Assembly (NCBI GenBank): GCA_016866755.1
Contig: VGLK01000002.1
Coordinates: 62,001 to 126,000 of the forward strand
Source: Candidatus Saccharimonadota bacterium
GTDB taxonomy: Bacteria > Patescibacteriota > Saccharimonadia > Saccharimonadales > Saccharimonadaceae
DNA: 64,000 bases
Direction of reading: 5' to 3'
Shown: one piece after another, positions 1 through 64,000 of the stretch
How the letters are laid out: every line of letters starts with the position of its first letter
How positions within the stretch are numbered: position 1 is the first letter of the stretch
Made by a program: the position numbers and the translations under genes
Notes under the pieces: model-generated
Told to the model about the DNA's origin: nothing
The model's database searches: none
What the model saw: the letters and a program-made list of their open reading frames with translations, nothing else

Positions 1-753
1 CTCGCCGACGATCCCCGCAGCATAGTTTCTATGCGACCATTTCGTGCGCCACACCACACTGCTAGTCGAGTTGCCCTTATTGGCGGCGGTCCACACGCCC
101 AGCCAGGCGAGGTGAGTCTTGCGCACACCGGTGTTCTGTTTCTCGATGAAATTCCAGAATACCCCCGTGCCACCCTTGAGTCACTCCGACAACCACTTGA
201 AGATGCTCGAGTACACATTAGTCGGGCGCAAGCTCGCTATGAATACCCGGCCAACTTTATGCTAATTGCCACTATGAACCCCTGCCCCTGCGGTTATTAC
301 GGTGATACCACAAAAGAATGCACCTGCAGTAGTCAGCAAATCCTTAATTATCAAAAACGATTATCTGGCCCCCTACTTGATAGGATTGACCTCACCCTTA
401 CCGTCGGTAGACTACCACATAACGAGCTTTTTGCACCTGAGTTAAAGACTAAAAAACAACATTATGCGAACAAAGAATTAGTACAAAAAGCTCAAACAAC
501 ACAAACTAACAGATATAAAAGTAGTGTTATATACAACGCAAAATTATCTAGCTCACAAGTTAAGCGGTTTATTCCGCTTTCTACGCCAGTTGAAGAGTTT
601 TTAATTTCAGCGGCCCAAAAATTAGATTTATCGCCACGCAGCTATTTCAAAATTATTAAAGTTGCCCGCACAATTGCTGATCTTGATAGTCAAACCGATA
701 TCGAAATTAAGCACCTTGCCGAAGCCCTCCAATATCGCGCACTCCACTCTTGA
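1..753 (+). CDS. comM: ComM/YifB-like Mg-chelatase-family AAA+ ATPase, C-terminal part
   Basis: The reading frame is open from the first base, so the gene starts before the window and only about 250 C-terminal codons are seen. They hold FRAPHHTAS, the Walker B-like segment VLFLDEIPE, the sensor region MNPCPCGYYGD followed by further cysteines (CTCSS), an LLDRIDL arginine-finger region and the C-terminal Mg-chelatase helical domain. Family knowledge: ComM/YifB proteins form hexameric DNA helicases acting in branch migration during natural transformation. An in-frame ATG at 31 is internal to the conserved domain and is not the start. Type IV pilus genes at 17-31 kb fit a DNA-uptake role, which is inference. 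Confidence 0.9.
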   Translation, partial: LADDPRSIVSMRPFRAPHHTASRVALIGGGPHAQPGEVSLAHTGVLFLDEIPEYPRATLESLRQPLEDARVHISRAQARYEYPANFMLIATMNPCPCGYYGDTTKECTCSSQQILNYQKRLSGPLLDRIDLTLTVGRLPHNELFAPELKTKKQHYANKELVQKAQTTQTNRYKSSVIYNAKLSSSQVKRFIPLSTPVEEFLISAAQKLDLSPRSYFKIIKVARTIADLDSQTDIEIKHLAEALQYRALHS

Positions 754-830
754 ATAACCCCCGTAAATTTGATAAAATATTCTATGAATAACGTTTAACA
801 CGCTAGCAGCTCAATAAGGAGAGCATTACA

Positions 831-1337
831 ATTAATAAATCGAATCGAATCAATGAGGCTATCCGAGCCCGAGAGCTTCGCGTTATCGGCGCAAACGGAG
901 AGCAGCTAGGCATTTTAAGTCGCGAGGAAGCCCTCCGACTAGCAGAAGAAGCTGAGCTAGACTTAGTAGAAATCTCACCGAATGCCGAACCGCCGGTAGT
1001 AAAAATTGTCGACTGGGGAAAATTTCAGTACCAGAAGATGAAAGATCAGCAGAAAAATCGCAAAACGTCGAAGGCCAACGAGCTAAAGCAGATGCGATTT
1101 GGACTAAAGATTGGCGCTGGCGATTTAGAAATAAAGCTGCGAAAAATTCGAAAATTCCTCGAAGCTGGCCACAAAGTACGAATTCAACTGTTTTTTCGTG
1201 GACGCGAGATGGCTCACAAAGAACTCGGATTCGAAATGATCGACCGTATAATTGCTCAACTTGAAGATGAAGTGGTAGTTGAACAAAAACCTCAAATGGC
1301 TGGCCGCAATTTGAGTATAGTAGTAAGGAGAAAATAA
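831..1337 (+). CDS. infC: Translation initiation factor IF-3, AUU start
   Basis: IF-3 binds the 30S subunit and checks initiator tRNA and start-codon pairing. The first in-frame ATG (1038) would remove the whole N-terminal domain. The IF-3 N-domain (NEAIRARELRVIGANGEQLG, then VEISPNAEPPVVKIVDWGKF) reads back in frame to an ATT at 831, with AAGGAG at 816-821, nine nucleotides upstream. This gives 168 aa, normal for the family. A second ATT at 825 is too close to the AAGGAG. AUU is the classic infC start that lets IF-3 autoregulate in other bacteria. First gene of an infC-rpmI-rplT operon. Confidence 0.93.
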   Translation: MNKSNRINEAIRARELRVIGANGEQLGILSREEALRLAEEAELDLVEISPNAEPPVVKIVDWGKFQYQKMKDQQKNRKTSKANELKQMRFGLKIGAGDLEIKLRKIRKFLEAGHKVRIQLFFRGREMAHKELGFEMIDRIIAQLEDEVVVEQKPQMAGRNLSIVVRRK

Positions 1338-1339
1338 TC

Positions 1340-1534
1340 ATGCCAAAGCTGAAGACCCACAAAGGTACAGCCAAGCGAATTAAGCTTACCAGCACCGGTA
1401 AACTTACTCGTCGCCGCGCATTCGGTGGACACATGCTCGCTAAAAAGAGCAAAAGCCGCAAGCGCAACATTAATACGCCTGCAGCCGTAACTGGTTCAAT
1501 GGCTAAAAACGTTAAACGAGCAATAGGAGTATAG
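1340..1534 (+). CDS. rpmI: 50S ribosomal protein L35
   Basis: 64 aa, highly basic, with the L35 signature [13 protein letters not shown] and the region [18 protein letters not shown]. It starts 2 nt after the infC stop, and its Shine-Dalgarno (AAGGAG) lies inside the end of infC, so translation is probably coupled. Structural protein of the large subunit. Confidence 0.96.
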
Positions 1535-1535
1535 T

Positions 1536-1880
1536 ATGCGAGTAAAACGAGGAGTAACCGCTCGAGCGAAGCATAAAAAGATTCTTAAAGCCGCTAAGGG
1601 TATGCAACACAACCGTACACGTTCGTACCGCCTTGCTAAACAAGGTGTTATCCGAGCCTTACAGTACGCATACCGTGACCGCCGTAACAAAAAACGCGAT
1701 CTACGTGGACTATGGATCACTCGTATTAATGCCGCCGCTCGTGAAAATGGCACTACCTACGCCAAGCTAATTGCCGGCCTTAAAGCCGCAAAAATTGAGC
1801 TTGATCGTAAGACGCTTTCTGAACTAGCAGTGTCTGAGCCAAAAGCCTTTAGCGCCATTGTTAAAACTGCTACAAAGTAG
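1536..1880 (+). CDS. rplT: 50S ribosomal protein L20
   Basis: 114 aa, the usual length. [20 protein letters not shown] and the R/K-rich N-terminal extension are typical of L20, an early-assembly 23S rRNA binder and, in E. coli and Bacillus, the autogenous repressor of this operon. It begins 1 nt after rpmI and is followed by a strong bidirectional terminator. Confidence 0.96.
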
Positions 1881-1897
1881 TTTTTGGCCGCAAAACG

Positions 1898-1942
1898 CAC
1901 TAAAAAACCGACTTTGCCTAAAGCCTAGTCGGTTTTTTAGTG
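1898..1942. terminator. Bidirectional terminator between rplT and rnpB
   Basis: A perfect 15-bp inverted repeat (CACTAAAAAACCGAC at 1898-1912, GTCGGTTTTTTAGTG at 1928-1942) encloses a 15-nt loop. The A/T tracts inside the arms give a U-tract in either direction, so it can end both the infC operon and rnpB. Confidence 0.88.
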
Positions 1943-1943
1943 T

Positions 1944-2300
1944 GTAGCCCATCTGTAAGCCGGGTTCTGTCGTGAACGATCATCTATCTAGACGCGGGAT
2001 TGCTCTCGCGTTCAAGCGGATAGCGAACACCTCAAGGCGGACAACCTATCTGAAGCGCTCTCCTTGCAGCCAACAGGGTTTACCTTCCCTCTATGTCACC
2101 ATAAAGCGCTGTGAGCTCTTACCTCACTCGTTTCATCTTTTCCCGCAAGCATTTCTGCCGCTGGGTAGTTTTGTTTCTGTGGCACTTTCCCTAGGGTCAC
2201 CCCCGGTCGTCGTTAACGACTGTTGTGTCCTATACTGCCCGGACTTTCCTCTTACTCGGCAGTAAATTCCTCCAAGCAAGCGATCGCTTAACGAGCTACC
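1944..2300 (-). ncRNA. rnpB: RNase P RNA
   Basis: On the minus strand the universal RNase P core GAGGAAAGTCCGGGC lies near the 5' end (complement of 2238-2252) and ACAGAACCCGGCTTA near the 3' end (complement of about 1957-1971); these pair in the P4 region. Length about 357 nt fits a type A RNA. A TATAAT -10 lies at 2306-2311 (complement), so transcription should start near 2300. The 3' end abuts the terminator at 1898-1942. This is the catalytic RNA for 5' processing of tRNA precursors. An open frame at 1972-2265 is a shadow. Confidence 0.94.
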
Positions 2301-2306
2301 TTACAA

Positions 2307-3185
2307 TTATACCTTATTTATCGCGCGCTTTTCGTAATCAAGGATTTTATTTACCGCTCTATCGGCTAACTGATTAAATTCTCGCTTTACATGAATAAAC
2401 TTAATACGATCAAACTCGCGACTTAATTCTTTAATACGCTCATGAATTGGCCATAGCTCGCGATTTTTAATAATGTAAAGGCCATTAAGCTGATTAACCA
2501 CAAGCATACTGTCTATTTTGAAATTAACATCTCTAATGCCAAGGCGAATCGCCTCCTCGAGGCCGAGTCGCACACCGTGATACTCAGCTTGGTTATTAGT
2601 AGTAAGGCCTAAATACTCCCCGCCTTCGCTCAGCACCTGTCCATCTGCGGCCACGATTACAAATCCAGCTGCCGACGGACCTGGATTTCCCCTTGAACCT
2701 CCATCTGAAAAAATAGTAATAGATGATGTTTTTTTATCAGCGTAATCAGCTGTTTTTACTGCACTCTCATCTGTTAGTTTTTGATGTTGGCTTAAATTTA
2801 GCAATAGTAAAGCTGATTGACTAAGGCTATACTGATGTAATTGGCTCAACGATACCCATTGGTAAGATGTATACCGCTCTGGCAATTTATTGCGCGGTAA
2901 CACCGATTTGGCAGCAATCTTATAGCAAATTGCCACATAATGCGTTGGACTATGCCGCTCATCTACGTAACTCGCCACATCAACAAGTTTTGGCGGCAAT
3001 AGCGGTTTTAAAAATTCAATTGCTAAACTGCCAGCAGCAGCTGCTGGATCTTCAGTGGCCTGAAGTCGTCGCATTGGTACCTCGTATTGCTTAGGGGCGC
3101 TAGCCTCACCAGCTGGCCGCCTTACCAGCAGTACCGTGCCATCATCTTGCTCAATTAACAAATTAATTACTACTCGTTGTCGCAT
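2307..3185 (-). CDS. Degenerate Nudix-like domain fused to RNase HI-like domain
   Basis: 292 aa. Residues 1-130 have the shape of a Nudix fold (VVINLLIE-DDGTVLLVRRP, YEVP, later SYQWVSLSQL), but the catalytic Nudix box (GX5EX7REUXEEXGU) is not there: the expected region reads RRLQATEDPAAAAGSLAIEF. Residues about 155-285 are an RNase HI domain with FSDGGSRGNPGPSAAGFVI, NNQAEYHG, a DSMLVVNQL strand and a final NQLADRAVN, so all four acidic positions are visible. Expected role: cleavage of RNA in RNA-DNA hybrids, with an N-terminal domain that may bind nucleotides without hydrolysing them. Its stop lies over the rnpB promoter. Confidence 0.8.
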   Translation of the reverse strand: MRQRVVINLLIEQDDGTVLLVRRPAGEASAPKQYEVPMRRLQATEDPAAAAGSLAIEFLKPLLPPKLVDVASYVDERHSPTHYVAICYKIAAKSVLPRNKLPERYTSYQWVSLSQLHQYSLSQSALLLLNLSQHQKLTDESAVKTADYADKKTSSITIFSDGGSRGNPGPSAAGFVIVAADGQVLSEGGEYLGLTTNNQAEYHGVRLGLEEAIRLGIRDVNFKIDSMLVVNQLNGLYIIKNRELWPIHERIKELSREFDRIKFIHVKREFNQLADRAVNKILDYEKRAINKV

Positions 3186-3206
3186 ATATTATCCATAAAA
3201 ACATAA

Positions 3207-3350
3207 TATCCCAGCAGACAACAAGCGCTTGATATTCCCCGCGAAAATGCAAGGTGGGTGTTCGCAACTAACTTCCACGGAAGCTAATCATATTGAACTC
3301 CCTATCAAATGATATTAGGAAAATCATGCACGCCCGTCTCTTACTGGGAC
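3207..3350 (-). ncRNA. Candidate structured small RNA
   Basis: This gap between two minus-strand genes has no convincing ORF. On the minus strand an extended -10 (TGTTATACT, hexamer at 3357-3362) sits 6 nt before a predicted start at 3350. The transcript would begin with GUCCCAG and end with CUGGGA, closing a long stem helped by AGAC/GUCU, with an internal CUUCC-GUGG-AAG hairpin. About 145 nt with one closing stem recalls 6S-type RNAs, but no diagnostic 6S or SRP sequence was found, so the family is unassigned. Confidence 0.4.
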
Positions 3351-3376
3351 TCTTTTAGTATAACAGTTATGCCTTA

Positions 3377-4054
3377 CTAAATAAATATCAGCTCAAAAAT
3401 AGTAATTGTACCGCCAATAAGTGTGGTGAGCAGCGCACTAAACGCTGCACCGCCTAGAAAAACTAACGCAAATATAATAATAAGGCCAAATTGTTCCATA
3501 ATTTCCATGCCGCGACGTACAAACTCGGGCGCAAGCGCATACAAGACACGTGAACCATCGAGCGGTGGAATTGGTAGCATATTAAAGACAAAGAATCCCA
3601 CATTAATTGATATTGTCAGCAGTAATACCTGAGCTAGAAGTCCGTTTGCATTACCGCCCTCGCCCACCACACCAGTTAAGGCGGCTACACCAAACGCAAC
3701 AAAAGCAATCAATAGATTAAGTAGTGGCCCCGCGGCTGCTATCAGTGCAGACCCCCATTCACCCCCACGTACCCGAGACGGATTAAACGGCACCGGTTTA
3801 GCACCACCAAAAATAGGCCCTCCAAAAATTGCCAATAGAAGTGGCAATAGTATAGTCAAAAACGGATCAATATGACGAATTGGATTAAGAGTAAGACGCC
3901 CTTCAAGTTTAGCTGTGTCATCACCCAGCCAGTAGCCCATAAAGGCGTGCATTGCCTCATGCAAGGTCATCGAGAATAAAATAATAATCAGTACGGTTAC
4001 AATGTAAGCTATATCCACCCCCTTAGTATAGCGAGCAAATTGATCTTTTACCAC
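3377..4054 (-). CDS. Site-2 protease family (M50) membrane metalloprotease
   Basis: 225 aa, about five or six membrane segments. The zinc motif HEAMH lies in the first transmembrane helix (residues about 28-32), and the second metal-ligand motif appears as NMLPIPPLDGSRVL near residue 160. The GPLLN segment is typical of the group 3 (SpoIVFB-like) M50 proteases. There is no PDZ or CBS domain, which is usual for short CPR members. Expected function is intramembrane cleavage of membrane-anchored regulators or signal-peptide remnants; the substrate is unknown. Confidence 0.88.
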   Translation of the reverse strand: MVKDQFARYTKGVDIAYIVTVLIIILFSMTLHEAMHAFMGYWLGDDTAKLEGRLTLNPIRHIDPFLTILLPLLLAIFGGPIFGGAKPVPFNPSRVRGGEWGSALIAAAGPLLNLLIAFVAFGVAALTGVVGEGGNANGLLAQVLLLTISINVGFFVFNMLPIPPLDGSRVLYALAPEFVRRGMEIMEQFGLIIIFALVFLGGAAFSALLTTLIGGTITIFELIFI

Positions 4055-4149
4055 TCTTAAGCAGCCTAAGCACCGGGTCTCATTGACATAGCGCCGTTTC
4101 TCCGTTACAATAATGGAGATTGTTTAATATTTAATAGATGGATTTAATT

Positions 4150-4353
4150 ATGGCAGCACGATGCGAATTAACTGGGAAAGGTAAGCAGCACGGTCACAAC
4201 GTGAGCTTTTCACTGCGCCGCACTAAGCGTGTCTTTAAGCCTAATCTACAAAAGAAAACCTTTTTAGTAGACGGCCAAAAAGTCACAATGACACTTAGTA
4301 CGCAAGCTATCCGCACCCTTAAAAAGAAAGGTGTTCTTCCAAAAGCTAGCTAG
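4150..4353 (+). CDS. rpmB: 50S ribosomal protein L28
   Basis: 67 aa from ATG 4150: MAARCELTGKGKQHGHNVSF and SLRRTKRVFKPNLQKK match L28. An ATG at 4138 in the same frame would add MDLI. The 4150 start is preferred because L28 proteins begin at MA-x-x-C-x-x-TGK, though neither start has a strong Shine-Dalgarno. It stands alone, followed by a terminator shared with the convergent hydrolase gene. Confidence 0.92.
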   Translation: MAARCELTGKGKQHGHNVSFSLRRTKRVFKPNLQKKTFLVDGQKVTMTLSTQAIRTLKKKGVLPKAS

Positions 4354-4370
4354 GGAGACGCGCGACATAA

Positions 4371-4405
4371 AAATTACCCTTTAGAGTAATCTAGAGGGTA
4401 ATTTT
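4371..4405. terminator. Bidirectional terminator after rpmB
   Basis: ATTACCCT (4373-4380) pairs with AGGGTAAT (4395-4402), flanked by A-rich and T-rich tracts, between rpmB (+) and the convergent hydrolase gene (-). Confidence 0.75.
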
Positions 4406-4429
4406 ATTTGTAAATAATTTGTACCTTGC

Positions 4430-5065
4430 CTATGAACGTTCAATTACATATACCGTCATCGACTCTGGCAAACTCGCGCTGCTTTTAATTTTTAGCTTAG
4501 AAACTGTCTCGATAGATAAATTCATAGCGGCAGTAAACTCATCAAGCTTCGCCTGTGGTACTTCATACTTAAGTGACGTGTCATCGTAATGCACCGGCAC
4601 AACAATCTTAGGCTCAATTTGTTTTGCCAATTTAACCGCAGACTGTGCATCAAGCGTGTAACCATTGCCGCCGACAGGCACAATTAAAATATCAATTAGA
4701 CCAAGCGATTCTAGCTGCTCTTCGGTTGGTTTTGCATCAACATGCCCTAAAAAGCCAATCGCTATATCCTCGACCTCAATACGGTATGATGTAGTGTTTT
4801 TTTCATCACCTTCATCTATATGTCGCTGCATAGCCACACCCTTAATCGAAAACTTTCCAATTTCAAATTCACCCGGGCTATCAATTAGCAGTCGCGCATC
4901 AGCGACGTCATCTGTCATAAAACGATGCTCCGTAGAGATGACAACACAATCGTTTACTGCTGCGTCTTTTAGGCCAAGTAATGATAGTTTTGGATCTGTA
5001 ATTACTGTTACATTCTTGGTTTTTACAACAACCGTCGACCCACCTTTATACTCAATATCAAACAT
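4430..5065 (-). CDS. UlaG-like metallo-beta-lactamase-fold hydrolase
   Basis: 211 aa. The pattern of a short N-terminal strand, GGSTVVVKTKNVTVITDP, then IDSPGEFEI, GFLGHVD and IVVPVHYDD matches the UlaG/YtkL-type branch of the metallo-beta-lactamase fold common in CPR genomes. The canonical HxHxDH is replaced by STEHRFMTDD, so the usual first metal site is altered and activity is uncertain. A strong Shine-Dalgarno (AAGGAGAGAGC) precedes the ATG. It follows the winged-helix/nucleotidyltransferase gene by 9 nt, so the two are probably co-transcribed. Confidence 0.7.
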   Translation of the reverse strand: MFDIEYKGGSTVVVKTKNVTVITDPKLSLLGLKDAAVNDCVVISTEHRFMTDDVADARLLIDSPGEFEIGKFSIKGVAMQRHIDEGDEKNTTSYRIEVEDIAIGFLGHVDAKPTEEQLESLGLIDILIVPVGGNGYTLDAQSAVKLAKQIEPKIVVPVHYDDTSLKYEVPQAKLDEFTAAMNLSIETVSKLKIKSSASLPESMTVYVIERS

Positions 5066-5074
5066 GCTCTCTCC

Positions 5075-5698
5075 TTACTTTCCGAATAGTTTTTCACTGT
5101 CTGCCAGCACACTATGTTTGTTATTTAATAATTCTGTTACAAAACGATCTCGCACACTTAAACGATAGTAAAACTCGTCGTATGCAAGCGTTGTATAATT
5201 TATTTCATGCCCCTCTTGCGCTTCAATTAAGCCAATTAACTTAGAGGTTTTGCGCGCCGGAATATCTCCCACTAACAGCAAATCTACTTCACTGCCCGAA
5301 CCGGGAACAAGAGTTCCGGCGGCAATAGCCACCCTAATTTCTCTCATTTCACGAATTATTTCCGAAAGCGACTGAGATTTAGCGGTTACTTTCTGTGCAT
5401 GTGCAGTTTTATCATGAGCAAATATTTGACGCAATGCCTCATAGTGCTCATAGGTTTCGCTTACGGCATAATATAATTTGTTATCGGCAGTCTCACTATC
5501 TATAATACCCACCTTCAGCATGTTAGCGAGTTCACGTCGCACTGAATTGATTTGTTCATCAATTAGACGAGTAATTTCTCGTACATAAAAAGATTTACCG
5601 GGGTTATTAAGGAATAAGTGCAGTAACTTCACCCGTGTTTTTGAACCAAATAGTGCGTCAATCATTCTTTTTTGTATTCCCTCTTCTATGAACATCAT
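5075..5698 (-). CDS. Winged-helix DNA-binding protein with nucleotidyltransferase-like domain
   Basis: 207 aa. Residues about 14-90 form a winged helix (GSKTRVKLLHLFLNNPGKSF, VREITRLI, VRRELANMLKVGII), and residues about 130-190 resemble a MNT-type nucleotidyltransferase fold (GSGSEVDLLLVGD). Such fusions occur widely in CPR bacteria and archaea as putative regulators. The first ATG overlaps miaA by about 40 nt; an internal ATG at 5665 (complement) with GAGGGA upstream is an alternative start. Function beyond DNA binding is unknown. Confidence 0.65.
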   Translation of the reverse strand: MMFIEEGIQKRMIDALFGSKTRVKLLHLFLNNPGKSFYVREITRLIDEQINSVRRELANMLKVGIIDSETADNKLYYAVSETYEHYEALRQIFAHDKTAHAQKVTAKSQSLSEIIREMREIRVAIAAGTLVPGSGSEVDLLLVGDIPARKTSKLIGLIEAQEGHEINYTTLAYDEFYYRLSVRDRFVTELLNNKHSVLADSEKLFGK

Positions 5699-6572
5699 TG
5701 TACCATGATTCGAAGTTTGATTCCACTTGCCTAAGAATGGAATTCACTGCGTCTTCTCGGGGTGCCCACGTAATGTATTTATTACGTTTAAACCAAGTCA
5801 TTTGCCGCTTTGCCAAGCGATAATCAAGCGTAATGAATTGTTCGTTTACTTGCTGACGTGTGAGCGTTCCTTCTAGGTGTTGCTTAAGCAATCTATAAAT
5901 ATTTCCCGTCATAGCCTCACTATCCCAACCATACAATTTGCCCAATTTAATTGCCTCATCTACAACACCATGTTCAAACATTTGTTCAGCCCTGTGCCTA
6001 ATACGAGTACGCAGCTCTTCTTTATCTGTAGCTATTCCTACAATTATTGAATTACTTGCTGGTACATTTCGCCTCTGTAAATTTATGTTTGACTGTAGAA
6101 TAGCCTGTACTACATGACGTTTGTTTTTATAGTTATAGGGTAAATTTATGTTGTTGTTAGTACAATATTTATATAGTTCATTCATAGTCCACTGCATTAG
6201 TGCCTCGCGTTGACTGTGACTGTCTGGTGGGAATTGGTAGTCAAAAAGTACTGCATCTATATATAATCCGGTGCCACCAACCATAACAGGTGTTTTACCC
6301 CGAGAACGAATATCATTAATTACTTGCTCTGCGTACTGTTTAAAATCTGCCGCCGTAAACCGCTCACCTGGATAAACTAAGTCTAACCCCCAATGAATAA
6401 CACCCTGCTGTTCGGCAAGACTTGGTTTTGCAGTACCAATATCAGTATCTTTATAGATAGTCCGGCTATCGGCACATAATATTTCGCCATTAAGAAGCTG
6501 GGCAGCCGTAATAGCTGCCGCCGTCTTACCGCTGGCTGTTGGCCCTACAATCACAATTAAAGGTGCTGTCAT
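5658..6572 (-). CDS. miaA: tRNA dimethylallyltransferase
   Basis: 304 aa from the ATG at 6572. P-loop GPTASGKT, DSRTIYKDTDIGTAKPS, GLDLVYPGERFTAADF, VMVGGTGLY and the C-terminal RLAKRQMTWFKRN are MiaA signatures. The enzyme adds the dimethylallyl group to A37 of tRNAs reading U-starting codons. The start codon overlaps the stop of the upstream atl gene (TAATG), giving translational coupling; a start at 6590 would run further into atl. Part of a minus-strand run thrS-atl-miaA. Confidence 0.95.
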   Translation of the reverse strand: MTAPLIVIVGPTASGKTAAAITAAQLLNGEILCADSRTIYKDTDIGTAKPSLAEQQGVIHWGLDLVYPGERFTAADFKQYAEQVINDIRSRGKTPVMVGGTGLYIDAVLFDYQFPPDSHSQREALMQWTMNELYKYCTNNNINLPYNYKNKRHVVQAILQSNINLQRRNVPASNSIIVGIATDKEELRTRIRHRAEQMFEHGVVDEAIKLGKLYGWDSEAMTGNIYRLLKQHLEGTLTRQQVNEQFITLDYRLAKRQMTWFKRNKYITWAPREDAVNSILRQVESNFESWYNDVHRRGNTKKND

Positions 6573-6904
6573 TACAACAGCGGCCTCCAACGATGTGCTT
6601 CAAAATTGATAATTGTATGATTTTCATCGCAAGGGACACCTTCGGTATTTAATAGCGTAGCCTGCACCTCCCTACCACCAGGGAATCCGGACGCTAGGCC
6701 ACCAAAACGATTAACAACTCTGTGCCAAGGTAAGGTTGGATCCCCATAATGTGCAATCCCACCAACAATACGGGCTGCTGCGGCCTGGCCGCTAAGTGCC
6801 GCCAGTTCGCCATAGGTAGCCACCTGACCATAAGGTATTCTTGCCACCCACATCTCAACTTGCTGACGAAAATTAAGGCTTACCTCTACATTACCTCTAG
6901 TCAT
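6572..6904 (-). CDS. atl: Alkyltransferase-like protein (ATL)
   Basis: 110 aa covering the C-terminal DNA-binding domain of the MGMT family: FRQQVEMWVARIPYGQVATY, ARIVGGIAH and the active-site segment. That segment reads PWHRVVN, with Trp in place of the alkyl-accepting Cys of PCHRV. This is the hallmark of ATL proteins, which bind O6-alkylguanine but do not remove the alkyl group, flagging it for nucleotide excision repair in other bacteria. It sits 2 nt after thrS and overlaps miaA. Confidence 0.88.
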   Translation of the reverse strand: MTRGNVEVSLNFRQQVEMWVARIPYGQVATYGELAALSGQAAAARIVGGIAHYGDPTLPWHRVVNRFGGLASGFPGGREVQATLLNTEGVPCDENHTIINFEAHRWRPLL

Positions 6905-6906
6905 TT

Positions 6907-8718
6907 TTACAATGTCCGTAAATACTCGCTTAGGTCGCTTAGAGCTAGTACCGTCTCTCCGTCACGCAATCTTACGCTCACCGTACACGCTTCCCTGTCT
7001 TTAGGACCAACAATAATTTGTACGGGTATTTTCATGCTTACTGCCTCGCGAATTTTTTTGCCAAGACTTTCATTACGAACATCAACACTATAGCGAATTT
7101 CGTTGTATTTAACAGGTCTCATTAATACTGTCTCTGCTATAATTGATGTAATTTCATCTACATATTCTAAAATAGTGTCGTTAATAGTTAAAATTCTAAT
7201 CTGTTCCGGCGCCAACCAGAATGGAAACCAACCGGCCGTGTGCTCAATTACAACACTCAAAAAGCGCTCTATCGAGCCTAGGAGGGCACAATGAATCATT
7301 ACTGGCGTCTGCATCTGACCATCAGCGTCGTTGTAGCCCAGGCCAAAGCGTTTTGGTTGTACAAAATCTAACTGTACTGTAGCAACCTGATGTTCGCGGC
7401 CAATTGCATCTGTTGCCATAAAATCAATTTTTGGACCATAAAATGCTGCTTCGCCTTCTTGTTCGTAGTAGTAGAGACCATTCGCTTCAACCGCCGCTTT
7501 TAGCTGTGCCTGCGCCGATTGCCACAGCTTCATTTCACCGATATATCTGTCACTCGAGTCACGGTAACTCAGTCGCACACGAAGCTCCATGCCAAGTTCA
7601 CCATACAGCTGGCGTGCTGAAGCTAGTAAGCTATTAATCTCACCCTCAATCTGATCTGGTCGAGCAAACACGTGACTATCATCTTGCGTAAGTGAGCGTA
7701 CCCGATTTAATCCACCTAGTTCTCCCGTTTTTTCATCACGGTAATCTGTAGTAGTTTCAAGAAAACGAACCGGCATATCGCGATAACTTCGCGGCTTTGA
7801 GGCAAAGATTTGCGTATGGTGCGGACAATTCATTGGCTTTAACGCCATTTCGTCGCTTGTTTCTTGGCTTTTTACTAAAAACAATTCACCGCCAAATTTT
7901 GCCCAATGACCAGATGCCTCATATAACTCCTTTTTAGTAATATGTGGCGTCCACACTTTTTCAAAGCCAAATCCTTGGCGTAACTGGTTAGAATATTGCG
8001 CAGCTAAGTCGCGCAGTATTGTACCCCGCGGTGTAAACAGCGGTAATCCCGCGCCCACAAGCGGCGACATAGTATATAGATCCAGCTCCTTGCCAAGCTT
8101 ACGATGGTCACGCTGCTTCGCCTGCTCAAGACGCTCTAAATAATTATCTAGTTCTTCGTCTGTGGCAAACGCTACGCCATAAAGCCGCTGCATTTGTGGA
8201 TTATTCTCGTTGCCACGCCAGTAGGCACCAGCAATTCGCATAAGTTTAAATGCACCGACTTCTTTTGTATTTGCAACATGTGGGCCGCGGCATAAATCCT
8301 TAAATGATCCATTTGTGTAAAATGACACTTCGTCCATGGCACTATTGCCACTTGCGATCGTACCCATCTCACTCATGTCTAGATCTGCTGCGCGCGTTGT
8401 ACCGGCACGTTTAAGATCGTTTAATAACTCCTCTTTGTAAGGCTGTCCGGTTTCTTTCGCCCAGTCGATCGCCTCATTAATCGGACATGTACTGCATATA
8501 AACTCTTGCTTTTCAGCAATAATACGACGCATAACTTTTTCAATTTTATTAAACTGCTGTTCGCTAATTTTTGTTTCGCCAAGGTCGATGTCGTAGTAAA
8601 AACCGTCCTCAATAACTGGCCCAACGCCAAATTTTGCCCCAGGCCATAAACGTTGTACCGCGGCTGCAGTAATATGCGCAAGGCTGTGCCGCATTGCATA
8701 TAGTTGATCTTCGTTCAT
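6907..8718 (-). CDS. thrS: Threonyl-tRNA synthetase lacking the TGS domain
   Basis: 603 aa, about 40 shorter than typical bacterial ThrRS. It begins directly at the N2 editing domain (MRHSLAHITAAAVQRLWPG), whose zinc-like HSLAH and CRGPH motifs are present. The class II core has MNCPHH (zinc Cys and catalytic His), TTTDYRDEKTGELGGLNRVR and motif 3 (GSIERFLSVVIEH), and there is a C-terminal anticodon-binding domain. The N1/TGS domain is missing, and no earlier start in frame would restore it. AAGGAGAGAT lies just upstream of the ATG. Expression is probably controlled by the T-box leader at 8741-8920. Confidence 0.95.
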   Translation of the reverse strand: MNEDQLYAMRHSLAHITAAAVQRLWPGAKFGVGPVIEDGFYYDIDLGETKISEQQFNKIEKVMRRIIAEKQEFICSTCPINEAIDWAKETGQPYKEELLNDLKRAGTTRAADLDMSEMGTIASGNSAMDEVSFYTNGSFKDLCRGPHVANTKEVGAFKLMRIAGAYWRGNENNPQMQRLYGVAFATDEELDNYLERLEQAKQRDHRKLGKELDLYTMSPLVGAGLPLFTPRGTILRDLAAQYSNQLRQGFGFEKVWTPHITKKELYEASGHWAKFGGELFLVKSQETSDEMALKPMNCPHHTQIFASKPRSYRDMPVRFLETTTDYRDEKTGELGGLNRVRSLTQDDSHVFARPDQIEGEINSLLASARQLYGELGMELRVRLSYRDSSDRYIGEMKLWQSAQAQLKAAVEANGLYYYEQEGEAAFYGPKIDFMATDAIGREHQVATVQLDFVQPKRFGLGYNDADGQMQTPVMIHCALLGSIERFLSVVIEHTAGWFPFWLAPEQIRILTINDTILEYVDEITSIIAETVLMRPVKYNEIRYSVDVRNESLGKKIREAVSMKIPVQIIVGPKDREACTVSVRLRDGETVLALSDLSEYLRTL

Positions 8719-8740
8719 ATCTCTCCTTTTTTAGTAAATA

Positions 8741-8920
8741 AAAAACATGCGGTAAATACATTTAATTTATTAAATACATTTCACGCATGTCTCGGACCCT
8801 ATTACACAAAGGGTGGTTCCACCGGACTTCTCTATAGAAATAGAGCACTTATGAGGTAGCGTTTACGCACGCTATCACACCCACGGTGCTGGTAAAGTTG
8901 GTTAGGCTTCGTCTTGGCAC
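8741..8920 (-). promoter_or_regulatory. T-box leader of thrS with antiterminator and terminator
   Basis: On the minus strand, CGG-[UGGAACC]-ACCCU...AGGGU-CCG (complement of about 8793-8823) has the T-box antiterminator layout: a 7-nt UGGNACC bulge between two helices. It is followed by a long hairpin (arms from CATGCG to CGCATG, complement of 8746-8789) and a U-rich run at 8741-8745, which would be the competing terminator. UGGA should pair with a tRNA ending UCCA, and the tRNA-Thr at 12912-12987 does end UCCA. Upstream hairpins are short; the classical long stem I with its AG bulge is not obvious. The specifier codon was not identified with certainty. Confidence 0.72.
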
Positions 8921-8926
8921 GTATTT

Positions 8927-8955
8927 ATAATACCTACTCTTCTCTGTTATTGCAA
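8927..8955 (-). promoter_or_regulatory. Promoter of the thrS leader
   Basis: TTGCAA (complement of 8950-8955), 17-nt spacer, TATTAT (complement of 8927-8932). The predicted start is at 8920, six nucleotides after the -10. Confidence 0.65.
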
Positions 8956-8992
8956 ATTTAGGTTGATGTTTGCTACTATAAAAATAAGGTAC

Positions 8993-9069
8993 GGGCGATT
9001 AGCTCAGCTGGCTAGAGCGCCACATTGACGTTGTGGAGGTCAGAGGTTCGACTCCTCTATCGCCCACCA
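8993..9069 (+). tRNA. tRNA-Val (GAC)
   Basis: Complete cloverleaf: acceptor GGGCGAT/ATCGCCC, anticodon stem CCACA/TGTGG around loop TTGACGT (anticodon GAC), T-arm with GGTTCGACTCC, discriminator A and an encoded CCA at 9067-9069. Confidence 0.95.
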
Positions 9070-9080
9070 AGTATCACACC

Positions 9081-9107
9081 CCTCCACGCAACTGGAGGAG
9101 TTTTTTA
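9081..9107. terminator. Terminator after tRNA-Val
   Basis: CCTCC (9081-9085) pairs with GGAGG (9094-9098), followed by a T-run from 9101. It overlaps the last codon of the convergent kinase-like gene. Confidence 0.75.
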
Positions 9108-10001
9108 TTTATCATAAAACAACGGTTGATGCGCCGACTTTTGAGCTACATCTAATATATCCTTATACCCAACTGATTTATGGGCCATGCCGGTTGAATA
9201 ATCTTGATACGCTTCAGCAAACAGCGCTATCTGTTGCGAGGTAAAATTTTGCGGCTGAAAACGAAGAAAGTCTTCAATATCAGACAATTTATGAGCATCT
9301 GCACTCTCAAATGGCAGGCCGTCATGACGCTTGGCGGCATCTAAATCGATAAAATGCGGCTGGTCCTTCCCAGATGAGTAAGCTATATTCTTGGCCTGTG
9401 CATCACCATGCGACATATTTAATACACCATGCAGTACCGATAAACTGTAAGCCGCTTCCGCAAGTGCCGTTTCTAGTTTAGCCATCGGCTGTGTATCGTA
9501 ATTTTTCCAAAGATAATTATCAAGTGTGATAACCTCGGGTTTATATACGCTCACATGGCTAACACTTTCACCCGATTCACGCAGCACACCAACTGTTTCA
9601 TAGGCGGTTGCCACCCCTGTAGAACGAATGTACTGGCTAGCCAACATACCTCGCGCTGCAACGGTAATCGGTTGAGATTTTAACGCCACCAATTCGCTAG
9701 AAGCCAACGAATCGCCCTCCCCAAAAAGTGCAAGTTGCCCAAAACGCACCCCATACGCACTCTCCTTACGACCAGCTGCTAGCTGTGGAATTTCGACTGC
9801 CACTGCCTCGCCCCCTACAGCGTTTGGTCTATCAGCCACTAAAAGTTGCCCCTCGGCGGCCGCATAAAGCCGCCCTGCTAATTTTTTACTTGTAAAGTCA
9901 GTGGTTTTTACAGGCGGCCGCAAGTACTCAGCCTTAAGCGGTTTTATGTTAGCAGAGGTAGCAAGCACTGTGCCTTCGGGGTTAATTGGTGGCCGTGACA
10001 T
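9105..10001 (-). CDS. Protein-kinase-like fold protein
   Basis: 298 aa, not assignable to a named family. The C-terminal half has kinase-fold hallmarks: a catalytic-loop-like MSHGDAQAKNIAY (HGDxxxxN, residues about 205) and a metal-binding FIDLDAAKRH, as in aminoglycoside phosphotransferases and Kdo/RIO-type kinases. The N-terminal 130 residues are not recognisable and no glycine-rich loop was found. A TATAAA-type -10 lies 9 nt before the ATG. It probably phosphorylates a small molecule or protein; the substrate is unknown. Confidence 0.6.
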   Translation of the reverse strand: MSRPPINPEGTVLATSANIKPLKAEYLRPPVKTTDFTSKKLAGRLYAAAEGQLLVADRPNAVGGEAVAVEIPQLAAGRKESAYGVRFGQLALFGEGDSLASSELVALKSQPITVAARGMLASQYIRSTGVATAYETVGVLRESGESVSHVSVYKPEVITLDNYLWKNYDTQPMAKLETALAEAAYSLSVLHGVLNMSHGDAQAKNIAYSSGKDQPHFIDLDAAKRHDGLPFESADAHKLSDIEDFLRFQPQNFTSQQIALFAEAYQDYSTGMAHKSVGYKDILDVAQKSAHQPLFYDK

Positions 10002-10149
10002 ATTAACTAATTTATATCATAAAGATATTAAAATAGCAAGTAGCACTACCCTTTTACCCACAGTGTATAAAAAGTTTTCCACGGGCTAATTTATTAAATA
10101 TTTACAAAGCATATACCATAATTGATATATATACCTATTGTACTTGAGC

Positions 10150-10178
10150 TTGACAAATATATGTATTGTTGGTAATAT
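10150..10178 (+). promoter_or_regulatory. Consensus sigma-70 promoter of the 35-aa gene
   Basis: TTGACA at 10150-10155, a 17-nt spacer, TAATAT at 10173-10178. The ATG at 10189 follows 10 nt later, so the transcript has almost no leader. Confidence 0.8.
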
Positions 10179-10188
10179 AAAAAGTGCT

Positions 10189-10296
10189 ATGAATACACAC
10201 CACACATCATCTAGTTCATTTAGCGACTACACCCTATCATTCGAATACAATAAAACATGGCGTCAAGTTAAACGAGACTTACGAAAACGTCGCTAG
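10189..10296 (+). CDS. Small basic protein, 35 aa, unknown
   Basis: The ORF runs from ATG 10189 to TAG 10294-10296. The N-terminal half is Ser/His rich (MNTHHTSSSSF) and the C-terminal half basic (WRQVKRDLRKRR). It lies between a near-consensus promoter and a clean terminator (10320-10347), so it forms a separate transcription unit. No Shine-Dalgarno is present, consistent with a near-leaderless mRNA. The basic tail suggests nucleic-acid or ribosome contact, but this is only a guess. nrdR begins 114 nt downstream. Confidence 0.6.
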   Translation: MNTHHTSSSSFSDYTLSFEYNKTWRQVKRDLRKRR

Positions 10297-10319
10297 TCGG
10301 TCGCATACCAATTATTTTT

Positions 10320-10347
10320 CTCCCCAATATAACTGGGGAGATTTTTT
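10320..10347 (+). terminator. Terminator of the 35-aa gene
   Basis: CTCCCC (10320-10325) and GGGGAG (10335-10340) form a 6-bp stem with a 9-nt loop, followed by ATTTTTT. Confidence 0.85.
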
Positions 10348-10410
10348 ATCCCCAGCTTTTTATAAAGTTATCCACTAGCATTATTAATAGCGTTATGACA
10401 ATATATAGAT

Positions 10411-10857
10411 ATGATATGCATAAATTGTTTTCATCGCTCAACCGCCGTAACTAATTCACGGCCACAAAAAAAACACGCTCTTATTTGGCGCCGCCGAAAG
10501 TGCCCTCAGTGCGAACACACCTTCACCACCGAAGAACGTCCAGCGCTCCGATCGTCGCGCCAAATTTTTAACCCTTCAAACGGTAAGTCCATGCCGTTCT
10601 CTATTGGCCGGCTTACTATTAGTATTGCCGCAGCATTTACCCACAACCCTACACTTGGCAAATCTCATAGTTTTGATCTTGCAACTACCGTTGAACAACA
10701 CCTTGCAACCGACTACCCGCAACCCTCTGTTGATGACATTGCAGCAGTCACCCATACGGTATTAAAACGCTATGATGAATTAGCGGCGCTACAGTACGCC
10801 GCCCAACATGGATTGGTTACGAACGTTCGCCGTCGTGGACGTCCGTCAATATCGTAG
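10411..10857 (+). CDS. nrdR: Transcriptional repressor NrdR
   Basis: 148 aa. An N-terminal zinc ribbon (CINC at residues 3-6, CPQC near 34-37) with the NrdR pattern VTNSR and RRRKCPQCEHTFTTEE, then an ATP-cone domain (FSIGRLTISIAAAF to YDELAALQYAAQH). NrdR senses dATP/ATP and represses ribonucleotide reductase genes. No nrd gene is in this window. The AT-rich region before it contains two similar motifs, TATAAAAAGTTTTCCAC near 10064 and TATAAAGTTATCCAC near 10362, of unknown role. The 3' end overlaps the convergent glycosyltransferase gene by 41 bp. Confidence 0.9.
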   Translation: MICINCFHRSTAVTNSRPQKKHALIWRRRKCPQCEHTFTTEERPALRSSRQIFNPSNGKSMPFSIGRLTISIAAAFTHNPTLGKSHSFDLATTVEQHLATDYPQPSVDDIAAVTHTVLKRYDELAALQYAAQHGLVTNVRRRGRPSIS

Positions 10858-12514
10858 GCGTCGTTGTGGCACCACTTTTAGGTACGGCAATTTTTTTGGT
10901 TACATCAAATTTGGTTAAATATTTTCCAAGCAATAAACGAGTTTGCGAATAATAGGCCGCGAACGAACTGTAGGCAATTGACGTAAGTGGCATAAGCACC
11001 CACTGCAACACCATTCCAATTGTTCGGCTACGCTTGTAACGCTCTGGGCGCGGCGGTAGCATTTTAAGCGAGAGAAACACCGTAATAAATAGACCAATCA
11101 TAGCCACACGCTGGATAATGCTAATCACCTCTGGAAGCTGGTGCGCCGCAATACTTCGTGAAGCCTCAAGATTTAAAAGTAGCGGCACCCAACCACCAAA
11201 TGCAATAAGTAGTGATACGCAGGCCAAGGTAACGTGCCCATCTAATAGGCGTACTAACCGCGCCAAGCCACCAAAGAACGGCACACGCCGTGCCCTTGTA
11301 AACAGAAGCGAAGCGACATACGGCACGTCCGAGGCTCCATACGACCAACGCCTTAGTTGCACAAATTGCGCCACTAGAGTTTTTTTGTACGTATCTGAAA
11401 TAACCGCATCTTGGTAAATTGGCACATATAGCGGCAGTACCTCGTAATTACCATGAAAATAAAACCAACTGCGCCAGTACTGATGACCGTCTTCAACAAT
11501 TGTACGTGTACTCCAAAAATCCATTTCTACCAGTGCGTCCATTGGCTGAGAATGCGAGGCGAAATTACGCAAAGTATGCGGTCGCATGGAGCTAATAATA
11601 TTCCAAAATGAGTTACCGGTGGCTACTACACGCATTGGCGCTGGCACGTCCCAAATATTATTAAAGAATAACGACACCGGTTGATACGAGAGGTGCTTAC
11701 GCTCTTCGTGGACAATAAATTCGTAGGTAGCATTATCAAAATATGCCAAGTGCGGCTTGTTATCACTATCAAGCGTGGTAACTAATACATTTTTATAGGC
11801 AATCGACTGTTCATCAAGGTAGCGCTGCAGCCACTTTCCGGCGTAGGTAATATTACCGCCCTTACCTATCACCTCATTCGGAAGGTTTTTTGGATGCTCC
11901 ACAATTGAAAAAGAATGAAACTGATTTTTAAATTCCTGCTGTAATCGCTGAGCAGTGAGACGAATGGCTTCGCCACCACGCTCTTCGTACGCTAGAACAA
12001 CCATTAGTTGCTTTTTATTGTAAGTAGTTGCAATAAGTGACTGAATTGTTGGCTCAATCACCTCGTAAGGTTCGTTGTAGGCAGCAATAATTACCGCGTT
12101 GTATATTTCTGATGGTTTAGGAAAACTGCCGGGCTGTGCTGCGGCTATCATCTCTAGATTTTCAATGTGTCGAGAGGCATTAAATTCTGCAGCGGCCGGA
12201 GTTGATACGGACTCCAGTGCCGTTTGTGTATCCTCTAAATCTTGCAGCCGCTGCTGCCAGTTAACTTTTTGCGCACCATTCAATCGGCGATAACCAGCAA
12301 TGGTATGGATTGCAATTCCAACCGCTTTTACAATCATAGTTACAATCACTAACAGCAAATATATAGCCGCCCACAAGGGGTTAACTATCGACAATACAAT
12401 TAAAAGTATGATTGCGCCATAACTTATAAAGGCCGGCACCATCTCAAAAAATCGGTACAAGCGAGTCTTTTTCTGCAGCGGAATCTCAAGCTCTTGCATG
12501 CGGTCTCCTGACAT
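10817..12514 (-). CDS. Membrane-bound family 2 glycosyltransferase, processive type
   Basis: 565 aa. Two transmembrane helices near the N-terminus (residues about 28-70), a GT-A domain with VIIAAYNEPYEVIEPTIQSL and the DxD-type LDSDNKPH, an acceptor-site EMDFWSTRT and the processive signature QLRRW, then about four C-terminal membrane helices. This topology matches cellulose/hyaluronan synthase-like enzymes making a cell-surface glycan. The product cannot be told from sequence. The 124-aa membrane protein ends 4 bp upstream and is probably co-transcribed. Confidence 0.85.
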   Translation of the reverse strand: MSGDRMQELEIPLQKKTRLYRFFEMVPAFISYGAIILLIVLSIVNPLWAAIYLLLVIVTMIVKAVGIAIHTIAGYRRLNGAQKVNWQQRLQDLEDTQTALESVSTPAAAEFNASRHIENLEMIAAAQPGSFPKPSEIYNAVIIAAYNEPYEVIEPTIQSLIATTYNKKQLMVVLAYEERGGEAIRLTAQRLQQEFKNQFHSFSIVEHPKNLPNEVIGKGGNITYAGKWLQRYLDEQSIAYKNVLVTTLDSDNKPHLAYFDNATYEFIVHEERKHLSYQPVSLFFNNIWDVPAPMRVVATGNSFWNIISSMRPHTLRNFASHSQPMDALVEMDFWSTRTIVEDGHQYWRSWFYFHGNYEVLPLYVPIYQDAVISDTYKKTLVAQFVQLRRWSYGASDVPYVASLLFTRARRVPFFGGLARLVRLLDGHVTLACVSLLIAFGGWVPLLLNLEASRSIAAHQLPEVISIIQRVAMIGLFITVFLSLKMLPPRPERYKRSRTIGMVLQWVLMPLTSIAYSSFAAYYSQTRLLLGKYLTKFDVTKKIAVPKSGATTTPTILTDVHDGERS

Positions 12515-12517
12515 AGA

Positions 12518-12892
12518 TTAAAGGGTAGCTACTCTTAAAATAGACCAGATAAGAATACTTGATAGCACTAAAAGCGCTAAGGTAGCAGATAGGTACATAA
12601 TAGCGAGTGGCCGCTTTTTAAGGGCATGAATTTTTAAGGCCACAACAATATTAATAATTCCTACAATCAGTATAAATACCACCAGAGAGATAAGATAATA
12701 CCATTGATCACGATAAAAATTAGTCAGGCCAAATCCGGTGTAGTGCGTTACAATTTGCACTTCGCTTGGTTCAAGCCGAAATATAGTTACAGCTGCCAAA
12801 AAAACCGTCACCAGTGCCGTAATGACAGTTAACGCAACCATGGTGCGGTCGTGAATTATTTTCTCAAAAGCTATTTGGATAGTTCTTTTCAT
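12518..12892 (-). CDS. Small integral membrane protein, unknown
   Basis: 124 aa with three hydrophobic segments (residues about 18-36, 62-85 and 98-120) and a short basic loop (HALKKRP). No family recognised. A -10-like TATAAG lies 7 nt before the ATG. It directly precedes the glycosyltransferase gene, so a role in the same envelope pathway is plausible inference. Confidence 0.7.
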   Translation of the reverse strand: MKRTIQIAFEKIIHDRTMVALTVITALVTVFLAAVTIFRLEPSEVQIVTHYTGFGLTNFYRDQWYYLISLVVFILIVGIINIVVALKIHALKKRPLAIMYLSATLALLVLSSILIWSILRVATL

Positions 12893-12911
12893 AGTATTAC
12901 TTATACGGTTA

Positions 12912-12987
12912 TGGAGCCGCTGACCGGATTTGAACCGGTGACCTACGCTTTACGAAAGCGCCGCTCTACCAGCTGAGCTACAGCGGC
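12912..12987 (-). tRNA. tRNA-Thr (CGT)
   Basis: Minus-strand cloverleaf: acceptor GCCGCTG/CAGCGGC, D-stem GCTC/GAGC, anticodon stem GCGCT/AGCGT around TTCGTAA (anticodon CGT), T-loop GGTTCAAATCC. The discriminator is U and CCA is encoded, giving a UCCA end that matches the UGGA of the thrS T-box. Confidence 0.95.
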
Positions 12988-13115
12988 AACTGTTTAACTC
13001 ATTTTATTGTAGCAAGTTGCTGGCAAAAATAATAGCGTCGGCCCTACACTACAACCACGAACTTGCCCCCTTGCCTTTTAGCGGATTGGCTGCTATATTT
13101 ATAAATGAATTTTAT

Positions 13116-13193
13116 GCGCCCGTAGTGAAGTTGGCCTATCACGCCTCCCTGTCACGGAGGAGATCGCCGGTTCGAATCCGGTCGGGCGCGCCA
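13116..13193 (+). tRNA. tRNA-Asp (GTC)
   Basis: Acceptor GCGCCCG/CGGGCGC, anticodon stem CCTCC/GGAGG around loop CTGTCAC (anticodon GTC), T-arm CGCCGGTTCGAATCCGG, discriminator G and encoded CCA at 13191-13193. Confidence 0.95.
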
Positions 13194-13201
13194 CGAAAAG
13201 T

Positions 13202-13233
13202 ACTCACCTCTATACTATGGTGAGTTTTTTTCT
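13202..13233 (+). terminator. Terminator after tRNA-Asp
   Basis: ACTCACC and GGTGAGT form a 7-bp stem (13202-13208 with 13219-13225), followed by a run of T to about 13231. Confidence 0.82.
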
Positions 13234-13241
13234 TAGTCACA

Positions 13242-13275
13242 AAAAACCGCCTCTTACAGTTTTAAGGCGGTTTTT
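13242..13275. terminator. Bidirectional terminator downstream of the superoxide dismutase gene
   Basis: AAAAACCGCCT and AGGCGGTTTTT (13242-13252 with 13265-13275) form an 11-bp stem with a 12-nt loop, with U-tracts in either direction. Confidence 0.85.
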
Positions 13276-13300
13276 ATTATTCTGTATCGTTTAAGTGTAC

Positions 13301-13894
13301 CTACTTAGCGATAGCAGTAGATTCAATTCGCTTCCAGTCCACCACACTCCACCAAGCCTTAATGTAATCTGCCCGAGCATTTTTGTAATCGAGATAGTAA
13401 GCATGCTCCCACACATCAAGACCCAAAATTGGCTGTGGAGAACCGCTCATAATTGGGTTATCTTGATTGGCGGTTGTAATAATTTTTAAATCTGGCTGCA
13501 ACCATACCCAGCCACTACCAAATAAACCTGTGGCTGCGCCAGTAAATTCATCAACGAAGGTTTGAAAACTACCGTATTTGTCTTCAATTTGCTCTAACAA
13601 TCGACCACTTGGCTGTCCGCCACCATCTGGATTCATCCACTGCCAAAAAAGTGAGTGGTTAAAGTGACCGCCGCCGTTATTTCGTACCGCGTCTTGTAGA
13701 TTAGCTGGCAATGTATCAACTGTTTGTAGTAACTTTTCAATTGGCACCGTAGACCAGTCAGTGCCATCAAGTGCTGCGTTCAACTTATCTACATACGTTT
13801 GGTGGTGCTTTGCATGATGCAATCGCATAATATCTTCGCTAATAGCAGGCGCCAAGGCATTGTAGGCGTACGGTAGCGCTGGTAGTGTGTGCAT
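13301..13894 (-). CDS. sodA: Superoxide dismutase, Mn/Fe family
   Basis: 197 aa, standard length. Metal ligands are visible in HHAKHHQTYVDKLN, in HFNHSLFW and in DVWEHAYYLDY. GGGHFNHSLFW and GSGWVWL with a later NQDNPI are closer to the manganese form, but metal choice cannot be fixed from motifs alone, so the symbol is tentative. It removes superoxide in the cytoplasm. A strong terminator follows, and the foldase gene ends 18 bp upstream on the same strand. Confidence 0.92.
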   Translation of the reverse strand: MHTLPALPYAYNALAPAISEDIMRLHHAKHHQTYVDKLNAALDGTDWSTVPIEKLLQTVDTLPANLQDAVRNNGGGHFNHSLFWQWMNPDGGGQPSGRLLEQIEDKYGSFQTFVDEFTGAATGLFGSGWVWLQPDLKIITTANQDNPIMSGSPQPILGLDVWEHAYYLDYKNARADYIKAWWSVVDWKRIESTAIAK

Positions 13895-13912
13895 GATAAA
13901 ATCCCCTTTTAA

Positions 13913-14944
13913 CTATTGTTGGTTAACCGCTTCGGGCTGTTGAATATCAATAAAATGTTCCACCTTGTCAGAGGCATAAAGTTCATCTAGCTGCTTAGTA
14001 AGCTGCGTAAGCGGTACTTTTACATACGCATAACGAATTTGATTATCATTACTATCAACATGCTGCACGTAGTAATACCCATCGCCAGTTGAAGTACGCA
14101 CCACACCCGAAACCGCACCTTTTTCTAGGCGCTCAGCGGCTCGAGCCAAACCGCCATCGGAGTTATTTTTATTTACAAAGCCAGAGTCAGAGAACTGCAC
14201 CCTATCGCCAAGATCATTTGCAATTTGCTCAAGCGACACCTCTTCGCGGAGTTTTGCTTCAACCTGCCCCTTAGTATCACGGGCAGTCTCGTCAATTGCA
14301 AACGCTACATCTTGCTTTAAAAGTGCTTTGCGAGTAACCGCGCGGTACTCCGCCCTATCCCAGTGCAGTCTATCTTGCACTACCACATAATAGGCGTTTT
14401 CTGAGAGTTCACCACGCTGATCTTCAACTACCGTATCAATCTGTTCGTCGCTGACGTTAATGTCACGCTCTTTAGCAATATCGGCCACGTAGCGATCAGC
14501 TACAGCCAACTGCATGGCCTCGTTGCGCTGATAGGCCACAATGCGCGCACCATCTTCAGTAGATTCATCAACTGGCTGCTTATCGTTTAAGACACCCATT
14601 GAGCTGCGATAATACAACAGAAAATCACTATACCGCACCAAGTCACCTTCTACCGACGCAACAGGCACCGGCAGCACACGGGTAAATCGGTACAATACAT
14701 TGCCAGAACTTTTTGCAATATAAAGCTGAAACCACAATAGTCCTAAAAGCAGTGCTGCTACCGCCACGCCGATAATAATTGCGTTGCGTACCAGGCGGTG
14801 TCGCGCATACTGCATAGGATACTTAAAGCGACGACCTTCGGCCAAAATTCGCTCACGGTGTTCTGCAACCGTCTCGTTGGTAATTCGTGACGGCGTTTTT
14901 GCAGTTCGCGAATCCCGTTTGGGCAGTTTAATTGGAATCTTCAC
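13913..14944 (-). CDS. Membrane-anchored SurA/PrsA-like foldase
   Basis: 343 aa: a basic cytoplasmic N-terminus of about 52 residues, one transmembrane helix (NAIIIGVAVAALLLGLLWF), a SurA N-terminal-like helical region (residues about 95-215) and a rotamase-like segment (ISLEQ-type LEQIANDLGDRVQFSDSGFV, then LEKGAVSGVVRTSTGDGYY) matching the end of a parvulin domain. It is expected to help secreted proteins fold outside the membrane. It overlaps the upstream PH-domain gene by 17 bp, so they are probably one operon. Confidence 0.75.
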   Translation of the reverse strand: MKIPIKLPKRDSRTAKTPSRITNETVAEHRERILAEGRRFKYPMQYARHRLVRNAIIIGVAVAALLLGLLWFQLYIAKSSGNVLYRFTRVLPVPVASVEGDLVRYSDFLLYYRSSMGVLNDKQPVDESTEDGARIVAYQRNEAMQLAVADRYVADIAKERDINVSDEQIDTVVEDQRGELSENAYYVVVQDRLHWDRAEYRAVTRKALLKQDVAFAIDETARDTKGQVEAKLREEVSLEQIANDLGDRVQFSDSGFVNKNNSDGGLARAAERLEKGAVSGVVRTSTGDGYYYVQHVDSNDNQIRYAYVKVPLTQLTKQLDELYASDKVEHFIDIQQPEAVNQQ

Positions 14945-15464
14945 TACGCTCTCCCTTTTCCTTTTCTAATGAATCAGCGGCCGCATCCTGAAGTTTATTA
15001 TAAATTTTATCCGGGTGTTCGACATTCTTAATTACAAGGTCGCCCACAATGGTTTGTATTACTATTGTACCAAATCCAAAAATCTCACCGCTAAAACCCG
15101 GTACATTGTAACTAATATTTTGAATTTTTGATAAGCGCAACTCAATTACATCTTTACCAAAAAATCCTTTTTGCGTAATTTGGCGAATCCGCTGATCGGT
15201 TACAAGGTAATAGGTGTAGTACCACATTAAAAAATAGTAGCTAAACAGCAGTAACCCTAACACAAGACCGCCTACAGGCAGTAAAAATAGCCACAATTGT
15301 GTTTGCCAAATAAGCGGTGGAATACTTGTAAGAGCCAGTGGAATTAACAGCGCATAAAACCCTTTTCGCATGGCAATAATATGACGACGGAACATAAATA
15401 AAAACCTCTCGTCATCGCGCTGACCTTCAAACACTTTTTCTTCTGTGTGGCTTGGTGCTGTCAT
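14928..15464 (-). CDS. Bacterial PH-domain membrane protein (YdbT/bPH2-like)
   Basis: 178 aa. Two close transmembrane helices (residues about 36-85) are followed by a YYLVTDQRIRQITQKGFFGK strand pattern and LSKIQNISYNVPG, typical of the bPH2 domain, then FGTIVIQT. The acidic-basic C-terminal tail is low complexity. Function is unknown; members often sit in envelope operons. It overlaps the foldase gene. Confidence 0.75.
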   Translation of the reverse strand: MTAPSHTEEKVFEGQRDDERFLFMFRRHIIAMRKGFYALLIPLALTSIPPLIWQTQLWLFLLPVGGLVLGLLLFSYYFLMWYYTYYLVTDQRIRQITQKGFFGKDVIELRLSKIQNISYNVPGFSGEIFGFGTIVIQTIVGDLVIKNVEHPDKIYNKLQDAAADSLEKEKGERSEDSN

Positions 15465-15480
15465 AATATGTACAATTTAG

Positions 15481-15557
15481 TGGTACCCCGGGCAGGACTC
15501 GAACCTGCAACCATATCCTTAGGACGGATCTACTCTATCCAGTTGAGCTACCAGGGC
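15481..15557 (-). tRNA. tRNA-Arg (CCT)
   Basis: Minus-strand cloverleaf: acceptor GCCCTGG with CCGGGGT (one G-U at each of two positions), D-arm GCTCAACTGGATAGAGT, anticodon loop GTCCTAA (anticodon CCT), T-arm GCAGGTTCGAGTCCTGC, discriminator A and encoded CCA. The first anticodon-stem pair is a G-A mismatch. Confidence 0.92.
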
Positions 15558-15577
15558 GCCTTATTAGTATAGCAAAC

Positions 15578-16096
15578 TTAGCGAGTAAACTTTTCGTGAA
15601 GTGAACTGTATTCGCTTAACTCTTTGTCACTAAACCAGTGAGCGATTTCCTGCTTAGCCTCATCTGAATCGCCCGACGCGTGGATAAGGTTAGGTACGCC
15701 CTTTTCGCAGCTATCGGCGTAGCCAAAACTCATGTGCGAATAGTCGCCTCGAATTGTTCCCATGTCGGCAGATTTAGGTTCAGTTGGACCAACAATTTTA
15801 CGAACAAGCGGCACTGCCTCTACGCCTTCAAGCACCATAGCAATAACCGGACCGTCCATCATAAAATCTAGGGTTACATTAAAAGTATCTTCGCCGCGAC
15901 GCGTTACCATTTTGCCGATGTCTTCATAGTGTTCGTAATAATGATCGCGACTCGGTGCGGCCATTTTAATTCCGACAATTTTTAAACCAACTCGCTCAAA
16001 ACGGCTCATAATCTCACCGACAATACCACGCTGCACAGCATCAGGCTTAAAAATTACTAGAGTTCTTTCAACTCCACAAAAATTTGTTTCAGACAT
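15578..16096 (-). CDS. ndk: Nucleoside diphosphate kinase
   Basis: 172 aa, longer than the usual 130-150 because of internal and terminal additions. TLVIFKPDAVQRGIVGEI, GTIRGDYSH and the active-site His in NLIHASGDSDEA are intact. It transfers the gamma-phosphate between NTPs and NDPs. Monocistronic, just downstream (in transcription order) of the Xer gene's divergent promoter region. Confidence 0.94.
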   Translation of the reverse strand: MSETNFCGVERTLVIFKPDAVQRGIVGEIMSRFERVGLKIVGIKMAAPSRDHYYEHYEDIGKMVTRRGEDTFNVTLDFMMDGPVIAMVLEGVEAVPLVRKIVGPTEPKSADMGTIRGDYSHMSFGYADSCEKGVPNLIHASGDSDEAKQEIAHWFSDKELSEYSSLHEKFTR

Positions 16097-16247
16097 ATTT
16101 TATGTACTCCGGTTAATTGCTTATTTTACCTACCAGTATACCAAACCCATTCCAATAGATGTAATTTTTCATTTGAATACATTATTTGTTCAAAATTTAC
16201 CTCTGTTAATATTTTATTACCTACAGTTTTGTAGTACACTAAACTAC

Positions 16248-17165
16248 ATGGAAGTATCTTCACTTATTAAAGACTTTGTCGAGTCGATTGAGGTCGAGCG
16301 TGGCCGAGCAGCCCGTACTGCCGAAAACTACGATCATTACCTGCTACGATTTCTCGATTTCGCCGGCTACGATCTTAGGCCAGAAGATATTACTAGCGAA
16401 CTCGTGCGCAAGTTTCGTTTGTGGCTTAATAGATTTAAATCCGAAAATGGTGAAAATTTAGCGCTTATTACTCAAAGCTATCACCTAATCGCCTTGCGCG
16501 GTTTTCTGCAATACCTTTCAAAACGCGACATAATAAGTCTTAGTCCAGAAAAAATTGAACTACCAAAGGTTGCTCGAAAACAGGTGGTGTTTCTTCATTT
16601 TGATGAGATTGAACGTTTGCTTGAGCAAATTCCACTCGACAGCGAACAGGGACTTCGTGATCGCGCGATTGTTGAACTATTATTTTCTAGCGGACTACGT
16701 GTATCGGAGCTAGTTAATCTAAACCGTGATCACGTAAATACTACCCGTCGCGAATTTATGGTTCGCGGAAAAGGTCAGAAAGATAGGCCGGTTTTTATTG
16801 GCCAAGCAGCAGCTGCGCGCGTAGAAGATTATCTTGCTGCCCGAACCGATTCTCTCCCGCCCTTATTTTTAGGCTATAGCCGTACGACACTTAGTGACAC
16901 TACCGGTGATTACCGACGATTAACAGCGCGTAGTATTCAGCGTATTGTATCGAAGTATGCTCGTCTTGCTGGTATTACTAAAAAAGTTAGCCCGCACACT
17001 ATGCGCCACAGCTTTGCCACCGATCTACTAATGAACGGCGCTGATATTCGAAGCGTACAAAGTATGCTAGGTCATAGCAACATTGCTACCACTCAAGTTT
17101 ACACGCACGTAACCGACGAACATTTACGCGAAGTCTATGAACGTTTTCATAGCGACGCGTCGTAA
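16248..17165 (+). CDS. Xer-type tyrosine recombinase
   Basis: 305 aa from ATG 16248. A SAM-like core-binding domain (residues 1-90) and a catalytic domain with Arg in SSGLRVSEL, Lys in RGKGQKDRP, HTMRH, LGHSNIATT and nucleophile Tyr in VYTHVT. A TACACT -10 ends 7 nt before this ATG; an upstream ATG at 16173 would put 25 unrelated hydrophobic residues in front. XerC/XerD-like proteins resolve chromosome dimers at dif. Which of the two this represents is not decidable here; CPR genomes may use a single Xer. Confidence 0.9.
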   Translation: MEVSSLIKDFVESIEVERGRAARTAENYDHYLLRFLDFAGYDLRPEDITSELVRKFRLWLNRFKSENGENLALITQSYHLIALRGFLQYLSKRDIISLSPEKIELPKVARKQVVFLHFDEIERLLEQIPLDSEQGLRDRAIVELLFSSGLRVSELVNLNRDHVNTTRREFMVRGKGQKDRPVFIGQAAAARVEDYLAARTDSLPPLFLGYSRTTLSDTTGDYRRLTARSIQRIVSKYARLAGITKKVSPHTMRHSFATDLLMNGADIRSVQSMLGHSNIATTQVYTHVTDEHLREVYERFHSDAS

Positions 17166-17168
17166 AGA

Positions 17169-18347
17169 TTAGTTTGGTCGGCACAATCCTGGCGTCACAC
17201 CGGCGTCTTCTACATCAAAATCTTTACACAAGCTGCCGCTTACTTCTAAAGCCGCCTCTGGATAGGCGAAGTCACCGCCGTACTGTAAACGGGCTTCTAC
17301 TCGGCGAAAAATATCATTGGTACGCCCTGTTGAATCGACACGCGGCTGTACGCCATCAAATGAAACCGGATTTTGTGCATCATCATAAAGTGTAACTCGA
17401 ATATCTGCACCACGATACAGTGCACTCAAACGAAGAAACGCCGTCTCTGAGCCGCTTGCAACAGTATCGCCGTCAGGTAGCTGCAAGCGTACGCTACAGG
17501 CATACTGACCATTATTGTACCGTGCGCTCGAGCAGGCCGCCTGAAGTGGTTGCGCCGATCGCTCACCCACACTATCACCGATTGAGTCGTCCGACATGCG
17601 TGTGTAAAATTGCCCAATAGACGGCTGTGCCGCCACCTGTTGCTCGGTAGCGTTAATCGTGCCAGGTTGAATAAACTGGGTTTCTCCGGTGCTGGCGCTA
17701 CCTGAAGCATTTAGTTCATTAAGCCTAAAGTTTTCGCCGGGATTAATAAGCTGAGCCCTGAGTAGCGAAGGAGAGTTTGCACCCCAATTGGCTTTTTCGG
17801 GGAGCGTGCGATTGGTGGTGCCAATTGGCGGACGCGTGAGCGCCTGACGACCCTCGGAGGCTGACTGTCGGTACCATTCCACCTGAATGTAACGCACAGC
17901 GCCAGTTGCTTTAAGTGGAATCATGGTACTCACCTCTTCGTTTAAGGTAGCCAAGTAATCTGGAGTATCGGGGGCGATAATCACGCAGGTGTGCGCCTGA
18001 TCAAGATCGCGACCACTTCCACCAGTGGATTGAATTGGCACTTCAGCTTCACCCCGTACCGCCCCAAGTATTCCAGAGGCATTGACGGTTGAGCACTGGC
18101 CAGCGGCAATCGCGGCACATGCGGTAGCATTATTACTATTACACTCCGCTAGCACACGCTTAGCATCTTCAACACCCGATAGCGCCGAGTCGTAGGCGCT
18201 CTGCGACAGATCGTTGTCGTTGGCCTGTAGCTGCTCACGCATCATAAGCCGCACGTAGCTCATTGTCATTACTAGTAGCAGCATAGCGGCAAAAATAACG
18301 ATAAAGATTGATACCGCTCCTGATTGCTTTGCGTGTCGTGCTGTCAT
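17169..18347 (-). CDS. PilX-like pilus assembly protein
   Basis: 392 aa. A short basic head (MTARHAKQSGAVSIFIVIFA) leads into one hydrophobic helix, then DSALSGVEDAKRVL, the early motif of PilX/GspK-type minor components. It lacks the G-F-T-x-x-E prepilin site. The rest is a large Ser/Thr/Ala-rich extracellular domain with several Cys. It is the last gene of the minor pilin run and starts 10 bp after the PilW-like gene; it probably sits at the pilus tip. Confidence 0.7.
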   Translation of the reverse strand: MTARHAKQSGAVSIFIVIFAAMLLLVMTMSYVRLMMREQLQANDNDLSQSAYDSALSGVEDAKRVLAECNSNNATACAAIAAGQCSTVNASGILGAVRGEAEVPIQSTGGSGRDLDQAHTCVIIAPDTPDYLATLNEEVSTMIPLKATGAVRYIQVEWYRQSASEGRQALTRPPIGTTNRTLPEKANWGANSPSLLRAQLINPGENFRLNELNASGSASTGETQFIQPGTINATEQQVAAQPSIGQFYTRMSDDSIGDSVGERSAQPLQAACSSARYNNGQYACSVRLQLPDGDTVASGSETAFLRLSALYRGADIRVTLYDDAQNPVSFDGVQPRVDSTGRTNDIFRRVEARLQYGGDFAYPEAALEVSGSLCKDFDVEDAGVTPGLCRPN

Positions 18348-18357
18348 TTTGCCTCTC

Positions 18358-19086
18358 CTACTTTACATTGGTAGCACGGACAAAGAACGTGAACGTACTG
18401 ACCGCACAATAATTATTATTTGCATTTGCATTGGTGCTACCGCTCATTGAGCACTGCCGATCATTACCGCTACCGTCAAAGGCCGAAGTGTCACTTGTAC
18501 CCAAACGCAACGTCACATTTCGGAGGCGCTGATTACCAGACGACGCCAACTCTGCCACCTCTAACGAATGAACGGCAAGCCGTGAAGGGTTTTGACTGTT
18601 GCCGCTGGCATCGCCCAGTAGATCAACCGTCTCATCAGTGGTAGCAACCTGCATAGCAAAAGCACCGCCACCGTTTTGCGCACACACTGTGCGATTGGTA
18701 TCTTTTACACGAAGAAGTCGCACCGGCTCAGAAGAACCTGCGGTTCGCACCAGTGTAGCCGATGGATTATTTAACCCATCAGCCGTATTCCACACATAGC
18801 TGTACTCGCCTAAACACAATCTTCCCCACGCAGCTGTGGCATTATTTGGACCACTAAACACCGTTACGTTTGATTGATCAGCCTGAAGAAGATCACGACG
18901 CAGTAAATCGGTTACCTCGCGGCCAGTTTGATTCACGAGCTGCATCGTCGTACCTTTAGCGTATATATTGCTCAAAAAAATTGCTGTAGAGGCAACCGCT
19001 AACAGCAGCATAGACACGAATGCCATAGATAATACAAGCTCGATAATTGTAAACCCGGCCTTAGACTGCTTAATTGACTGGTTCAT
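18358..19086 (-). CDS. Prepilin-type minor pilin (PilW/PilJ-like)
   Basis: 242 aa. The leader KQSKAG|FTIIELVLSMAF has the Gly-Phe cleavage site and Glu5, followed by a hydrophobic alpha-helix and TGREVTDLLRRDLLQADQSN, as in PilW/GspJ minor pilins. A Cys-rich C-terminal domain follows. It overlaps the next upstream minor pilin gene by 17 bp. Confidence 0.82.
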   Translation of the reverse strand: MNQSIKQSKAGFTIIELVLSMAFVSMLLLAVASTAIFLSNIYAKGTTMQLVNQTGREVTDLLRRDLLQADQSNVTVFSGPNNATAAWGRLCLGEYSYVWNTADGLNNPSATLVRTAGSSEPVRLLRVKDTNRTVCAQNGGGAFAMQVATTDETVDLLGDASGNSQNPSRLAVHSLEVAELASSGNQRLRNVTLRLGTSDTSAFDGSGNDRQCSMSGSTNANANNNYCAVSTFTFFVRATNVK

Positions 19087-19672
19087 ATACCCTCACTAAT
19101 GTATTTAATGTCACCGGCACACTACTACCAGGCGAATTCCAGCACGATTGTATATACACGTCGTAGGCCTGAGCTGCTGAGCCACCGCCCGCTACGCTTT
19201 CGGCACGACGAATATCCATCCACAAACCTTCGGCCCGACTATTTTCAGCCGACGGCGCTACCTGCAACTGACTGTAGGTGGCAGCACTCGAAAGCGCTGA
19301 TTCGTTGAGAAGTGCGATATTGTTGGATTGATCAGCCGCTGTGCTACTGCCTGGTGCCAAAAGAAACTTGTTTGTAAACGCAACTGGGCACGTACCCCAG
19401 CTTGTTTGCACCGGTGTAGTAACGGCACGACTGCGCATTTGCTGCCATAATTGCCCATAGGTAGAGGCTGGCTCTTGCAGGTAGCTATCGTGCACAAATC
19501 GTACCATATCGGCCTGAGCATCAATCTGCTGGCGCACTAGGGTTACTTCAAGCGAGCGCTGAGAGAGCGCCGTACCTGTATTCATTATAGTAATTGCCCC
19601 CACGGCCACCATACTAAAAGTAGCGAAGGCAAACATCACCTCAATAATTGTATCGCCACGGCTTATCGACAT
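19070..19672 (-). CDS. Prepilin-type minor pilin (PilV/GspI-like)
   Basis: 200 aa. The leader is very short (MSISRG|DTIIEVMFAFATFS), with Asp rather than Phe after the processing Gly and Glu at position 5. VAVGAITIMNTGTALSQRS resembles PilV/GspI. It overlaps both neighbours (17 and 10 bp), indicating tight coupling. Confidence 0.78.
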   Translation of the reverse strand: MSISRGDTIIEVMFAFATFSMVAVGAITIMNTGTALSQRSLEVTLVRQQIDAQADMVRFVHDSYLQEPASTYGQLWQQMRSRAVTTPVQTSWGTCPVAFTNKFLLAPGSSTAADQSNNIALLNESALSSAATYSQLQVAPSAENSRAEGLWMDIRRAESVAGGGSAAQAYDVYIQSCWNSPGSSVPVTLNTLVRVYEPVN

Positions 19673-20448
19673 ATATCCTCCGAGGCAAAATCAACTCCAC
19701 CACTACCACCGGCGTTTCGGGCAATAGTTACACCGGTACGCACGCCGTCGCCCACTAACCCGCCACCGTTAATACACACGATTAGTTGCTGAGCAGAGGC
19801 GTCAGAAAGAAGCTGGTTACGAATAAAGGCGGTTCGATTTGAGGGGGCTTGACCGTTATGCACAAAGGTACGCACGCTACCGCTAAGAGGTGAACGTACA
19901 ATTAGTACGGCAAAGTTTGTAAACACTCTACTAGAATCTACCTGCGCATAGGTTGCTTGCCACTGTAAATTGCGTTCGTTAATTGCCATTTTATCACCCT
20001 CGGTCGTCTCTACTACTAGATCGGCGGCCTGTAGCGCCTGCAAGTCACCACCGGTAAAGGTTTCACGACGCACCTCGCGTGTAGCAAAAACTGGCTGCGA
20101 AACGAAACCACTACCATCACCATTCGATATAAGTAAACGGCCAACAATTGCACAACTCTGGTGCGTCCCGCGTTCCATGTTTGTCAGCGGACCACTTGAG
20201 CGTACTACTCCACCGCTTGGCGTACAAGAATATTCACCAGCGCGATCATTCGCTACATTTGTTACACTGCTGTATTCGTCGCGGAAATCACTCACGTGCG
20301 TATTAACCGCATCTTTATAACGCTGTGAATTAATCGAGGCACCAATCCCGCCCATAAGTCCAATCGTTAACGCTCCCGATATAGCCAAAAACATTACGAC
20401 CTCAATAATCGTAAAGCCAGCAGCGCGTAAAGGTGTAGAGCGAATCAT
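19663..20448 (-). CDS. Prepilin-type minor pilin (GspH/FimT-like)
   Basis: 261 aa. Leader MIRSTPLRAAG|FTIIEVVMFLAIS with a canonical cleavage site and Glu5, a hydrophobic helix, then a long globular domain ending in several Gly-rich turns and a Cys. First of the four minor pilin genes, 33 bp after pilD. Confidence 0.8.
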   Translation of the reverse strand: MIRSTPLRAAGFTIIEVVMFLAISGALTIGLMGGIGASINSQRYKDAVNTHVSDFRDEYSSVTNVANDRAGEYSCTPSGGVVRSSGPLTNMERGTHQSCAIVGRLLISNGDGSGFVSQPVFATREVRRETFTGGDLQALQAADLVVETTEGDKMAINERNLQWQATYAQVDSSRVFTNFAVLIVRSPLSGSVRTFVHNGQAPSNRTAFIRNQLLSDASAQQLIVCINGGGLVGDGVRTGVTIARNAGGSGGVDFASEDICR

Positions 20449-20481
20449 ATTAGTGCTTATTATAGCACCATGAGGCTTATG

Positions 20482-21396
20482 CTAAAAGATAACAAAATAC
20501 TGCTCGATAAAGTTGGTTACCCACGGAGCAGCCAGAAAAGTAATTACAAAACCCGCAATTAGCATTGGTCCAAATGGCACCCGAGCAGTGCGACTTAGTT
20601 TTCGCGTAAGTAAGCCCGGAAGCACAATTAAACAGCCAATAAAATTTGCCAAAAATAGTGCAATAAAGGCGAGTTTCCAATCAAGAAGAAATAACGCTAA
20701 TCCAAGACCTAACTTTACATCACCAAATCCTATCCACTCACCTTTTGACACAAGATACAGAGCTAAGTATACGCCGCTTAAAATACCAATCGCACCGGCG
20801 AGTGAAATAATATCTTGAAACAAAGACTCGCTGCCATATAGCGACAATCCAGCGTACACCACCCCTAGCCCAATGAATATTCCCATAAATATATCGGGCA
20901 AAAGAAACCATTTTTGATCATAGACAAATAATCCGACCAGTGTAGCAGCTGCTAATAGCCATGCACCAAATAAGGCAGCGTCAATAATTGTTGGCTCTGG
21001 ATTAAAATGCAGCCACACTAGTGCTGAAATAACATACACTACTGCTAGTAATAGTTCGCTCAATAATTCGGTTTTACCAATTGGTGCGCGGCAGTACCGA
21101 CATTTTCCACCTACGCTCAACCAGCTCACAACTGGCAGTAAATCGTACCAGCGTAGTTGTTTTGCACACGATAAGCAACGGGAACGATCGTGGGTGCCTT
21201 TGCCTGCTAGTAACTGTGCTAATTTCGCTAATTCGCGTTTGTTTTCTGCAGTCGTAGCCATACTCTCATCGCCACTGGCAATATCACTCTCTAGTTGACG
21301 AGCGCGTACACGCCATACCTGCGCCACCATAAAACTAGCAAGTACCGCACCTAGTACACCAAGTAAAACCACTGCAACCTCTTCAAGATACATCAT
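20482..21396 (-). CDS. pilD: Prepilin peptidase (type IV leader peptidase)
   Basis: 304 aa. The cytoplasmic zinc loop has CLSC and CRYC. The two catalytic aspartates of the GxGD aspartyl protease family are in VYDQKWFLLPD and GFGDVKLG. Seven to eight membrane helices. It differs from most PilD by a 50-residue Ala/Glu-rich insert between the first helix and the zinc loop (residues about 30-75). It cleaves and N-methylates the prepilins encoded around it. Confidence 0.92.
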   Translation of the reverse strand: MMYLEEVAVVLLGVLGAVLASFMVAQVWRVRARQLESDIASGDESMATTAENKRELAKLAQLLAGKGTHDRSRCLSCAKQLRWYDLLPVVSWLSVGGKCRYCRAPIGKTELLSELLLAVVYVISALVWLHFNPEPTIIDAALFGAWLLAAATLVGLFVYDQKWFLLPDIFMGIFIGLGVVYAGLSLYGSESLFQDIISLAGAIGILSGVYLALYLVSKGEWIGFGDVKLGLGLALFLLDWKLAFIALFLANFIGCLIVLPGLLTRKLSRTARVPFGPMLIAGFVITFLAAPWVTNFIEQYFVIF

Positions 21397-21413
21397 ATAA
21401 CCATAAGTATAAC

Positions 21414-21441
21414 AAAAACCTCCCTGTTTAGGGAGGTTTTT
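21414..21441 (-). terminator. Terminator after the major pilin gene
   Basis: AAAAACCTCCCT and AGGGAGGTTTTT (21414-21425 with 21430-21441), a 12-bp stem with a 4-nt loop. It separates the pilin gene from pilD and could allow high pilin transcript levels. Confidence 0.85.
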
Positions 21442-21463
21442 AGTGTGTCCTAAATTGGAACGC

Positions 21464-21916
21464 TTACTGGTTGTCTTGACAGAAGACGCCAGAACCTTCT
21501 AGCTGTACACGAACCGCCACGCTGCGACTACCGGCACCACTTTGAAGACTTTCACCGTTACACTTACTACCCACAACATACTGCATATTAACCCCACTTG
21601 GGTCATTGCCACTAAAATTATAGTTCTCTCCAGACTGTGGGTCTTGGAATTCACCCTCATCTACTTTAAGGTAATCTCGTCGAAAATCACCACGAGCTTG
21701 CGAAAGTGACGGTACTCGACCGTTATTGTTTGTCTGGTACGAATTAATCTGTGAAATCACCCGTGCTACGTCATCGCGACGCTGAGTATCTCGCTGTGAA
21801 CGCTGAAGTGCTGGCAGTGCAATAAACACCATCAAAAAGATCAATCCAGCAATTGCAAGCACCAATACAACCTCAATAATTGTAAATCCTTGCTTGGTTT
21901 GTTTTTGTACGTTCAT
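21464..21916 (-). CDS. pilA: Type IV pilin, probable major subunit
   Basis: 150 aa from ATG 21916. Leader MNVQKQTKQG|FTIIEVVLVLAIAG is a textbook class III signal with Glu5, followed by SQRDTQRRDDVARVISQIN and a pilin globular domain with two Cys that could form the D-loop disulfide. AAAGGGTGG precedes the ATG; a GTG at 21931 is a weaker start. A dedicated terminator follows. Called major subunit because of its size and terminator, which is inference. Confidence 0.85.
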   Translation of the reverse strand: MNVQKQTKQGFTIIEVVLVLAIAGLIFLMVFIALPALQRSQRDTQRRDDVARVISQINSYQTNNNGRVPSLSQARGDFRRDYLKVDEGEFQDPQSGENYNFSGNDPSGVNMQYVVGSKCNGESLQSGAGSRSVAVRVQLEGSGVFCQDNQ

Positions 21917-22037
21917 GTGAAGTATTTCCACCCTTTCTATGAACTAATATTTTTCTACGTTATTCTATGACGCTAACGCTTAGGCTTAGCATACTAAACT
22001 TATCTGGATTCGTCCAGCACTTTTTTACCTAATCCAC

Positions 22038-23249
22038 CTATGCACCAATCGTGTCTACCAGGCTGTAGATTGGGAACAAAATCGCCCCTACCATACCGCC
22101 GGCTACCACGGCCAATACTACCATAAGTATCGGTTCAATGGCGGTAGAAATTGCTTTAATCTCCTCATCTAGCTCATCTTCGTAAATTTGCGCCGTCTTT
22201 CCCATCATGTCGTCGATTTTACCGGATTGTTCACCAATCTTAATCATTTGCGGCACCATTGGCAAAATGTAATCTTCGGGCTTAAGAGCCGAGGAAAGCG
22301 CCTTACCGCCTTTAACCTTTTCGGCGGCTCGTTCAATACTGGCCGATACGTAGGTATTATTCACCGATCGTGCCGTAATATGCAACATATCAAGCATCGC
22401 TACTCCAGTAGAGAGCAGCGTTTGACCGGTGCGTGTAAAGCGCGACATATACAGTTTACGAAACATATTTTTAAACATTGGCACATTAAGTTTAAACGCA
22501 TCAAGCGAACGAATACCCGATTCAGTTTTTGTCCACTGTAAGAAAAAGTAACCGCCAATTACGATAACCAGCACTACTACCCACCAAAAAGTCATAAGAA
22601 AGTTGGCAGCGTTTACCATAATTTGCGTTAATAACGGTAGATTTTGACCAAGATCTTCGTATAACTGCTCGACTTGTGGCACTACCGCAATTAGCATGTA
22701 AACGATTACCAGCGCAATTACCGCAAGTACAATCAGAGGGTACACCAATGCGCCACGAATTTTGCGCATCACAGCAGCATCTTTCTCCTGTTGAGCAGCA
22801 ATTCGCTTTAAGGCGTCATCAAGCGTACCCGATACCTCACCAGCCGATACCAGCGCAATCACCACCTGATCAAACGCATCTGGGTGCTTACTAAAGGCCA
22901 CCGAAAGCTGCTGACCGCCTTCAATGTCTACAATAATGTCTTCTACTACCGCCTTCATACGCTTGTTTTGGGTTTGCTCTACTACTGTGCGCATACTTTG
23001 AGCCAGGGGTAAGCCAGCGCCAATTAGCGTAGCCAGTTGACGCATAAACACAATGCGGTCTTTAGTAGTAATACGATTAGCCAACTGCTTAATTGGATTA
23101 GACGACTCGTCATCGGCTTCAATTTTTAGCGGAATATAACCTTGTTCATTTAAAAGCTTGGCAGCCGAATGTTCGCTTTCGGCTTGAATATCCGACTTAA
23201 TAATTTTATTCGTTGCACTATCGCGGGCTTCGTAAGTAAATTTTTTCAT
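22038..23249 (-). CDS. pilC: Type IV pilus inner-membrane platform protein PilC
   Basis: 403 aa. Two tandem T2SSF domains: FMRQLATLIGAGLPLAQSMR (residues about 68-190) and FTRTGQTLLSTGVAMLDMLH (about 270-390), with three membrane helices (about 170-195, 215-235 and 375-400). It anchors the PilB and PilT motors at the base of the pilus. It starts 26 nt after pilT. Confidence 0.93.
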   Translation of the reverse strand: MKKFTYEARDSATNKIIKSDIQAESEHSAAKLLNEQGYIPLKIEADDESSNPIKQLANRITTKDRIVFMRQLATLIGAGLPLAQSMRTVVEQTQNKRMKAVVEDIIVDIEGGQQLSVAFSKHPDAFDQVVIALVSAGEVSGTLDDALKRIAAQQEKDAAVMRKIRGALVYPLIVLAVIALVIVYMLIAVVPQVEQLYEDLGQNLPLLTQIMVNAANFLMTFWWVVVLVIVIGGYFFLQWTKTESGIRSLDAFKLNVPMFKNMFRKLYMSRFTRTGQTLLSTGVAMLDMLHITARSVNNTYVSASIERAAEKVKGGKALSSALKPEDYILPMVPQMIKIGEQSGKIDDMMGKTAQIYEDELDEEIKAISTAIEPILMVVLAVVAGGMVGAILFPIYSLVDTIGA

Positions 23250-23275
23250 TTTTTCTCTTTAGGCTACTTAAGGCG

Positions 23276-24346
23276 CTAACCGCGCATTAAGCGTTCAAAC
23301 TCCGTTAGATCTACTGCATATTCACGTGCGCTATCGTAGGTAATCGTACCGCTTTGTACCAAGTTTACTAGCGTGCGATCCATTGTTTGCATTCCCTGAT
23401 CAGCACCAGTTTGAATCACCGCATCAAGCTGGTGACTCTTTCCTTCGCGAATAATATTTCGCACCGCCGGATTGGCCACCAACACTTCGGCAGCTACTAC
23501 GCGCCCGCCTCCAATGGCTGGTACGAGGCGCTGTGAACAAATTCCCATAAGAATGTTTGCTAACTGTGAGCGAATTTGCGGCTGCTGGTGTGGCGGGAAG
23601 ACGTCAATCATACGGTCGATTGACTGCGCCGCCGAGTTGGTGTGTAGCGTTGCAAACACAAGGTGTCCGGTTTCGGCAATCGTAATGGCAGCACTAATGG
23701 TCTCAAGGTCACGCATCTCACCAATCAACACTACGTCAGGGTCTTGGCGAAGGCTGGAGCGCAGCGCGGCTGAGAACGAGTAGGTATCGTAGTGAACCTC
23801 TCGCTGCACTACCACTGATTTTTTGGATTTATGCGTAAACTCAATCGGATCTTCAATGGTAATAATATGCTGAGCACGTTCGGTGTTTACCTTATCTACT
23901 AGCGCAGCCAAGGTGGTTGATTTACCAGATCCAGTTGGCCCCGTTACCAGCACAAGACCGCGGGGGTAATCGGCAAACGAGTTAACAATTTGCGGCATAC
24001 CAAGCTCTACCGTGGTTTTAATCTCGTTAGGAATAAGACGCAGCGCGGCCGCCATGTTACCGCGCTCGTGAAAGGCATTTACACGAAAGCGCCCAAGCGT
24101 ACCAAAGGCAAAGCTAAAGTCAAACTCTTTGTCTTTATTTAAAATTTGCTTCTGATCATCGTCTAAAATTTGATAGACTAAAGTTTCAACGTTTGATTCA
24201 TCTAACGCTGGCTGGCCAGCAACTGGCACCAACGAGCCATCAACGCGCAGCATCGGCGGCAGACCAACTTGCAAATGAAGATCTGAGGCGCGCTTTCTTA
24301 CTACTTCTTCTAGTAGCACCTCTATTCGTAAATCAGTTCCGTTCAT
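23276..24346 (-). CDS. pilT: Type IV pilus retraction ATPase PilT
   Basis: 356 aa from ATG 24346, chosen because AGGGTGG lies 3-6 nt before it; an ATG at 24367 overlaps pilB. RASDLHLQVGLPPMLRVDG, Walker A GPTGSGKST, the Asp/His boxes (DPDVVLIGEMRDLETI and HTNSAAQSIDRMIDVFP) and the C-terminal AEVLVANPAVRNIIREGK are PilT-specific. It powers pilus retraction, so twitching or DNA uptake is expected. Confidence 0.94.
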   Translation of the reverse strand: MNGTDLRIEVLLEEVVRKRASDLHLQVGLPPMLRVDGSLVPVAGQPALDESNVETLVYQILDDDQKQILNKDKEFDFSFAFGTLGRFRVNAFHERGNMAAALRLIPNEIKTTVELGMPQIVNSFADYPRGLVLVTGPTGSGKSTTLAALVDKVNTERAQHIITIEDPIEFTHKSKKSVVVQREVHYDTYSFSAALRSSLRQDPDVVLIGEMRDLETISAAITIAETGHLVFATLHTNSAAQSIDRMIDVFPPHQQPQIRSQLANILMGICSQRLVPAIGGGRVVAAEVLVANPAVRNIIREGKSHQLDAVIQTGADQGMQTMDRTLVNLVQSGTITYDSAREYAVDLTEFERLMRG

Positions 24347-24359
24347 GTTCCACCCTTTC

Positions 24360-26123
24360 TTATGCAATATCTGCCGCCACGCGGTTCACTTCTTCCATGG
24401 TTGTAATACCCTGCAAGGCTTTTAGATACCCATCTTGGCGCATCGTTACCATACCTTGCGATACGGCGAGGCGTTGAATTTCGGCGCTCGTCGCCCTTTT
24501 TACAATTAGTTCTTGGATCGCCTCGTTGACATCCATAACTTCGTACAGTCCCGCACGACCAATGTAGCCGCGAGGAGTTTGAGGGGTATCGTGTCCCTTG
24601 ACTAAAGTATAAGCGTTTTGACCATGAAGTGGCAAGTCTTTATAACCTAGATCTTGCGAGACGTTAGCAACATCGCTTGGTGATTTTGGTAGCAAATGCC
24701 CCACGGTAGTGTTGATATTCTGAGTTTCAATTGGCGTAGAAGAATAACTATCACGTTTTGGTGCTACGCGTCGCACCAGACGCTGACCAATAATAGTATT
24801 CACTGTGCTGGCAATCAAGAACGGCTCAATCCCCATGTCTAACAGACGCGGCAACACGCCCGCTGCCGAATTGGTGTGCAAGGTAGAAAAGACAAGGTGT
24901 CCGGTAAGCGCTGCTTGCACCGCCAAGTTAGCGGTTTCAGCGTCTCGAATCTCCCCTACCATCACAATATCGGGGTCTTGGCGCAAAATTGAGCGCAGCC
25001 CGTTTGCAAAAGTAAGGCCAACTTCGGCATTCACCTGAATCTGGTTCACCCCGGCCATCTTATATTCAACCGGATCCTCTAGCGTTACAATGTTTACGCT
25101 ATCGTCTTTAATTTCTTTAATTAGCGCGTACAGGCTAGTAGATTTACCAGAACCAGTCGGACCAGAGGTGAGAATCATGCCATTCGGTCGATGCACGCCC
25201 TTACGGATAGCTCGGAGCGCTCGTCCGGCATAGCCCATTTCTTCTAGGTTAAAGCTGTTACCCGATTTATCAAGCAAACGAATCACCACCTGTTCACCCC
25301 ACACTACTGGACTAATGGCAATACGCAGGTCAACCTCTTTGTTATTTACCTTAACTGCAAATTGCCCGTCTTGCGGCACGCGGTGTTCGTCAATTTTGAG
25401 GTTAGACAAAATTTTTATACGACTGACTAGTGCTGGTTCAATGCTTTTAGGTAGCTGCATAATTTCGCGTAGTACGCCGTCTACTCGGCAACGAATTTTT
25501 AGCGCTGTCTCTAGGGGCTCAATATGTACGTCGCTGGCTCGACTTTTTACGGCGTACTCTAAAATTGTGCTGAGCGCGCGAGAAATCGGCGAATCTTGAA
25601 CGATGGTTTTAATATCAGCACCATTTTCTTGTGCCACCTCATCTTTCGAGACTTCAGCTGCCACATTTACCGAGGAGAGATCGGTTTTATACTGATCAAG
25701 CACATGACGAATACTGGCCTCTGAGGCCATAAAAACTTTTAGCGGCCGCTGAATGCGGTTTGCCAGATAATCGACCGCCTGCACATTATTGGCGTCGAGC
25801 ATAGCAACCGCCAAACGATTATTCACCTCGGCAAGTGGCACCGCCATAAAACGTTCAGCGATATCGTTTGGCAGTAGGGCTAAAATTTCTTGATCAACCA
25901 GACTACTAAGCAAATTAACATACGGAACTCCCGATACCTGCGCGACACCATGCACCATCAACTCTTCATCAATAACGCCTTTAGAAAGCAACTCCTCAAA
26001 AAGCGATTTTTTATCTTCTGCGGCACTTGCTTTCGCCGCTTCAATCTGGGACGCCTCTACTAGCCCCTCATCAATAAGGAGCGCGATCAGCTTGTCCTGA
26101 GTATCGGCAGTTAGTAGCGCCAT
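24360..26123 (-). CDS. pilB: Type IV pilus extension ATPase PilB
   Basis: 587 aa. N-terminal MshEN-like domain (residues 1-150), then RASDVHIEPLETALKIRCRVDG, Walker A GPTGSGKST, DPDIVMVGEIRDAETA and HTNSAAGVLPRLLDMG. The tetracysteine zinc motif found near the C-terminus of most PilB proteins is absent here: the stretch before RGYIGRAGLYEVM holds no Cys. It drives pilus polymerisation. Confidence 0.94.
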   Translation of the reverse strand: MALLTADTQDKLIALLIDEGLVEASQIEAAKASAAEDKKSLFEELLSKGVIDEELMVHGVAQVSGVPYVNLLSSLVDQEILALLPNDIAERFMAVPLAEVNNRLAVAMLDANNVQAVDYLANRIQRPLKVFMASEASIRHVLDQYKTDLSSVNVAAEVSKDEVAQENGADIKTIVQDSPISRALSTILEYAVKSRASDVHIEPLETALKIRCRVDGVLREIMQLPKSIEPALVSRIKILSNLKIDEHRVPQDGQFAVKVNNKEVDLRIAISPVVWGEQVVIRLLDKSGNSFNLEEMGYAGRALRAIRKGVHRPNGMILTSGPTGSGKSTSLYALIKEIKDDSVNIVTLEDPVEYKMAGVNQIQVNAEVGLTFANGLRSILRQDPDIVMVGEIRDAETANLAVQAALTGHLVFSTLHTNSAAGVLPRLLDMGIEPFLIASTVNTIIGQRLVRRVAPKRDSYSSTPIETQNINTTVGHLLPKSPSDVANVSQDLGYKDLPLHGQNAYTLVKGHDTPQTPRGYIGRAGLYEVMDVNEAIQELIVKRATSAEIQRLAVSQGMVTMRQDGYLKALQGITTMEEVNRVAADIA

Positions 26124-26141
26124 GATTGAGCCTGTCTTTCT

Positions 26142-26357
26142 TTAGTTTCCAATTACAATTTGCACGGTTGGATTAATCGCCTCGGCATTAAATACTTCAG
26201 CATCCGGTTCTTCTATGGTTGAAGAAATTTCCTCAACCGTTTTTACCTCACGGCCATCAGGATCGACACCAAGATTAAAAGTGTTGGCTATAAATATAGC
26301 GATCAACACGCTCACACCGGCGATAAAAATTGTCATAGCTATATCGGTTTTTTTCAT
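26142..26357 (-). CDS. Small single-pass membrane protein of the pilus operon
   Basis: 71 aa: MKKTDIAMTIFIAGVSVLIA forms one membrane helix, followed by an acidic exterior (VKTVEEISSTIEEPDAEVFN). It overlaps pilO by 4 bp and precedes pilB by 18 bp. Position corresponds to PilP in proteobacterial clusters but no sequence similarity is visible, so the function is unknown. Confidence 0.7.
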   Translation of the reverse strand: MKKTDIAMTIFIAGVSVLIAIFIANTFNLGVDPDGREVKTVEEISSTIEEPDAEVFNAEAINPTVQIVIGN

Positions 26358-27070
26358 GGCTTTACCACCTCATCTTTTAATTCAATCCGCATTGCTGGCT
26401 GGTAGTAGGCTACACCAGAGATATCCATGGTAATCTCGTTTGTATCCGAACCCTGAATTTTAAGTGCCGTAACGTCAATTACCCGAATAGATTTGTTGAA
26501 GTTTGCCAAGAGTTGGCGCAAGTTGTCGGCGGTACCACGCGCTACCATTGTAAACTGCAATGGCTGGGCAGGTGTACTTGTATTGATAGCAGATTCCGTC
26601 GCCTCATCAACAACCTCAGCCTCGACAGCCGTTTCGGCTGCTTCATCAACAACTGTCTCTACCGATAATTGCTCAATTGATAACCCATCAACTCCTTGAG
26701 TTAATTTTTGCTGCAGTGAGGCACCAAGCGCGTCACTATTGCGGTCAGCCGGCAGCGCGTCCAAAATCACCTGAACCGCCCTATCGTCGGGGTTCGATTT
26801 AATTGAATTAAGGGCGTCGTTTGCCTGTAGAGCCTGAACTTCCTCTTTTAATGCGTCAATCGAGTCTAAATTCGTCTCAAGAGTTGAGAGAGTTGTACGG
26901 CGTTCGCTGTTTACCTTGGCCGTAAAGGCAATTCGCTGCACCATGTGATAGCCAATAACTAGCGAAAAACCAATTAATACCGAGGCAATCGCCACAACAA
27001 TAAACATTGATTTAGCCGAGTTAGCAATTTGCTGACGCTTACGGAGTGCGGCCTGTGGTTTATTGTTCAT
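26354..27070 (-). CDS. pilO: PilO-like alignment-complex protein
   Basis: 238 aa from ATG 27070, with GGAGAGG inside the end of pilN as ribosome-binding site; a longer frame to 27133 lies within pilN. One N-terminal membrane helix (MFIVVAIASVLIGFSLVIGY), a coiled-coil region (LETNLDSIDALKEEVQALQA) and a ferredoxin-like C-terminal region with an Ala/Glu/Val-rich insert. PilO pairs with PilN to link PilM to the periphery. The assignment leans on gene order. Confidence 0.78.
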   Translation of the reverse strand: MNNKPQAALRKRQQIANSAKSMFIVVAIASVLIGFSLVIGYHMVQRIAFTAKVNSERRTTLSTLETNLDSIDALKEEVQALQANDALNSIKSNPDDRAVQVILDALPADRNSDALGASLQQKLTQGVDGLSIEQLSVETVVDEAAETAVEAEVVDEATESAINTSTPAQPLQFTMVARGTADNLRQLLANFNKSIRVIDVTALKIQGSDTNEITMDISGVAYYQPAMRIELKDEVVKP

Positions 27071-27071
27071 A

Positions 27072-27806
27072 TTAATTTTCCTCTCCGTTTTCACCGCTAC
27101 GTAATCCGCCACTAAAGAGACTTTCAGGTACACGCTGGCGTGAATCAGTTACGTCGCGCTCACCTTCTGGCGAAATAACCTTAAGATTGTCTAAATCAGC
27201 ACGCGTAAGCTCATCGGCATACTCAAAAGTTACGGTAAATTGTAGTACACGCTGACCTTGATTATCTTCGCCAAAAGTTTTTTCTGCTAGGTCGTAGACG
27301 TTGTTGGTAAGCGGTACAGTTTGGGTACCTTCGTCGCTTGAATATTGAATTTTAGTGTTTAAAATAGTTTTCTTTAGCGCTTCGAGTGCCTGGTAGCCGT
27401 TACTAGCTGTTCCGGTAATAGTGATGGTTTTATCAGCCGGGTTCATGGTTGATTCACTTACCTTAATATTGTTCGGCTCACTCGGGTTTACTACCGCCAG
27501 TACGTCAACAAATTGAGCATTTGATCTGGTTTCGCTATGGAGTGTAGCAATGGTAGAAAGCTGGCTTTGGATTGTAACTGTTTTATTTAAGTCCTCTACC
27601 GCAAGTAATTCTTTACTCTCTTCTTCAATTCGGGCATCAAGATAATCACCGTAGCGCTCGGCACCAAACCAAGTTACCGCTAAAACTATCACAAGAGCAA
27701 TCGTACCAATACCAAGCAAAATAGCCAGCGACGACACTACGTTGCGTTGGCGCTGAGCGCGAAGAAGCTCCTGTTTAACATCGGGTACAAGATTAATCTC
27801 TATCAT
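27072..27806 (-). CDS. pilN: PilN-like alignment-complex protein
   Basis: 244 aa. It begins with MIEINLVPDVKQELLRAQRQ, the conserved INLLP-type cytoplasmic peptide that binds PilM, followed by one membrane helix (LAILLGIGTIALVIVLAVTWF) and a coiled coil. The start codon overlaps the pilM stop. Confidence 0.87.
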   Translation of the reverse strand: MIEINLVPDVKQELLRAQRQRNVVSSLAILLGIGTIALVIVLAVTWFGAERYGDYLDARIEEESKELLAVEDLNKTVTIQSQLSTIATLHSETRSNAQFVDVLAVVNPSEPNNIKVSESTMNPADKTITITGTASNGYQALEALKKTILNTKIQYSSDEGTQTVPLTNNVYDLAEKTFGEDNQGQRVLQFTVTFEYADELTRADLDNLKVISPEGERDVTDSRQRVPESLFSGGLRSGENGEEN

Positions 27807-28855
27807 TACTTGTCACCCTTTCGTTGTGCGAGACCAATCGCTGTCGTAAATTCGGCCACAATTGGCATAAGCTGTTGCTGGTCGGTTTGCGACACTTTTA
27901 CTTTTTGCCATGGGTTGGCTTGCACCGCCTGTAGCGCCGTTTTAGTCGCCATATATTCGTTAAAACGCGGTATAACTGCACTAAAACCAGACAGCGACAT
28001 ACCACTTACCACTACGTTTGGATAGCGTGTTTGGAAAAACTTAATCGACTTGACTACTTCGTTGGCAAAGTTATCGAGAGTACTCTCAATCGCTCGCAAC
28101 ACCTGTCCCTCAAGTCGATCTGGGGCAAGTCCAAACTTCAGAATAAATTGTCGGGCTTGATCCTCTTGAACGTTGAGGTTTTGAGATGCTGATTTTACCA
28201 GCGAAGAAACGCCGGTTGGGATAGTACGCACAAGCCGCGGAGTGTCGCCATACATTACCGCAAGGTCGGTAGAGACTTCGCCCATGTCCATCACCAGTCG
28301 CGCCTCGTTGCCGCTACCGGTTGCTAGCGCACGAACCATGGCAATCGGATCCGGTTCGGCAGCAATTACGTTAAGGCCAAGTCCCTCTACAAACTCTAGT
28401 CGCTCCTCAGCGTACGATACAGCCGTGCTTGTAAGAAGTACTTCGTATTTTGACGGATCCTTAAGCGATTCACCAAGCAACGCCCAATCCACCTTCGCCT
28501 CGTCAATTGCCATTGGAATATACTGATCAACCTGATATTTCATGGTGGCCTTAAGTTCACCCTCAGATACTTTTGGCACGTCAATTACGGTTGTAAATGT
28601 TTTGTTTGATGGCAGCCCAATTGCCACGTTTTTCGTTTTAATACCTGCCTGACCTATTGCCGTCATTATCGACTCGCCAAGCTTACGTTTTGATTCCTCA
28701 GAATCGCTCTTAATTACTTTGCTATCAACTGGCACGTACCCGTAGTGCTCCAGATTCCAGTTGTTTTGACCATTCGGCGACAACTGCACTACCCGAATGG
28801 CATTTGTGCCAATATCGAGTCCAAAGAATTCGCCCATCCCTTTTATCAATTTCAT
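27806..28855 (-). CDS. pilM: Actin-like pilus assembly protein PilM
   Basis: 349 aa. FFGLDIGTNAIRVVQL is the phosphate-1 loop of the actin/FtsA fold, with KNVAIGLPSNKTFT, LVMDMGEVSTDLAVMYG and VVVSGMSLSGFSAVIPRF as later nucleotide-site motifs. It is a cytoplasmic ATPase that recruits PilN. First gene of the pilM-N-O-(71 aa)-B-T-C order on the minus strand. Confidence 0.92.
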   Translation of the reverse strand: MKLIKGMGEFFGLDIGTNAIRVVQLSPNGQNNWNLEHYGYVPVDSKVIKSDSEESKRKLGESIMTAIGQAGIKTKNVAIGLPSNKTFTTVIDVPKVSEGELKATMKYQVDQYIPMAIDEAKVDWALLGESLKDPSKYEVLLTSTAVSYAEERLEFVEGLGLNVIAAEPDPIAMVRALATGSGNEARLVMDMGEVSTDLAVMYGDTPRLVRTIPTGVSSLVKSASQNLNVQEDQARQFILKFGLAPDRLEGQVLRAIESTLDNFANEVVKSIKFFQTRYPNVVVSGMSLSGFSAVIPRFNEYMATKTALQAVQANPWQKVKVSQTDQQQLMPIVAEFTTAIGLAQRKGDK

Positions 28856-28902
28856 ATTGTCCCTATTATACAGAAGCGCTTATGCTTTTGTGAAGAGGCA
28901 GT

Positions 28903-31257
28903 TTAAAAACGCGGTGGCAATTCGGTAATAGTGGTGGTTTTAATAGCTGCGCCTTGGTTTAAATTACGACTCTGTCCGTACGCCCACAAGTACGCATCGG
29001 GGCGCAAATTAATAACTTCGGCTGGAATGTTGGCATAATTTTCATCGACCGGACCCACTCGGTACAAATGCAGCTGGCCAGCCATAACCGGACCATTTAT
29101 CTTTAGTTGGTCGCGACAATTAGTGCCGTTAACCCCTAATAGATAGCTTGCTGGATACGTAGAGGCGCTTTGCGAGCCTGGACGACAAGTTACCACCCGA
29201 TCACTCGCCATCAGCCACGCGTCAATCGTGCTAACCGATTCGTTGATGATAATGTTTTCAGCCACAATAACAAGTTGCGGTAGATCGGCAAAGCTCGAAT
29301 ACTCTCTATCCTCGTAGGTAAGATTATTTTCAATAATTACTGTACTATTTGGCGCATACAGCACACGGCTAGCGTTCATGTTTTCGCCATTTGTTAATCG
29401 AACCACCGAACCAGTAAGCCGGTAATTGCCCGCACCTGTACCATTAATGTCTACGCTGGTTCCGCCGATCTGTGTAGTGCTAGAGAAGTTACTAATAATA
29501 TTTGGTGCTGACCCCATACTGTTTGTAGAAAAATAACCGTACCGCCCCTGCGTAGTATTAGAAAATGTTAGCTGGTTTGATGAAGTAATATCGTTGCTTG
29601 AACCTTGACGACCAGCTAGCCCCGCTCCACTCGCCGAGGTAATCGCATTCGGTGCAAATGCACCAAACTCCATCCACGAGCCAATCGAGCCATCGGCTTC
29701 ACTCCGCGAACGCTGTGTAGTAATTGTAGCCGAGGTGTCACCTACTGACCCCATTACGCTACGGCCAACATAGGTGTCGCCGCCATGCACCTGAGCATTT
29801 GGCGAGAGCTTAACGGTAAAGCAAAGCGGCGCACCATGGTGCCATGAACCATTTTGGTTATTAGCTGTATTATATCTATCAACAGAAGTCATATAGCACA
29901 ATCGATCGTTAAATTGCAGGTTCAAGCCTTCAATCGATGTATCCAAATAGCTGGGGTTAGCGCCGGTAATTGGCGTATCCGCACCAGCCGCAAACATCTG
30001 ACGATCGTTGCCATTGTTCGTTCGCAGTTGATCACACTGAGCACCCGAACGCAGCGACCGAATATAGCGACACCCAGCATCATCGGCAGGTTCTTGCCTA
30101 AACTGATATCCCGTAATGTCATCATCACCCTCTTTAAGTACAAAGCGCGTTAGCATGGTTCGGGTTTGGTCTTGCGTGCGGGTGCCGCCAAAGTTCATAA
30201 CACTCGAACTAACCCGCAACTGGTTCACACCTTTTTTAATTGAGCGCGATTCGCTCGTATTAGTGCGTGGCCATAAGTTGTAGTCAAACGGTATATTTAC
30301 ACAAGCATAATCCGATCGTCCCCATGCCGGATCATTCCAGGCGTTGTCTTGCCAGCTAATTCGCTGACATAGGTTGCGGCCTAAATCGGCATCTCGCACT
30401 TGATATCGCAGGCCATTTTGTGTGGTAGGGTTATTTAGTTGAACAAATAAAACGCCAGTAGCACCTCTCCTGCTACCGCTCGGCTCTCTATTGCTGTTCG
30501 TCGCGCCACTAAAACCAGTGCGACCAATCAGGTAGTCTACGTCTCGCTCCATATTATTCGGCCCATTGTTACGTAAATCATGCGTCCAGTGTAAAACATC
30601 ACCCGGGCGCGCCGTTGTTGCAGGATCACCCTGCTGTCTACCAGACGATCTCGTAATGTTATTCACATAGCTTTCACCCCGAACCGACCATTGGTTTGGT
30701 GGCGCTAAGCGTGTAATACGAAGCTGTGATATAGCGTTTGGCGATTCGTAAGATGGCAGTGGTGGCCCAAAGGTAAGCGTACGAACGTACATTTCTAGGC
30801 GTAACGTACCCGTACCAATATTATTTATATCTAAAATCGCTCGTTGCGGTGGTGCAGTAAAATTATTACCGCCACCCGTATTTGGATACCCAATAGTACC
30901 GCCAATTCGCCTGTTAGTTGAACTATACTGTCCGCTCGCCGATGACGAATACCACCCATTACAGTACCGTCCGGCTGCATGCACCAGCACCGGTACAGAC
31001 GTAGCGTTGTGACTTACTGTCATATTAGTTGAGCCATCTAGTGCGGTAACCCATACCATGTCTCCTAAACCAGGCATCTGGCCAACACTTCGACAAAAAT
31101 CTGCTCCCCACCGATGGGCGTTAGCATAGCTTGGCGGGTTATAGTTAGCATCGTTTGGCGCTAACTGCGCCTGTGCCGGTAACCCAAAAAAAGCACTAAC
31201 AACTGTTAGTCCAAATGCAGCAATGAGTGCTCCCCTAAAAATCTGCAGTCTACTCAT
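28903..31257 (-). CDS. Large exported protein of the pilus locus
   Basis: 784 aa with a signal peptide (LIAAFGLTVVSAFFGLPAQA) and no other membrane segment. The middle contains Asn/Ser/Gly-rich beta-type sequence with paired Cys; the C-terminal 200 residues (VIIENNLTYEDREY, ADLPQLVIVAENIIINESV, NGPVMAGQLHLYRVG) look like a repetitive beta-solenoid. Its place next to pilM and overlap with the TPR gene suggest an adhesin or pilus-tip function like PilY1, but no PilY1 motif is seen. Function unproven. Confidence 0.7.
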   Translation of the reverse strand: MSRLQIFRGALIAAFGLTVVSAFFGLPAQAQLAPNDANYNPPSYANAHRWGADFCRSVGQMPGLGDMVWVTALDGSTNMTVSHNATSVPVLVHAAGRYCNGWYSSSASGQYSSTNRRIGGTIGYPNTGGGNNFTAPPQRAILDINNIGTGTLRLEMYVRTLTFGPPLPSYESPNAISQLRITRLAPPNQWSVRGESYVNNITRSSGRQQGDPATTARPGDVLHWTHDLRNNGPNNMERDVDYLIGRTGFSGATNSNREPSGSRRGATGVLFVQLNNPTTQNGLRYQVRDADLGRNLCQRISWQDNAWNDPAWGRSDYACVNIPFDYNLWPRTNTSESRSIKKGVNQLRVSSSVMNFGGTRTQDQTRTMLTRFVLKEGDDDITGYQFRQEPADDAGCRYIRSLRSGAQCDQLRTNNGNDRQMFAAGADTPITGANPSYLDTSIEGLNLQFNDRLCYMTSVDRYNTANNQNGSWHHGAPLCFTVKLSPNAQVHGGDTYVGRSVMGSVGDTSATITTQRSRSEADGSIGSWMEFGAFAPNAITSASGAGLAGRQGSSNDITSSNQLTFSNTTQGRYGYFSTNSMGSAPNIISNFSSTTQIGGTSVDINGTGAGNYRLTGSVVRLTNGENMNASRVLYAPNSTVIIENNLTYEDREYSSFADLPQLVIVAENIIINESVSTIDAWLMASDRVVTCRPGSQSASTYPASYLLGVNGTNCRDQLKINGPVMAGQLHLYRVGPVDENYANIPAEVINLRPDAYLWAYGQSRNLNQGAAIKTTTITELPPRF

Positions 31258-31837
31258 TACTGGCTTCCATAAATTGCCCTACCGAATCGCGCTGATTCTC
31301 ATACAGCGGCGCTAACTCTCGCACCGATTCATCGTCAGATGAGCGGGCAACTTGGGCTGCTTTTGTGTAAGATTCTTGAGCTAAACTGTAGTTTTCAGCC
31401 ACTAGCGCCACTCGCGCCAAAAGCGAATAGTGGCCATGAGTAGGTGCTATTTCAATCAAGTCGCGCGCAGCACGCTCGGCAACTTTATATTTTTGAGCCA
31501 CCAGCGCCATTTCAGTTTTTTGATTAAGCAATAATAATTTATCCTCATTACCCTGCGCCGCATCAACCTTTTCTGTTATATAACGCTCAGCATCCTCATC
31601 TCTTCCGGCCTCTAGATAGGCTAAATATACCGACTGTACGTCACCACTTCCTACAATATTCGCCTCAGTTGCTACAGATTCTGACTCGGCATAGTTTGGT
31701 AACAGCTTAGCTGCATCGTCACTGACTGCAATAAATCTAAAATAACCATACGTTAAAGCACCTACCGCGATAAGCATAAGCACCACGGCCACTATAAGTA
31801 CGTATTTTTTACGACTTTTTTTGTTTGTCGAAACCAT
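31250..31837 (-). CDS. Membrane-anchored TPR-like protein
   Basis: 195 aa from ATG 31837. Basic head (MVSTNKKSRKKYVLI), one transmembrane helix, then helical repeats (AYLEAGRDEDAERYI, AQKYKVAERAARDLIEIAP, AENYSLAQESYTKAAQ) with TPR spacing. It overlaps the start of the 784-aa exported protein by 8 bp. Possibly a pilotin-like assembly factor, by context only. Confidence 0.72.
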   Translation of the reverse strand: MVSTNKKSRKKYVLIVAVVLMLIAVGALTYGYFRFIAVSDDAAKLLPNYAESESVATEANIVGSGDVQSVYLAYLEAGRDEDAERYITEKVDAAQGNEDKLLLLNQKTEMALVAQKYKVAERAARDLIEIAPTHGHYSLLARVALVAENYSLAQESYTKAAQVARSSDDESVRELAPLYENQRDSVGQFMEASNE

Positions 31838-31897
31838 ACCACAAGCATAATACATCTAGGGTACACCACGCAAGCAACTTGGTTTTAAAACTGCCCT

Positions 31898-31943
31898 TAT
31901 GTTCAAATATAAAATAGCTTACGTACCTCTTATTTGAACATAA
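31898..31943. repeat. 13-bp perfect inverted repeat
   Basis: TTATGTTCAAATA (31898-31910) and TATTTGAACATAA (31931-31943) are exact inverse copies separated by 20 nt, between the pilus locus and the high-GC genes. No U-tract in the pilus direction, so it may be a protein-binding palindrome or a weak terminator. Confidence 0.6.
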
Positions 31944-31950
31944 AAGAGTG

Positions 31951-32008
31951 ACGCCGAGTGGCGTTCGTTAAGGTACTTAATTTCCCTCACACGAACGCCA
32001 CCCGGCGA
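31951..32008. terminator. GC-rich hairpin downstream of the high-GC surface gene
   Basis: CGCCGAGTGGCGTTCGT (31952-31968) pairs with ACGAACGCCACCCGGCG (about 31991-32007), one mismatch, 22-nt loop. It begins 20 nt after the stop of the 610-aa gene and is followed on the minus strand by CTCTTTTATG. The CGCCGAGTGGCG block recurs in the hairpin at 34133-34204. Confidence 0.65.
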
Positions 32009-32027
32009 ATTACCCTACTGTTCCCTT

Positions 32028-33860
32028 CTACTTGTTGAACTTCTCTCGGCGGCTGAGGCCGGTAGCGACCGCTGCGCCGGCGCCCATCAGGGTGATGACC
32101 CCGAGAGCCACGGCCGCATTCATAGCACCGTCCTTGGCAGCGGTGTCGACGTTGAGGCCGTCGTTGGTGCCGGCCTCCAGCTTGAGGTTGTCACCTGCGA
32201 ACAGGTGGCCCGGCACCTCGGCCGGGCTGGGCGAATTCGGCGCCAGGAAGAGCGGGGTGTGCTCTGCCTTCGCGGCTGCCTTGGCCTCAGAATCGGCCTT
32301 GGCGTCCACGAAGCTCCAGACGCTGTTGTCCACCACCACGCTGGGGTTGCCGGCGTGGTGCTTGTCGAACGGAACAGGTGCCTTGTGGGGCGTCGTGCCG
32401 TCCGTCTTGTCGCCACCGGTGTTGCCACCGTTGTCGTCGGAGTCGTCGTCCTCGTCCTTGTCGTCACCGTCGCCGGTGCCCGGGTTGGTCGGATCGGGGT
32501 TGGTTCCCCCGTCGCCACCGGTGTTGCCACCGTTGTCGTCGGAGTCGTCGTCCTCGTCCTTGTCGTCACCGTCGCCGGTGCCCGGGTTGGTCGGATCGGG
32601 GTTGGTTCCCCCGTCGCCACCGGTGTTGCCACCGTTGTCGTCGGAGTCGTCGTCCTCGTCCTTGTCGTCACCGTCGCCGGTGCCCGGGTTGGTCGGATCG
32701 GGGTTGGTTCCCCCGTCGCCACCGGTGTTGCCACCGTTGTCGTCGGAGTCCGGGTTGAAACCATCCGGCAGCACGAGCTGCTTGAACCAGATGTTCGTCG
32801 ACTGACCCTTGTAGTTGTGGAAGAAGCGAACTTCCGAACCCGGAAGCAACGGCCCCTCCTCGGTCACGGTCACGTAAACCGTGAGGATTCCATCCACGGC
32901 GTCCTCGGGGTCGAAGTGCCAGAGGTAATAGTTCTCACCGCTGGGGGTCCAGATGTCGATCGAAACCGTCTCGTGCTCGCCGAAAACGGACCCGGAGATG
33001 TCGGCAGTGATCAGAAGCTGATCACCCGCCGGCTCGGCATTTAGCACCACCGAGTAGTTGGCCGGATCGAACCAGTCGTACTCCTCGCGCTCTCCGCCTT
33101 CACCCACCGGGATCACGTAGTCACGCGTCATCCCCTCCAGCAGCGTCTGGTTGCCCTGCGCGTCGGTGAGGTAGAACATCAGCGTGACCAGCGAGGCCTC
33201 GGAGGCCTCGACTGGGTACTGAACAGCGATCAAGCCGTTCTCGTTGGCGACGTGATCGGTCGTCAGGCCGGTTCCGTGGTGGTAGCTCTTCACCGTCACG
33301 TAGGTGCCATCCACGCCGGTGTCGACGTTGGTGATGGCGATGAAGGTGTAGCCGCTGGCGTTCTCGAAGTACTCGAACTCAGGCGTGAAACCCGCCGGAG
33401 GCGGACCCTCCACCTGAACCTCCTCCTTCGGGACCTCCGGGGAATTGGAAACGGGCGGCTGCTCGTTGAGCGCGGGAACGGATGCGTTCTGCAACTCGTC
33501 GACGATCGGCACCTCGACCACCTGCTGCACCGGCGAGTTGACCTCGTTGGTGGGAGCAGGCGGCAAGACCTCAGCCGGCGGCTCGACCGTGGTGGTCGAA
33601 TCGAGGCTGGGAGCCGGCGACGAATCCACCACAGAGGCGGACTTGGTCTCCGGATCGGTCGTCGTTGCGACGTCCGTAGCAACGGTGTCCGTCGTCTCGC
33701 CGACCGGCAGCTGGGTGGCACCCTGCAGCGTCTCGTCGAGCACGGGCTCGAGCATGACACCTTCGGTAGCCGCCGCCGGCAGCATCGGAACGGAGATCAG
33801 ACCGCCAGCCACAAGAGCGGCCAGCGAGATGGTACGGGGGGAACGCTTGGAATCGCTCAC
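32028..33860 (-). CDS. High-GC secreted surface protein with acidic Gly/Asp repeats
   Basis: 610 aa, GTG start at 33860 with AAGGAGA upstream. A Sec signal peptide (ISLAALVAGGLISVPMLPAA), a Thr/Val/Pro-rich stalk, a beta-rich region (residues about 155-370), three and a half 34-residue acidic repeats built on DDNGGNTGGDGG and GDGDDKDEDDDS, then a C-terminal helix (LGVITLMGAGAAVATGL) with a basic tail (SRREKFNK). This is a Gram-positive wall-protein layout, but no LPxTG is visible. Its GC and codon use are strikingly higher than the neighbours, pointing to transfer from an actinobacterium. Function unknown; adhesion is plausible. Confidence 0.8.
   Translation of the reverse strand: MSDSKRSPRTISLAALVAGGLISVPMLPAAATEGVMLEPVLDETLQGATQLPVGETTDTVATDVATTTDPETKSASVVDSSPAPSLDSTTTVEPPAEVLPPAPTNEVNSPVQQVVEVPIVDELQNASVPALNEQPPVSNSPEVPKEEVQVEGPPPAGFTPEFEYFENASGYTFIAITNVDTGVDGTYVTVKSYHHGTGLTTDHVANENGLIAVQYPVEASEASLVTLMFYLTDAQGNQTLLEGMTRDYVIPVGEGGEREEYDWFDPANYSVVLNAEPAGDQLLITADISGSVFGEHETVSIDIWTPSGENYYLWHFDPEDAVDGILTVYVTVTEEGPLLPGSEVRFFHNYKGQSTNIWFKQLVLPDGFNPDSDDNGGNTGGDGGTNPDPTNPGTGDGDDKDEDDDSDDNGGNTGGDGGTNPDPTNPGTGDGDDKDEDDDSDDNGGNTGGDGGTNPDPTNPGTGDGDDKDEDDDSDDNGGNTGGDKTDGTTPHKAPVPFDKHHAGNPSVVVDNSVWSFVDAKADSEAKAAAKAEHTPLFLAPNSPSPAEVPGHLFAGDNLKLEAGTNDGLNVDTAAKDGAMNAAVALGVITLMGAGAAVATGLSRREKFNK
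32413..32754 (-). repeat. 102-bp tandem repeat, about 3.3 copies
   Basis: Starting at 32413, 32515, 32617 and 32719 the same sequence recurs with a period of 102 bp (34 codons), nearly identical at DNA level. It encodes the acidic Gly/Asp/Asn repeat of the surface protein. The near-identity implies recent duplication or ongoing copy-number change. Confidence 0.9.
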
Positions 33861-34031
33861 GGCGATTCTCCTTCCTAAGAAAACAGCGTAACCGGCTGGT
33901 CACGCATAAAACGGATTGATTGACAAAAAATAGTAGGAACAAATTGGGTATTTCAAGGTGCGATTCAACATACATAACTGGCTGTCATGACGGTTGCACA
34001 CTCACTTATAACATTAGCATGTTTTTAAAGA

Positions 34032-34060
34032 TTTGTAAATAGCTTAAGTAAGTTTGTCAA
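34032..34060 (-). promoter_or_regulatory. Promoter of the high-GC surface gene
   Basis: TTGACA (complement of 34055-34060), 17-nt spacer, TACAAA (complement of 34032-34037). The flanking region is AT-rich, unlike the gene, leaving a leader of about 165 nt. The rest of the 33861-34231 gap holds only this promoter and the hairpin at 34133-34204. Confidence 0.6.
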
Positions 34061-34132
34061 GCTATTTTAGTTGTAATATATACAAAATAAAATTGTTACT
34101 ATTAACCACATTATTTTATATACATTGAGAGC

Positions 34133-34204
34133 GCCGAGGGGCCACGTAAGAGTCGGTACGGCTGGTTTGCCGTAGTCTCGTTACATGGCGCCACTCGGCG
34201 ACAT
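34133..34204. terminator. Long GC-rich hairpin downstream of the LGFP-type gene
   Basis: CGCCGAG (34133-34139) pairs with CTCGGCG (34195-34201), and inner blocks GTACGGC/GCCGTA and GAG/CTC also pair. It starts 28 nt after the stop of the 291-aa gene. There is no U-tract. CGCCACTCGGCG here is the inverse of the block at 31952. Confidence 0.55.
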
Positions 34205-34231
34205 CTACATCAGGTTACTCCCTCCTACATC

Positions 34232-35107
34232 TTAGCGGGCGTTGAACGCCAGCCGCACGGTCTGGCGGGTAGCCGGGTCGTAGCGGAAGCGCGCCCGCTC
34301 GGCGTCCAGGTAGGTGTACTTCTTGCCGCTCACCGTCAGCTGGTACTCGTCGGACTTGACGGCACCGTTGTGGTTCTTGCCACCGCTGTTGGTGTACAGG
34401 CCGTAGATGGCACCCTTGATGTGGTGCGCACCGTGAGCCGAGGTCCACTGGATCTCGCTGATGGAGCCGTTGATGCTGAACTGCTGCGAGGCCACCAGAG
34501 TAGCGCCCGCGTGCCTGCCGTTGGTGCCGTTGATCTCGGCCCCGGTCGCGAAGCCGACGACGTCGCTGCCACCGAGAGCCCAGTACTTGGACTTGATGGC
34601 GCCCTTCAGGAGGTAGCCGTCGACGATCATGGCCGAGTTCGGGGCGATCACCACGTACTGACCCGTCTGGGGATCCTGCAGCGTGACGATGTTCTCCGTC
34701 GAGTTGACCATGACGGTCTTGGTCTGGTCCCCGTTGTTCACAGGGGCGACCAAGACGCCGTTGACCCTCTGGATGGCGTCGCCGACGGAGCGGACGTAGC
34801 CGCCCTGCAGCGACGACGCCAGCGCGTAGGCGTTGGTGTCGAGCACCACACCGTTGGGCGCCGGCACGAAGTCGGGCCCACCGGTGAGCAGGTGCCTGCC
34901 GAGCACGAAGGTGTACTCGTTCACCGCCTTGCTGGCGTTGGTGTTGCTCAGCGGCTGGTTGATGCCCTGCACGGTCTGGCCGACCGTGGGGACGGTCGGA
35001 ACAGCCGCGTTGGCCGGAACCACGCCACCGATCAGCAGACCGGTGAGAGCCACGCCGCTGGTGATGGCGACAACGAAACGACGGGGGAAACGGGGGGTGG
35101 TGTTCAC
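34232..35107 (-). CDS. High-GC secreted protein with LGFP-like repeats
   Basis: 291 aa, GTG start at 35107 with AGGAAAGAG upstream. A long signal peptide ends at PANA. The C-terminal half has LGFP-type motifs: AIKSKYWALGGSDVVGFATG, then QFSINGSISEIQWTSAHGAH and HIKGAIYGLY. LGFP repeats are typical of actinobacterial wall-associated proteins. GC content and codon use match the 610-aa gene and not the rest of the window. Possibly acquired from an actinobacterial host and kept for contact with its wall; this is inference. The AT-rich upstream region contains a further hairpin (CTTCCCT/AGGGAG near 35170-35195). Confidence 0.78.
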   Translation of the reverse strand: MNTTPRFPRRFVVAITSGVALTGLLIGGVVPANAAVPTVPTVGQTVQGINQPLSNTNASKAVNEYTFVLGRHLLTGGPDFVPAPNGVVLDTNAYALASSLQGGYVRSVGDAIQRVNGVLVAPVNNGDQTKTVMVNSTENIVTLQDPQTGQYVVIAPNSAMIVDGYLLKGAIKSKYWALGGSDVVGFATGAEINGTNGRHAGATLVASQQFSINGSISEIQWTSAHGAHHIKGAIYGLYTNSGGKNHNGAVKSDEYQLTVSGKKYTYLDAERARFRYDPATRQTVRLAFNAR

Positions 35108-35350
35108 AATGAACTCTTTCCTACTAATGGGGGTTAGGAGTAGTGCATGTAGATGTTAAAGCGTGTGTCTTCCCTCTCTACACGCGGTAAGGGAGCGCAA
35201 AACACACAAAAGCAATATTAACATAAAAACATGGTTAAGTAAATAGTCTAGATTGTAAACTACTCATAGTACACGACGACAAGTGTATGCAGTTTTGGCG
35301 GTGTAATTCTTTACCAATCGCTCATATTAGCCATTCTCTTTATCCCCTGT

Positions 35351-35356
35351 TAAAAT
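35351..35356 (+). promoter_or_regulatory. -10 element of the original ychF promoter
   Basis: TAAAAT lies 6 nt before the original ychF ATG at 35363, implying a leaderless transcript. Integration of the island has separated it from ychF. Confidence 0.6.
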
Positions 35357-35362
35357 ACTAGT

Positions 35363-35395
35363 ATGAGTTTATCAATCGGCATAGTGAGTTCTTAA
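35363..35395 (+). pseudogene. ychF: Severed 5' end of ychF
   Basis: The frame reads MSLSIGIVSS and stops at TAA 35393-35395. MSLSIGIV is the expected YchF N-terminus, whose continuation GLPNVGKST now begins at 46146. The break falls after GGCAT (35378-35382), the block shared with 46140-46144. It is the left genomic flank of the island, and can now only yield a 10-residue peptide. Confidence 0.85.
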
Positions 35396-35401
35396 CACAA
35401 C
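35363..35401. other. attL of the ychF island
   Basis: Chromosomal half ATGAGTTTATCAATC, shared core GGCAT (35378-35382), then the element half ending in the arm TTAACACAAC (35392-35401). That arm is the exact inverse of GTTGTGTTAA at the right end (46118-46127). Confidence 0.82.
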
Positions 35402-35502
35402 TACCTTTTGAACTAAAAATAGCTATGCCACCTACCGATTCAGGTAATAGAGGTTATTCTGACAAATATATCAACCGTCTTAAAGTAAACCTATCAATGT
35501 AA
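35383..35502 (+). pseudogene. Detached C-terminal tail of the serine integrase
   Basis: 39 codons and a stop with no start codon: SEFLTQLPFELKIAMPPTDS then GNRGYSDKYINRLKVNLSM. The frame is exactly that of the integrase at 46142-46144 if the two GGCAT cores are joined, so in the circular element it would be the last part of the integrase gene. The tail is related to the one at 37253-37423 at protein level with many silent differences. The gap from 35503 to 35657 holds nothing else recognisable. Confidence 0.78.
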
Positions 35503-35669
35503 CTAAGTATTTCTCTTAAAGCTATGGAAATCAGATATAGTCAGAAGCTGCAACAGAACAAATCCTTCTTGAACTTTTCGAAGCACTATTAAAAGTAAAG
35601 TGCTTTAATTTCTATACTGGTACGCCCGAACTGATACTCCGCACATTACATACGCTGTATAATCTGAAT

Positions 35670-36455
35670 ATGTCCAAAAAGAAGATATACGGAAATTGCA
35701 GAATCTGTGGTATTGAAAAAAAGCTAACTCAAGAGCATTACATTCCTCGTGCAGCCGGAGGAGCAATGAAATTAAAACTGTATAAAGGCGAAGAGTTGAT
35801 GAAAACTCTTCACAATGATAAAGACGGCAAAAACTATAAGCCTAAAGGTATCTTCAAGCAGAATGGATTGGCGGAGTATACCCTTTGCAAAGAATGTAAC
35901 GAGTATTCAGGTTTGTACTATGACAAAGATTTTGCTCTCTTTTATAACATCATTCACTTCGGTGTACAGCGAAATATTAATATTCCAGAACATACCACTA
36001 CTGAACAATACCTACGTGGTAAATCTATGAAGATGACCTTAAAAAAACTAAAACCGTTCAACATTGCCAAGCGTATACTGGTATCCTTTAGCTCAGTAGA
36101 GCACGCTGGATTAACGGAAAGAAATTCTGAAATTCGTAAAGCACTTTTAGATAAATACTATACTCCTCAGACTGATGACTTCGGTATATATCTGAGTTTA
36201 CACATAGGAAATAGCTTACACTACGGAACCATTGCAACATTGAATCTAAACGGAAAAATATCCGCCTTCGCAGGTATTGAAAACGATTTCATAGCCTTAT
36301 ACCTTACGACCGACACAAATACTAAAGCAAAAGGACTAGAAGGTTGTCTGGATATAACGCATTGGCTAACCGACTTCGAATACGATGAAGAACAAGATAT
36401 TGAGCTAGACCTCAGTTTCAACCAGTCCAAAAATATAATGTTTCCAGTAGGTTGA
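35670..36455 (+). CDS. HNH-family nuclease-like protein
   Basis: 261 aa. CRICG at residues 11-15, LTQEHYIPRAAGG (the HNH histidine region) and LCKECNEYSG make a zinc-stabilised HNH_5-type site. The remaining 160 residues are unassigned. A perfect TATAAT (35658-35663) ends 6 nt before the ATG, so the transcript is leaderless. It stands 3 bp from the end of the convergent macrodomain gene. Possible roles are defence or element mobility; neither is shown. Confidence 0.72.
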   Translation: MSKKKIYGNCRICGIEKKLTQEHYIPRAAGGAMKLKLYKGEELMKTLHNDKDGKNYKPKGIFKQNGLAEYTLCKECNEYSGLYYDKDFALFYNIIHFGVQRNINIPEHTTTEQYLRGKSMKMTLKKLKPFNIAKRILVSFSSVEHAGLTERNSEIRKALLDKYYTPQTDDFGIYLSLHIGNSLHYGTIATLNLNGKISAFAGIENDFIALYLTTDTNTKAKGLEGCLDITHWLTDFEYDEEQDIELDLSFNQSKNIMFPVG

Positions 36456-36458
36456 TAA

Positions 36459-36932
36459 CTATTCAGGCTTATATTCAACTAGGTATATTTTATCTACTAC
36501 AGTATTTGGGAAGTCCTCCAAATAATCAGTAATTGCTTGCTCAGCAATAGGCTTAGCTTCTTCAAGGGGGTATCCATATATCCCAGTAGATATATAAGGG
36601 AAAGCAATCGAAGTTATATTGTTTTCCTCTGCAATCCTCATTGACTCATAGTAACAACTGTACAAAACAGCAGACTCTTCGCCCTGATGCTGGCCGTATA
36701 TTGGACCTACGGTGTGTATTACAAACTTTGCAGGTAAATTATAGCCGCCAGTTATCTTTGCTTCACCTCTCAAGCAATAGCCTAATTTACGACATTCCTT
36801 GTCAATCCTAGGTCCTGCTGCTTCATGTATCATTCCACACAGCCCTGCTCCACCAACAAGCCCTGTATTAGCCGCATTAACGATTGCATCGACTTCCATA
36901 GTAGTTAAATCGTCTGTTATATACTTAATCAT
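36459..36932 (-). CDS. Macrodomain (ADP-ribose) hydrolase
   Basis: 157 aa, a stand-alone macrodomain of the YmdB/MacroD type: DAIVNAANTGLVGGAGLCGM, IHEAAGP, GEAKITGGYNLPAKFVIHTV and FPYISTGIYGYP are the ADP-ribose-binding loops. Such enzymes remove ADP-ribose from proteins, RNA or O-acetyl-ADP-ribose. TATAAT lies 8 nt before the ATG. In an island this may serve against, or as antidote to, an ADP-ribosylating toxin, but no such toxin is seen nearby. Confidence 0.9.
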   Translation of the reverse strand: MIKYITDDLTTMEVDAIVNAANTGLVGGAGLCGMIHEAAGPRIDKECRKLGYCLRGEAKITGGYNLPAKFVIHTVGPIYGQHQGEESAVLYSCYYESMRIAEENNITSIAFPYISTGIYGYPLEEAKPIAEQAITDYLEDFPNTVVDKIYLVEYKPE

Positions 36933-36976
36933 TTATTTATATTATACCCCTTGAAAGTAGTAATACTCTCCCTATG

Positions 36977-37007
36977 AAAACAGATGGGCTTTATTCCCAT
37001 CTGTTTT
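36977..37007. terminator. Bidirectional terminator-type hairpin
   Basis: AAAACAGATGGG and CCCATCTGTTTT (36977-36988, 36996-37007) pair perfectly around a 7-nt loop. The following gap to 37252 holds no gene that I can support. Confidence 0.78.
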
Positions 37008-37252
37008 ACATATTATCTATTAGGACTAATAAGTTGACTTCACCCGTCCAATATTCAAGCTATTATATAAACCTTAAACCCTCATTATCAGTGGTGTATC
37101 AGTGACAGATTCGTTTTCTAGTACTCTATTATTTAGCAGTTAATCGTTAAAGATACACTATGAATCTTTAACTCAACTTAACTAGATTGATAAGAAAAAC
37201 GACACCAGTAAGAAACTCAAGCAAGGAAGAAGATAATCATTCTTATTAGAAG

Positions 37253-37423
37253 GATTCTTTACTACCCATTGTCGTCCTACCATTCCAAGCTTGGCATATT
37301 AAAGTTTTAACACAATTGCCTTTCAACAAGCTAAAATTACGTATGCCGAACACAGACCGAGGGGGTCGTGGCTACTCCGATGAGTATATAGCTGGAATTG
37401 AACAACAACTCTACACGGCTTGA
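37253..37423 (+). pseudogene. Relic: C-terminal end of a second related serine integrase
   Basis: 56 codons with no start: KDSLLPIVVLPFQAWHIKVL then TQLPFNKLKLRMPNTDRGG and RGYSDEYIAGIEQQLYTA. Compare LLPI...WH and the tail LTQLPF-LK-MP-TD-G-RGYSD-YI of the resident integrase. GGCAT is at 37293-37297, and TTAACACAA follows after the same 9-nt spacing as in attL. The upstream rest of this integrase is gone. It may mark the internal junction of two tandem elements. Confidence 0.68.
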
Positions 37424-37451
37424 TTTTATGAGCATTTGGCCAAGCAGACCC

Positions 37452-37556
37452 TTACCCGCCGGGCACTGTGAAAATGATTGACGCCCATAGCACGAGCGAG
37501 ATAACAATGAGTACCAGTACTATAATCTGAAAAACAGATAGCTTTATCTTTTTCAT
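37452..37556 (-). CDS. 34-aa single-pass membrane peptide
   Basis: MKKIKLSVFQIIVLVLIVIS is one membrane helix after a basic start, ending FTVPGG. It begins 2 nt after the stop of the DUF305 gene, with AAAGGA upstream inside that gene, so translation is probably coupled. Unknown function in the thiol/metal operon. Confidence 0.55.
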   Translation of the reverse strand: MKKIKLSVFQIIVLVLIVISLVLWASIIFTVPGG

Positions 37557-37558
37557 AT

Positions 37559-38227
37559 TTAGTGCTGTCCTTTCCTGCGCTGTATGTCTCTGATTGATTT
37601 TACCTGTTGGTTATGATGTGCTTTATCGGTTGCTAAATAGTCCTTCATTTCCTTATACTGAACTTCATCGCCGAACATACCCATATATTCTAGAACGCCC
37701 TCATGAAGCTGTAACAATAAACGAAGAAACTCTTTACCTTTTTCGTTTGCTGGCATAGTAGCCATTTTATCGAGCTCCTTAACTGTAGGCATTCCCGAAC
37801 TTGTAGGGTACCCATCATGCCCATCTTCTCTAGGAAAATCAGACAAGCTGAGATAGTCCTCATCCCAATCATTTAGCCACTTTGCGTATCTGTCCGCAGT
37901 CTTGCCATGCGTCGCCATTACTTCATCCGTCAACTCTTTGCTGTCATCACTAACCTCACCGTGCTGTGCAATATTAGCTAACCCTGTAGCCTGTTGGTTA
38001 TAAATAATCATCTGCTTGGCAAAGCTAATCTCACTATAGCCGTACTTAGTGGGGTCAGACGGCGGCGTGATATTCTTGCCATTTTCTGTCGTATCGTTAT
38101 TTGATTGATACGAAGAACTGAGTAGCTTGCCGCCGCCCAATGTGAACCATGCGCCTGCGATTACGCTGACTGTCGCTACCACAGCTAAAATAGCAATGCT
38201 AATTCTCCGTACTGTCACTACTTGCAT
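37559..38227 (-). CDS. DUF305 (ferritin-like) exported protein
   Basis: 222 aa. One N-terminal membrane anchor (ISIAILAVVATVSVIAGAWF), then a helical region with the DUF305 pattern FAKQMIIYNQQATGLANIA, EVMATHGKTADRYAKWL and LLLQLHEGVLEYMGMFG. DUF305 proteins are often found with copper handling or oxidative-folding genes, but no activity is established. The usual first-helix HHxxA motif is YNQQA here. It overlaps the DsbA gene by 29 bp. Confidence 0.8.
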   Translation of the reverse strand: MQVVTVRRISIAILAVVATVSVIAGAWFTLGGGKLLSSSYQSNNDTTENGKNITPPSDPTKYGYSEISFAKQMIIYNQQATGLANIAQHGEVSDDSKELTDEVMATHGKTADRYAKWLNDWDEDYLSLSDFPREDGHDGYPTSSGMPTVKELDKMATMPANEKGKEFLRLLLQLHEGVLEYMGMFGDEVQYKEMKDYLATDKAHHNQQVKSIRDIQRRKGQH

Positions 38228-38846
38228 CCTTCAATGCATCATCAATGAGCTTAGAAAATGCCTCGACGCTATTATCAATCTGTTCGATTTTTTTACCGTT
38301 TAGAGCAAAGGTTGGCGTGCCGTTGCCGCCGAGTTCTTGCACGGCTTTTAAGTCTGAGGCGATGATAGCCTTGACTTCATCACTCGTTCTATCGGCTTCC
38401 AATTTTGTCATATCGAGTCCCATTTCCTCTGCGTATCTATCAAATAAAACCGTCGGGTCGGCTACTACCTGCCACTGCTTTTGTCCTTCAAAAATGTTGT
38501 CGTGCATTTCCCAGAACTTACCTTGCTTAGCCGCAGCCTCAGCGTAGCTTGCAGCCATTCGTGCAAACTTGTGGGAACTGCTTATCGGGAAGTGTCGTAC
38601 TTGGAACTTGACGGTATCCTTATATTTTTCTTTTACCTCTTTCACAGTGGGATAATAGGCATAACAAGCCTCACACTGAAAATCCACAAATTCAGTCAAT
38701 ATTACTTTGGAGTCTGCGTTGCCATAGACATTATTTGAGCCGTTGCTTTTCGGCATGCTTGCTTGATTTGCCTTATTCATTGCAATTAGTCCGCCAAATA
38801 TTAGTACGATTAGAGCACCAAAGATAATCCAGCCAGTTTTATTCAT
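38199..38846 (-). CDS. Membrane-anchored DsbA-like thiol oxidoreductase
   Basis: 215 aa. Signal anchor (IIFGALIVLIFGGLIAM), then a DsbA/thioredoxin_4 domain with the active site FVDFQCEACYAYYPTV (CEAC), RHFPISSSHKFARMAASYAE and a cis-Pro loop GGNGTPTFALNG. It donates disulfides to exported proteins. VKOR encoded just upstream is its likely re-oxidant. Confidence 0.92.
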   Translation of the reverse strand: MNKTGWIIFGALIVLIFGGLIAMNKANQASMPKSNGSNNVYGNADSKVILTEFVDFQCEACYAYYPTVKEVKEKYKDTVKFQVRHFPISSSHKFARMAASYAEAAAKQGKFWEMHDNIFEGQKQWQVVADPTVLFDRYAEEMGLDMTKLEADRTSDEVKAIIASDLKAVQELGGNGTPTFALNGKKIEQIDNSVEAFSKLIDDALKDASSDSTEN

Positions 38847-38894
38847 AATAACGTTATCCTTTCTAGTTTATTGTATTAAGAAAAGATACTCGGC

Positions 38895-39260
38895 TCAAAA
38901 ACGCATAACAGAGGTTGTTAAATAAAGCCTATTATTGAAAATCTGACTAGGTCCACGACCAGGTCTTGCAACATATAGAACCGCTAAAGAGACGACGAGA
39001 ACTACCCACGTTGGTGGCGGCGGGATTGGGTCTCGTTCTAGCTTTCTGACCGTCTTTTGATGAAGTGGTAACTCAGCTTGTGTGTGCGGTTGACATGAGC
39101 CAGCGCATGCTACGGTCACCTCGGATACATTAGACAAGGTATGGTGCGACTGCACTAGTCCGCCAAATGTGCATACAAAAATTGTAAGTATAGCAAGAAC
39201 TAATAAGCAGCTACGAGTGTGTAGCTCGCTCAATCGAGGGTTTAGACGTAAGTCACCCAT
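38895..39260 (-). CDS. Two-helix membrane protein with external Cys pair, unknown
   Basis: 121 aa from ATG 39260. Helices near residues 18-38 and 85-105 flank a loop with VACAGSCQPH and several His. The CAGSC and His could bind a metal or take part in thiol exchange. No family recognised. Located between dsbA and VKOR on the same strand, so probably one cargo operon. Confidence 0.55.
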   Translation of the reverse strand: MGDLRLNPRLSELHTRSCLLVLAILTIFVCTFGGLVQSHHTLSNVSEVTVACAGSCQPHTQAELPLHQKTVRKLERDPIPPPPTWVVLVVSLAVLYVARPGRGPSQIFNNRLYLTTSVMRF

Positions 39261-39312
39261 AATTAACAAATACCTACCCTCATATCAGTCATAATAGTGT
39301 CTATTACACCAA

Positions 39313-40068
39313 TTAAAGTAGGCTTACCCAATAGTCGGCCCAGCGTTGGAATAACAGGATAAAGATTACGACATAAGTAACAGCGATAAGTTCAGCTCTG
39401 TGGCTTAGTAATTTATTGAGCTTGGTGCCGAGATTTATGTGCTTCTTCTCGATACAATAAGCCGTTGTCAGCCATAACATAGCAAATGTTACCAGCCAAA
39501 CTAGCATACAGTACAAACAGAGCTTACCAATCTCAAATACCCCCTGATAGAAAAGCCATGAAGCAAAGCCCGCACCAAATACAACGCCTCCCAACAACGC
39601 TCGCCACCATGCCCGCTTGAGCTTAATAGCACCTGCCGCTATTGTCATCGCTGCCGCAAAGACGGCTGTGTATGCAAATATACCAATAAACGAGTTAGGT
39701 AGCCCTAAAGCACTAGCCTGCGGGCTGGCAATCACTGGCGAACAAGAAACGATAGGGCTCAGGCTACAGCTTGCAACGTGATTTGGTTCGGTCAGTAACT
39801 CAATCTTTTCGATAGATAAGATAAAAGAAGCGCTAATACCAATTGCCGCAAGAGTTGTTAGCCAGCGAGCAAGCCGTATATCTGGCTTGACTGGTTTGAG
39901 AGCATAATACTGAACGACGATTGTCAGGGCGACAAGCACACTAGCCGCTAAGTAGACGTAGCCTACTTGATTACGCAATACGAAAATAGCGGCGAATAAA
40001 TAGATAACGGGTAGCACCCAAAAGTAACGTATAAGTGAGTTCTGTACGAGATTCATTCTTAGTTCCAT
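39313..40068 (-). CDS. VKOR-family quinone-linked disulfide oxidase
   Basis: 251 aa, about six membrane helices. The loop cysteine pair is in SCSLSPIVSCSPVIA, the quinone-site region is ALGLPNSFIGIFAY, and the CxxC centre is KLCLYCMLVWLV. VKOR re-oxidises DsbA in bacteria without DsbB. No fused thioredoxin domain, which the separate DsbA gene supplies. Confidence 0.9.
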   Translation of the reverse strand: MELRMNLVQNSLIRYFWVLPVIYLFAAIFVLRNQVGYVYLAASVLVALTIVVQYYALKPVKPDIRLARWLTTLAAIGISASFILSIEKIELLTEPNHVASCSLSPIVSCSPVIASPQASALGLPNSFIGIFAYTAVFAAAMTIAAGAIKLKRAWWRALLGGVVFGAGFASWLFYQGVFEIGKLCLYCMLVWLVTFAMLWLTTAYCIEKKHINLGTKLNKLLSHRAELIAVTYVVIFILLFQRWADYWVSLL

Positions 40069-40114
40069 GATAGCACACTAATACCGTCATAATGATGGTA
40101 AAATAGACCTTAAT

Positions 40115-41005
40115 ATGAGCCACACTCACGAACTCTCCACAAACAACAAAAGCCTTATCTTTGGAATAATCTTGAACGGTGCGTACACCATAGTGGGGTT
40201 TGTGTTCGGACTGCTTACTGGCTCGCTTGCCCTCATAGCGGACGCAATTCACAACCTCACTGATAACGTCACGCTCGGTATTTCCCTTGCAGCGAATCGT
40301 ATAGCCGAACGTAAGGCTAATTCACGAAAGACATTTGGGTATGGACGTGCAACTATTCTTGCTGCTGCCGTTAACGCTAGCTTTCTCATCGGAATAGCGT
40401 TATTTATAGTCAATGAATCAGTCCAGCGATTACAGAACCCTGTTGAGGTTGATGGTGGCATTATTGCTGCCGTAGCTTTTGGCGGTATCGTGGTCAATGC
40501 CACCGTTGCCTATATGCTGTCGAAGAACCGCCAAGACCTCAATATGCGGAGCGCATTTACCGACCAGTTATTCGACGCACTTTCCTCTCTAGGTGCTATG
40601 TTAGCTGGTCTAATAATCATGTTCACTGGTATACAGTTTATTGATACAGTCGTCGCCCTCATTGTTGTGGTACTCTTACTTTACAACACTATTAAGATAC
40701 TCAAAGAGGCTGCTAATATCTTGCTAGAGGGCGTACCAGACGACGTTGATATTAACCGTATTCAGGCAGCAATTACATCGATTGATAAAGTTAATGAGGT
40801 AGACGATATGCATATCTGGGCAATTCGCTCTGGCTACAATACTTTGAGTTGCCATGTCGTTATTGATGAGCAAGAACTAAAAAGCAGCCGAGCTATTGTT
40901 GAGACTATAAAGGAAACACTGCGTAGAGAACACGGTATACCACACGCCACAATCGAGATTGAGTTAGAGTCAGACGCTCGACACATATCACACGAGAAAC
41001 ACTAG
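40115..41005 (+). CDS. CDF-family metal cation exporter
   Basis: 296 aa, six membrane helices and a C-terminal cytoplasmic domain (VNEVDDMHIWAIRSGYNTLS). The first half-site in TM2 is HNLTD (DAIHNLTDN). In TM5, where zinc exporters have HxxxD, this protein has DQLFD, giving a DxxxD half-site as in some Mn/Fe-type CDF proteins. Metal choice is therefore uncertain. TAAAAT lies 10 nt before the ATG. Divergent from the VKOR gene with a 46-bp intergenic region. Confidence 0.9.
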   Translation: MSHTHELSTNNKSLIFGIILNGAYTIVGFVFGLLTGSLALIADAIHNLTDNVTLGISLAANRIAERKANSRKTFGYGRATILAAAVNASFLIGIALFIVNESVQRLQNPVEVDGGIIAAVAFGGIVVNATVAYMLSKNRQDLNMRSAFTDQLFDALSSLGAMLAGLIIMFTGIQFIDTVVALIVVVLLLYNTIKILKEAANILLEGVPDDVDINRIQAAITSIDKVNEVDDMHIWAIRSGYNTLSCHVVIDEQELKSSRAIVETIKETLRREHGIPHATIEIELESDARHISHEKH

Positions 41006-41159
41006 CAACATAAGTTGTAATTACGGCTCAAGCGACATCGTTACATATTTTCCAATAAATACTTCGTTCTTTAGAAGATAAATATTCTGGCATTCTGTCA
41101 AAAACATTCCTTCGATGGGTAGTAGGCGATTCCTTCATTCCATTATCATCGGTTTCTCT

Positions 41160-41447
41160 TTATTGATACCTTCCACTGCTATCACCCTCCACTATACTTG
41201 CTAATGTCCATGACAAATGTTCAGCATCAAACTCAATGCGATAATCGTTCGAGCCGTCACTCATTTCAAAGACATGTATCATACGTTTACCTTTAGTTGT
41301 CGGGTGTCTCATACCAAACACTGTAAACACAATCTCCTGTCCTCGAAACCTCATCTTCCAGGGCATACACAAGTCCCTCTCAGCCGTGTTAGCCTGAAAG
41401 ATGGGTACAATATCAACTCGCTCATTAACCTCGTGTGAGGGGTTCAT
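41160..41447 (-). CDS. Small soluble protein, unknown
   Basis: 95 aa. Contains WKMRFRGQEIVFTVFGMRHP and YRIEFDAEHLSWTLASIVEG, a compact beta-rich pattern with no membrane segment. No family recognised; codon use fits the rest of the island. Confidence 0.5.
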   Translation of the reverse strand: MNPSHEVNERVDIVPIFQANTAERDLCMPWKMRFRGQEIVFTVFGMRHPTTKGKRMIHVFEMSDGSNDYRIEFDAEHLSWTLASIVEGDSSGRYQ

Positions 41448-41511
41448 AAACGTGCCTTAGACATAAGAGTTTTAGCATGTCGTACTGCCAAAAAAGCCTT
41501 GAGGCGTTTTT

Positions 41512-41601
41512 CTAAAATAAAGTCCAACTTTTCAGGCTAGAAGGTTGTCTGTTAGTCTCGATATATTCTGTCCACTGCTGATTCTTTTGAACTTGCTTCA
41601 T
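41512..41601 (-). CDS. Possible 29-aa peptide
   Basis: A minus-strand ORF (MKQVQKNQQWTEYIETNRQP, nine more residues) preceded by GGAG and followed at once by a short stem GCCT/AGGC with TTTTTT (complement of 41490-41506). Too short to judge by codon use. The rest of the 41448-41815 gap shows no gene I can support. Confidence 0.3.
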   Translation of the reverse strand: MKQVQKNQQWTEYIETNRQPSSLKSWTLF

Positions 41602-41815
41602 ACAATAATTACTCCAATGCTTTAGAAATTAAAAACCAACTAAAACGAGATGTTTAGCTGTACGGGTTTAATTTACAAGGCTATCTGGTGGAGTGTACTA
41701 ACCATTATAGTATCCTCAAGACAGGGAGCCGAGTATTGTACAAAAACTTTCAGGGACGCTTTGCTAATGCTAGTGTGTATGACGTCTATTAGTATTACAT
41801 ACCCACACAGCAGAA

Positions 41816-42286
41816 TTAGGAAAGTATATGCGGATTAGTAAAATGCGGCTTATCGTCAGAAAAACGAGCAAACTGGCCTTTAGAGATTCTAATATCAACA
41901 GCATACGGATTCCACTCGCTAATGGAATATGGTTCTCCATTATTTTCTACCAAGCGTAAGGTATCCCAGCCATTCGGTATATATGCATTAGCGATGGGTT
42001 TAAGTTGAAAGAATATTTCTCTTTCGGCAGCTTCTAGTAAATCATTATCTGTATATATCCAGTCAGCAGGTTTGAGTTCGCTCAACTCTGAAAGTATTCT
42101 CCACTCGACTTGGTCACCAAAGAAGTATAAATACTGGGTTAAAAGCGGTTGACGGTGTATAGGTCTGCCTGCCTTCCAAAGTTTTTTGTGGTGATTCCAA
42201 CGACCTGTAATAGAACTGTTAGACTTGCCAACATAGATACACTCACCCGTTGTTTTATTGAACGCACCATAAATACCTTTCGTCAT
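41816..42286 (-). CDS. GIY-YIG nuclease-like protein
   Basis: 156 aa. The N-terminal GIYGAFNKTTGECIYVGKS contains the GIY and YVG motifs, followed by ITGRWNHHKK with the catalytic Arg, and Glu in LLEAAEREIFFQ. The last 40 residues are unassigned. TAAGAT lies 6 nt before the ATG. Family roles include homing and repair nucleases. Confidence 0.82.
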   Translation of the reverse strand: MTKGIYGAFNKTTGECIYVGKSNSSITGRWNHHKKLWKAGRPIHRQPLLTQYLYFFGDQVEWRILSELSELKPADWIYTDNDLLEAAEREIFFQLKPIANAYIPNGWDTLRLVENNGEPYSISEWNPYAVDIRISKGQFARFSDDKPHFTNPHILS

Positions 42287-42399
42287 GTATATATCTTAAT
42301 ACGGATAGTCCGTGTTTGATTCAGGAAATATTTTCAGCTAGCGGCTCTTGAACCATTCGCATAAGTACATATCAACAGCTATCGCATACAATAGTAATA

Positions 42400-43050
42400 A
42401 TGAGTAGCGAATCACTAACAGACAAACAGGCAGAGCTAGAGATTTTACTTCCAATTGTTGATGAGTACACTCGCTACAAAAAGCCAGAAAAAATACAAAT
42501 ACCTACACCTGTGTTTGATTCAAGCTCCATAATGAGCGGAGAGTCAATGTTCCAAGTACACGAATTATTAAAGATTGAAAAGACACTTCAACGTCTGGAA
42601 ACCCAAGGACTTATAAAAATTCTCTCTATGTTCGGTACTTTAGACGGAATACGAGTATCTATCGTAGACGTAGATGCTTTACTCGAACAATATAAATTAC
42701 TCGACGAGTCTATACCCTCAAAAGGTAACCTACCTAGAATTATCTACTCAATGAAAACTGGTGAAGGTAAAATCAACGGCGAAGGTTTCAGGTTATACAG
42801 GAAAAAAGACAACCGAAAGTTGTTTGGTAAATTACTTAGTACCCCTAATTACCGTTTAAGCCGCTCGGAAGCAATGAAAGTTGTAAACCTCCGAACAACA
42901 GTCAAAGACCCTGATGGAATTAACGATTTTAGCAAAAAAGTTTCAAAACTTCGAGCAGGTTTAAGGGGTCTTAGCAAAGAGCATCTCAGCTATCAGAATA
43001 ATGTCTTGCAATTATTTGCGGACGTAAAAATAACAGATAAGAATCGTTAA
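42400..43050 (+). CDS. Unknown protein upstream of the RepA-like ATPase
   Basis: 216 aa, soluble, with an N-terminal helical region (KIEKTLQRLETQGLIKILS) that could be a winged helix, and a basic C-terminus. TACAAT (42387-42392) ends 7 nt before the ATG. It heads the rightward run toward the RepA-like, HTH and integrase genes, so a replication or control role in the island is plausible. No family recognised. Confidence 0.6.
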   Translation: MSSESLTDKQAELEILLPIVDEYTRYKKPEKIQIPTPVFDSSSIMSGESMFQVHELLKIEKTLQRLETQGLIKILSMFGTLDGIRVSIVDVDALLEQYKLLDESIPSKGNLPRIIYSMKTGEGKINGEGFRLYRKKDNRKLFGKLLSTPNYRLSRSEAMKVVNLRTTVKDPDGINDFSKKVSKLRAGLRGLSKEHLSYQNNVLQLFADVKITDKNR

Positions 43051-43191
43051 AAAAATCTTTATTCACCTCAAGAATTAGCACCGCATTCGGTTACATTTTC
43101 TTCAAAAATGGGCACACAATTAAGAATAGACAAACAGCAAAAAGCATCGTAGCTAATAGTTTGTCCGCTATGGTGCTTACAAGGAAATAAA

Positions 43192-44184
43192 ATGGTTACA
43201 TCAGAGAAAAAAATAATTGATGTGGCTTCACTCGATTCACTTATGACGCAGTACTTCCCTACTGCAAGGTGGACGGTGGAGAGCATCATACCAGAGGGAG
43301 GGCTGACCATATTGTCAGCAGCACCAGGCTCGTTCAAAACGTGGCTAATGCTTGAAATATCTCTCTCGATTGCGGAAGGTAGAAGCCTTTTTGGAAAGTA
43401 CAGTACCAACAAAACAGGCGTTCTATTTGTAGATGAAGAATCGGGTCCTAGAATGCTACAAGAACGCTTTAAGCAACTAAGTTCTGTTGAAGGTTTGCCG
43501 ATACACTATACCTCTCGTCAGAATACGAGAGTAACAGAGGCATACGTCGAAAGCCTTTTAGTTATCTGTAAGGAAAAAGAAATCGGCTTAGTGATGTTTG
43601 ACTCTTTAGTTCGGCTTCATGCAAGCGACGAAAATGCCTCCAAAGATATGTCGGAGTTGTTTAACCTATTTAGACAACTTACAGATAGTGGGCTGTCTGT
43701 ACTTATCGCACACCACAATAGAAAACCGAGCCAAGGGAACTACAATCCGTCGGGAGATATGAGAGGTAGCTCCGACATACTAGCCGCAGTGGACTGTCAC
43801 ATGGCAATGAGCCGCCAAAATGGCAGTGAATACGTTCTAGTTCAGCAGACTAAAAATCGTTATATGCCAGAAATACGACCCTTCAAGTTACGCTTTGTTT
43901 TGGAAGACGAAACTAGCTATTTTGAGTTCATAGGCGAAGAAAAAAATCGGTCAAGTGAACGAGCTGACGACAAACAATATATCGTCGATACATTGAAGAG
44001 TAACGAGTCGGATATTACAAAGAAGCTGCTTTATGAGCTACTTGCGAGTAATGGTAAAAAGATTGGTATGAATCGACTTGGTGAATACCTTGAAGAACTA
44101 ATCGTTGATGAGTTAGTCTTCACCTCCGAAGGTCCAAGAACTGCCGTTTACTACCACATCAGAACCGATACAGGAGTGCGTTAG
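43192..44184 (+). CDS. RepA/RecA-like AAA ATPase
   Basis: 330 aa. Walker A is SAAPGSFKTW, with Lys-Thr kept, and Walker B is IGLVMFDSLVRLH, followed by LSVLIAHHNRKP and SGDMRGSSDILAAVDCHMAM. This is the RepA/AAA_25 pattern of plasmid and island replicative helicases. The C-terminal 80 residues look like a winged helix (ITKKLLYELLASNGKKIGMN). GGAAATAA before the ATG may act as a ribosome-binding site. It could allow replication of the excised circle. Confidence 0.82.
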   Translation: MVTSEKKIIDVASLDSLMTQYFPTARWTVESIIPEGGLTILSAAPGSFKTWLMLEISLSIAEGRSLFGKYSTNKTGVLFVDEESGPRMLQERFKQLSSVEGLPIHYTSRQNTRVTEAYVESLLVICKEKEIGLVMFDSLVRLHASDENASKDMSELFNLFRQLTDSGLSVLIAHHNRKPSQGNYNPSGDMRGSSDILAAVDCHMAMSRQNGSEYVLVQQTKNRYMPEIRPFKLRFVLEDETSYFEFIGEEKNRSSERADDKQYIVDTLKSNESDITKKLLYELLASNGKKIGMNRLGEYLEELIVDELVFTSEGPRTAVYYHIRTDTGVR

Positions 44185-44200
44185 AAACGTATTACTATAT

Positions 44201-44350
44201 ATGACTGATTTTCTAAATGACTCGCAAAAAAAGAAAAACAAAGAACCTACTGTCGTTTATCGACACGTAGAAAAAGAAACGATTCTGATTGAACAAGTAT
44301 TTAACATGCTGTTCGAAATGGTAGAAGAAAATAACAATCCAACAGATTGA
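44201..44350 (+). CDS. 49-aa protein, unknown
   Basis: MTDFLNDSQKKKNKEPTVVY, then an amphipathic helix ILIEQVFNMLFEMVEE and a polar tail. It starts 17 nt after the RepA-like gene and ends before the HTH gene's promoter. The helix suggests a protein-contact role, perhaps as a partner of a neighbour. Confidence 0.55.
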   Translation: MTDFLNDSQKKKNKEPTVVYRHVEKETILIEQVFNMLFEMVEENNNPTD

Positions 44351-44390
44351 TGTTTACAAATACTAATAACTATTTATAATAATAAGTACT

Positions 44391-44576
44391 ATGTCTGAAT
44401 ATAAGTTTTATACAGTTGCGGAAGTTGCAGAAATACTCCAAGTTCACTGGCAAAGCGTGTTGAATTACATTAAGAGCGGCAAGCTGAAAGCGGTGAAATT
44501 AGGTAAGGGTTATCGAATAAGTGCCACTTCCCTCTCTAAGTTTATTTCAGACAGTACTAAAAGGAAAAAGCAATGA
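44391..44576 (+). CDS. Excisionase-like MerR-type HTH protein
   Basis: 61 aa. FYTVAEVAEILQVHWQSVLN then YIKSGKLKAVKLGKGYRIS is the HTH_17 winged-helix pattern of excisionase-family proteins. TATAAT ends 10 nt before the ATG. Its stop overlaps the integrase start by 4 bp, so it is a good candidate for the directionality factor of this integrase, which is inference. Confidence 0.85.
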   Translation: MSEYKFYTVAEVAEILQVHWQSVLNYIKSGKLKAVKLGKGYRISATSLSKFISDSTKRKKQ

Positions 44577-46183
44577 AAAAAGTAGCAATATATATGCGTG
44601 TGAGTACAGCTCACCAAGAAGATGAAGAAACAATTAAAAGCCAATACATGGAGCTTGAAGCTAGAATCTTGGCTGACGGTTATGTACTATCTCCCGACCT
44701 AATTTATAAAGATGATGGGTGGAGTGGTGCAATTATTAAAAGACCTGGACTTGATGACTTACGGGCAGATATGCAAAGCAAAAAGTTTGATATTCTATAC
44801 TTTTATGACCGAGGTCGTATATCCAGAAAATATGTGCATCAGGAAATTATTCTTGGCGAAGCAAAAGATAACGGCATTGAGTGCATCAGTTTACACGACA
44901 TTAATGGCACTTCTACAGAAGAAGTCCTTATGGGTAGTGTTATGGGTATTTTCCATGAATATGAACGTGTAAAAATAGCAGAGCGTATGCGTATCGGTAA
45001 GGTCAGAAAAGTTCGTGAAAATAAGAAGCTACTCGGCTATAATCCAAAGTTTGGTTATGACTACCACCACAGGGTTAAAACTGGTCCAGATGCTAAAGAA
45101 GGATACTTCTCTATAAACGAAAAACAAGCAGAAATTGTACGTCAAATCTTCAACTGGATTGCAGAAGGAAAATCTAAGCATGAAGTAAAAAGACTACTTG
45201 TTGATGCAGATATGAAACCGCCAAAAGGTCTTCGTGAGCAATGGAGTAGCAGTACACTTGACCGATTAGTAAGAGATACGACCTATATGGGTAAGCACTA
45301 CTACAACAAAAGCGAGTCAGTTGAGACTAAAAAACCACAGAACCCTGACAAAGAATATCGAAAAGTAGTTAAAGGTAGTCGAGTACAACGCCCCAAAGAA
45401 GAATGGCTCGCCATTGATGTTCCTATAATAGTAGAGCCGTCTTTATTCGATAAAGTGCAGGTACAACTAGGTATAAATAAACGGCTTAACTCACGCAATA
45501 ATAGTAAGAATAAATACTTACTTACGGGACTAATTAAGTGCCCATGTGGCTGTTCTCGTGCGGGCGACCCTGCAAATGGGAGTGCTTATTACAGATGTAC
45601 CGATAGACTAAATAAGTACCCTCTGCCTCGAACTTGCTACGAAAAAGGAATAAATGTAACTGTCCTCGATTCATTAGTCTGGGAAAACATCAAAGAGCTG
45701 CTTGCTAATCCCACTTTAGTTGTACGACAAGCCCAAGGGTGGCAGAAGTCCGCCTCACCTCTCGAACGACGCTCAGATGAGCTAAAGAACCGTCTAAAAG
45801 CATTCGACGACGAAGAGGTAAGATATGTAAAAGCTTACGGCAAAGGTACTATGCCTGAAAAGATTTACAAAGAAGTTGTACAAGAACTGAACGAGAAACG
45901 TGAAGCATTAGTCTATGAACTGAATGCTATTGAGGCTGAGTTAATGAATAAGACCCCTGTACCTATGGAACAACTTGTTGACGGTGTGGTAAAATTAGTA
46001 GGAAAACTGAGTTTTAATGACAAGAGAAAAGTAATCGAAAAACTGGTTACAAGTATTGTTGCAACGAAAGAAGAAATTACTATATGGGGATTATTACCAA
46101 TTCCAACGTCAGAACAGGTTGTGTTAAATGTTAACCATTGGCATCGTCGGCCTACCAAACGTCGGCAAATCTACCCTTTTTAA
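44573..46183 (+). CDS. Large serine recombinase (island integrase), 3' end exchanged by integration
   Basis: 536 aa as it stands. Resolvase domain (MKKVAIYMRVSTAHQ with Ser11 as nucleophile, YFYDRGRISRKY, EYERVKIAERM), a Recombinase domain (residues about 165-290), a zinc ribbon (CPCGCSRAG, YYRC) and a coiled coil (about 395-465). The last 12 residues (RRPTKRRQIYPF) are out-of-frame ychF sequence. In the circular element the frame would instead continue into the 39 codons at 35383, giving 563 aa. The attachment core is at codons 523-524 (Trp-His). Confidence 0.92.
   Translation: MKKVAIYMRVSTAHQEDEETIKSQYMELEARILADGYVLSPDLIYKDDGWSGAIIKRPGLDDLRADMQSKKFDILYFYDRGRISRKYVHQEIILGEAKDNGIECISLHDINGTSTEEVLMGSVMGIFHEYERVKIAERMRIGKVRKVRENKKLLGYNPKFGYDYHHRVKTGPDAKEGYFSINEKQAEIVRQIFNWIAEGKSKHEVKRLLVDADMKPPKGLREQWSSSTLDRLVRDTTYMGKHYYNKSESVETKKPQNPDKEYRKVVKGSRVQRPKEEWLAIDVPIIVEPSLFDKVQVQLGINKRLNSRNNSKNKYLLTGLIKCPCGCSRAGDPANGSAYYRCTDRLNKYPLPRTCYEKGINVTVLDSLVWENIKELLANPTLVVRQAQGWQKSASPLERRSDELKNRLKAFDDEEVRYVKAYGKGTMPEKIYKEVVQELNEKREALVYELNAIEAELMNKTPVPMEQLVDGVVKLVGKLSFNDKRKVIEKLVTSIVATKEEITIWGLLPIPTSEQVVLNVNHWHRRPTKRRQIYPF
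46118..46150. other. attR of the ychF island
   Basis: Element arm GTTGTGTTAA (46118-46127), then ATGTTAACCATT, core GGCAT (46140-46144) and chromosomal ychF sequence. ATG 46128 within the element half is the replacement ychF start codon. Confidence 0.82.
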
Positions 46184-47204
46184 CGCCTTAACTAATAATG
46201 ACATTTTGGCAGCTAATTACCCGTTTGCAACCATCGAACCTAATACCGGTATTGTACCAGTACCAGACAGTCGCTTGGCCGAACTACAAAAAATGTATTC
46301 AGCCGATAAAGTAATTCCCGCAAGTGTGACTTTCGTTGACATTGCTGGGTTAGTTGCCGGCGCAAGCAAGGGCGAAGGTCTGGGCAATAAATTCCTCGCG
46401 AACATCCGCCAGTGTGACGCCATTGTGCACATAGTGCGCGCCTTTACCGATGAGGGCGTGCTGCGCCACGACGAAAGCAGCGTCAATCCAAAGGCCGACA
46501 TTGAGATTATTAACACCGAACTAATCTTGGCTGACATGCAAACCATCGAAAATCGTTTGCCGAAACTTCAAAAAGAAGCCAAGGCAAAGCCGGCGGCACG
46601 CGAACAAATGGGCTACCTCGAAAGCCTACTGCGCCACCTTGAGGGCGGTACGCCACTGTCTGCCCTGCCGTCACTTGACGAAGAAATCATCGCCGACCTG
46701 CATCTACTTACCGCCAAACCCGTCATTTACGCCTTTAACGTCGATGAAGAAACGCTAACAAATGACACCAAACAAACCGAGCTGTCTGCACTTGTTGCGC
46801 CTGCCCGAACACTATTTGTATCCGCCAAACTCGAAGAGGAGCTTAAAGGGCTTAACCTTGAAGACGCCATGGAACTACTTGAAAGCTACGGCGTTAATGA
46901 GCCGGGCCTTCATAAAATGATTCGCGTCGCCTACGACACACTTGGTTTGCAAAGTTACCTTACGGCTGGGCCAAAAGAAGTTCGCGCCTGGACAATCCAG
47001 CAAGGTTTTACCGCCCCACAAGCGGCCGGCGTAATTCACACCGATTTTGAGCGCGGTTTTATTGCAGCGCAAATTGTTGATTACGACGATTTAATGAGTG
47101 CGGGCTCTGAAGTAGCCGCTAAACAGCAGGGCAAGATGCGCACCGAAGGTAAGGATTACGTAATGCAGCCGGGCGATGTCGTCGAATTCCGTTTTAACGT
47201 ATAA
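46128..47204 (+). CDS. ychF: YchF/OLA1-type ATPase
   Basis: 358 aa. Obg-family P-loop protein: GIVGLPNVGKSTLFNALTN, FVDIAGLVAGASKGEGLGNK and YAFNVDEE in place of the NKxD that gives GTP specificity, then the TGS domain (KEVRAWTIQQGFTAPQAAGV). It binds ribosomes and hydrolyses ATP. The first codons (MLT) are supplied by the island; the original ones (MSLS) lie at 35363. It overlaps the integrase frame by 56 bp, so expression now depends on island transcription. Confidence 0.95.
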   Translation: MLTIGIVGLPNVGKSTLFNALTNNDILAANYPFATIEPNTGIVPVPDSRLAELQKMYSADKVIPASVTFVDIAGLVAGASKGEGLGNKFLANIRQCDAIVHIVRAFTDEGVLRHDESSVNPKADIEIINTELILADMQTIENRLPKLQKEAKAKPAAREQMGYLESLLRHLEGGTPLSALPSLDEEIIADLHLLTAKPVIYAFNVDEETLTNDTKQTELSALVAPARTLFVSAKLEEELKGLNLEDAMELLESYGVNEPGLHKMIRVAYDTLGLQSYLTAGPKEVRAWTIQQGFTAPQAAGVIHTDFERGFIAAQIVDYDDLMSAGSEVAAKQQGKMRTEGKDYVMQPGDVVEFRFNV

Positions 47205-48060
47205 TCTTTTTACTCGCGTAAGTTACCGCGATAATAACGGCCTAATTCGACCGCATCTCCTTTACGGCGACCAAGTATTCAATCCACTCGGAAAAACGTT
47301 CACCCTTTCGTTCGACACATCAATTCGCTATTGTCTAGGCTGGCACGATTTAGCAACTTCCACGTCGCACCCCTGCCCTAGTAGCGCCACCACCGACCAA
47401 AAGTACGACACCTGCGCCGCCTGCCAAAAAAGAACTGGATTTAATCCGGCCTTTTATCATGCAGCTACCGTTTCTAAACAGCAAGAACAGCTAAACCAAG
47501 AGCCACATATTTTGTACTTAGCTCACTTTGGTGACACATATTTAAAAGTTGGAATTAGTCGCAAAAAACGAAAGCTACAGCGCCTGTACGAACAAGGCGC
47601 GCGCACGGCACTGATTTTAGATACTTTTCCGACCGCTATCGTGGCTCGGCAGTACGAAGCACAGATTGCGAGACTTCCTAATATGCACGAAACAACCGCC
47701 GTGCGCACCAAACGTGCCTTTTTAGAACAACCTTACAGCGCCGCAGCGGCAGCAAAACTCCTTACCAATACCTGCCGACAAATTGAGTCAAAACTAAATC
47801 TTAGCTTTTCCACCACTTCTCCACAATCATTCGATAATGTGTATTTCGCGCACGGCTATCAAGCGCAACCGTTTACCGCCCTACCTAATTCTTCCCAAAT
47901 ATCAGGCACGTGCCTTGGTGTGGTTGGGGATATATTATTAATGCAGCACGACGATCATCGCCTGGCGCTACCCCTTAAGCAGCTTTACGGTTACCCGCTC
48001 ACAGTTGCAAATACCGTTACTAGCCTATCGTTGCCACCCCAGCAAGCTAGCTTATTTTAA
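47176..48060 (+). CDS. DUF2797 family protein
   Basis: 294 aa. YDTCAACQKRTGFNPAFYHA with a Cys pair, then HILYLAHFGDTYLKVGISRK and LYEQGARTALIL with ARQYEAQIARLP match DUF2797, which resembles a GIY-YIG fold. Function is unknown. It overlaps the end of ychF by 29 bp and the convergent tlyA gene by 9 bp. Confidence 0.82.
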   Translation: MSSNSVLTYNLFTRVSYRDNNGLIRPHLLYGDQVFNPLGKTFTLSFDTSIRYCLGWHDLATSTSHPCPSSATTDQKYDTCAACQKRTGFNPAFYHAATVSKQQEQLNQEPHILYLAHFGDTYLKVGISRKKRKLQRLYEQGARTALILDTFPTAIVARQYEAQIARLPNMHETTAVRTKRAFLEQPYSAAAAAKLLTNTCRQIESKLNLSFSTTSPQSFDNVYFAHGYQAQPFTALPNSSQISGTCLGVVGDILLMQHDDHRLALPLKQLYGYPLTVANTVTSLSLPPQQASLF

Positions 48061-48786
48061 CGATAGCGGCTTTAATAGATAAAACCGCTCGGTGTTACCT
48101 TTTGCGCCGCTTACGTCGCTATCTCGCTTATCAATAATTATGAACAACTCTTTTGCCCACGTTTCAAAATTTTTTAAAATTTGGCGGCGAACAGACTCAT
48201 TCTTAATAATTCCCTTGTTCGTTTGTCCCCTACCCGCCTCAAACTGTGGCTTTAGCATAGCCACTACTTTTGTATCTGCATGTGTGAGCTCACGTTGAAT
48301 ATGTGGCAACACCTCGCGCAGGCTAATAAAAGACACGTCAATCACTACAATATCTGGGCGTCGATCTTCTGGTAAGTAAAAGTCACGAATGTCGGTCTTT
48401 TCGTGCAGATCAATCTTCTCGTTACTTCGTAGGCTTGCGTGCAGTTGGTCGGTGCCCACATCAACGGCGTAAACCTTTTCGGCACCATTTTGCAGGGCGT
48501 AATCAGTAAATCCACCCGTACTACTTCCTACGTCGAGCACCCTAGCGCCGCGAAAATCAAGCTGCAATAATTTCGCTACGCTCGCGAGTTTAAGTCCGGC
48601 TCGGCTTACAAATTGCTCAGCCGCAACAAGCTCTACTAGTGAGTTGTCGCGAACAAACGTACCAGATTTTAAAACCGTTCGCCCATCAACTTTTACCTTA
48701 CCAAGCTTAATCCAGTTTTCAGCCTGCGATCGACTCGATACAATAGAACGCTGCACCATTGCCTGATCAAGTCGATACTTTGTCAT
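48052..48786 (-). CDS. tlyA: TlyA-family rRNA methyltransferase
   Basis: 244 aa. An S4 domain (YRLDQAMVQRSIVSSRSQAE, residues 1-60) followed by an RrmJ-fold SAM domain: VSRAGLKL, RVLDVGSSTGGFTDYALQNG, YAVDVGTDQLH and VVAMLKPQFEAG. TlyA 2'-O-methylates rRNA in other bacteria. Seven bp after efp. Confidence 0.92.
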   Translation of the reverse strand: MTKYRLDQAMVQRSIVSSRSQAENWIKLGKVKVDGRTVLKSGTFVRDNSLVELVAAEQFVSRAGLKLASVAKLLQLDFRGARVLDVGSSTGGFTDYALQNGAEKVYAVDVGTDQLHASLRSNEKIDLHEKTDIRDFYLPEDRRPDIVVIDVSFISLREVLPHIQRELTHADTKVVAMLKPQFEAGRGQTNKGIIKNESVRRQILKNFETWAKELFIIIDKRDSDVSGAKGNTERFYLLKPLSLK

Positions 48787-48792
48787 ACTAAA

Positions 48793-49353
48793 TTACTTCT
48801 TTCGTTCGCGATATTCGCCCGTAGCAGTATCGACAGAAATAATATCGCCAGTTTTAATAAATGCCGGTACTTTTACTACTTTACCGGTCTCTAAAGTAGC
48901 GTCTTTTAGAACACTGCTAGTTGTGTCACCCTTTACTACATCTTCAGCGTATGTCACCTCTAAAAAAATATTCTTTGGTAACTCAACATTAATTACGCGG
49001 CCTTCGAAAAATTGCAGATTAAGCGAATCACCTTCTTTAAGATAATCACGCGCACTATCAACGCTGTCAGCATCTAACTCGTACTGCTCGAAAGTTTCAG
49101 GATCCATAAAGTAAAAAATACCTGCGTCTGCATACAAATATTGTACAGCTTTGTTGGTTACCTCGGCTGGCTCAATTTTGTCCTGACCTTTAAAGGTTTT
49201 AGGAATCACACTGCCATCAAGCAAGTTCTTAAGCTTTACATTCACAATGCTTCCGCCGCGACCCATAACTTTTTGACCATACTCAATTACACGGTACGGC
49301 TTACCATCAATCTGACACACAGTACCTTTTTTTAAATCGGTTGGCTGATACAT
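48793..49353 (-). CDS. efp: Elongation factor P
   Basis: 186 aa with KOW-like, OB and C-terminal domains. EF-P rescues ribosomes stalled at proline stretches. The tip loop that carries the modified residue reads QKVMGRGGSIVNV, so the position is Arg rather than the Lys of EpmA-type EF-P. No modification enzyme is seen in this window. Confidence 0.94.
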   Translation of the reverse strand: MYQPTDLKKGTVCQIDGKPYRVIEYGQKVMGRGGSIVNVKLKNLLDGSVIPKTFKGQDKIEPAEVTNKAVQYLYADAGIFYFMDPETFEQYELDADSVDSARDYLKEGDSLNLQFFEGRVINVELPKNIFLEVTYAEDVVKGDTTSSVLKDATLETGKVVKVPAFIKTGDIISVDTATGEYRERKK

Positions 49354-49386
49354 ATTATTTTTACTCCATTTAGTAGTTGGTTCAAG

Positions 49387-49442
49387 AAAAAATGCGCGCC
49401 ACTTACTCTTTTAGTTACAAACTAAAGCCAGTAAGTAGCGCA
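49387..49442 (-). terminator. Terminator of the rpsF-ssb-rpsR operon
   Basis: On the minus strand GCGCTACTTACT pairs with AGTAAGTGGCGC around a structured loop (CTTTAGTTT/AACTAAAAG), followed by ATTTTTTC. Confidence 0.8.
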
Positions 49443-49455
49443 GTCTTTTCTTCAC

Positions 49456-49656
49456 TTAGCCTTGGCTAACAAATGGCATAAGTGCCAAGTGGCGGGCGCG
49501 CTTAATCGCAACCGCAAGTTGTCGCTGCTGTTTAGCAGACAAGCCAGTTTTAGAAATTGGCTCAATTTGACCGTACATATTTACAAAGCGCTGCAAAGTC
49601 TTTACGTCTTTGTAATCAAAATATGCCGGTACGTCTTTCTTAAATCGTTTCATCAT
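49456..49656 (-). CDS. rpsR: 30S ribosomal protein S18
   Basis: 66 aa. [40 protein letters not shown] and [14 protein letters not shown] are S18 signatures. Last gene of the rpsF-ssb-rpsR operon. Confidence 0.95.
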
Positions 49657-49668
49657 TAGATTATCTCC

Positions 49669-50115
49669 TTAAAATGGAATCTCAGACAGATCGATTGGTT
49701 TATCGTCTATATCTTCAATTACTACATCTTTATTCTTATTATTATCGCTTGAAGATCGTGGTGCACCGCCAGAGCGGTCGCTACCAGCGCCGTCATTTGG
49801 GCCATCAAGAAACGTTACGTCGGTGGCAACTACTTCTACTCGAGTACGTTTTTTACCGGTCTCTTTATCGTCCCATGAGTCTTGTCGCAAGCGTCCCTGC
49901 ACTAGGCAACGACGTCCCTTTGATAGGTACTGCGATACTAATTCCCCAAGTTTTTCCCAAGCCGTTACATCAAAAAAGTCTGCTTGATCCTCTTGTCCCT
50001 GTCGGTCAACAGCAATTGAAAAGCTGGTAATTGTCTTGCCAGTTGTGGTTGTGCGCTGTTCAGGATCTCGGGTTAATCGTCCCATTAAGATCACTTGGTT
50101 TATACTTCGTGCCAT
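49669..50115 (-). CDS. ssb: Single-stranded DNA-binding protein
   Basis: 148 aa. OB fold (NQVILMGRLTRDPEQRTTTT, FFDVTAWEKLGELVSQYLSK), a Gly/Ser/Asn-rich linker and the conserved acidic tip DDKPIDLSEIPF that recruits partner proteins. Confidence 0.95.
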   Translation of the reverse strand: MARSINQVILMGRLTRDPEQRTTTTGKTITSFSIAVDRQGQEDQADFFDVTAWEKLGELVSQYLSKGRRCLVQGRLRQDSWDDKETGKKRTRVEVVATDVTFLDGPNDGAGSDRSGGAPRSSSDNNKNKDVVIEDIDDKPIDLSEIPF

Positions 50116-50164
50116 ATCCCTATAACTCCCCTTTTATTACTCGCTTTTTAGCGAAAATTTTCGA

Positions 50165-50512
50165 CTATTTTTCGTCCGTCTGATCGTCGCTGGCGCGCTT
50201 TTGGGCTTCTGCCAAAGCAGCACGACCCTTTTCATCTACCTTAACAAGCAAGTAGCGAAGCACTTCATCGGTAATATTAAGCACGTTCGAAATACGAAGT
50301 GGCGCCTCGGCCGGAAGTGAAAGATCCATGTACGTATATACGGCAAAATCTTGGTTGTTAATTTTGTAGGCAAGTTTTTTCTTACCCCACACGTCTTCAC
50401 GCGTAATTGAACCACCAGTAGAGGTAATTAGATCGCGCACTTTGGTAAGTGCTGTATCAATATCAGCCTCTAGATCGGGGTGAATAAGAACGGTTAGCTC
50501 ATACTCTTTCAT
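50165..50512 (-). CDS. rpsF: 30S ribosomal protein S6
   Basis: 115 aa. MKEYELTVLIHPDLEADID, GKKKLAYKINNQDFAVYTYM and RYLLVKVDEKGR are typical. A hairpin CCAGAT...ATCTGG (about 50547-50574) with CCG nearby lies in the leader and could be an S6:S18 binding site, though this was not confirmed. Confidence 0.94.
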   Translation of the reverse strand: MKEYELTVLIHPDLEADIDTALTKVRDLITSTGGSITREDVWGKKKLAYKINNQDFAVYTYMDLSLPAEAPLRISNVLNITDEVLRYLLVKVDEKGRAALAEAQKRASDDQTDEK

Positions 50513-50691
50513 GTCTTGTGTCTCCCTTTTACGGAACCCAGATTGTACATGCTTTTTGTACGTATCTGGATGCTTACACTAAATATTTAGGCAAGCTTAG
50601 GTTAATAATAGCCTAATTATACCCTATTTTAAGAGACTTTACTAGGGGTCGATTGATTCACATGGCTGCTGTGTCTGCTACAATAAAAGAT

Positions 50692-51510
50692 ATGAAAATT
50701 GCAATTCAAGGCCAAGCTGGCTCATTTCATCAGCAAGCTGCTCAAATATTTTATCACTCTACGCCGTTTGACATTCTCCCGTGTGCAACGTTTGCCGATG
50801 CGTTTAGGGCGCTAGAAGACAACGAAGCCGACGCCCTTGTAGTTGCCACCGACAACAGCCTCTACGGCTCGATAAACGAGGTATACCAGCTCATAGAGGC
50901 CTCAAGCGAACCTATTATTGGCGAGGTTGCGCTAAATATAGCTCAACATCTTATTGCCCACCCAAGCGCTACTAGCGAATCAATTACAGAAATCTACTCA
51001 CACCCAGTAGCACTTGCACAGTGTCGCAATTTCTTAACCACTATGTTTCCCGACGCCGAACTTATTGAATACTTTGACACAGCCGGAGCCGTAGAGATGG
51101 TGCGCGACATGAAATCGCCCGTTATGGCTGCCATTGCAGGCGAAACTGCAGCAAAACTATATAATTTGCCAATCATTCGCCGCGATATACACGACTACGC
51201 ACATAACGTCACCCGCTTTGCAGTACTCGAGAGCCGCGACAACGCACCCGATGCGAACCGTGCCTCATTAGTTATAACCACCACTCATCAGCCGGGCGCG
51301 CTCGTAGAAGTACTACAGGCTTTCGCCCAAGCCAACATTAATATTTCGCACTTGCAGTCGCAGCCAATTATTGACGCACCAGGGCGCTATAAATTTTTTA
51401 TTACGGTTGATAGCGCCGGAAATCCGCTTTATCGTGTGTGCGAAAAAATAGAACAGGGCGATCATCAGATCACCCTGCTTGGCGAATACCGCGCTGCAAA
51501 AGAGCGTTAA
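50692..51510 (+). CDS. pheA: Prephenate dehydratase
   Basis: 272 aa from ATG 50692. The PDT domain starts MKIAIQGQAGSFHQQAA, with IYSHPVALAQC, the NVTRFAVL motif of the catalytic site and a C-terminal ACT domain (ASLVITTTHQPGALVEVL) for Phe feedback. TACAAT (50679-50684) ends 7 nt before this ATG; an upstream ATG at 50653 lies in the promoter. It turns prephenate into phenylpyruvate, but no other aromatic pathway gene is seen in the window. Confidence 0.92.
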   Translation: MKIAIQGQAGSFHQQAAQIFYHSTPFDILPCATFADAFRALEDNEADALVVATDNSLYGSINEVYQLIEASSEPIIGEVALNIAQHLIAHPSATSESITEIYSHPVALAQCRNFLTTMFPDAELIEYFDTAGAVEMVRDMKSPVMAAIAGETAAKLYNLPIIRRDIHDYAHNVTRFAVLESRDNAPDANRASLVITTTHQPGALVEVLQAFAQANINISHLQSQPIIDAPGRYKFFITVDSAGNPLYRVCEKIEQGDHQITLLGEYRAAKER

Positions 51511-53783
51511 GTTTCGCTGCTATTAGATAACTCATCGAGACTGCTTATAAGCACGTCGCGTGGGCGAGAGCCATCGGCCGGCCCAATTACACCTTGCTCT
51601 TCCATCTCTTCAATAATTCGTGCCGCACGAGCATAGCCAATTCGTAGTCGACGCTGCAAAAGACTCGTACTAGCCTTACCGCCCTCAACAACTACCCGAA
51701 GTGCATCTTTATACATGTCGTCATGGCCGTCAGAATCCATATCCATTACCACACCACCCTTGCCGTTAATAGACACCGGTTGAGATACAATTTCATCGTT
51801 ATATTGAGGCGCCGACTGGAGTCGTAAGTGATCACAAATTGCATTCACCTCTTCATCGGTTACCCACGCGCCCTGTATACGTTTTGGCTTACTCATACTA
51901 GGTGTAATCATCAGCATATCTCCTTGGCCAAGTAACTTTTCTGCACCAGCTTGGTCAAGAATGGTACGACTATCTACTTGGCTTGCAACCGTAAATCCAA
52001 TTCGCGCCGGAACGTTTGCCTTAATAAGACCGGTAATAACGTTAACACTTGGTCGCTGCGTAGCTAGTACCAGATGAATACCAACAGCACGGGCTTTTTG
52101 CGCCAAGCGTACAATAAGCGCCTCTACGTCACGCGCCGCAACCATCATCAAATCAGCCAGCTCATCTATTACAATTACAATGTATGGCATGGCACCGTCC
52201 TCTACCTCTTGACGATTACCTTCAGCGTCGGCTACGGCTATTTTCTTCGCACCAGAACGCACCTTGGCGTTATAGGTTTTAATATCGCGAATACGCTCAT
52301 CGGCAAGAAGCTTATAGCGCCGTTCCATTTCATTAACCGCCCATTTAAGTGCGCTAACTGTTTTTTCTGGATCATTAATCACAGGTGTTAGAAGATGCGG
52401 AATATCTTCGTACGGTGCCATTTCTACCTGCTTAGGGTCAACCAAAATAAGCTTCATGTCGCTTGGCGCATTGCGGTACAACAAGCTGGTAAGTAGCGTA
52501 TTAATCATCACCGATTTACCCGAGCCAGTTTGCCCAGCAATCATAAGGTGAGGCATTTTGTTTAATTCACCCACAACTGGTTGGCCAGAAATATCTTTAC
52601 CAATCGCAAAACTTAAAGGCTCTTTGGTGGTTTTCCACTGTTTGCTCGAGAGCACACCAAATAGGCGTACGTCGGCCGCCTTTACATTTGGTACCTCAAT
52701 ACCAACCGCTCGTTTGCCAGGAATCGGCGCTTCAATTCGCAAACTAGAGGCCGCTAGATTAAGAGCAATATTGGTTTCGAGCGCCGTAATGCGGGTTAAT
52801 TTTACACCACTTGGCGGCTTAAGCGTGTACTGGGTAACTTTTGGCCCAATATTAGCGTCTTCCATCTCTACATCGATATTAAATTCAGCTAACGTATCGT
52901 GGATTGTTTTAGCATTTCCCTGCACGTCTCCGGCGTCGGCAGGATTTTGCTGCTTCTCTAATAATTCCAAACTTGGCGACTTCCAGTTTGGATCATTCAC
53001 CGCTACTAGAGCTGTCTGCTCCTCGGCTTGCTTATCGGGCGTCATACTGCCGCGTAAACTTGAAAGCGGTGATGATTTTTTGTCTTTTTTTACATTATCA
53101 ATGGTCGACTCTTTTGGCGGCACATCAAGCGTTGGCACACCGGGGTTAAGTTTAATTTCTCCGGCCGGTTTTTTCTCTGCTACCGCGTCTGCTTTGGCAG
53201 CTTTTTTCATAAGTCGTGCATTAGCGGCATCTTCAGAAGTCGATTTAGTCTGTAGCGCGCCCACCAGTTGCTGCCACACCGCACCCGGCGACATACTTAA
53301 AATAAATAGCGCAGTAATAGCTATAAGCAAAAGATACAAAAAGACAGCAACAGGCGCATCTACTAGAGATAGCATGAGTGAGTTAACACCGTAGCCAATT
53401 ACGCCTCCGGCATTCTGCCCTTCTGGTGCTGTCGTGCTGGCTAAAATTCCCAATAACGCTGCACACCACACCACCATTAACCATGCGGCAAGTTTTACTA
53501 CAATGGGTAATTTATTGCGCTCGGCTCTAAAAATTTCTACTGCTAAGTACACAAACAACAACGGCAACACGTAGTGGGCGTAGCCAATAATGGCGAATAA
53601 CGCCATCTGAAGCCAATCAATAATCGGCCCGCCCTGGCCAAACCAGCCTACTACAATAAGTATTGACACTACAATAAGTCCAACGGCAGCTACCTGAGAC
53701 CAAAAGCCCTCGGGCAGTGAATGTTGTGGTGCCACCTGCTTAGACGATTTTTTTCCGCGAGTTGATTTTTTCTTTTTTGCCAT
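51507..53783 (-). CDS. ftsK: DNA translocase FtsK/SpoIIIE
   Basis: 758 aa. Four to five N-terminal membrane helices (residues about 25-180), a charged linker, the motor with MIAGQTGSGKSVMINTLLTS, PYIVIVIDELADLMMVA and LVLATQRPSVNVITG, and a C-terminal gamma winged helix (ASTSLLQRRLRIGYARAARI). It moves chromosome ends at the septum and fits with the Xer gene at 16 kb. It overlaps the pheA stop by 4 bp convergently. Confidence 0.95.
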   Translation of the reverse strand: MAKKKKSTRGKKSSKQVAPQHSLPEGFWSQVAAVGLIVVSILIVVGWFGQGGPIIDWLQMALFAIIGYAHYVLPLLFVYLAVEIFRAERNKLPIVVKLAAWLMVVWCAALLGILASTTAPEGQNAGGVIGYGVNSLMLSLVDAPVAVFLYLLLIAITALFILSMSPGAVWQQLVGALQTKSTSEDAANARLMKKAAKADAVAEKKPAGEIKLNPGVPTLDVPPKESTIDNVKKDKKSSPLSSLRGSMTPDKQAEEQTALVAVNDPNWKSPSLELLEKQQNPADAGDVQGNAKTIHDTLAEFNIDVEMEDANIGPKVTQYTLKPPSGVKLTRITALETNIALNLAASSLRIEAPIPGKRAVGIEVPNVKAADVRLFGVLSSKQWKTTKEPLSFAIGKDISGQPVVGELNKMPHLMIAGQTGSGKSVMINTLLTSLLYRNAPSDMKLILVDPKQVEMAPYEDIPHLLTPVINDPEKTVSALKWAVNEMERRYKLLADERIRDIKTYNAKVRSGAKKIAVADAEGNRQEVEDGAMPYIVIVIDELADLMMVAARDVEALIVRLAQKARAVGIHLVLATQRPSVNVITGLIKANVPARIGFTVASQVDSRTILDQAGAEKLLGQGDMLMITPSMSKPKRIQGAWVTDEEVNAICDHLRLQSAPQYNDEIVSQPVSINGKGGVVMDMDSDGHDDMYKDALRVVVEGGKASTSLLQRRLRIGYARAARIIEEMEEQGVIGPADGSRPRDVLISSLDELSNSSET

Positions 53784-53858
53784 AATGCCTGCTACGTTAC
53801 TAGGTTAAATTTACCTATATTATAGCAAAAAATACACCGTTTGGCAACAACGCTTACG

Positions 53859-56033
53859 CTAATATGGGCGTTGGTCACTCACCTGGCGAGATTTAGTGTC
53901 ATTTGCTTCAGTGTCGGGCACCTGTTTAGCTGGAAACGTGCGTCGTGGGCGAGTGTTTTGAGGCGATGAATTATCACTCGATGCGTCACCAGCACGGTCA
54001 TTACGAGGTTGATTACCACGCGAGCGATCACGATCTTGTCGCCCGCCGCCGCCATTGTTACCGCCACCAATCTCGTTAATAACCGGAATAACAATCGGTG
54101 TGCGACGAGTTTGATCATACAAAATATGTGTTAGCTCATCTTTAATTTCTTTTTTAATCACTTCCATATCAATTCGCTTGCCGCTCATACTGCGGGTAAC
54201 CTTTTGCTTAAGGTATTGGCGAATAAGACCCATTAACTCTTCAGAGTCGCGAAGGTAGATAAAGCCGCGCGAGATAATATCTGGGCTAGTGAGTAATCGG
54301 TTACTCCCTTTTTGCAGAGTCAATACCACTACAAACATACCCTCGTTACTCATGTGAATACGATCTTTAAGTACTACCTCAGACACTTCTTCGCCCGAAT
54401 CATCATACATAATACCGCCAACTCGCACTCGGCCGGCTTTTTTGGCAGTTTTATCGGTAATTTCTACCACGTCGCCGCTGTCGCATACAAAAATGTTTTT
54501 ACGTGGAATACCACACTCTTTTTCGGCAAGCTCGGCGTTATGCACTAGCATATGAAACTCACCGTGAATTGGCATGTAAAAAGTTGGGTTAAGCGCATTA
54601 ATTAGCTTTACGTGGTCATCGTAGTAGCCGTGTCCCGACAGGTGGAGTGGGCCAACGCCGGTTAAGTGTGATTTACCGTTTTGTATCACGCCACTTCCCT
54701 CACGCATTAATCCGTCTACGGTTCGAGTTACGTATTTTTCGTTACCCGGAATAGGGTTTGAACTAAACACAATAATATCGGTGTTTTTAATTTTAATGTG
54801 GCGGTGCGCGCCGGTTGCCATGCGATTAAGTACCGCATTAAATTCTCCCTGACTACCAGTACATACTACTGTCACCTGACCATCAGGAAACTTAATAATA
54901 TCGTCCATTTTAACCACTACATCTTTAGGAATCTTAATGGTGCCGGCACGAAGAGCTACCTCGAGGTTTTGCAACATAGAATATCCAGCAAACGCTACTT
55001 TACGGTTGTACTTCTGTGCCTCGTCCATAATAAGTTGCATACGGTGAATTTGACTACTAAAGCAGCTTAGGATAAGTCGGTTATTGCGATACTTATCCAT
55101 CACCTGACCAATACTCTGCTGAATATCATGCTCACCATGAGTATGCGTACCTTCGCTTTCGCAGTTAGTCGACTCATTCATAAGCAGCATAATACCTTCT
55201 TTAGCCGAAATTTCTGTTAGTCGCTCAAGGTCAAACTTTTTGCCGTCAACCGGATCGTCTTCAAAACGCCAGTCACCGGTATCTACAACCACACCTTCTG
55301 GCGTGCGAACGACAACTGCTGTGGCGTCAGGAATAGAGTGATTTACTCGAACAAGTTCAATTGAAAAGCTTTCGGAGACCTGCACTTGATCATGCGCCTC
55401 TGGGTTCAGCTCACGGTAATCAGGCTCAAAACCGGTCGTCGCGTCGTCCATATTGCGCTTTAGCATGCCAATAGTAAATTTACTGGCATACACCGGCGCC
55501 GGAATTTTATGAATAATATGACGAAACGCACCAATATGATCAAGGTGACCATGTGTAAAGACTACAGCGCGAATTTTATGCTTGTTTTCCTCTAGGTAAC
55601 TAATGTCGGGAATAATATAGTTTATGCCCGGGTAATCGCCGCCAGGGAACAAGAAGCCCATGTCAATTACAACAATGTCGTTGCCGTATTCAAGCGCCAT
55701 CATGTTTTTACCGATACCCATTTCACCTAGGCCACCAAGTGGAATAACGCGCAGTTTTGGCGTTCCGCCCGGGCGGGTTTTTGGCTGCATTGCTGGGCTA
55801 AACTGCTGTCCGTCGTACCCGTTGTAGATAGATTTATTTACCGGCACATTAATAATGTGCTGGCTGGCACGTAAATTTACCCCTTCCGAGGTGCGTCGCT
55901 GCGCCCTAAACACCTCACCCTTACGGGTGTTAGTGTTATTTAAAACCGTATTATTAGTTTTTTTTCGTTGCGACTGCTGAGGCCGTTTGCTCACGTCGTC
56001 TTGCTGTGTGTCCGAGAGTCGTCGTTGACCCAT
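53859..56033 (-). CDS. rnj: Ribonuclease J
   Basis: 724 aa, longer than the usual 550. Metallo-beta-lactamase motif FTHGHLDHIGAFRHI, VVVDTGDWRFEDDPVDG, beta-CASP domain, and HLSGHGYYDDHVKLINALNP. About 90 basic/polar residues precede the catalytic core and about 55 Gly/Arg/Asp-rich residues follow it (GGGNNGGGGRQDRDRSRG). Both are probably disordered and RNA-binding. GGAGCAATAT precedes the ATG. Confidence 0.94.
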   Translation of the reverse strand: MGQRRLSDTQQDDVSKRPQQSQRKKTNNTVLNNTNTRKGEVFRAQRRTSEGVNLRASQHIINVPVNKSIYNGYDGQQFSPAMQPKTRPGGTPKLRVIPLGGLGEMGIGKNMMALEYGNDIVVIDMGFLFPGGDYPGINYIIPDISYLEENKHKIRAVVFTHGHLDHIGAFRHIIHKIPAPVYASKFTIGMLKRNMDDATTGFEPDYRELNPEAHDQVQVSESFSIELVRVNHSIPDATAVVVRTPEGVVVDTGDWRFEDDPVDGKKFDLERLTEISAKEGIMLLMNESTNCESEGTHTHGEHDIQQSIGQVMDKYRNNRLILSCFSSQIHRMQLIMDEAQKYNRKVAFAGYSMLQNLEVALRAGTIKIPKDVVVKMDDIIKFPDGQVTVVCTGSQGEFNAVLNRMATGAHRHIKIKNTDIIVFSSNPIPGNEKYVTRTVDGLMREGSGVIQNGKSHLTGVGPLHLSGHGYYDDHVKLINALNPTFYMPIHGEFHMLVHNAELAEKECGIPRKNIFVCDSGDVVEITDKTAKKAGRVRVGGIMYDDSGEEVSEVVLKDRIHMSNEGMFVVVLTLQKGSNRLLTSPDIISRGFIYLRDSEELMGLIRQYLKQKVTRSMSGKRIDMEVIKKEIKDELTHILYDQTRRTPIVIPVINEIGGGNNGGGGRQDRDRSRGNQPRNDRAGDASSDNSSPQNTRPRRTFPAKQVPDTEANDTKSRQVSDQRPY

Positions 56034-56132
56034 ATATTGCTCCTTTGGTTATAAAAAATAAGTTTCAAAAATGAATACAAGAATAGGAAGTCATAAAGAT
56101 GTATAGAGTATTCCCCTCTGTAAGTACCTTTT

Positions 56133-56161
56133 ACTATAGCAAGCGATAAGCGTTTGGTCAA
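56133..56161 (-). promoter_or_regulatory. Promoter of the RNase J gene
   Basis: TTGACC (complement of 56156-56161), 17-nt spacer with TG one base before the -10, TATAGT (complement of 56133-56138). The leader is about 95 nt. Confidence 0.75.
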
Positions 56162-56162
56162 A

Positions 56163-56540
56163 TTATCGTGATGATTTTTTTGAATGAGTACGCCAGCCAC
56201 AAAAAAGCGGCGCGTCACGTAATTCGGCTTCAAGCGTCATGCCGAGCACAATCCGAATTAGCACGATACCGGCTAAAATCGCCACACCTTCTAGATTTAG
56301 GTCGCCCGTTACGGTACGTATAATATCGGCGGCCACTAAAAATTCAAGACCAATCAGCACGCTCCGAGCGAGACTATGGCGATAAAACCGAAATAAACTA
56401 TGGTTACGATTTGAAGCATGTAGTAATCGCCTTCCCGCTGCTACGGTGGCTAAAATAAATCCAAATACAATACATAACACTCCAATAAGCTCAAGAGCCT
56501 GACCTAAAGTTTGAATAAATGTTGCGATAATATTTGTCAT
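56163..56540 (-). CDS. DUF1622 membrane protein
   Basis: 125 aa, three helices: LGQALELIGVLCIVFGFIL, SVLIGLEFLVAADIIRTVTG and VAILAGIVLIRIVLGMTLEA. The central RSVLIGLEFLVAADII is the DUF1622 signature. Role unknown. Confidence 0.85.
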   Translation of the reverse strand: MTNIIATFIQTLGQALELIGVLCIVFGFILATVAAGRRLLHASNRNHSLFRFYRHSLARSVLIGLEFLVAADIIRTVTGDLNLEGVAILAGIVLIRIVLGMTLEAELRDAPLFCGWRTHSKKSSR

Positions 56541-56588
56541 GAGTATGTGTTTTTAATAAATTTTATACTTAATTTATCATGTAAATAG

Positions 56589-57176
56589 TTATTTGTCAAT
56601 AAGCTGAGTGACGCCTAAAAAGTCATCAATCAAGGTTTGACGCATTGAGCCGTTATAAAGTGCTGCCGCCGGGTGATAGAGCGGCATAATCAGCCATTCG
56701 TGCTCTTTGCCGTCATGAAACGCCACCCGTTTACGCACCGCATGCCCATGAACCTGTCCAATTTTCGCCTTAGGTAAAAAGAATTCCATACTGTGCCGAC
56801 CCAGCGTTACAATTACTGTAGGGTCAATAATCTCTAGTTGCCGAGCGAGGTACGGCCAAAACGCTTGTTTTTCGCTAGGGCTAGGATCGCGGTTGTTAGG
56901 TGGACGATATTTAACGATGTTAGTAATGTAAATATCATTTCGTACCAGCCCAGCAGCCGCTAACATTTCATCTAAAAATCGTCCGCTAGCGCCCACAAAT
57001 GGCAAACCTTGCTCGTCCTCATTCTTACCGGGCGCTTCACCAATTAATACAATACTTGCGTCGGGGTTTCCGTCGCCCATTACAAGTTGAGTAGCAGATT
57101 GCGCCAACTCGGGGCACACGTTTTGTGAAATAATCTCGTCTGCTAACGATTGAAGCTTAGCGTGCTTGTTATGCAT
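56589..57176 (-). CDS. Family 4-type uracil-DNA glycosylase without Fe-S ligands
   Basis: 195 aa from ATG 57176; a start at 57221 adds a non-homologous MRTPFGDRGDY. Core motifs are GEAPGKNEDEQGLPFVG, YITNIVKYRPPNNRDPSP and the HP-loop YHPAAALYNG. In family 4 enzymes the second motif is VKCRPPNNR and four cysteines bind 4Fe-4S. Here Tyr replaces that Cys, and of the others only one, in NVCPEL, remains. It should still remove uracil from DNA, but with a remodelled fold. Confidence 0.88.
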   Translation of the reverse strand: MHNKHAKLQSLADEIISQNVCPELAQSATQLVMGDGNPDASIVLIGEAPGKNEDEQGLPFVGASGRFLDEMLAAAGLVRNDIYITNIVKYRPPNNRDPSPSEKQAFWPYLARQLEIIDPTVIVTLGRHSMEFFLPKAKIGQVHGHAVRKRVAFHDGKEHEWLIMPLYHPAAALYNGSMRQTLIDDFLGVTQLIDK

Positions 57177-57225
57177 TATGGTATTAAAATAATCCCCTCG
57201 ATCACCGAAGGGAGTACGCACCTAT

Positions 57226-57345
57226 CTATTTGCGGCGCTTTTTCTTTGCCATTTGCTTGCTTATAAAGCTCATAACAATTGGTCCGAGCCAAATGAGTGC
57301 GCGCTGTACTTTAGGATTTTTGAGCATTCGTATAAGTTTGTTCAT
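57226..57345 (-). CDS. 39-aa basic protein, unknown
   Basis: MNKLIRMLKNPKVQRALIWL then GPIVMSFISKQMAKKKRRK. TATAAT (complement of 57352-57357) ends exactly 6 nt before the ATG, a consensus leaderless start. The middle is hydrophobic enough for one membrane helix and the tail is strongly basic. No family recognised. Confidence 0.6.
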   Translation of the reverse strand: MNKLIRMLKNPKVQRALIWLGPIVMSFISKQMAKKKRRK

Positions 57346-57422
57346 ATTGTAATTATACGTTAACACATAGCAGTGCGTCGTAAGAAAAATTACTAAAATG
57401 CTATTAGTGTACCGCGCGGCAT

Positions 57423-57983
57423 CTATTCCAAAATTTGGGCAAGCTGAGCCTGAAAGCTTACATATTGCTCGCTAAAAGGAATTTCGCCGTTAATTTCAAT
57501 GACATTTTCATCAGAACTTGGTAAATCTGTTACCCGATAGAAACGCTCAATCAACATAGTCATTTTTTCGGCCGAATACTGATGGCTGTCCTCTCGCGCC
57601 TCTCGATACTGTCCGCGTTGCAGGGCTACTTCAGGACTCGTTTTAATCCATATTAACACCGGTGTAGCCCCCACTTCGGCAGCTAATTTTTCAATGCCTA
57701 GGCGGTCACTCCGCTTGGTTTGCTGAGCGTCATATATAACGGTGTGGCCCGCCTTTAAGATTTGTCGAGCGGCATAATCCATTGCGCCAAATACATCTGC
57801 GTAAAGTCGAGACCGCTGCCTATTGCGAATCTTTTCAATTTGTTCCTGCGAACCAAACATAGATAGCCGAAGCGCGTCACTATTAAGAGTCACCGCGTTT
57901 AATTTTTTTGCAAGCTGCACTGAAAAGTACGTTTTACCCGAGCCTGGAAAGCCCAAAAATACTATCAATAGCGGCGTATTCAT
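57423..57983 (-). CDS. P-loop kinase (AAA_33/zeta-toxin-like)
   Basis: 186 aa. Walker A FLGFPGSGKTYFSVQL, LNSDALRLSMFG, VIYDAQQTKRSDR and an arginine-bearing lid (QRGQYREAREDSHQYSAEK). This matches small nucleotide or polynucleotide kinases of the AAA_33 group. No antitoxin partner is adjacent. It lies 4 bp after pnp. Confidence 0.8.
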   Translation of the reverse strand: MNTPLLIVFLGFPGSGKTYFSVQLAKKLNAVTLNSDALRLSMFGSQEQIEKIRNRQRSRLYADVFGAMDYAARQILKAGHTVIYDAQQTKRSDRLGIEKLAAEVGATPVLIWIKTSPEVALQRGQYREAREDSHQYSAEKMTMLIERFYRVTDLPSSDENVIEINGEIPFSEQYVSFQAQLAQILE

Positions 57984-57987
57984 ATTC

Positions 57988-60105
57988 TTATTCAGCGTCT
58001 TTAAGACTAAGACTTAGGCGTCCGCGCTCGTCAACACTCATAAGTTTCACTTTTACAACCTGACCTTCATGAAGCACGTCACTTACCCTCTCCACCCGGC
58101 CGTCAGCTAGCTGTGAAATATGTACCATGCCGTCAATACCCGGCATAATGTTAATAAATGCCCCAAAATCTTTAATGCTCACCACCGTGCCCTCGTAAGT
58201 TTTCCCTACTTCTGGCTCTTCGGTCAGACTCTTAATCCAGTCAATAGCCTTGTCGATATTTTTAGTATCACTTGCGGCAACCGTAATAAGGCCATCTTCT
58301 TTAATGTCAATTTGCGCACCGGTTTCAGACGTAATCTTGTTGATAACTTCTCCACCCTTACCAATTACGGCACCAATTTTATCAGGATTAATTTTAATCT
58401 TTTCAATACGCGGTGCATACGGGCTAAGATTAACGCGTGGTGCAGCAATAGTTGTGAGCATGTGGTCGAGAATATGTTTGCGACCCGACTTTGATTTAGC
58501 AAGTGCTTCGGCCAAAATTTCAACCGGCAGACTATGAAGCTTCATATCCATTTGAAGTGCCGTAATACCCTGCTCGGTTCCTGTAACCTTAAAGTCCATG
58601 TCGCCAGCAAAATCTTCAGCATCGGCAATGTCGGAGAGAACATATGGCGTGTCGCCGTCCATCATTAGTCCCATGGCAATACCAGACACCGGACGCTTAA
58701 GCGGCACGCCAGCATCCATTAATGCTAGGGTGCTTGAACACGTTGCTGCCATAGAGGTTGAACCGTTCTGGCTCATAATCTCGGTCACGCTGCGAATAGC
58801 ATACGGAAACTCTTCTTCGGTTGGAAGCACCGGAATTAAAGCCCGTTCAGCCAAGTAGCCGTGGCCGATTTCTCGCCGCCCTGCGCCACCAAGGCGTCGT
58901 ACTTCACCAACGGTGTAGCCGGGAGCATTATAGTGGTGCATGTAGCGACGCTCGCCGTCGTTAATCTCCATAGTATCAACTAGTTGGGCAAAGCTTAGCG
59001 GTGCGAGCGTTACAATATTAAGCGCCTGCGTCACACCACGAGTAAAGATACTTGAACCGTGAGCGCGTGGTAGCAGGCCTAGCTCGCTTGAAAGCGGACG
59101 GATTTCGTCGAGCCGGCGACCATCGGGGCGTAAGTTATCTTCAACAATTCCTCTACGCACGTCTTTGTGAAGCGCACTCGTAAAGGCTTCGTCGTATTCG
59201 TCACGAACTTCGCGCGTATAGACTTCTTCACCTAGCGTACTTGCCATATCTTCATGAAAACTCCAGCGAAGTTGGTTGACGACCTCATTGCGCTCGGGGT
59301 ACGCTTTTCGCAGCGCATCGCCAAGTTTACCTTCTACCCAGTCGTTTACAACCGCTTGAATATCTTCGTTCGGCAACACCAGTTCGTACTCTTGCGCGGC
59401 TGGGGCAACTTTTTCTTCAAGTTCTTTTTGTAAAGCAATAGCAGGCTGGAACGCCTCGTACGCCCAAGCAATTGCCTCAGCAATCACTTCTTCTGATACT
59501 TCATCTGCACCAGCTTCAACCATTGTAATACCAGATTCAATACCAGCCACCACAAGGTCAAGATCACTCTTTTCACGCTCTTCTGGGGTAAGAAAAGCTT
59601 TAAATTCGCCGTCTACTCGGCCAATACGCAGTCCAGCAACTGGACCATCAAACGGCGTACCGGTTAGCATAAGCGCGCTTGAAGCAGCAATCATAGCCAC
59701 CATGTCTGGCCGAAAAGTTGGATCCATCGACAGTACACTTGTAACTACCTGGACCTCTTGGCGATAGCCTTTTGGAAACAGTGGACGAATTGGACGATCA
59801 ATAAGGCGGCTAATCAGCACCGCTTCATCACTTGGGCGACCTTCGCGCTTAATAAAGCGGGAACCGCTAATTTTGCCAGCGGCATAAAACTTCTCTTCGT
59901 AATCTATCGAGAGCGGAAAATAGTCAAGTTGGATTGGCCGAGAACCAACCATAGCCGTACCAAGCACCACGGTATCGCCGTAACGCACCAGCACGCTGGC
60001 AGTGGTACGGAAACCAAGTCGGTTAACTTCTAGTGTAAGCGGTTTGCCGCAATATTCAGTCGAGACTGAAAAAATTTCTTTACCCTGAGGGTTAATTGTT
60101 GCCAT
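57988..60105 (-). CDS. pnp: Polyribonucleotide nucleotidyltransferase
   Basis: 705 aa. Two RNase PH domains (GSRFIKREGRPSDEAVLISR; RTHGS-type LLPRAHGSSIFTRGVTQALN and NGSTSMAATCSSTLALMDAG), a KH domain (DKIGAVIGKGGEVINKITSE) and S1 (YEGTVVSIKDFGAFINIMPG). It degrades RNA from the 3' end with phosphate. The 250-nt leader (60106-60360) contains AT-rich hairpins but nothing I can name. Confidence 0.95.
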   Translation of the reverse strand: MATINPQGKEIFSVSTEYCGKPLTLEVNRLGFRTTASVLVRYGDTVVLGTAMVGSRPIQLDYFPLSIDYEEKFYAAGKISGSRFIKREGRPSDEAVLISRLIDRPIRPLFPKGYRQEVQVVTSVLSMDPTFRPDMVAMIAASSALMLTGTPFDGPVAGLRIGRVDGEFKAFLTPEEREKSDLDLVVAGIESGITMVEAGADEVSEEVIAEAIAWAYEAFQPAIALQKELEEKVAPAAQEYELVLPNEDIQAVVNDWVEGKLGDALRKAYPERNEVVNQLRWSFHEDMASTLGEEVYTREVRDEYDEAFTSALHKDVRRGIVEDNLRPDGRRLDEIRPLSSELGLLPRAHGSSIFTRGVTQALNIVTLAPLSFAQLVDTMEINDGERRYMHHYNAPGYTVGEVRRLGGAGRREIGHGYLAERALIPVLPTEEEFPYAIRSVTEIMSQNGSTSMAATCSSTLALMDAGVPLKRPVSGIAMGLMMDGDTPYVLSDIADAEDFAGDMDFKVTGTEQGITALQMDMKLHSLPVEILAEALAKSKSGRKHILDHMLTTIAAPRVNLSPYAPRIEKIKINPDKIGAVIGKGGEVINKITSETGAQIDIKEDGLITVAASDTKNIDKAIDWIKSLTEEPEVGKTYEGTVVSIKDFGAFINIMPGIDGMVHISQLADGRVERVSDVLHEGQVVKVKLMSVDERGRLSLSLKDAE

Positions 60106-60363
60106 TTATTTTTCCTTTCGTTTAGCGGAAAGAGACAGAGTTAAAAATTTATTGTTTAATAAATGTTCAACGCTATCACTATCCGCACTACTTTATCTCT
60201 CTATTCTACTCTAATTATTAGTTTCTTTAAACGTTTGATGAATTAAATAGTGTGCTGTATAGTATATGTCAGCTATACAAATGTATGGCCAGAAATGAAG
60301 AATAATCTTTGTTTATTTTCGTAGAGATAATATCTCTCATTCAAAGCTCAGAAAGAGGACACA

Positions 60364-60652
60364 TTGGGTGCTAGCGATCGCGCACGAGCGATGAACAAGC
60401 GCAACAACGCGATTCTGAACGGCAAGGCGAAGCCAACGCCCCGCTCACGGCAGGAATCGCAGCGGAACATTCAATAGTACTGCGTTCCGTGACGGCCCTC
60501 AACGCAACGACCCGACGGTCACCAACACCTACTTCAATTCTGGGAAGGAGGACGGAAAGAACCACGGGCACGTGAAGTATCGCAATAACCCCGACGGTTC
60601 AACGACCTATCTGTACGCTCGCGACGTGGAGGGCAACGAGTACGACGTCTGA
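60364..60652 (+). pseudogene. Broken high-GC gene fragment
   Basis: Much higher GC than the flanks. From TTG 60364, with AGAGGA upstream, one frame gives LGASDRARAMNKRNNAILNG and stops at 60477. A second frame, open from 60419 to TGA 60650-60652, gives RNRSGTFNSTAFRDGPQRND and later HGHVKYRNNPDGSTTYLYAR with DVEGNEYDV, but has no start codon. The two could be two small overlapping genes or one gene broken by a frameshift. The composition suggests the same actinobacterial-type source as the genes at 32-35 kb. Family unknown. Confidence 0.5.
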
Positions 60653-60708
60653 GTGACCCGATCTGAGCTAAATCGTAAAACTGGCTCACTAACACTTAGG
60701 TACGCATA

Positions 60709-61002
60709 ATGAATAACTACGATAAACTATTTACGTCCCTTAATGAGCGTCGGCCCTCTGAGTACGAGTCGTTACTTATTAGCGTGCTGCAAGAATTTAG
60801 CACTCAATTAGTTAAAAATCCGGAAAAAGACACCGAAATAGCCTATAACATTGCCGGCCTTATGGCGACTGATTACGCACGCACACTGCCGCAAGGCAGC
60901 CTGCTTGATGAAATATTTACCATTGCGGGTGAACTTGAGATCGACCCTGAAGATCGTGATGCATTACGCGAAGAATTGATCCAAAAGATAGACCTGCTCT
61001 AG
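60709..61002 (+). CDS. Small acidic helical protein, unknown
   Basis: 97 aa, acidic, all-helical pattern (YESLLISVLQEFSTQLVKNP, IAYNIAGLMATDYARTLPQG, EIDPEDRDALREELIQK). No family recognised. It ends 19 nt before the sortase gene on the same strand. Confidence 0.6.
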   Translation: MNNYDKLFTSLNERRPSEYESLLISVLQEFSTQLVKNPEKDTEIAYNIAGLMATDYARTLPQGSLLDEIFTIAGELEIDPEDRDALREELIQKIDLL

Positions 61003-61021
61003 CTGCTATACTTAAGGTAGT

Positions 61022-61621
61022 ATGTTCAGCACGAATCACCACCGCACGCGTCGATTTTTTAGTTCTTTACTTACCTTTTTAGCAGTGCTGATGTTAGCCG
61101 CAGGAGTTTATCTGCTGTTACTTTTAGCTATGCCGTGGCTGAATAGTGCCACGCTTGACTCTAGTGATAATTCTACCACGCAAAAAATTACCGAAACAGA
61201 GCAAATTCCGGCGGCGCACCGGCTTTATATTCCTAAAATTGACGTCGATGTCTCGTATGAGAGCGGTGACGCCAGCGTGCTAGAACGCGGTGCATGGTGG
61301 CGCGTGCCACGTAGTGGCAATCCTAGAGATGGCGGAAATTTCGTTCTTGCCGCTCACCGATTCGAACTCGGCCGCACACCTACCGAAACCCTACGCGTTT
61401 CGCCCTTCTACCACATAAATCGACTTACGATTGGCGACGAGATTATTATTGATTACCAAAAGCAACGCTATCGCTACCAAATTACCGACATTCTGCAAGT
61501 GGCTCCAAATGCAACAGAGATAGAGGCTCCAACAACCCACCCTCAACTCACGCTATACTCATGTACACTTGGTGGCTCGCATGATGGTCGCGAGGTGATT
61601 ATCGCAAAGCCAGCTACTTAA
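61022..61621 (+). CDS. Sortase-family transpeptidase
   Basis: 199 aa. One N-terminal helix (LLTFLAVLMLAAGVYLLLLL), then the sortase beta-barrel with catalytic His in FVLAAHRFELG, Cys in LTLYSCTLGG and Arg in GREVIIAKP. TATACT with an extended TG lies 9 nt before the ATG. Class D/E-like. No LPxTG protein is visible in this window, so its substrates are elsewhere or use another signal. It overlaps the convergent acetyltransferase by 8 bp. Confidence 0.88.
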   Translation: MFSTNHHRTRRFFSSLLTFLAVLMLAAGVYLLLLLAMPWLNSATLDSSDNSTTQKITETEQIPAAHRLYIPKIDVDVSYESGDASVLERGAWWRVPRSGNPRDGGNFVLAAHRFELGRTPTETLRVSPFYHINRLTIGDEIIIDYQKQRYRYQITDILQVAPNATEIEAPTTHPQLTLYSCTLGGSHDGREVIIAKPAT

Positions 61622-62282
61622 GCTCTACGTTATTGTCTGCCCAGCTTAGTATTTGCTGAGTTTTTTGTCGTGCCGCACTTGCTTCGGCCGAAGGCTGATC
61701 GTCTCCCCACCACTGGCTCCATGCCCATTCGTCGGGATTCACAAGCTGGTAATGATAGGCGTGAATCAATCCGCCATTCACAAATTTTTCGTTGCGCGAG
61801 GTGTACGAATACACATACCCTACACTTTCGATTGCCCTTTGGCTAGCCCTATTGGGACTCAACACCCGCGAATTAAGTGCAATGAGTCCGCGTTGTCGAA
61901 ATGCGTACCATGTTCGTGCCTTGTGAGTGGCGCTGGCAATTCCTTTGCCCCAATAGGCGCGATCGGTAAGCACAATACCGGTTGTCGCGACCGCCACAGG
62001 GCGATCATGTATATCCATAAGCGAAGTATTGCCAATTAAACGGCGTTCACCATTTTTTACCACAAAAATACCCCATGTAATTGCCTGTTGGTTTTGCCGA
62101 GTTTTTTCGTACCATTCGTACTCGTCCTCAAGTGTAAATGCCGTATCTACAGGAAGATACTGAGTCGTCGTATGGTGCCAAAAACCGCCATCAATTAAAC
62201 GCGGCACGTCGTCACGCGTAATTGGAGCAAGCTCAACAGTCAGCTCGCCAACGTTCATTTGCATTACACTTCCAAAAACCAT
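61614..62282 (-). CDS. GNAT-family acetyltransferase
   Basis: 222 aa. RimJ/RimL-like GNAT: LIGNTSLMDIHDRPVAVATT, the acetyl-CoA loop YWGKGIASATHKARTWYAF and SPNRASQRAIESVGYVYSYT. A C-terminal extension of about 45 Trp/Ala/Gln-rich residues is unusual. The acceptor is unknown. Confidence 0.85.
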   Translation of the reverse strand: MVFGSVMQMNVGELTVELAPITRDDVPRLIDGGFWHHTTTQYLPVDTAFTLEDEYEWYEKTRQNQQAITWGIFVVKNGERRLIGNTSLMDIHDRPVAVATTGIVLTDRAYWGKGIASATHKARTWYAFRQRGLIALNSRVLSPNRASQRAIESVGYVYSYTSRNEKFVNGGLIHAYHYQLVNPDEWAWSQWWGDDQPSAEASAARQKTQQILSWADNNVELK

Positions 62283-62315
62283 CGTAACCTCATTTGTTAA
62301 ATTTTACCTAGTATA

Positions 62316-62867
62316 TCACGCTGGGGATAAAAACTGCTTTAGCTCGCTAAACGGCTTAATGCGAAGATACGTTTCCTCGTCTCCCTTGGGTGTAAGCTCG
62401 GCGCGTGTTTGACCGCCATAACCATCGGGGCAAAAAATCTTATCCCAACCAAATCCACTTTCGCCACGCGGAACATTTGCTATAACACCAGTCAACGACC
62501 CTTCAAATAACTTTACCCTACCCCCATCGTAGTACCCAAACACGCAGCGAGCTGTCGCCGTACGATCAGAAAAACTATCCAACATGCGACACAACTTCTC
62601 TAGTCCATTCTCGGCATCTACAAAAAATTTAATAAACGGACCCGGGAGACCAGACAACGCCGTAAATTCTAGAGCGACATCTTCAACGAGTACAGGTTGC
62701 CGGCCACTTAACTCATAAGCCTGACGGACTTTGTGCTCGACAATTTCTTGTAAATCAGTTGACTGAATCTCATCAAGATTAAATTTTTGATGCGCAAGCT
62801 CAACACCGAGATATCGGCTAAGATACGCAGCTTTAGAGGCGTTACCCGTAATAAATATTGGTTTCAT
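62316..62867 (-). CDS. rdgB: Inosine/xanthosine triphosphate pyrophosphatase (RdgB/HAM1)
   Basis: 183 aa. It begins PIFITGNASKAAYLSRYLG, with VEDVALEFTALSGLPGPFIK and GWDKIFCPDGYG-type motifs. It removes deaminated purine NTPs. The substrate-site Ser/Asp segment is somewhat divergent. TAATAT lies 6 nt before the ATG. Confidence 0.85.
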   Translation of the reverse strand: MKPIFITGNASKAAYLSRYLGVELAHQKFNLDEIQSTDLQEIVEHKVRQAYELSGRQPVLVEDVALEFTALSGLPGPFIKFFVDAENGLEKLCRMLDSFSDRTATARCVFGYYDGGRVKLFEGSLTGVIANVPRGESGFGWDKIFCPDGYGGQTRAELTPKGDEETYLRIKPFSELKQFLSPA

Positions 62868-62988
62868 AAGTCTATATTATCATGCTAAAATTAGTCCACT
62901 ACGATCCTGGCTACAAGATCCGCTTGTACCGCACGTCGGCTGCATACCGACCGCTGAACTTTATTAAATATTATAAGGGAGCTTACAC

Positions 62989-63309
62989 ATGGAACCATTT
63001 CAAGCTCGTCGCGTAAACCTGCGCGGTATTATTTATAAAGACGGCAAAATTCTTTGTCAACGACTAAAAAGTGGCAGCGATGGAATAGAGCGCGACTACT
63101 GGTGCACGCCGGGTGGCGGCATCGACTTTGGTGAATCACTTCATGAAGGATTGACTCGCGAAATGATCGAGGAAACCGGCATTAAACCCGAAATTGGTAA
63201 TTTACTGTTTGTGTCACAGTTTCACGACGGCGAAAAAGAACAGTTGGAGTTTTTCTTTCATATCAAAAACACCGATGCTTGGGTTACCAGGCGTGTCCTT
63301 GCATCGTAA
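62989..63309 (+). pseudogene. Nudix hydrolase, truncated at the C-terminus
   Basis: 106 codons. An intact Nudix box (GGGIDFGESLHEGLTREMIEETG region, residues 41-63) follows a normal N-terminus; AAGGGAGC precedes the ATG. After FFFHIKNTD the sequence turns into the antisense of a P-loop kinase gene (AWVTRRVLAS). Complete family members run about 50 residues longer, so the gene has lost its end by a deletion near 63270. It may still fold, but activity is doubtful. Confidence 0.7.
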
Positions 63310-63438
63310 TATTTCACGACGAACCACATCTTGAGAGACTAGCATTGTACCGTAATCCAACTTATGCTGGAGCCTTTTAGCTATCGTGGACTTTCCAGAG
63401 CCAGAATTACCTCGAATTATTATAAGTTTAGCGTTCAT
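63214..63438 (-). pseudogene. P-loop kinase, truncated at the C-terminus
   Basis: 74 codons. The start is intact: TATAAT 6 nt before the ATG, then MNAKLIIIRGNSGSGKSTIA and LVSQDVVRREIL. After KDTPGNPSI it runs into the antisense of the Nudix gene. Relatives are about 160-180 aa, so the LID and the rest are lost. The deletion joins it tail to tail with the Nudix gene near 63270. Confidence 0.68.
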
Positions 63439-63462
63439 GTGTCTATTATAAAAAGAACCCCG

Positions 63463-63729
63463 CTATTTGCGGAGTCCTAGTTTTTGCACAACTGCTTTGT
63501 AACCTTCAAAGTCGGTTCGCTCAAGATATTTGAGGAGGCGCTTTCGCTTGCCTACCATCTGAATCAAGCCGCGACGAGCCATAAAGTCGTGTTTGTTGAC
63601 CTTAAGATGCTCTGTAACCTCTTTGATACGAGCCGACAAAATTGACACCTGAGCCTGAGGGCTACCGACGTCGTTTTTGCTGACCTGAGTCAAAGCAATC
63701 GCTTTATCCTTGTTCTCTTTAGTAATCAT
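63463..63729 (-). CDS. rpsO: 30S ribosomal protein S15
   Basis: 88 aa from ATG 63729, the standard S15 length; an ATG at 63765 adds 12 extra residues. VSILSARIKEVTEHLKVNKH and RRGLIQMVGKRKRLLKYLER are diagnostic. TATACT ends 7 nt before this ATG, supporting the shorter start. Confidence 0.95.
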   Translation of the reverse strand: MITKENKDKAIALTQVSKNDVGSPQAQVSILSARIKEVTEHLKVNKHDFMARRGLIQMVGKRKRLLKYLERTDFEGYKAVVQKLGLRK

Positions 63730-63783
63730 CTTTTGCAGTATAGCAAGTTTACATATAGTTTGCAATCACTCACTAATGTGGCA

Positions 63784-64000
63784 TTACCGCCAAGAGAACG
63801 TAAAATCGTAGGAGCGCGATGCGTGCGGCTGCAACTCTTCTTCGGGCAGGCTTTCCTGATGATTTTGAAAGCTGAAACCAGCAAGCGTTGGCTCCAAACA
63901 TACATACTCACCCTTGTTGTCGCTCCATAGCGCCCACACGCCTAGCTTAGGTGATGCGAGGGCAATTTTTCGCTCCTGAAGCGTTAAATATTGTACTGAT
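63784..64000 (-). CDS. Aldose 1-epimerase-like protein, C-terminal part
   Basis: The frame is open to the window edge, giving 71 codons before TAA at 63784-63786: IALASPKLGVWALWSDNKGE then YVCLEPTLAGFSFQNHQESL and PEEELQPHASRSYDFTFSW. VW-x-LW and YVCLEP resemble the end of galactose-mutarotase (LacX-like) proteins. The start and catalytic His lie outside the window. Confidence 0.6.
   Translation of the reverse strand, partial: SVQYLTLQERKIALASPKLGVWALWSDNKGEYVCLEPTLAGFSFQNHQESLPEEELQPHASRSYDFTFSWR

Follow-up and report, generated by a model that had tools for sequence, protein, structure and literature searches.

How did a small epibiotic bacterium come to carry two genes written in the codons of a quite different kind of genome, and what might these genes do? 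The organism is a tiny and probably parasitic epibiont, and the means by which such bacteria find and grip their hosts are still largely an open question. Its genome comprises seven contigs (848 kb), with a listed completeness of 99.8% and contamination of 0.01. The size of this genome, the pilus locus and the abundance of small genomes in the class indicate a Saccharibacterium. The window, the whole stretch of DNA analysed here, covers 64,000 nucleotides of one contig (C2:62001-126000). Two adjacent GC-rich genes in it, P1 and P2, were found in a native variable gap between a type IV pilus operon and ychF (Table 1). Considering the evidence below, we judge it somewhat probable that both are functional genes, recently gained from a high-GC bacterium, probably an actinobacterium, with a role at the host wall. 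There is good support for a recent acquisition from a donor of high GC. We infer that an actinobacterium is the likely donor; that this donor was the host itself, and that the proteins take part in host attachment, are both reasonable but unproven proposals.

Table 1. Features around P1 and P2, with positions in the window.
Feature	Position	Strand	Remarks
TPR-like gene	31250..31855	-	Start of the native pilus-linked operon; left border of the gap
P1 hairpin	31950..32008	-	Long, GC-rich, just past the P1 stop; -43 kcal/mol, z -7.8
P1	32028..33860	-	610-aa predicted exported protein, intact, GTG start
AT-rich region upstream of P1	33861..34125	-	32.5% GC, AAGGAG ribosome-binding site; promoter presumed
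P2 hairpin	34130..34201	-	Long, GC-rich, past the P2 stop; -45 kcal/mol, z -5.8
P2	34232..35107	-	291-aa predicted secreted protein, intact, GTG start
AT-rich region upstream of P2	35108..35335	-	Promoter presumed
Native ychF promoter and first codons, cut off from the gene	35336..35382	+	ATG at 35363; attL of the element; right border of the gap
Serine-recombinase element	35383..46144	.	10,762 bp, GGCAT core, integrated; P1 and P2 outside
ychF	46128..47204	+	Interrupted by the element, which re-made its 5' end

Both reading frames were free of internal stops and preceded by good ribosome-binding sites. GC3 was 0.84 in P1 and 0.91 in P2, against 0.30-0.54 in the remaining genes of the window and a genome median of 0.40 (613 ORFs; 664 kb sampled of the 848-kb genome). 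Codon use was extreme: AAG 29 times and AAA never for lysine, ATC 28 times and ATT or ATA never for isoleucine, GAG 45 times with GAA three times, and AAC 55 times with AAT four times. The strong GC3 bias and the GTG starts named in the original prediction are thus confirmed.

The pair is not the sole GC-rich case in this genome, as three further isolated GC-rich envelope genes were revealed; several genes in two relatives look similar. Surf encodes a GC-rich repeat surface protein in two halves, one at an end of contig C1 and the other at an end of contig C4 (L046:2-1216 and L064:2-1084), the assembly having broken within the repeat. S161 (C1:20536-21018; L053:536-1018) encodes a membrane-anchored protein of 161 aa with a GC3 of 0.96, and C6mem (C6:26248-27048) a membrane protein. 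A strongly hydrophobic segment was found in all five GC-rich genes, P1 and P2 included, versus 40% of background ORFs, an enrichment that is suggestive only. Through comparison of codon use at equal sample size, with a sampling floor of about 0.034-0.042, Surf (distance 0.048) and P2 (0.050) were found to be the sets nearest to P1; the distance was 0.062 to Nocardia/Tsukamurella, at least 0.062 to every actinobacterial set tried, and 0.210 to the epibiont's own genome. That P1 lies nearest to Surf and P2 suggests a common source. In codon use and GC3 the two genes are unlike the recipient genome and like high-GC actinobacteria as a donor class, the outcome of a comparison that the original prediction had proposed.

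The change of composition falls at the gene edges. The coding sequence has a GC content of about 0.65, the 240 bases ahead of the start codons one of 0.22-0.48, and positions 34001-34100 contain 22% GC; the AT-rich intergenic DNA claimed in the original prediction is present, and its native-looking promoters are presumed. Plasmid genes of Pseudarthrobacter, Gordonia and Tsukamurella with similar GC3 had an upstream GC minimum of 0.53 (n=26). As the DNA upstream of P1 and P2 is far more AT-rich than this, either the locus is not one plain host fragment or its upstream parts were replaced, and simple uptake of a host fragment is insufficient as an explanation of a switch that coincides with the gene edges.

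At the 3' side, the hairpin behind P1 is a probable terminator. The hairpins of P1 and P2 share their outer 12-13 nucleotides and differ in the inner parts. Downstream folding energies of normal genes in this genome averaged -18.4 kcal/mol (n=206) and none reached -36, whereas the hairpins of P1, P2, S161 and C6mem all lay below -41 kcal/mol; that of S161, a gene with a good TTGACT/TATAAT promoter match upstream, measured -45 kcal/mol, and the end of Surf was unexceptional (-25). The contrast is cleanest in this genome because strong hairpins also follow 12-14% of the normal genes in two relatives (G015 and G017), where some are part of dispersed repeats or of a GC-rich gene that converges on the normal one. 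A U-run after the hairpins, scored by a crude test, did not separate GC-rich from normal genes. Adjoining the P1 hairpin, an AT-rich perfect inverted repeat of 13 bp (31897-31943) was also seen, possibly a bidirectional terminator.

Searches among relatives revealed no orthologue of either gene, as expected of transferred genes. P1 was found only as the genome's own copy among 393 class genomes (E<=1e-3) and was absent from 150 other family genomes; P2 had no match in 392 other class genomes at E<=1e-5, and among 60 nearer relatives three gave weak matches, at 28-33% identity. The relatives searched lie outside the organism's own genus. A spread of the closest homologues throughout Saccharibacteria, which would have spoken against the original prediction, was not seen, and the class search found no full-length homologue. 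Plasmids, phages and viral contigs gave nothing useful, and a pattern-limited scan of genome contigs found no actinobacterial homologue. A Curtobacterium phage match to P1 fell in the low-complexity linker and was discarded; the one sub-threshold Rfam match was taken as chance.

These results bear on the view that P1 and P2 are native genes with GC-rich codons under selection, through strong expression or through translation in the host as well. Such selection would fit the fact that composition switches where the reading frame starts and stops, in several genes unrelated to one another, and the recurrence of GC-rich conjugation-like genes in distant members of the class. Against it, GC3 was near 0.40 in nearly all sampled genes, among which most of the highly expressed ones must be, the hairpins are GC-rich as well, and no relatives of P1 and P2 with native composition were found as ancestors in the class genomes. 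We consider this explanation very unlikely.

The site itself was then compared with that of relatives, in which the pilus operon comprises pilM, a large secreted protein gene and a TPR-like gene and is divergent from the adjoining ychF. The operon here resembles type IV pilus locus one of TM7x (PMC12206443). In two relatives (G007 and G008) the spacing between operon and ychF is 60-100 bp, and in five others (G013, G015, G022, G041 and G004) other genes are inserted in this gap, including a secreted beta-helix-like protein in G022 and an M14 peptidase with an Ig-like domain in G041.

To the right of P2 lies the serine-recombinase element, and a related one, with a recombinase 54% identical, occupies the same ychF site in G017. 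From gene order it was plausible that P1 and P2 are cargo of this element. Its attL (35363-35382), which retains the ychF start, lies to the right of P2, and attR is at 46140-46144, so that the two genes do not stand between the attachment sites. When the flanks are joined at the shared GGCAT, the ychF reading is restored exactly, MSLSIGIVGLPNVGKSTLF. The position of attL rules out the cargo explanation, to which we give next to no credence. The genes carried between 35383 and 46144 include HNH, Macro, DsbA-like, VKOR, CDF transporter and AAA_25 genes.

The same site speaks to an assembly chimera, that is, actinobacterial contigs or reads merged with those of the epibiont. Samples of this kind are expected to contain co-purified host DNA, and contigs C1 and C4 break inside a GC-rich repeat gene. 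However, two complete genes with their hairpins fit exactly into the space that separates a conserved operon from the ychF promoter; the DNA around and between them is AT-rich, whereas actinobacterial intergenic DNA is GC-rich; and the same edges recur at several independent genes in a genome with a contamination estimate of 0.01. As the genes on either side keep the conserved order, and the ychF promoter with them, a simple chimera, which the original prediction had also argued against, is unlikely, and on all this evidence we hold a chimera to be most improbable.

Could the two genes have travelled ready-made? The pair might have come as a moron-like cassette, made of promoter, GC-rich ORF and strong terminator, whose carrier was a phage, a plasmid or a conjugative element shuttling between epibionts and actinobacteria, and not directly from a host chromosome. 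The arms shared by the two hairpins occur only once more in the genome, within a NUDIX gene. In G015 (L106:1469-2544) two adjacent GC-rich genes are each followed by a long GC-rich hairpin, nearly identical between them, as in P1 and P2. The genome also contains a GC-rich block (C1:60-67.5 kb; L047:1121-7538, equal to C1:61121-67538) that by eye has the look of conjugation or type IV secretion, although this conjugation-like assignment has no Pfam support. Homologues of the block ATPase were found in nine other class genomes, with 24-37% identity and GC3 of about 0.55-0.84. One genome, G017, has 47% GC as sampled, though the block ATPase homologues are GC-rich. No mobility gene lies beside P1 and P2 within the gap, and the phage, plasmid and viral collections held no match, so that we regard the cassette reading as unlikely. 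A wider speculation is that Saccharibacteria carry self-contained modules of GC-rich envelope genes, with an AT-rich native-type promoter, an ORF in host codons and a long 3' hairpin, which were repeatedly gained, or kept in host codons for expression in the actinobacterial host too, and which perhaps move via the GC-rich conjugation-like machinery; we would give this rather poor chances.

If, as preferred here, the genes were acquired recently from a donor of high GC, the proteins themselves suggest a use. P2 has a predicted signal peptide ending in PANA (read by eye) and no second membrane segment. A single LGFP stretch (PF08310) at aa 208-245 reached 23.4 bits against the Pfam cut-off of 22; of the LGFP-like repeats of the original prediction, the family stands and the plural does not, as one stretch passes. 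The structure model of P2 from the single sequence was unusable (pLDDT 28.6).

LGFP was present in 40 of 295 class genomes. The class LGFP genes inspected have native base composition in nearly all cases and often several repeats, and P2 has no full-length relative among them; one such protein, searched against plasmids, matched almost only Actinobacteria. LGFP being a common tool in the class, an LGFP protein by itself is unremarkable, and the idea of a unique host gene is weakened. The proposal of foreign genes is supported by the composition and by the missing class homologues. In the literature, we found no paper naming both 'Patescibacteria' and 'LGFP', which is weak evidence of novelty, most subscription papers lying outside the search.

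P1 comprises a signal peptide, a tandem beta-sandwich at about aa 155-360 (from a low-confidence model), an amplified linker and, at its C-terminus, a membrane segment with a positive RRE tail; signal peptide and membrane segment were judged by sequence and hydropathy. The linker (aa 371-472) is composed of three identical acidic, D/G-rich repeats of 34 aa (102 bp each) and a partial fourth. The structure model (mean pLDDT 43) matched only generic tandem Ig/FnIII folds, with TM-scores of 0.1-0.2; the tandem beta-sandwich is probable on this modelled fold, and its halves did not align to each other by sequence. P1 matched no family, and NCBIfam models matched neither protein. The actinobacterial wall-protein layout first proposed for it is thus retained as a layout resembling that of wall proteins, without an LPXTG sortase-anchor motif before the C-terminal membrane segment in the translation and without a family match.

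These features lead to a proposal of how the locus arose and works. P1 and P2 would have been gained from the high-GC donor, possibly by natural transformation, and kept at the variable site between pilus operon and ychF; natural competence and transformation are established in Saccharibacteria (PMC10633639). The donor-like parts would be the coding sequences and 3' hairpins, and transcription would start in the AT-rich, recipient-like DNA upstream. The gene-exact edges may mean that the genes were captured behind promoters of the recipient, that the donor upstream DNA was lost or replaced, or that transfer was cassette-like. P2 would be released and may bind an actinobacterial-type wall polymer via its LGFP stretch, and P1 would be anchored in the epibiont membrane, with the beta-sandwich domains held outward on the acidic stalk. 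Together they may help the epibiont to stick to, or to resemble, the host wall. If host-type envelope genes are indeed re-used, base composition alone could single out candidates for attachment proteins in uncultured Saccharibacteria and suggest their likely hosts, and the sharp gene edges would be new information on the ways in which a reduced genome acquires foreign genes and connects them to its own expression.

Among known systems, P1 and P2 are like phage morons and gene cassettes in combining an autonomous promoter, an ORF of odd composition and a terminator, and unlike them in being chromosomal and in having neither phage nor integron genes in view beside them. They are also like the essential adhesion and glycan-binding envelope proteins of Ca. 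Southlakia epibionticum in being exported and in the proposed host contact (PMC10633639, the main text of which does not mention GC content); those proteins have a fibronectin-III domain and P1 a predicted beta-sandwich, a likeness without sequence link. With the other LGFP proteins of the class P2 shares the repeat family and predicted export, and differs from nearly all those checked in its composition and often in its repeat number. For Corynebacterium (C. glutamicum), LGFP domains are reported to contact peptidoglycan and to stabilise the envelope via the peptidoglycan layer (PMC12113857). Unlike the LGFP-repeat proteins of Corynebacteriales (PF08310; Csp, Cg2069 and Psp2 of C. glutamicum), P2 shows just one stretch that passes, lacks a recognised catalytic domain and belongs to a reduced epibiont genome; like them, it is predicted to be exported, carries LGFP above the cut-off and is written in GC-rich codons.
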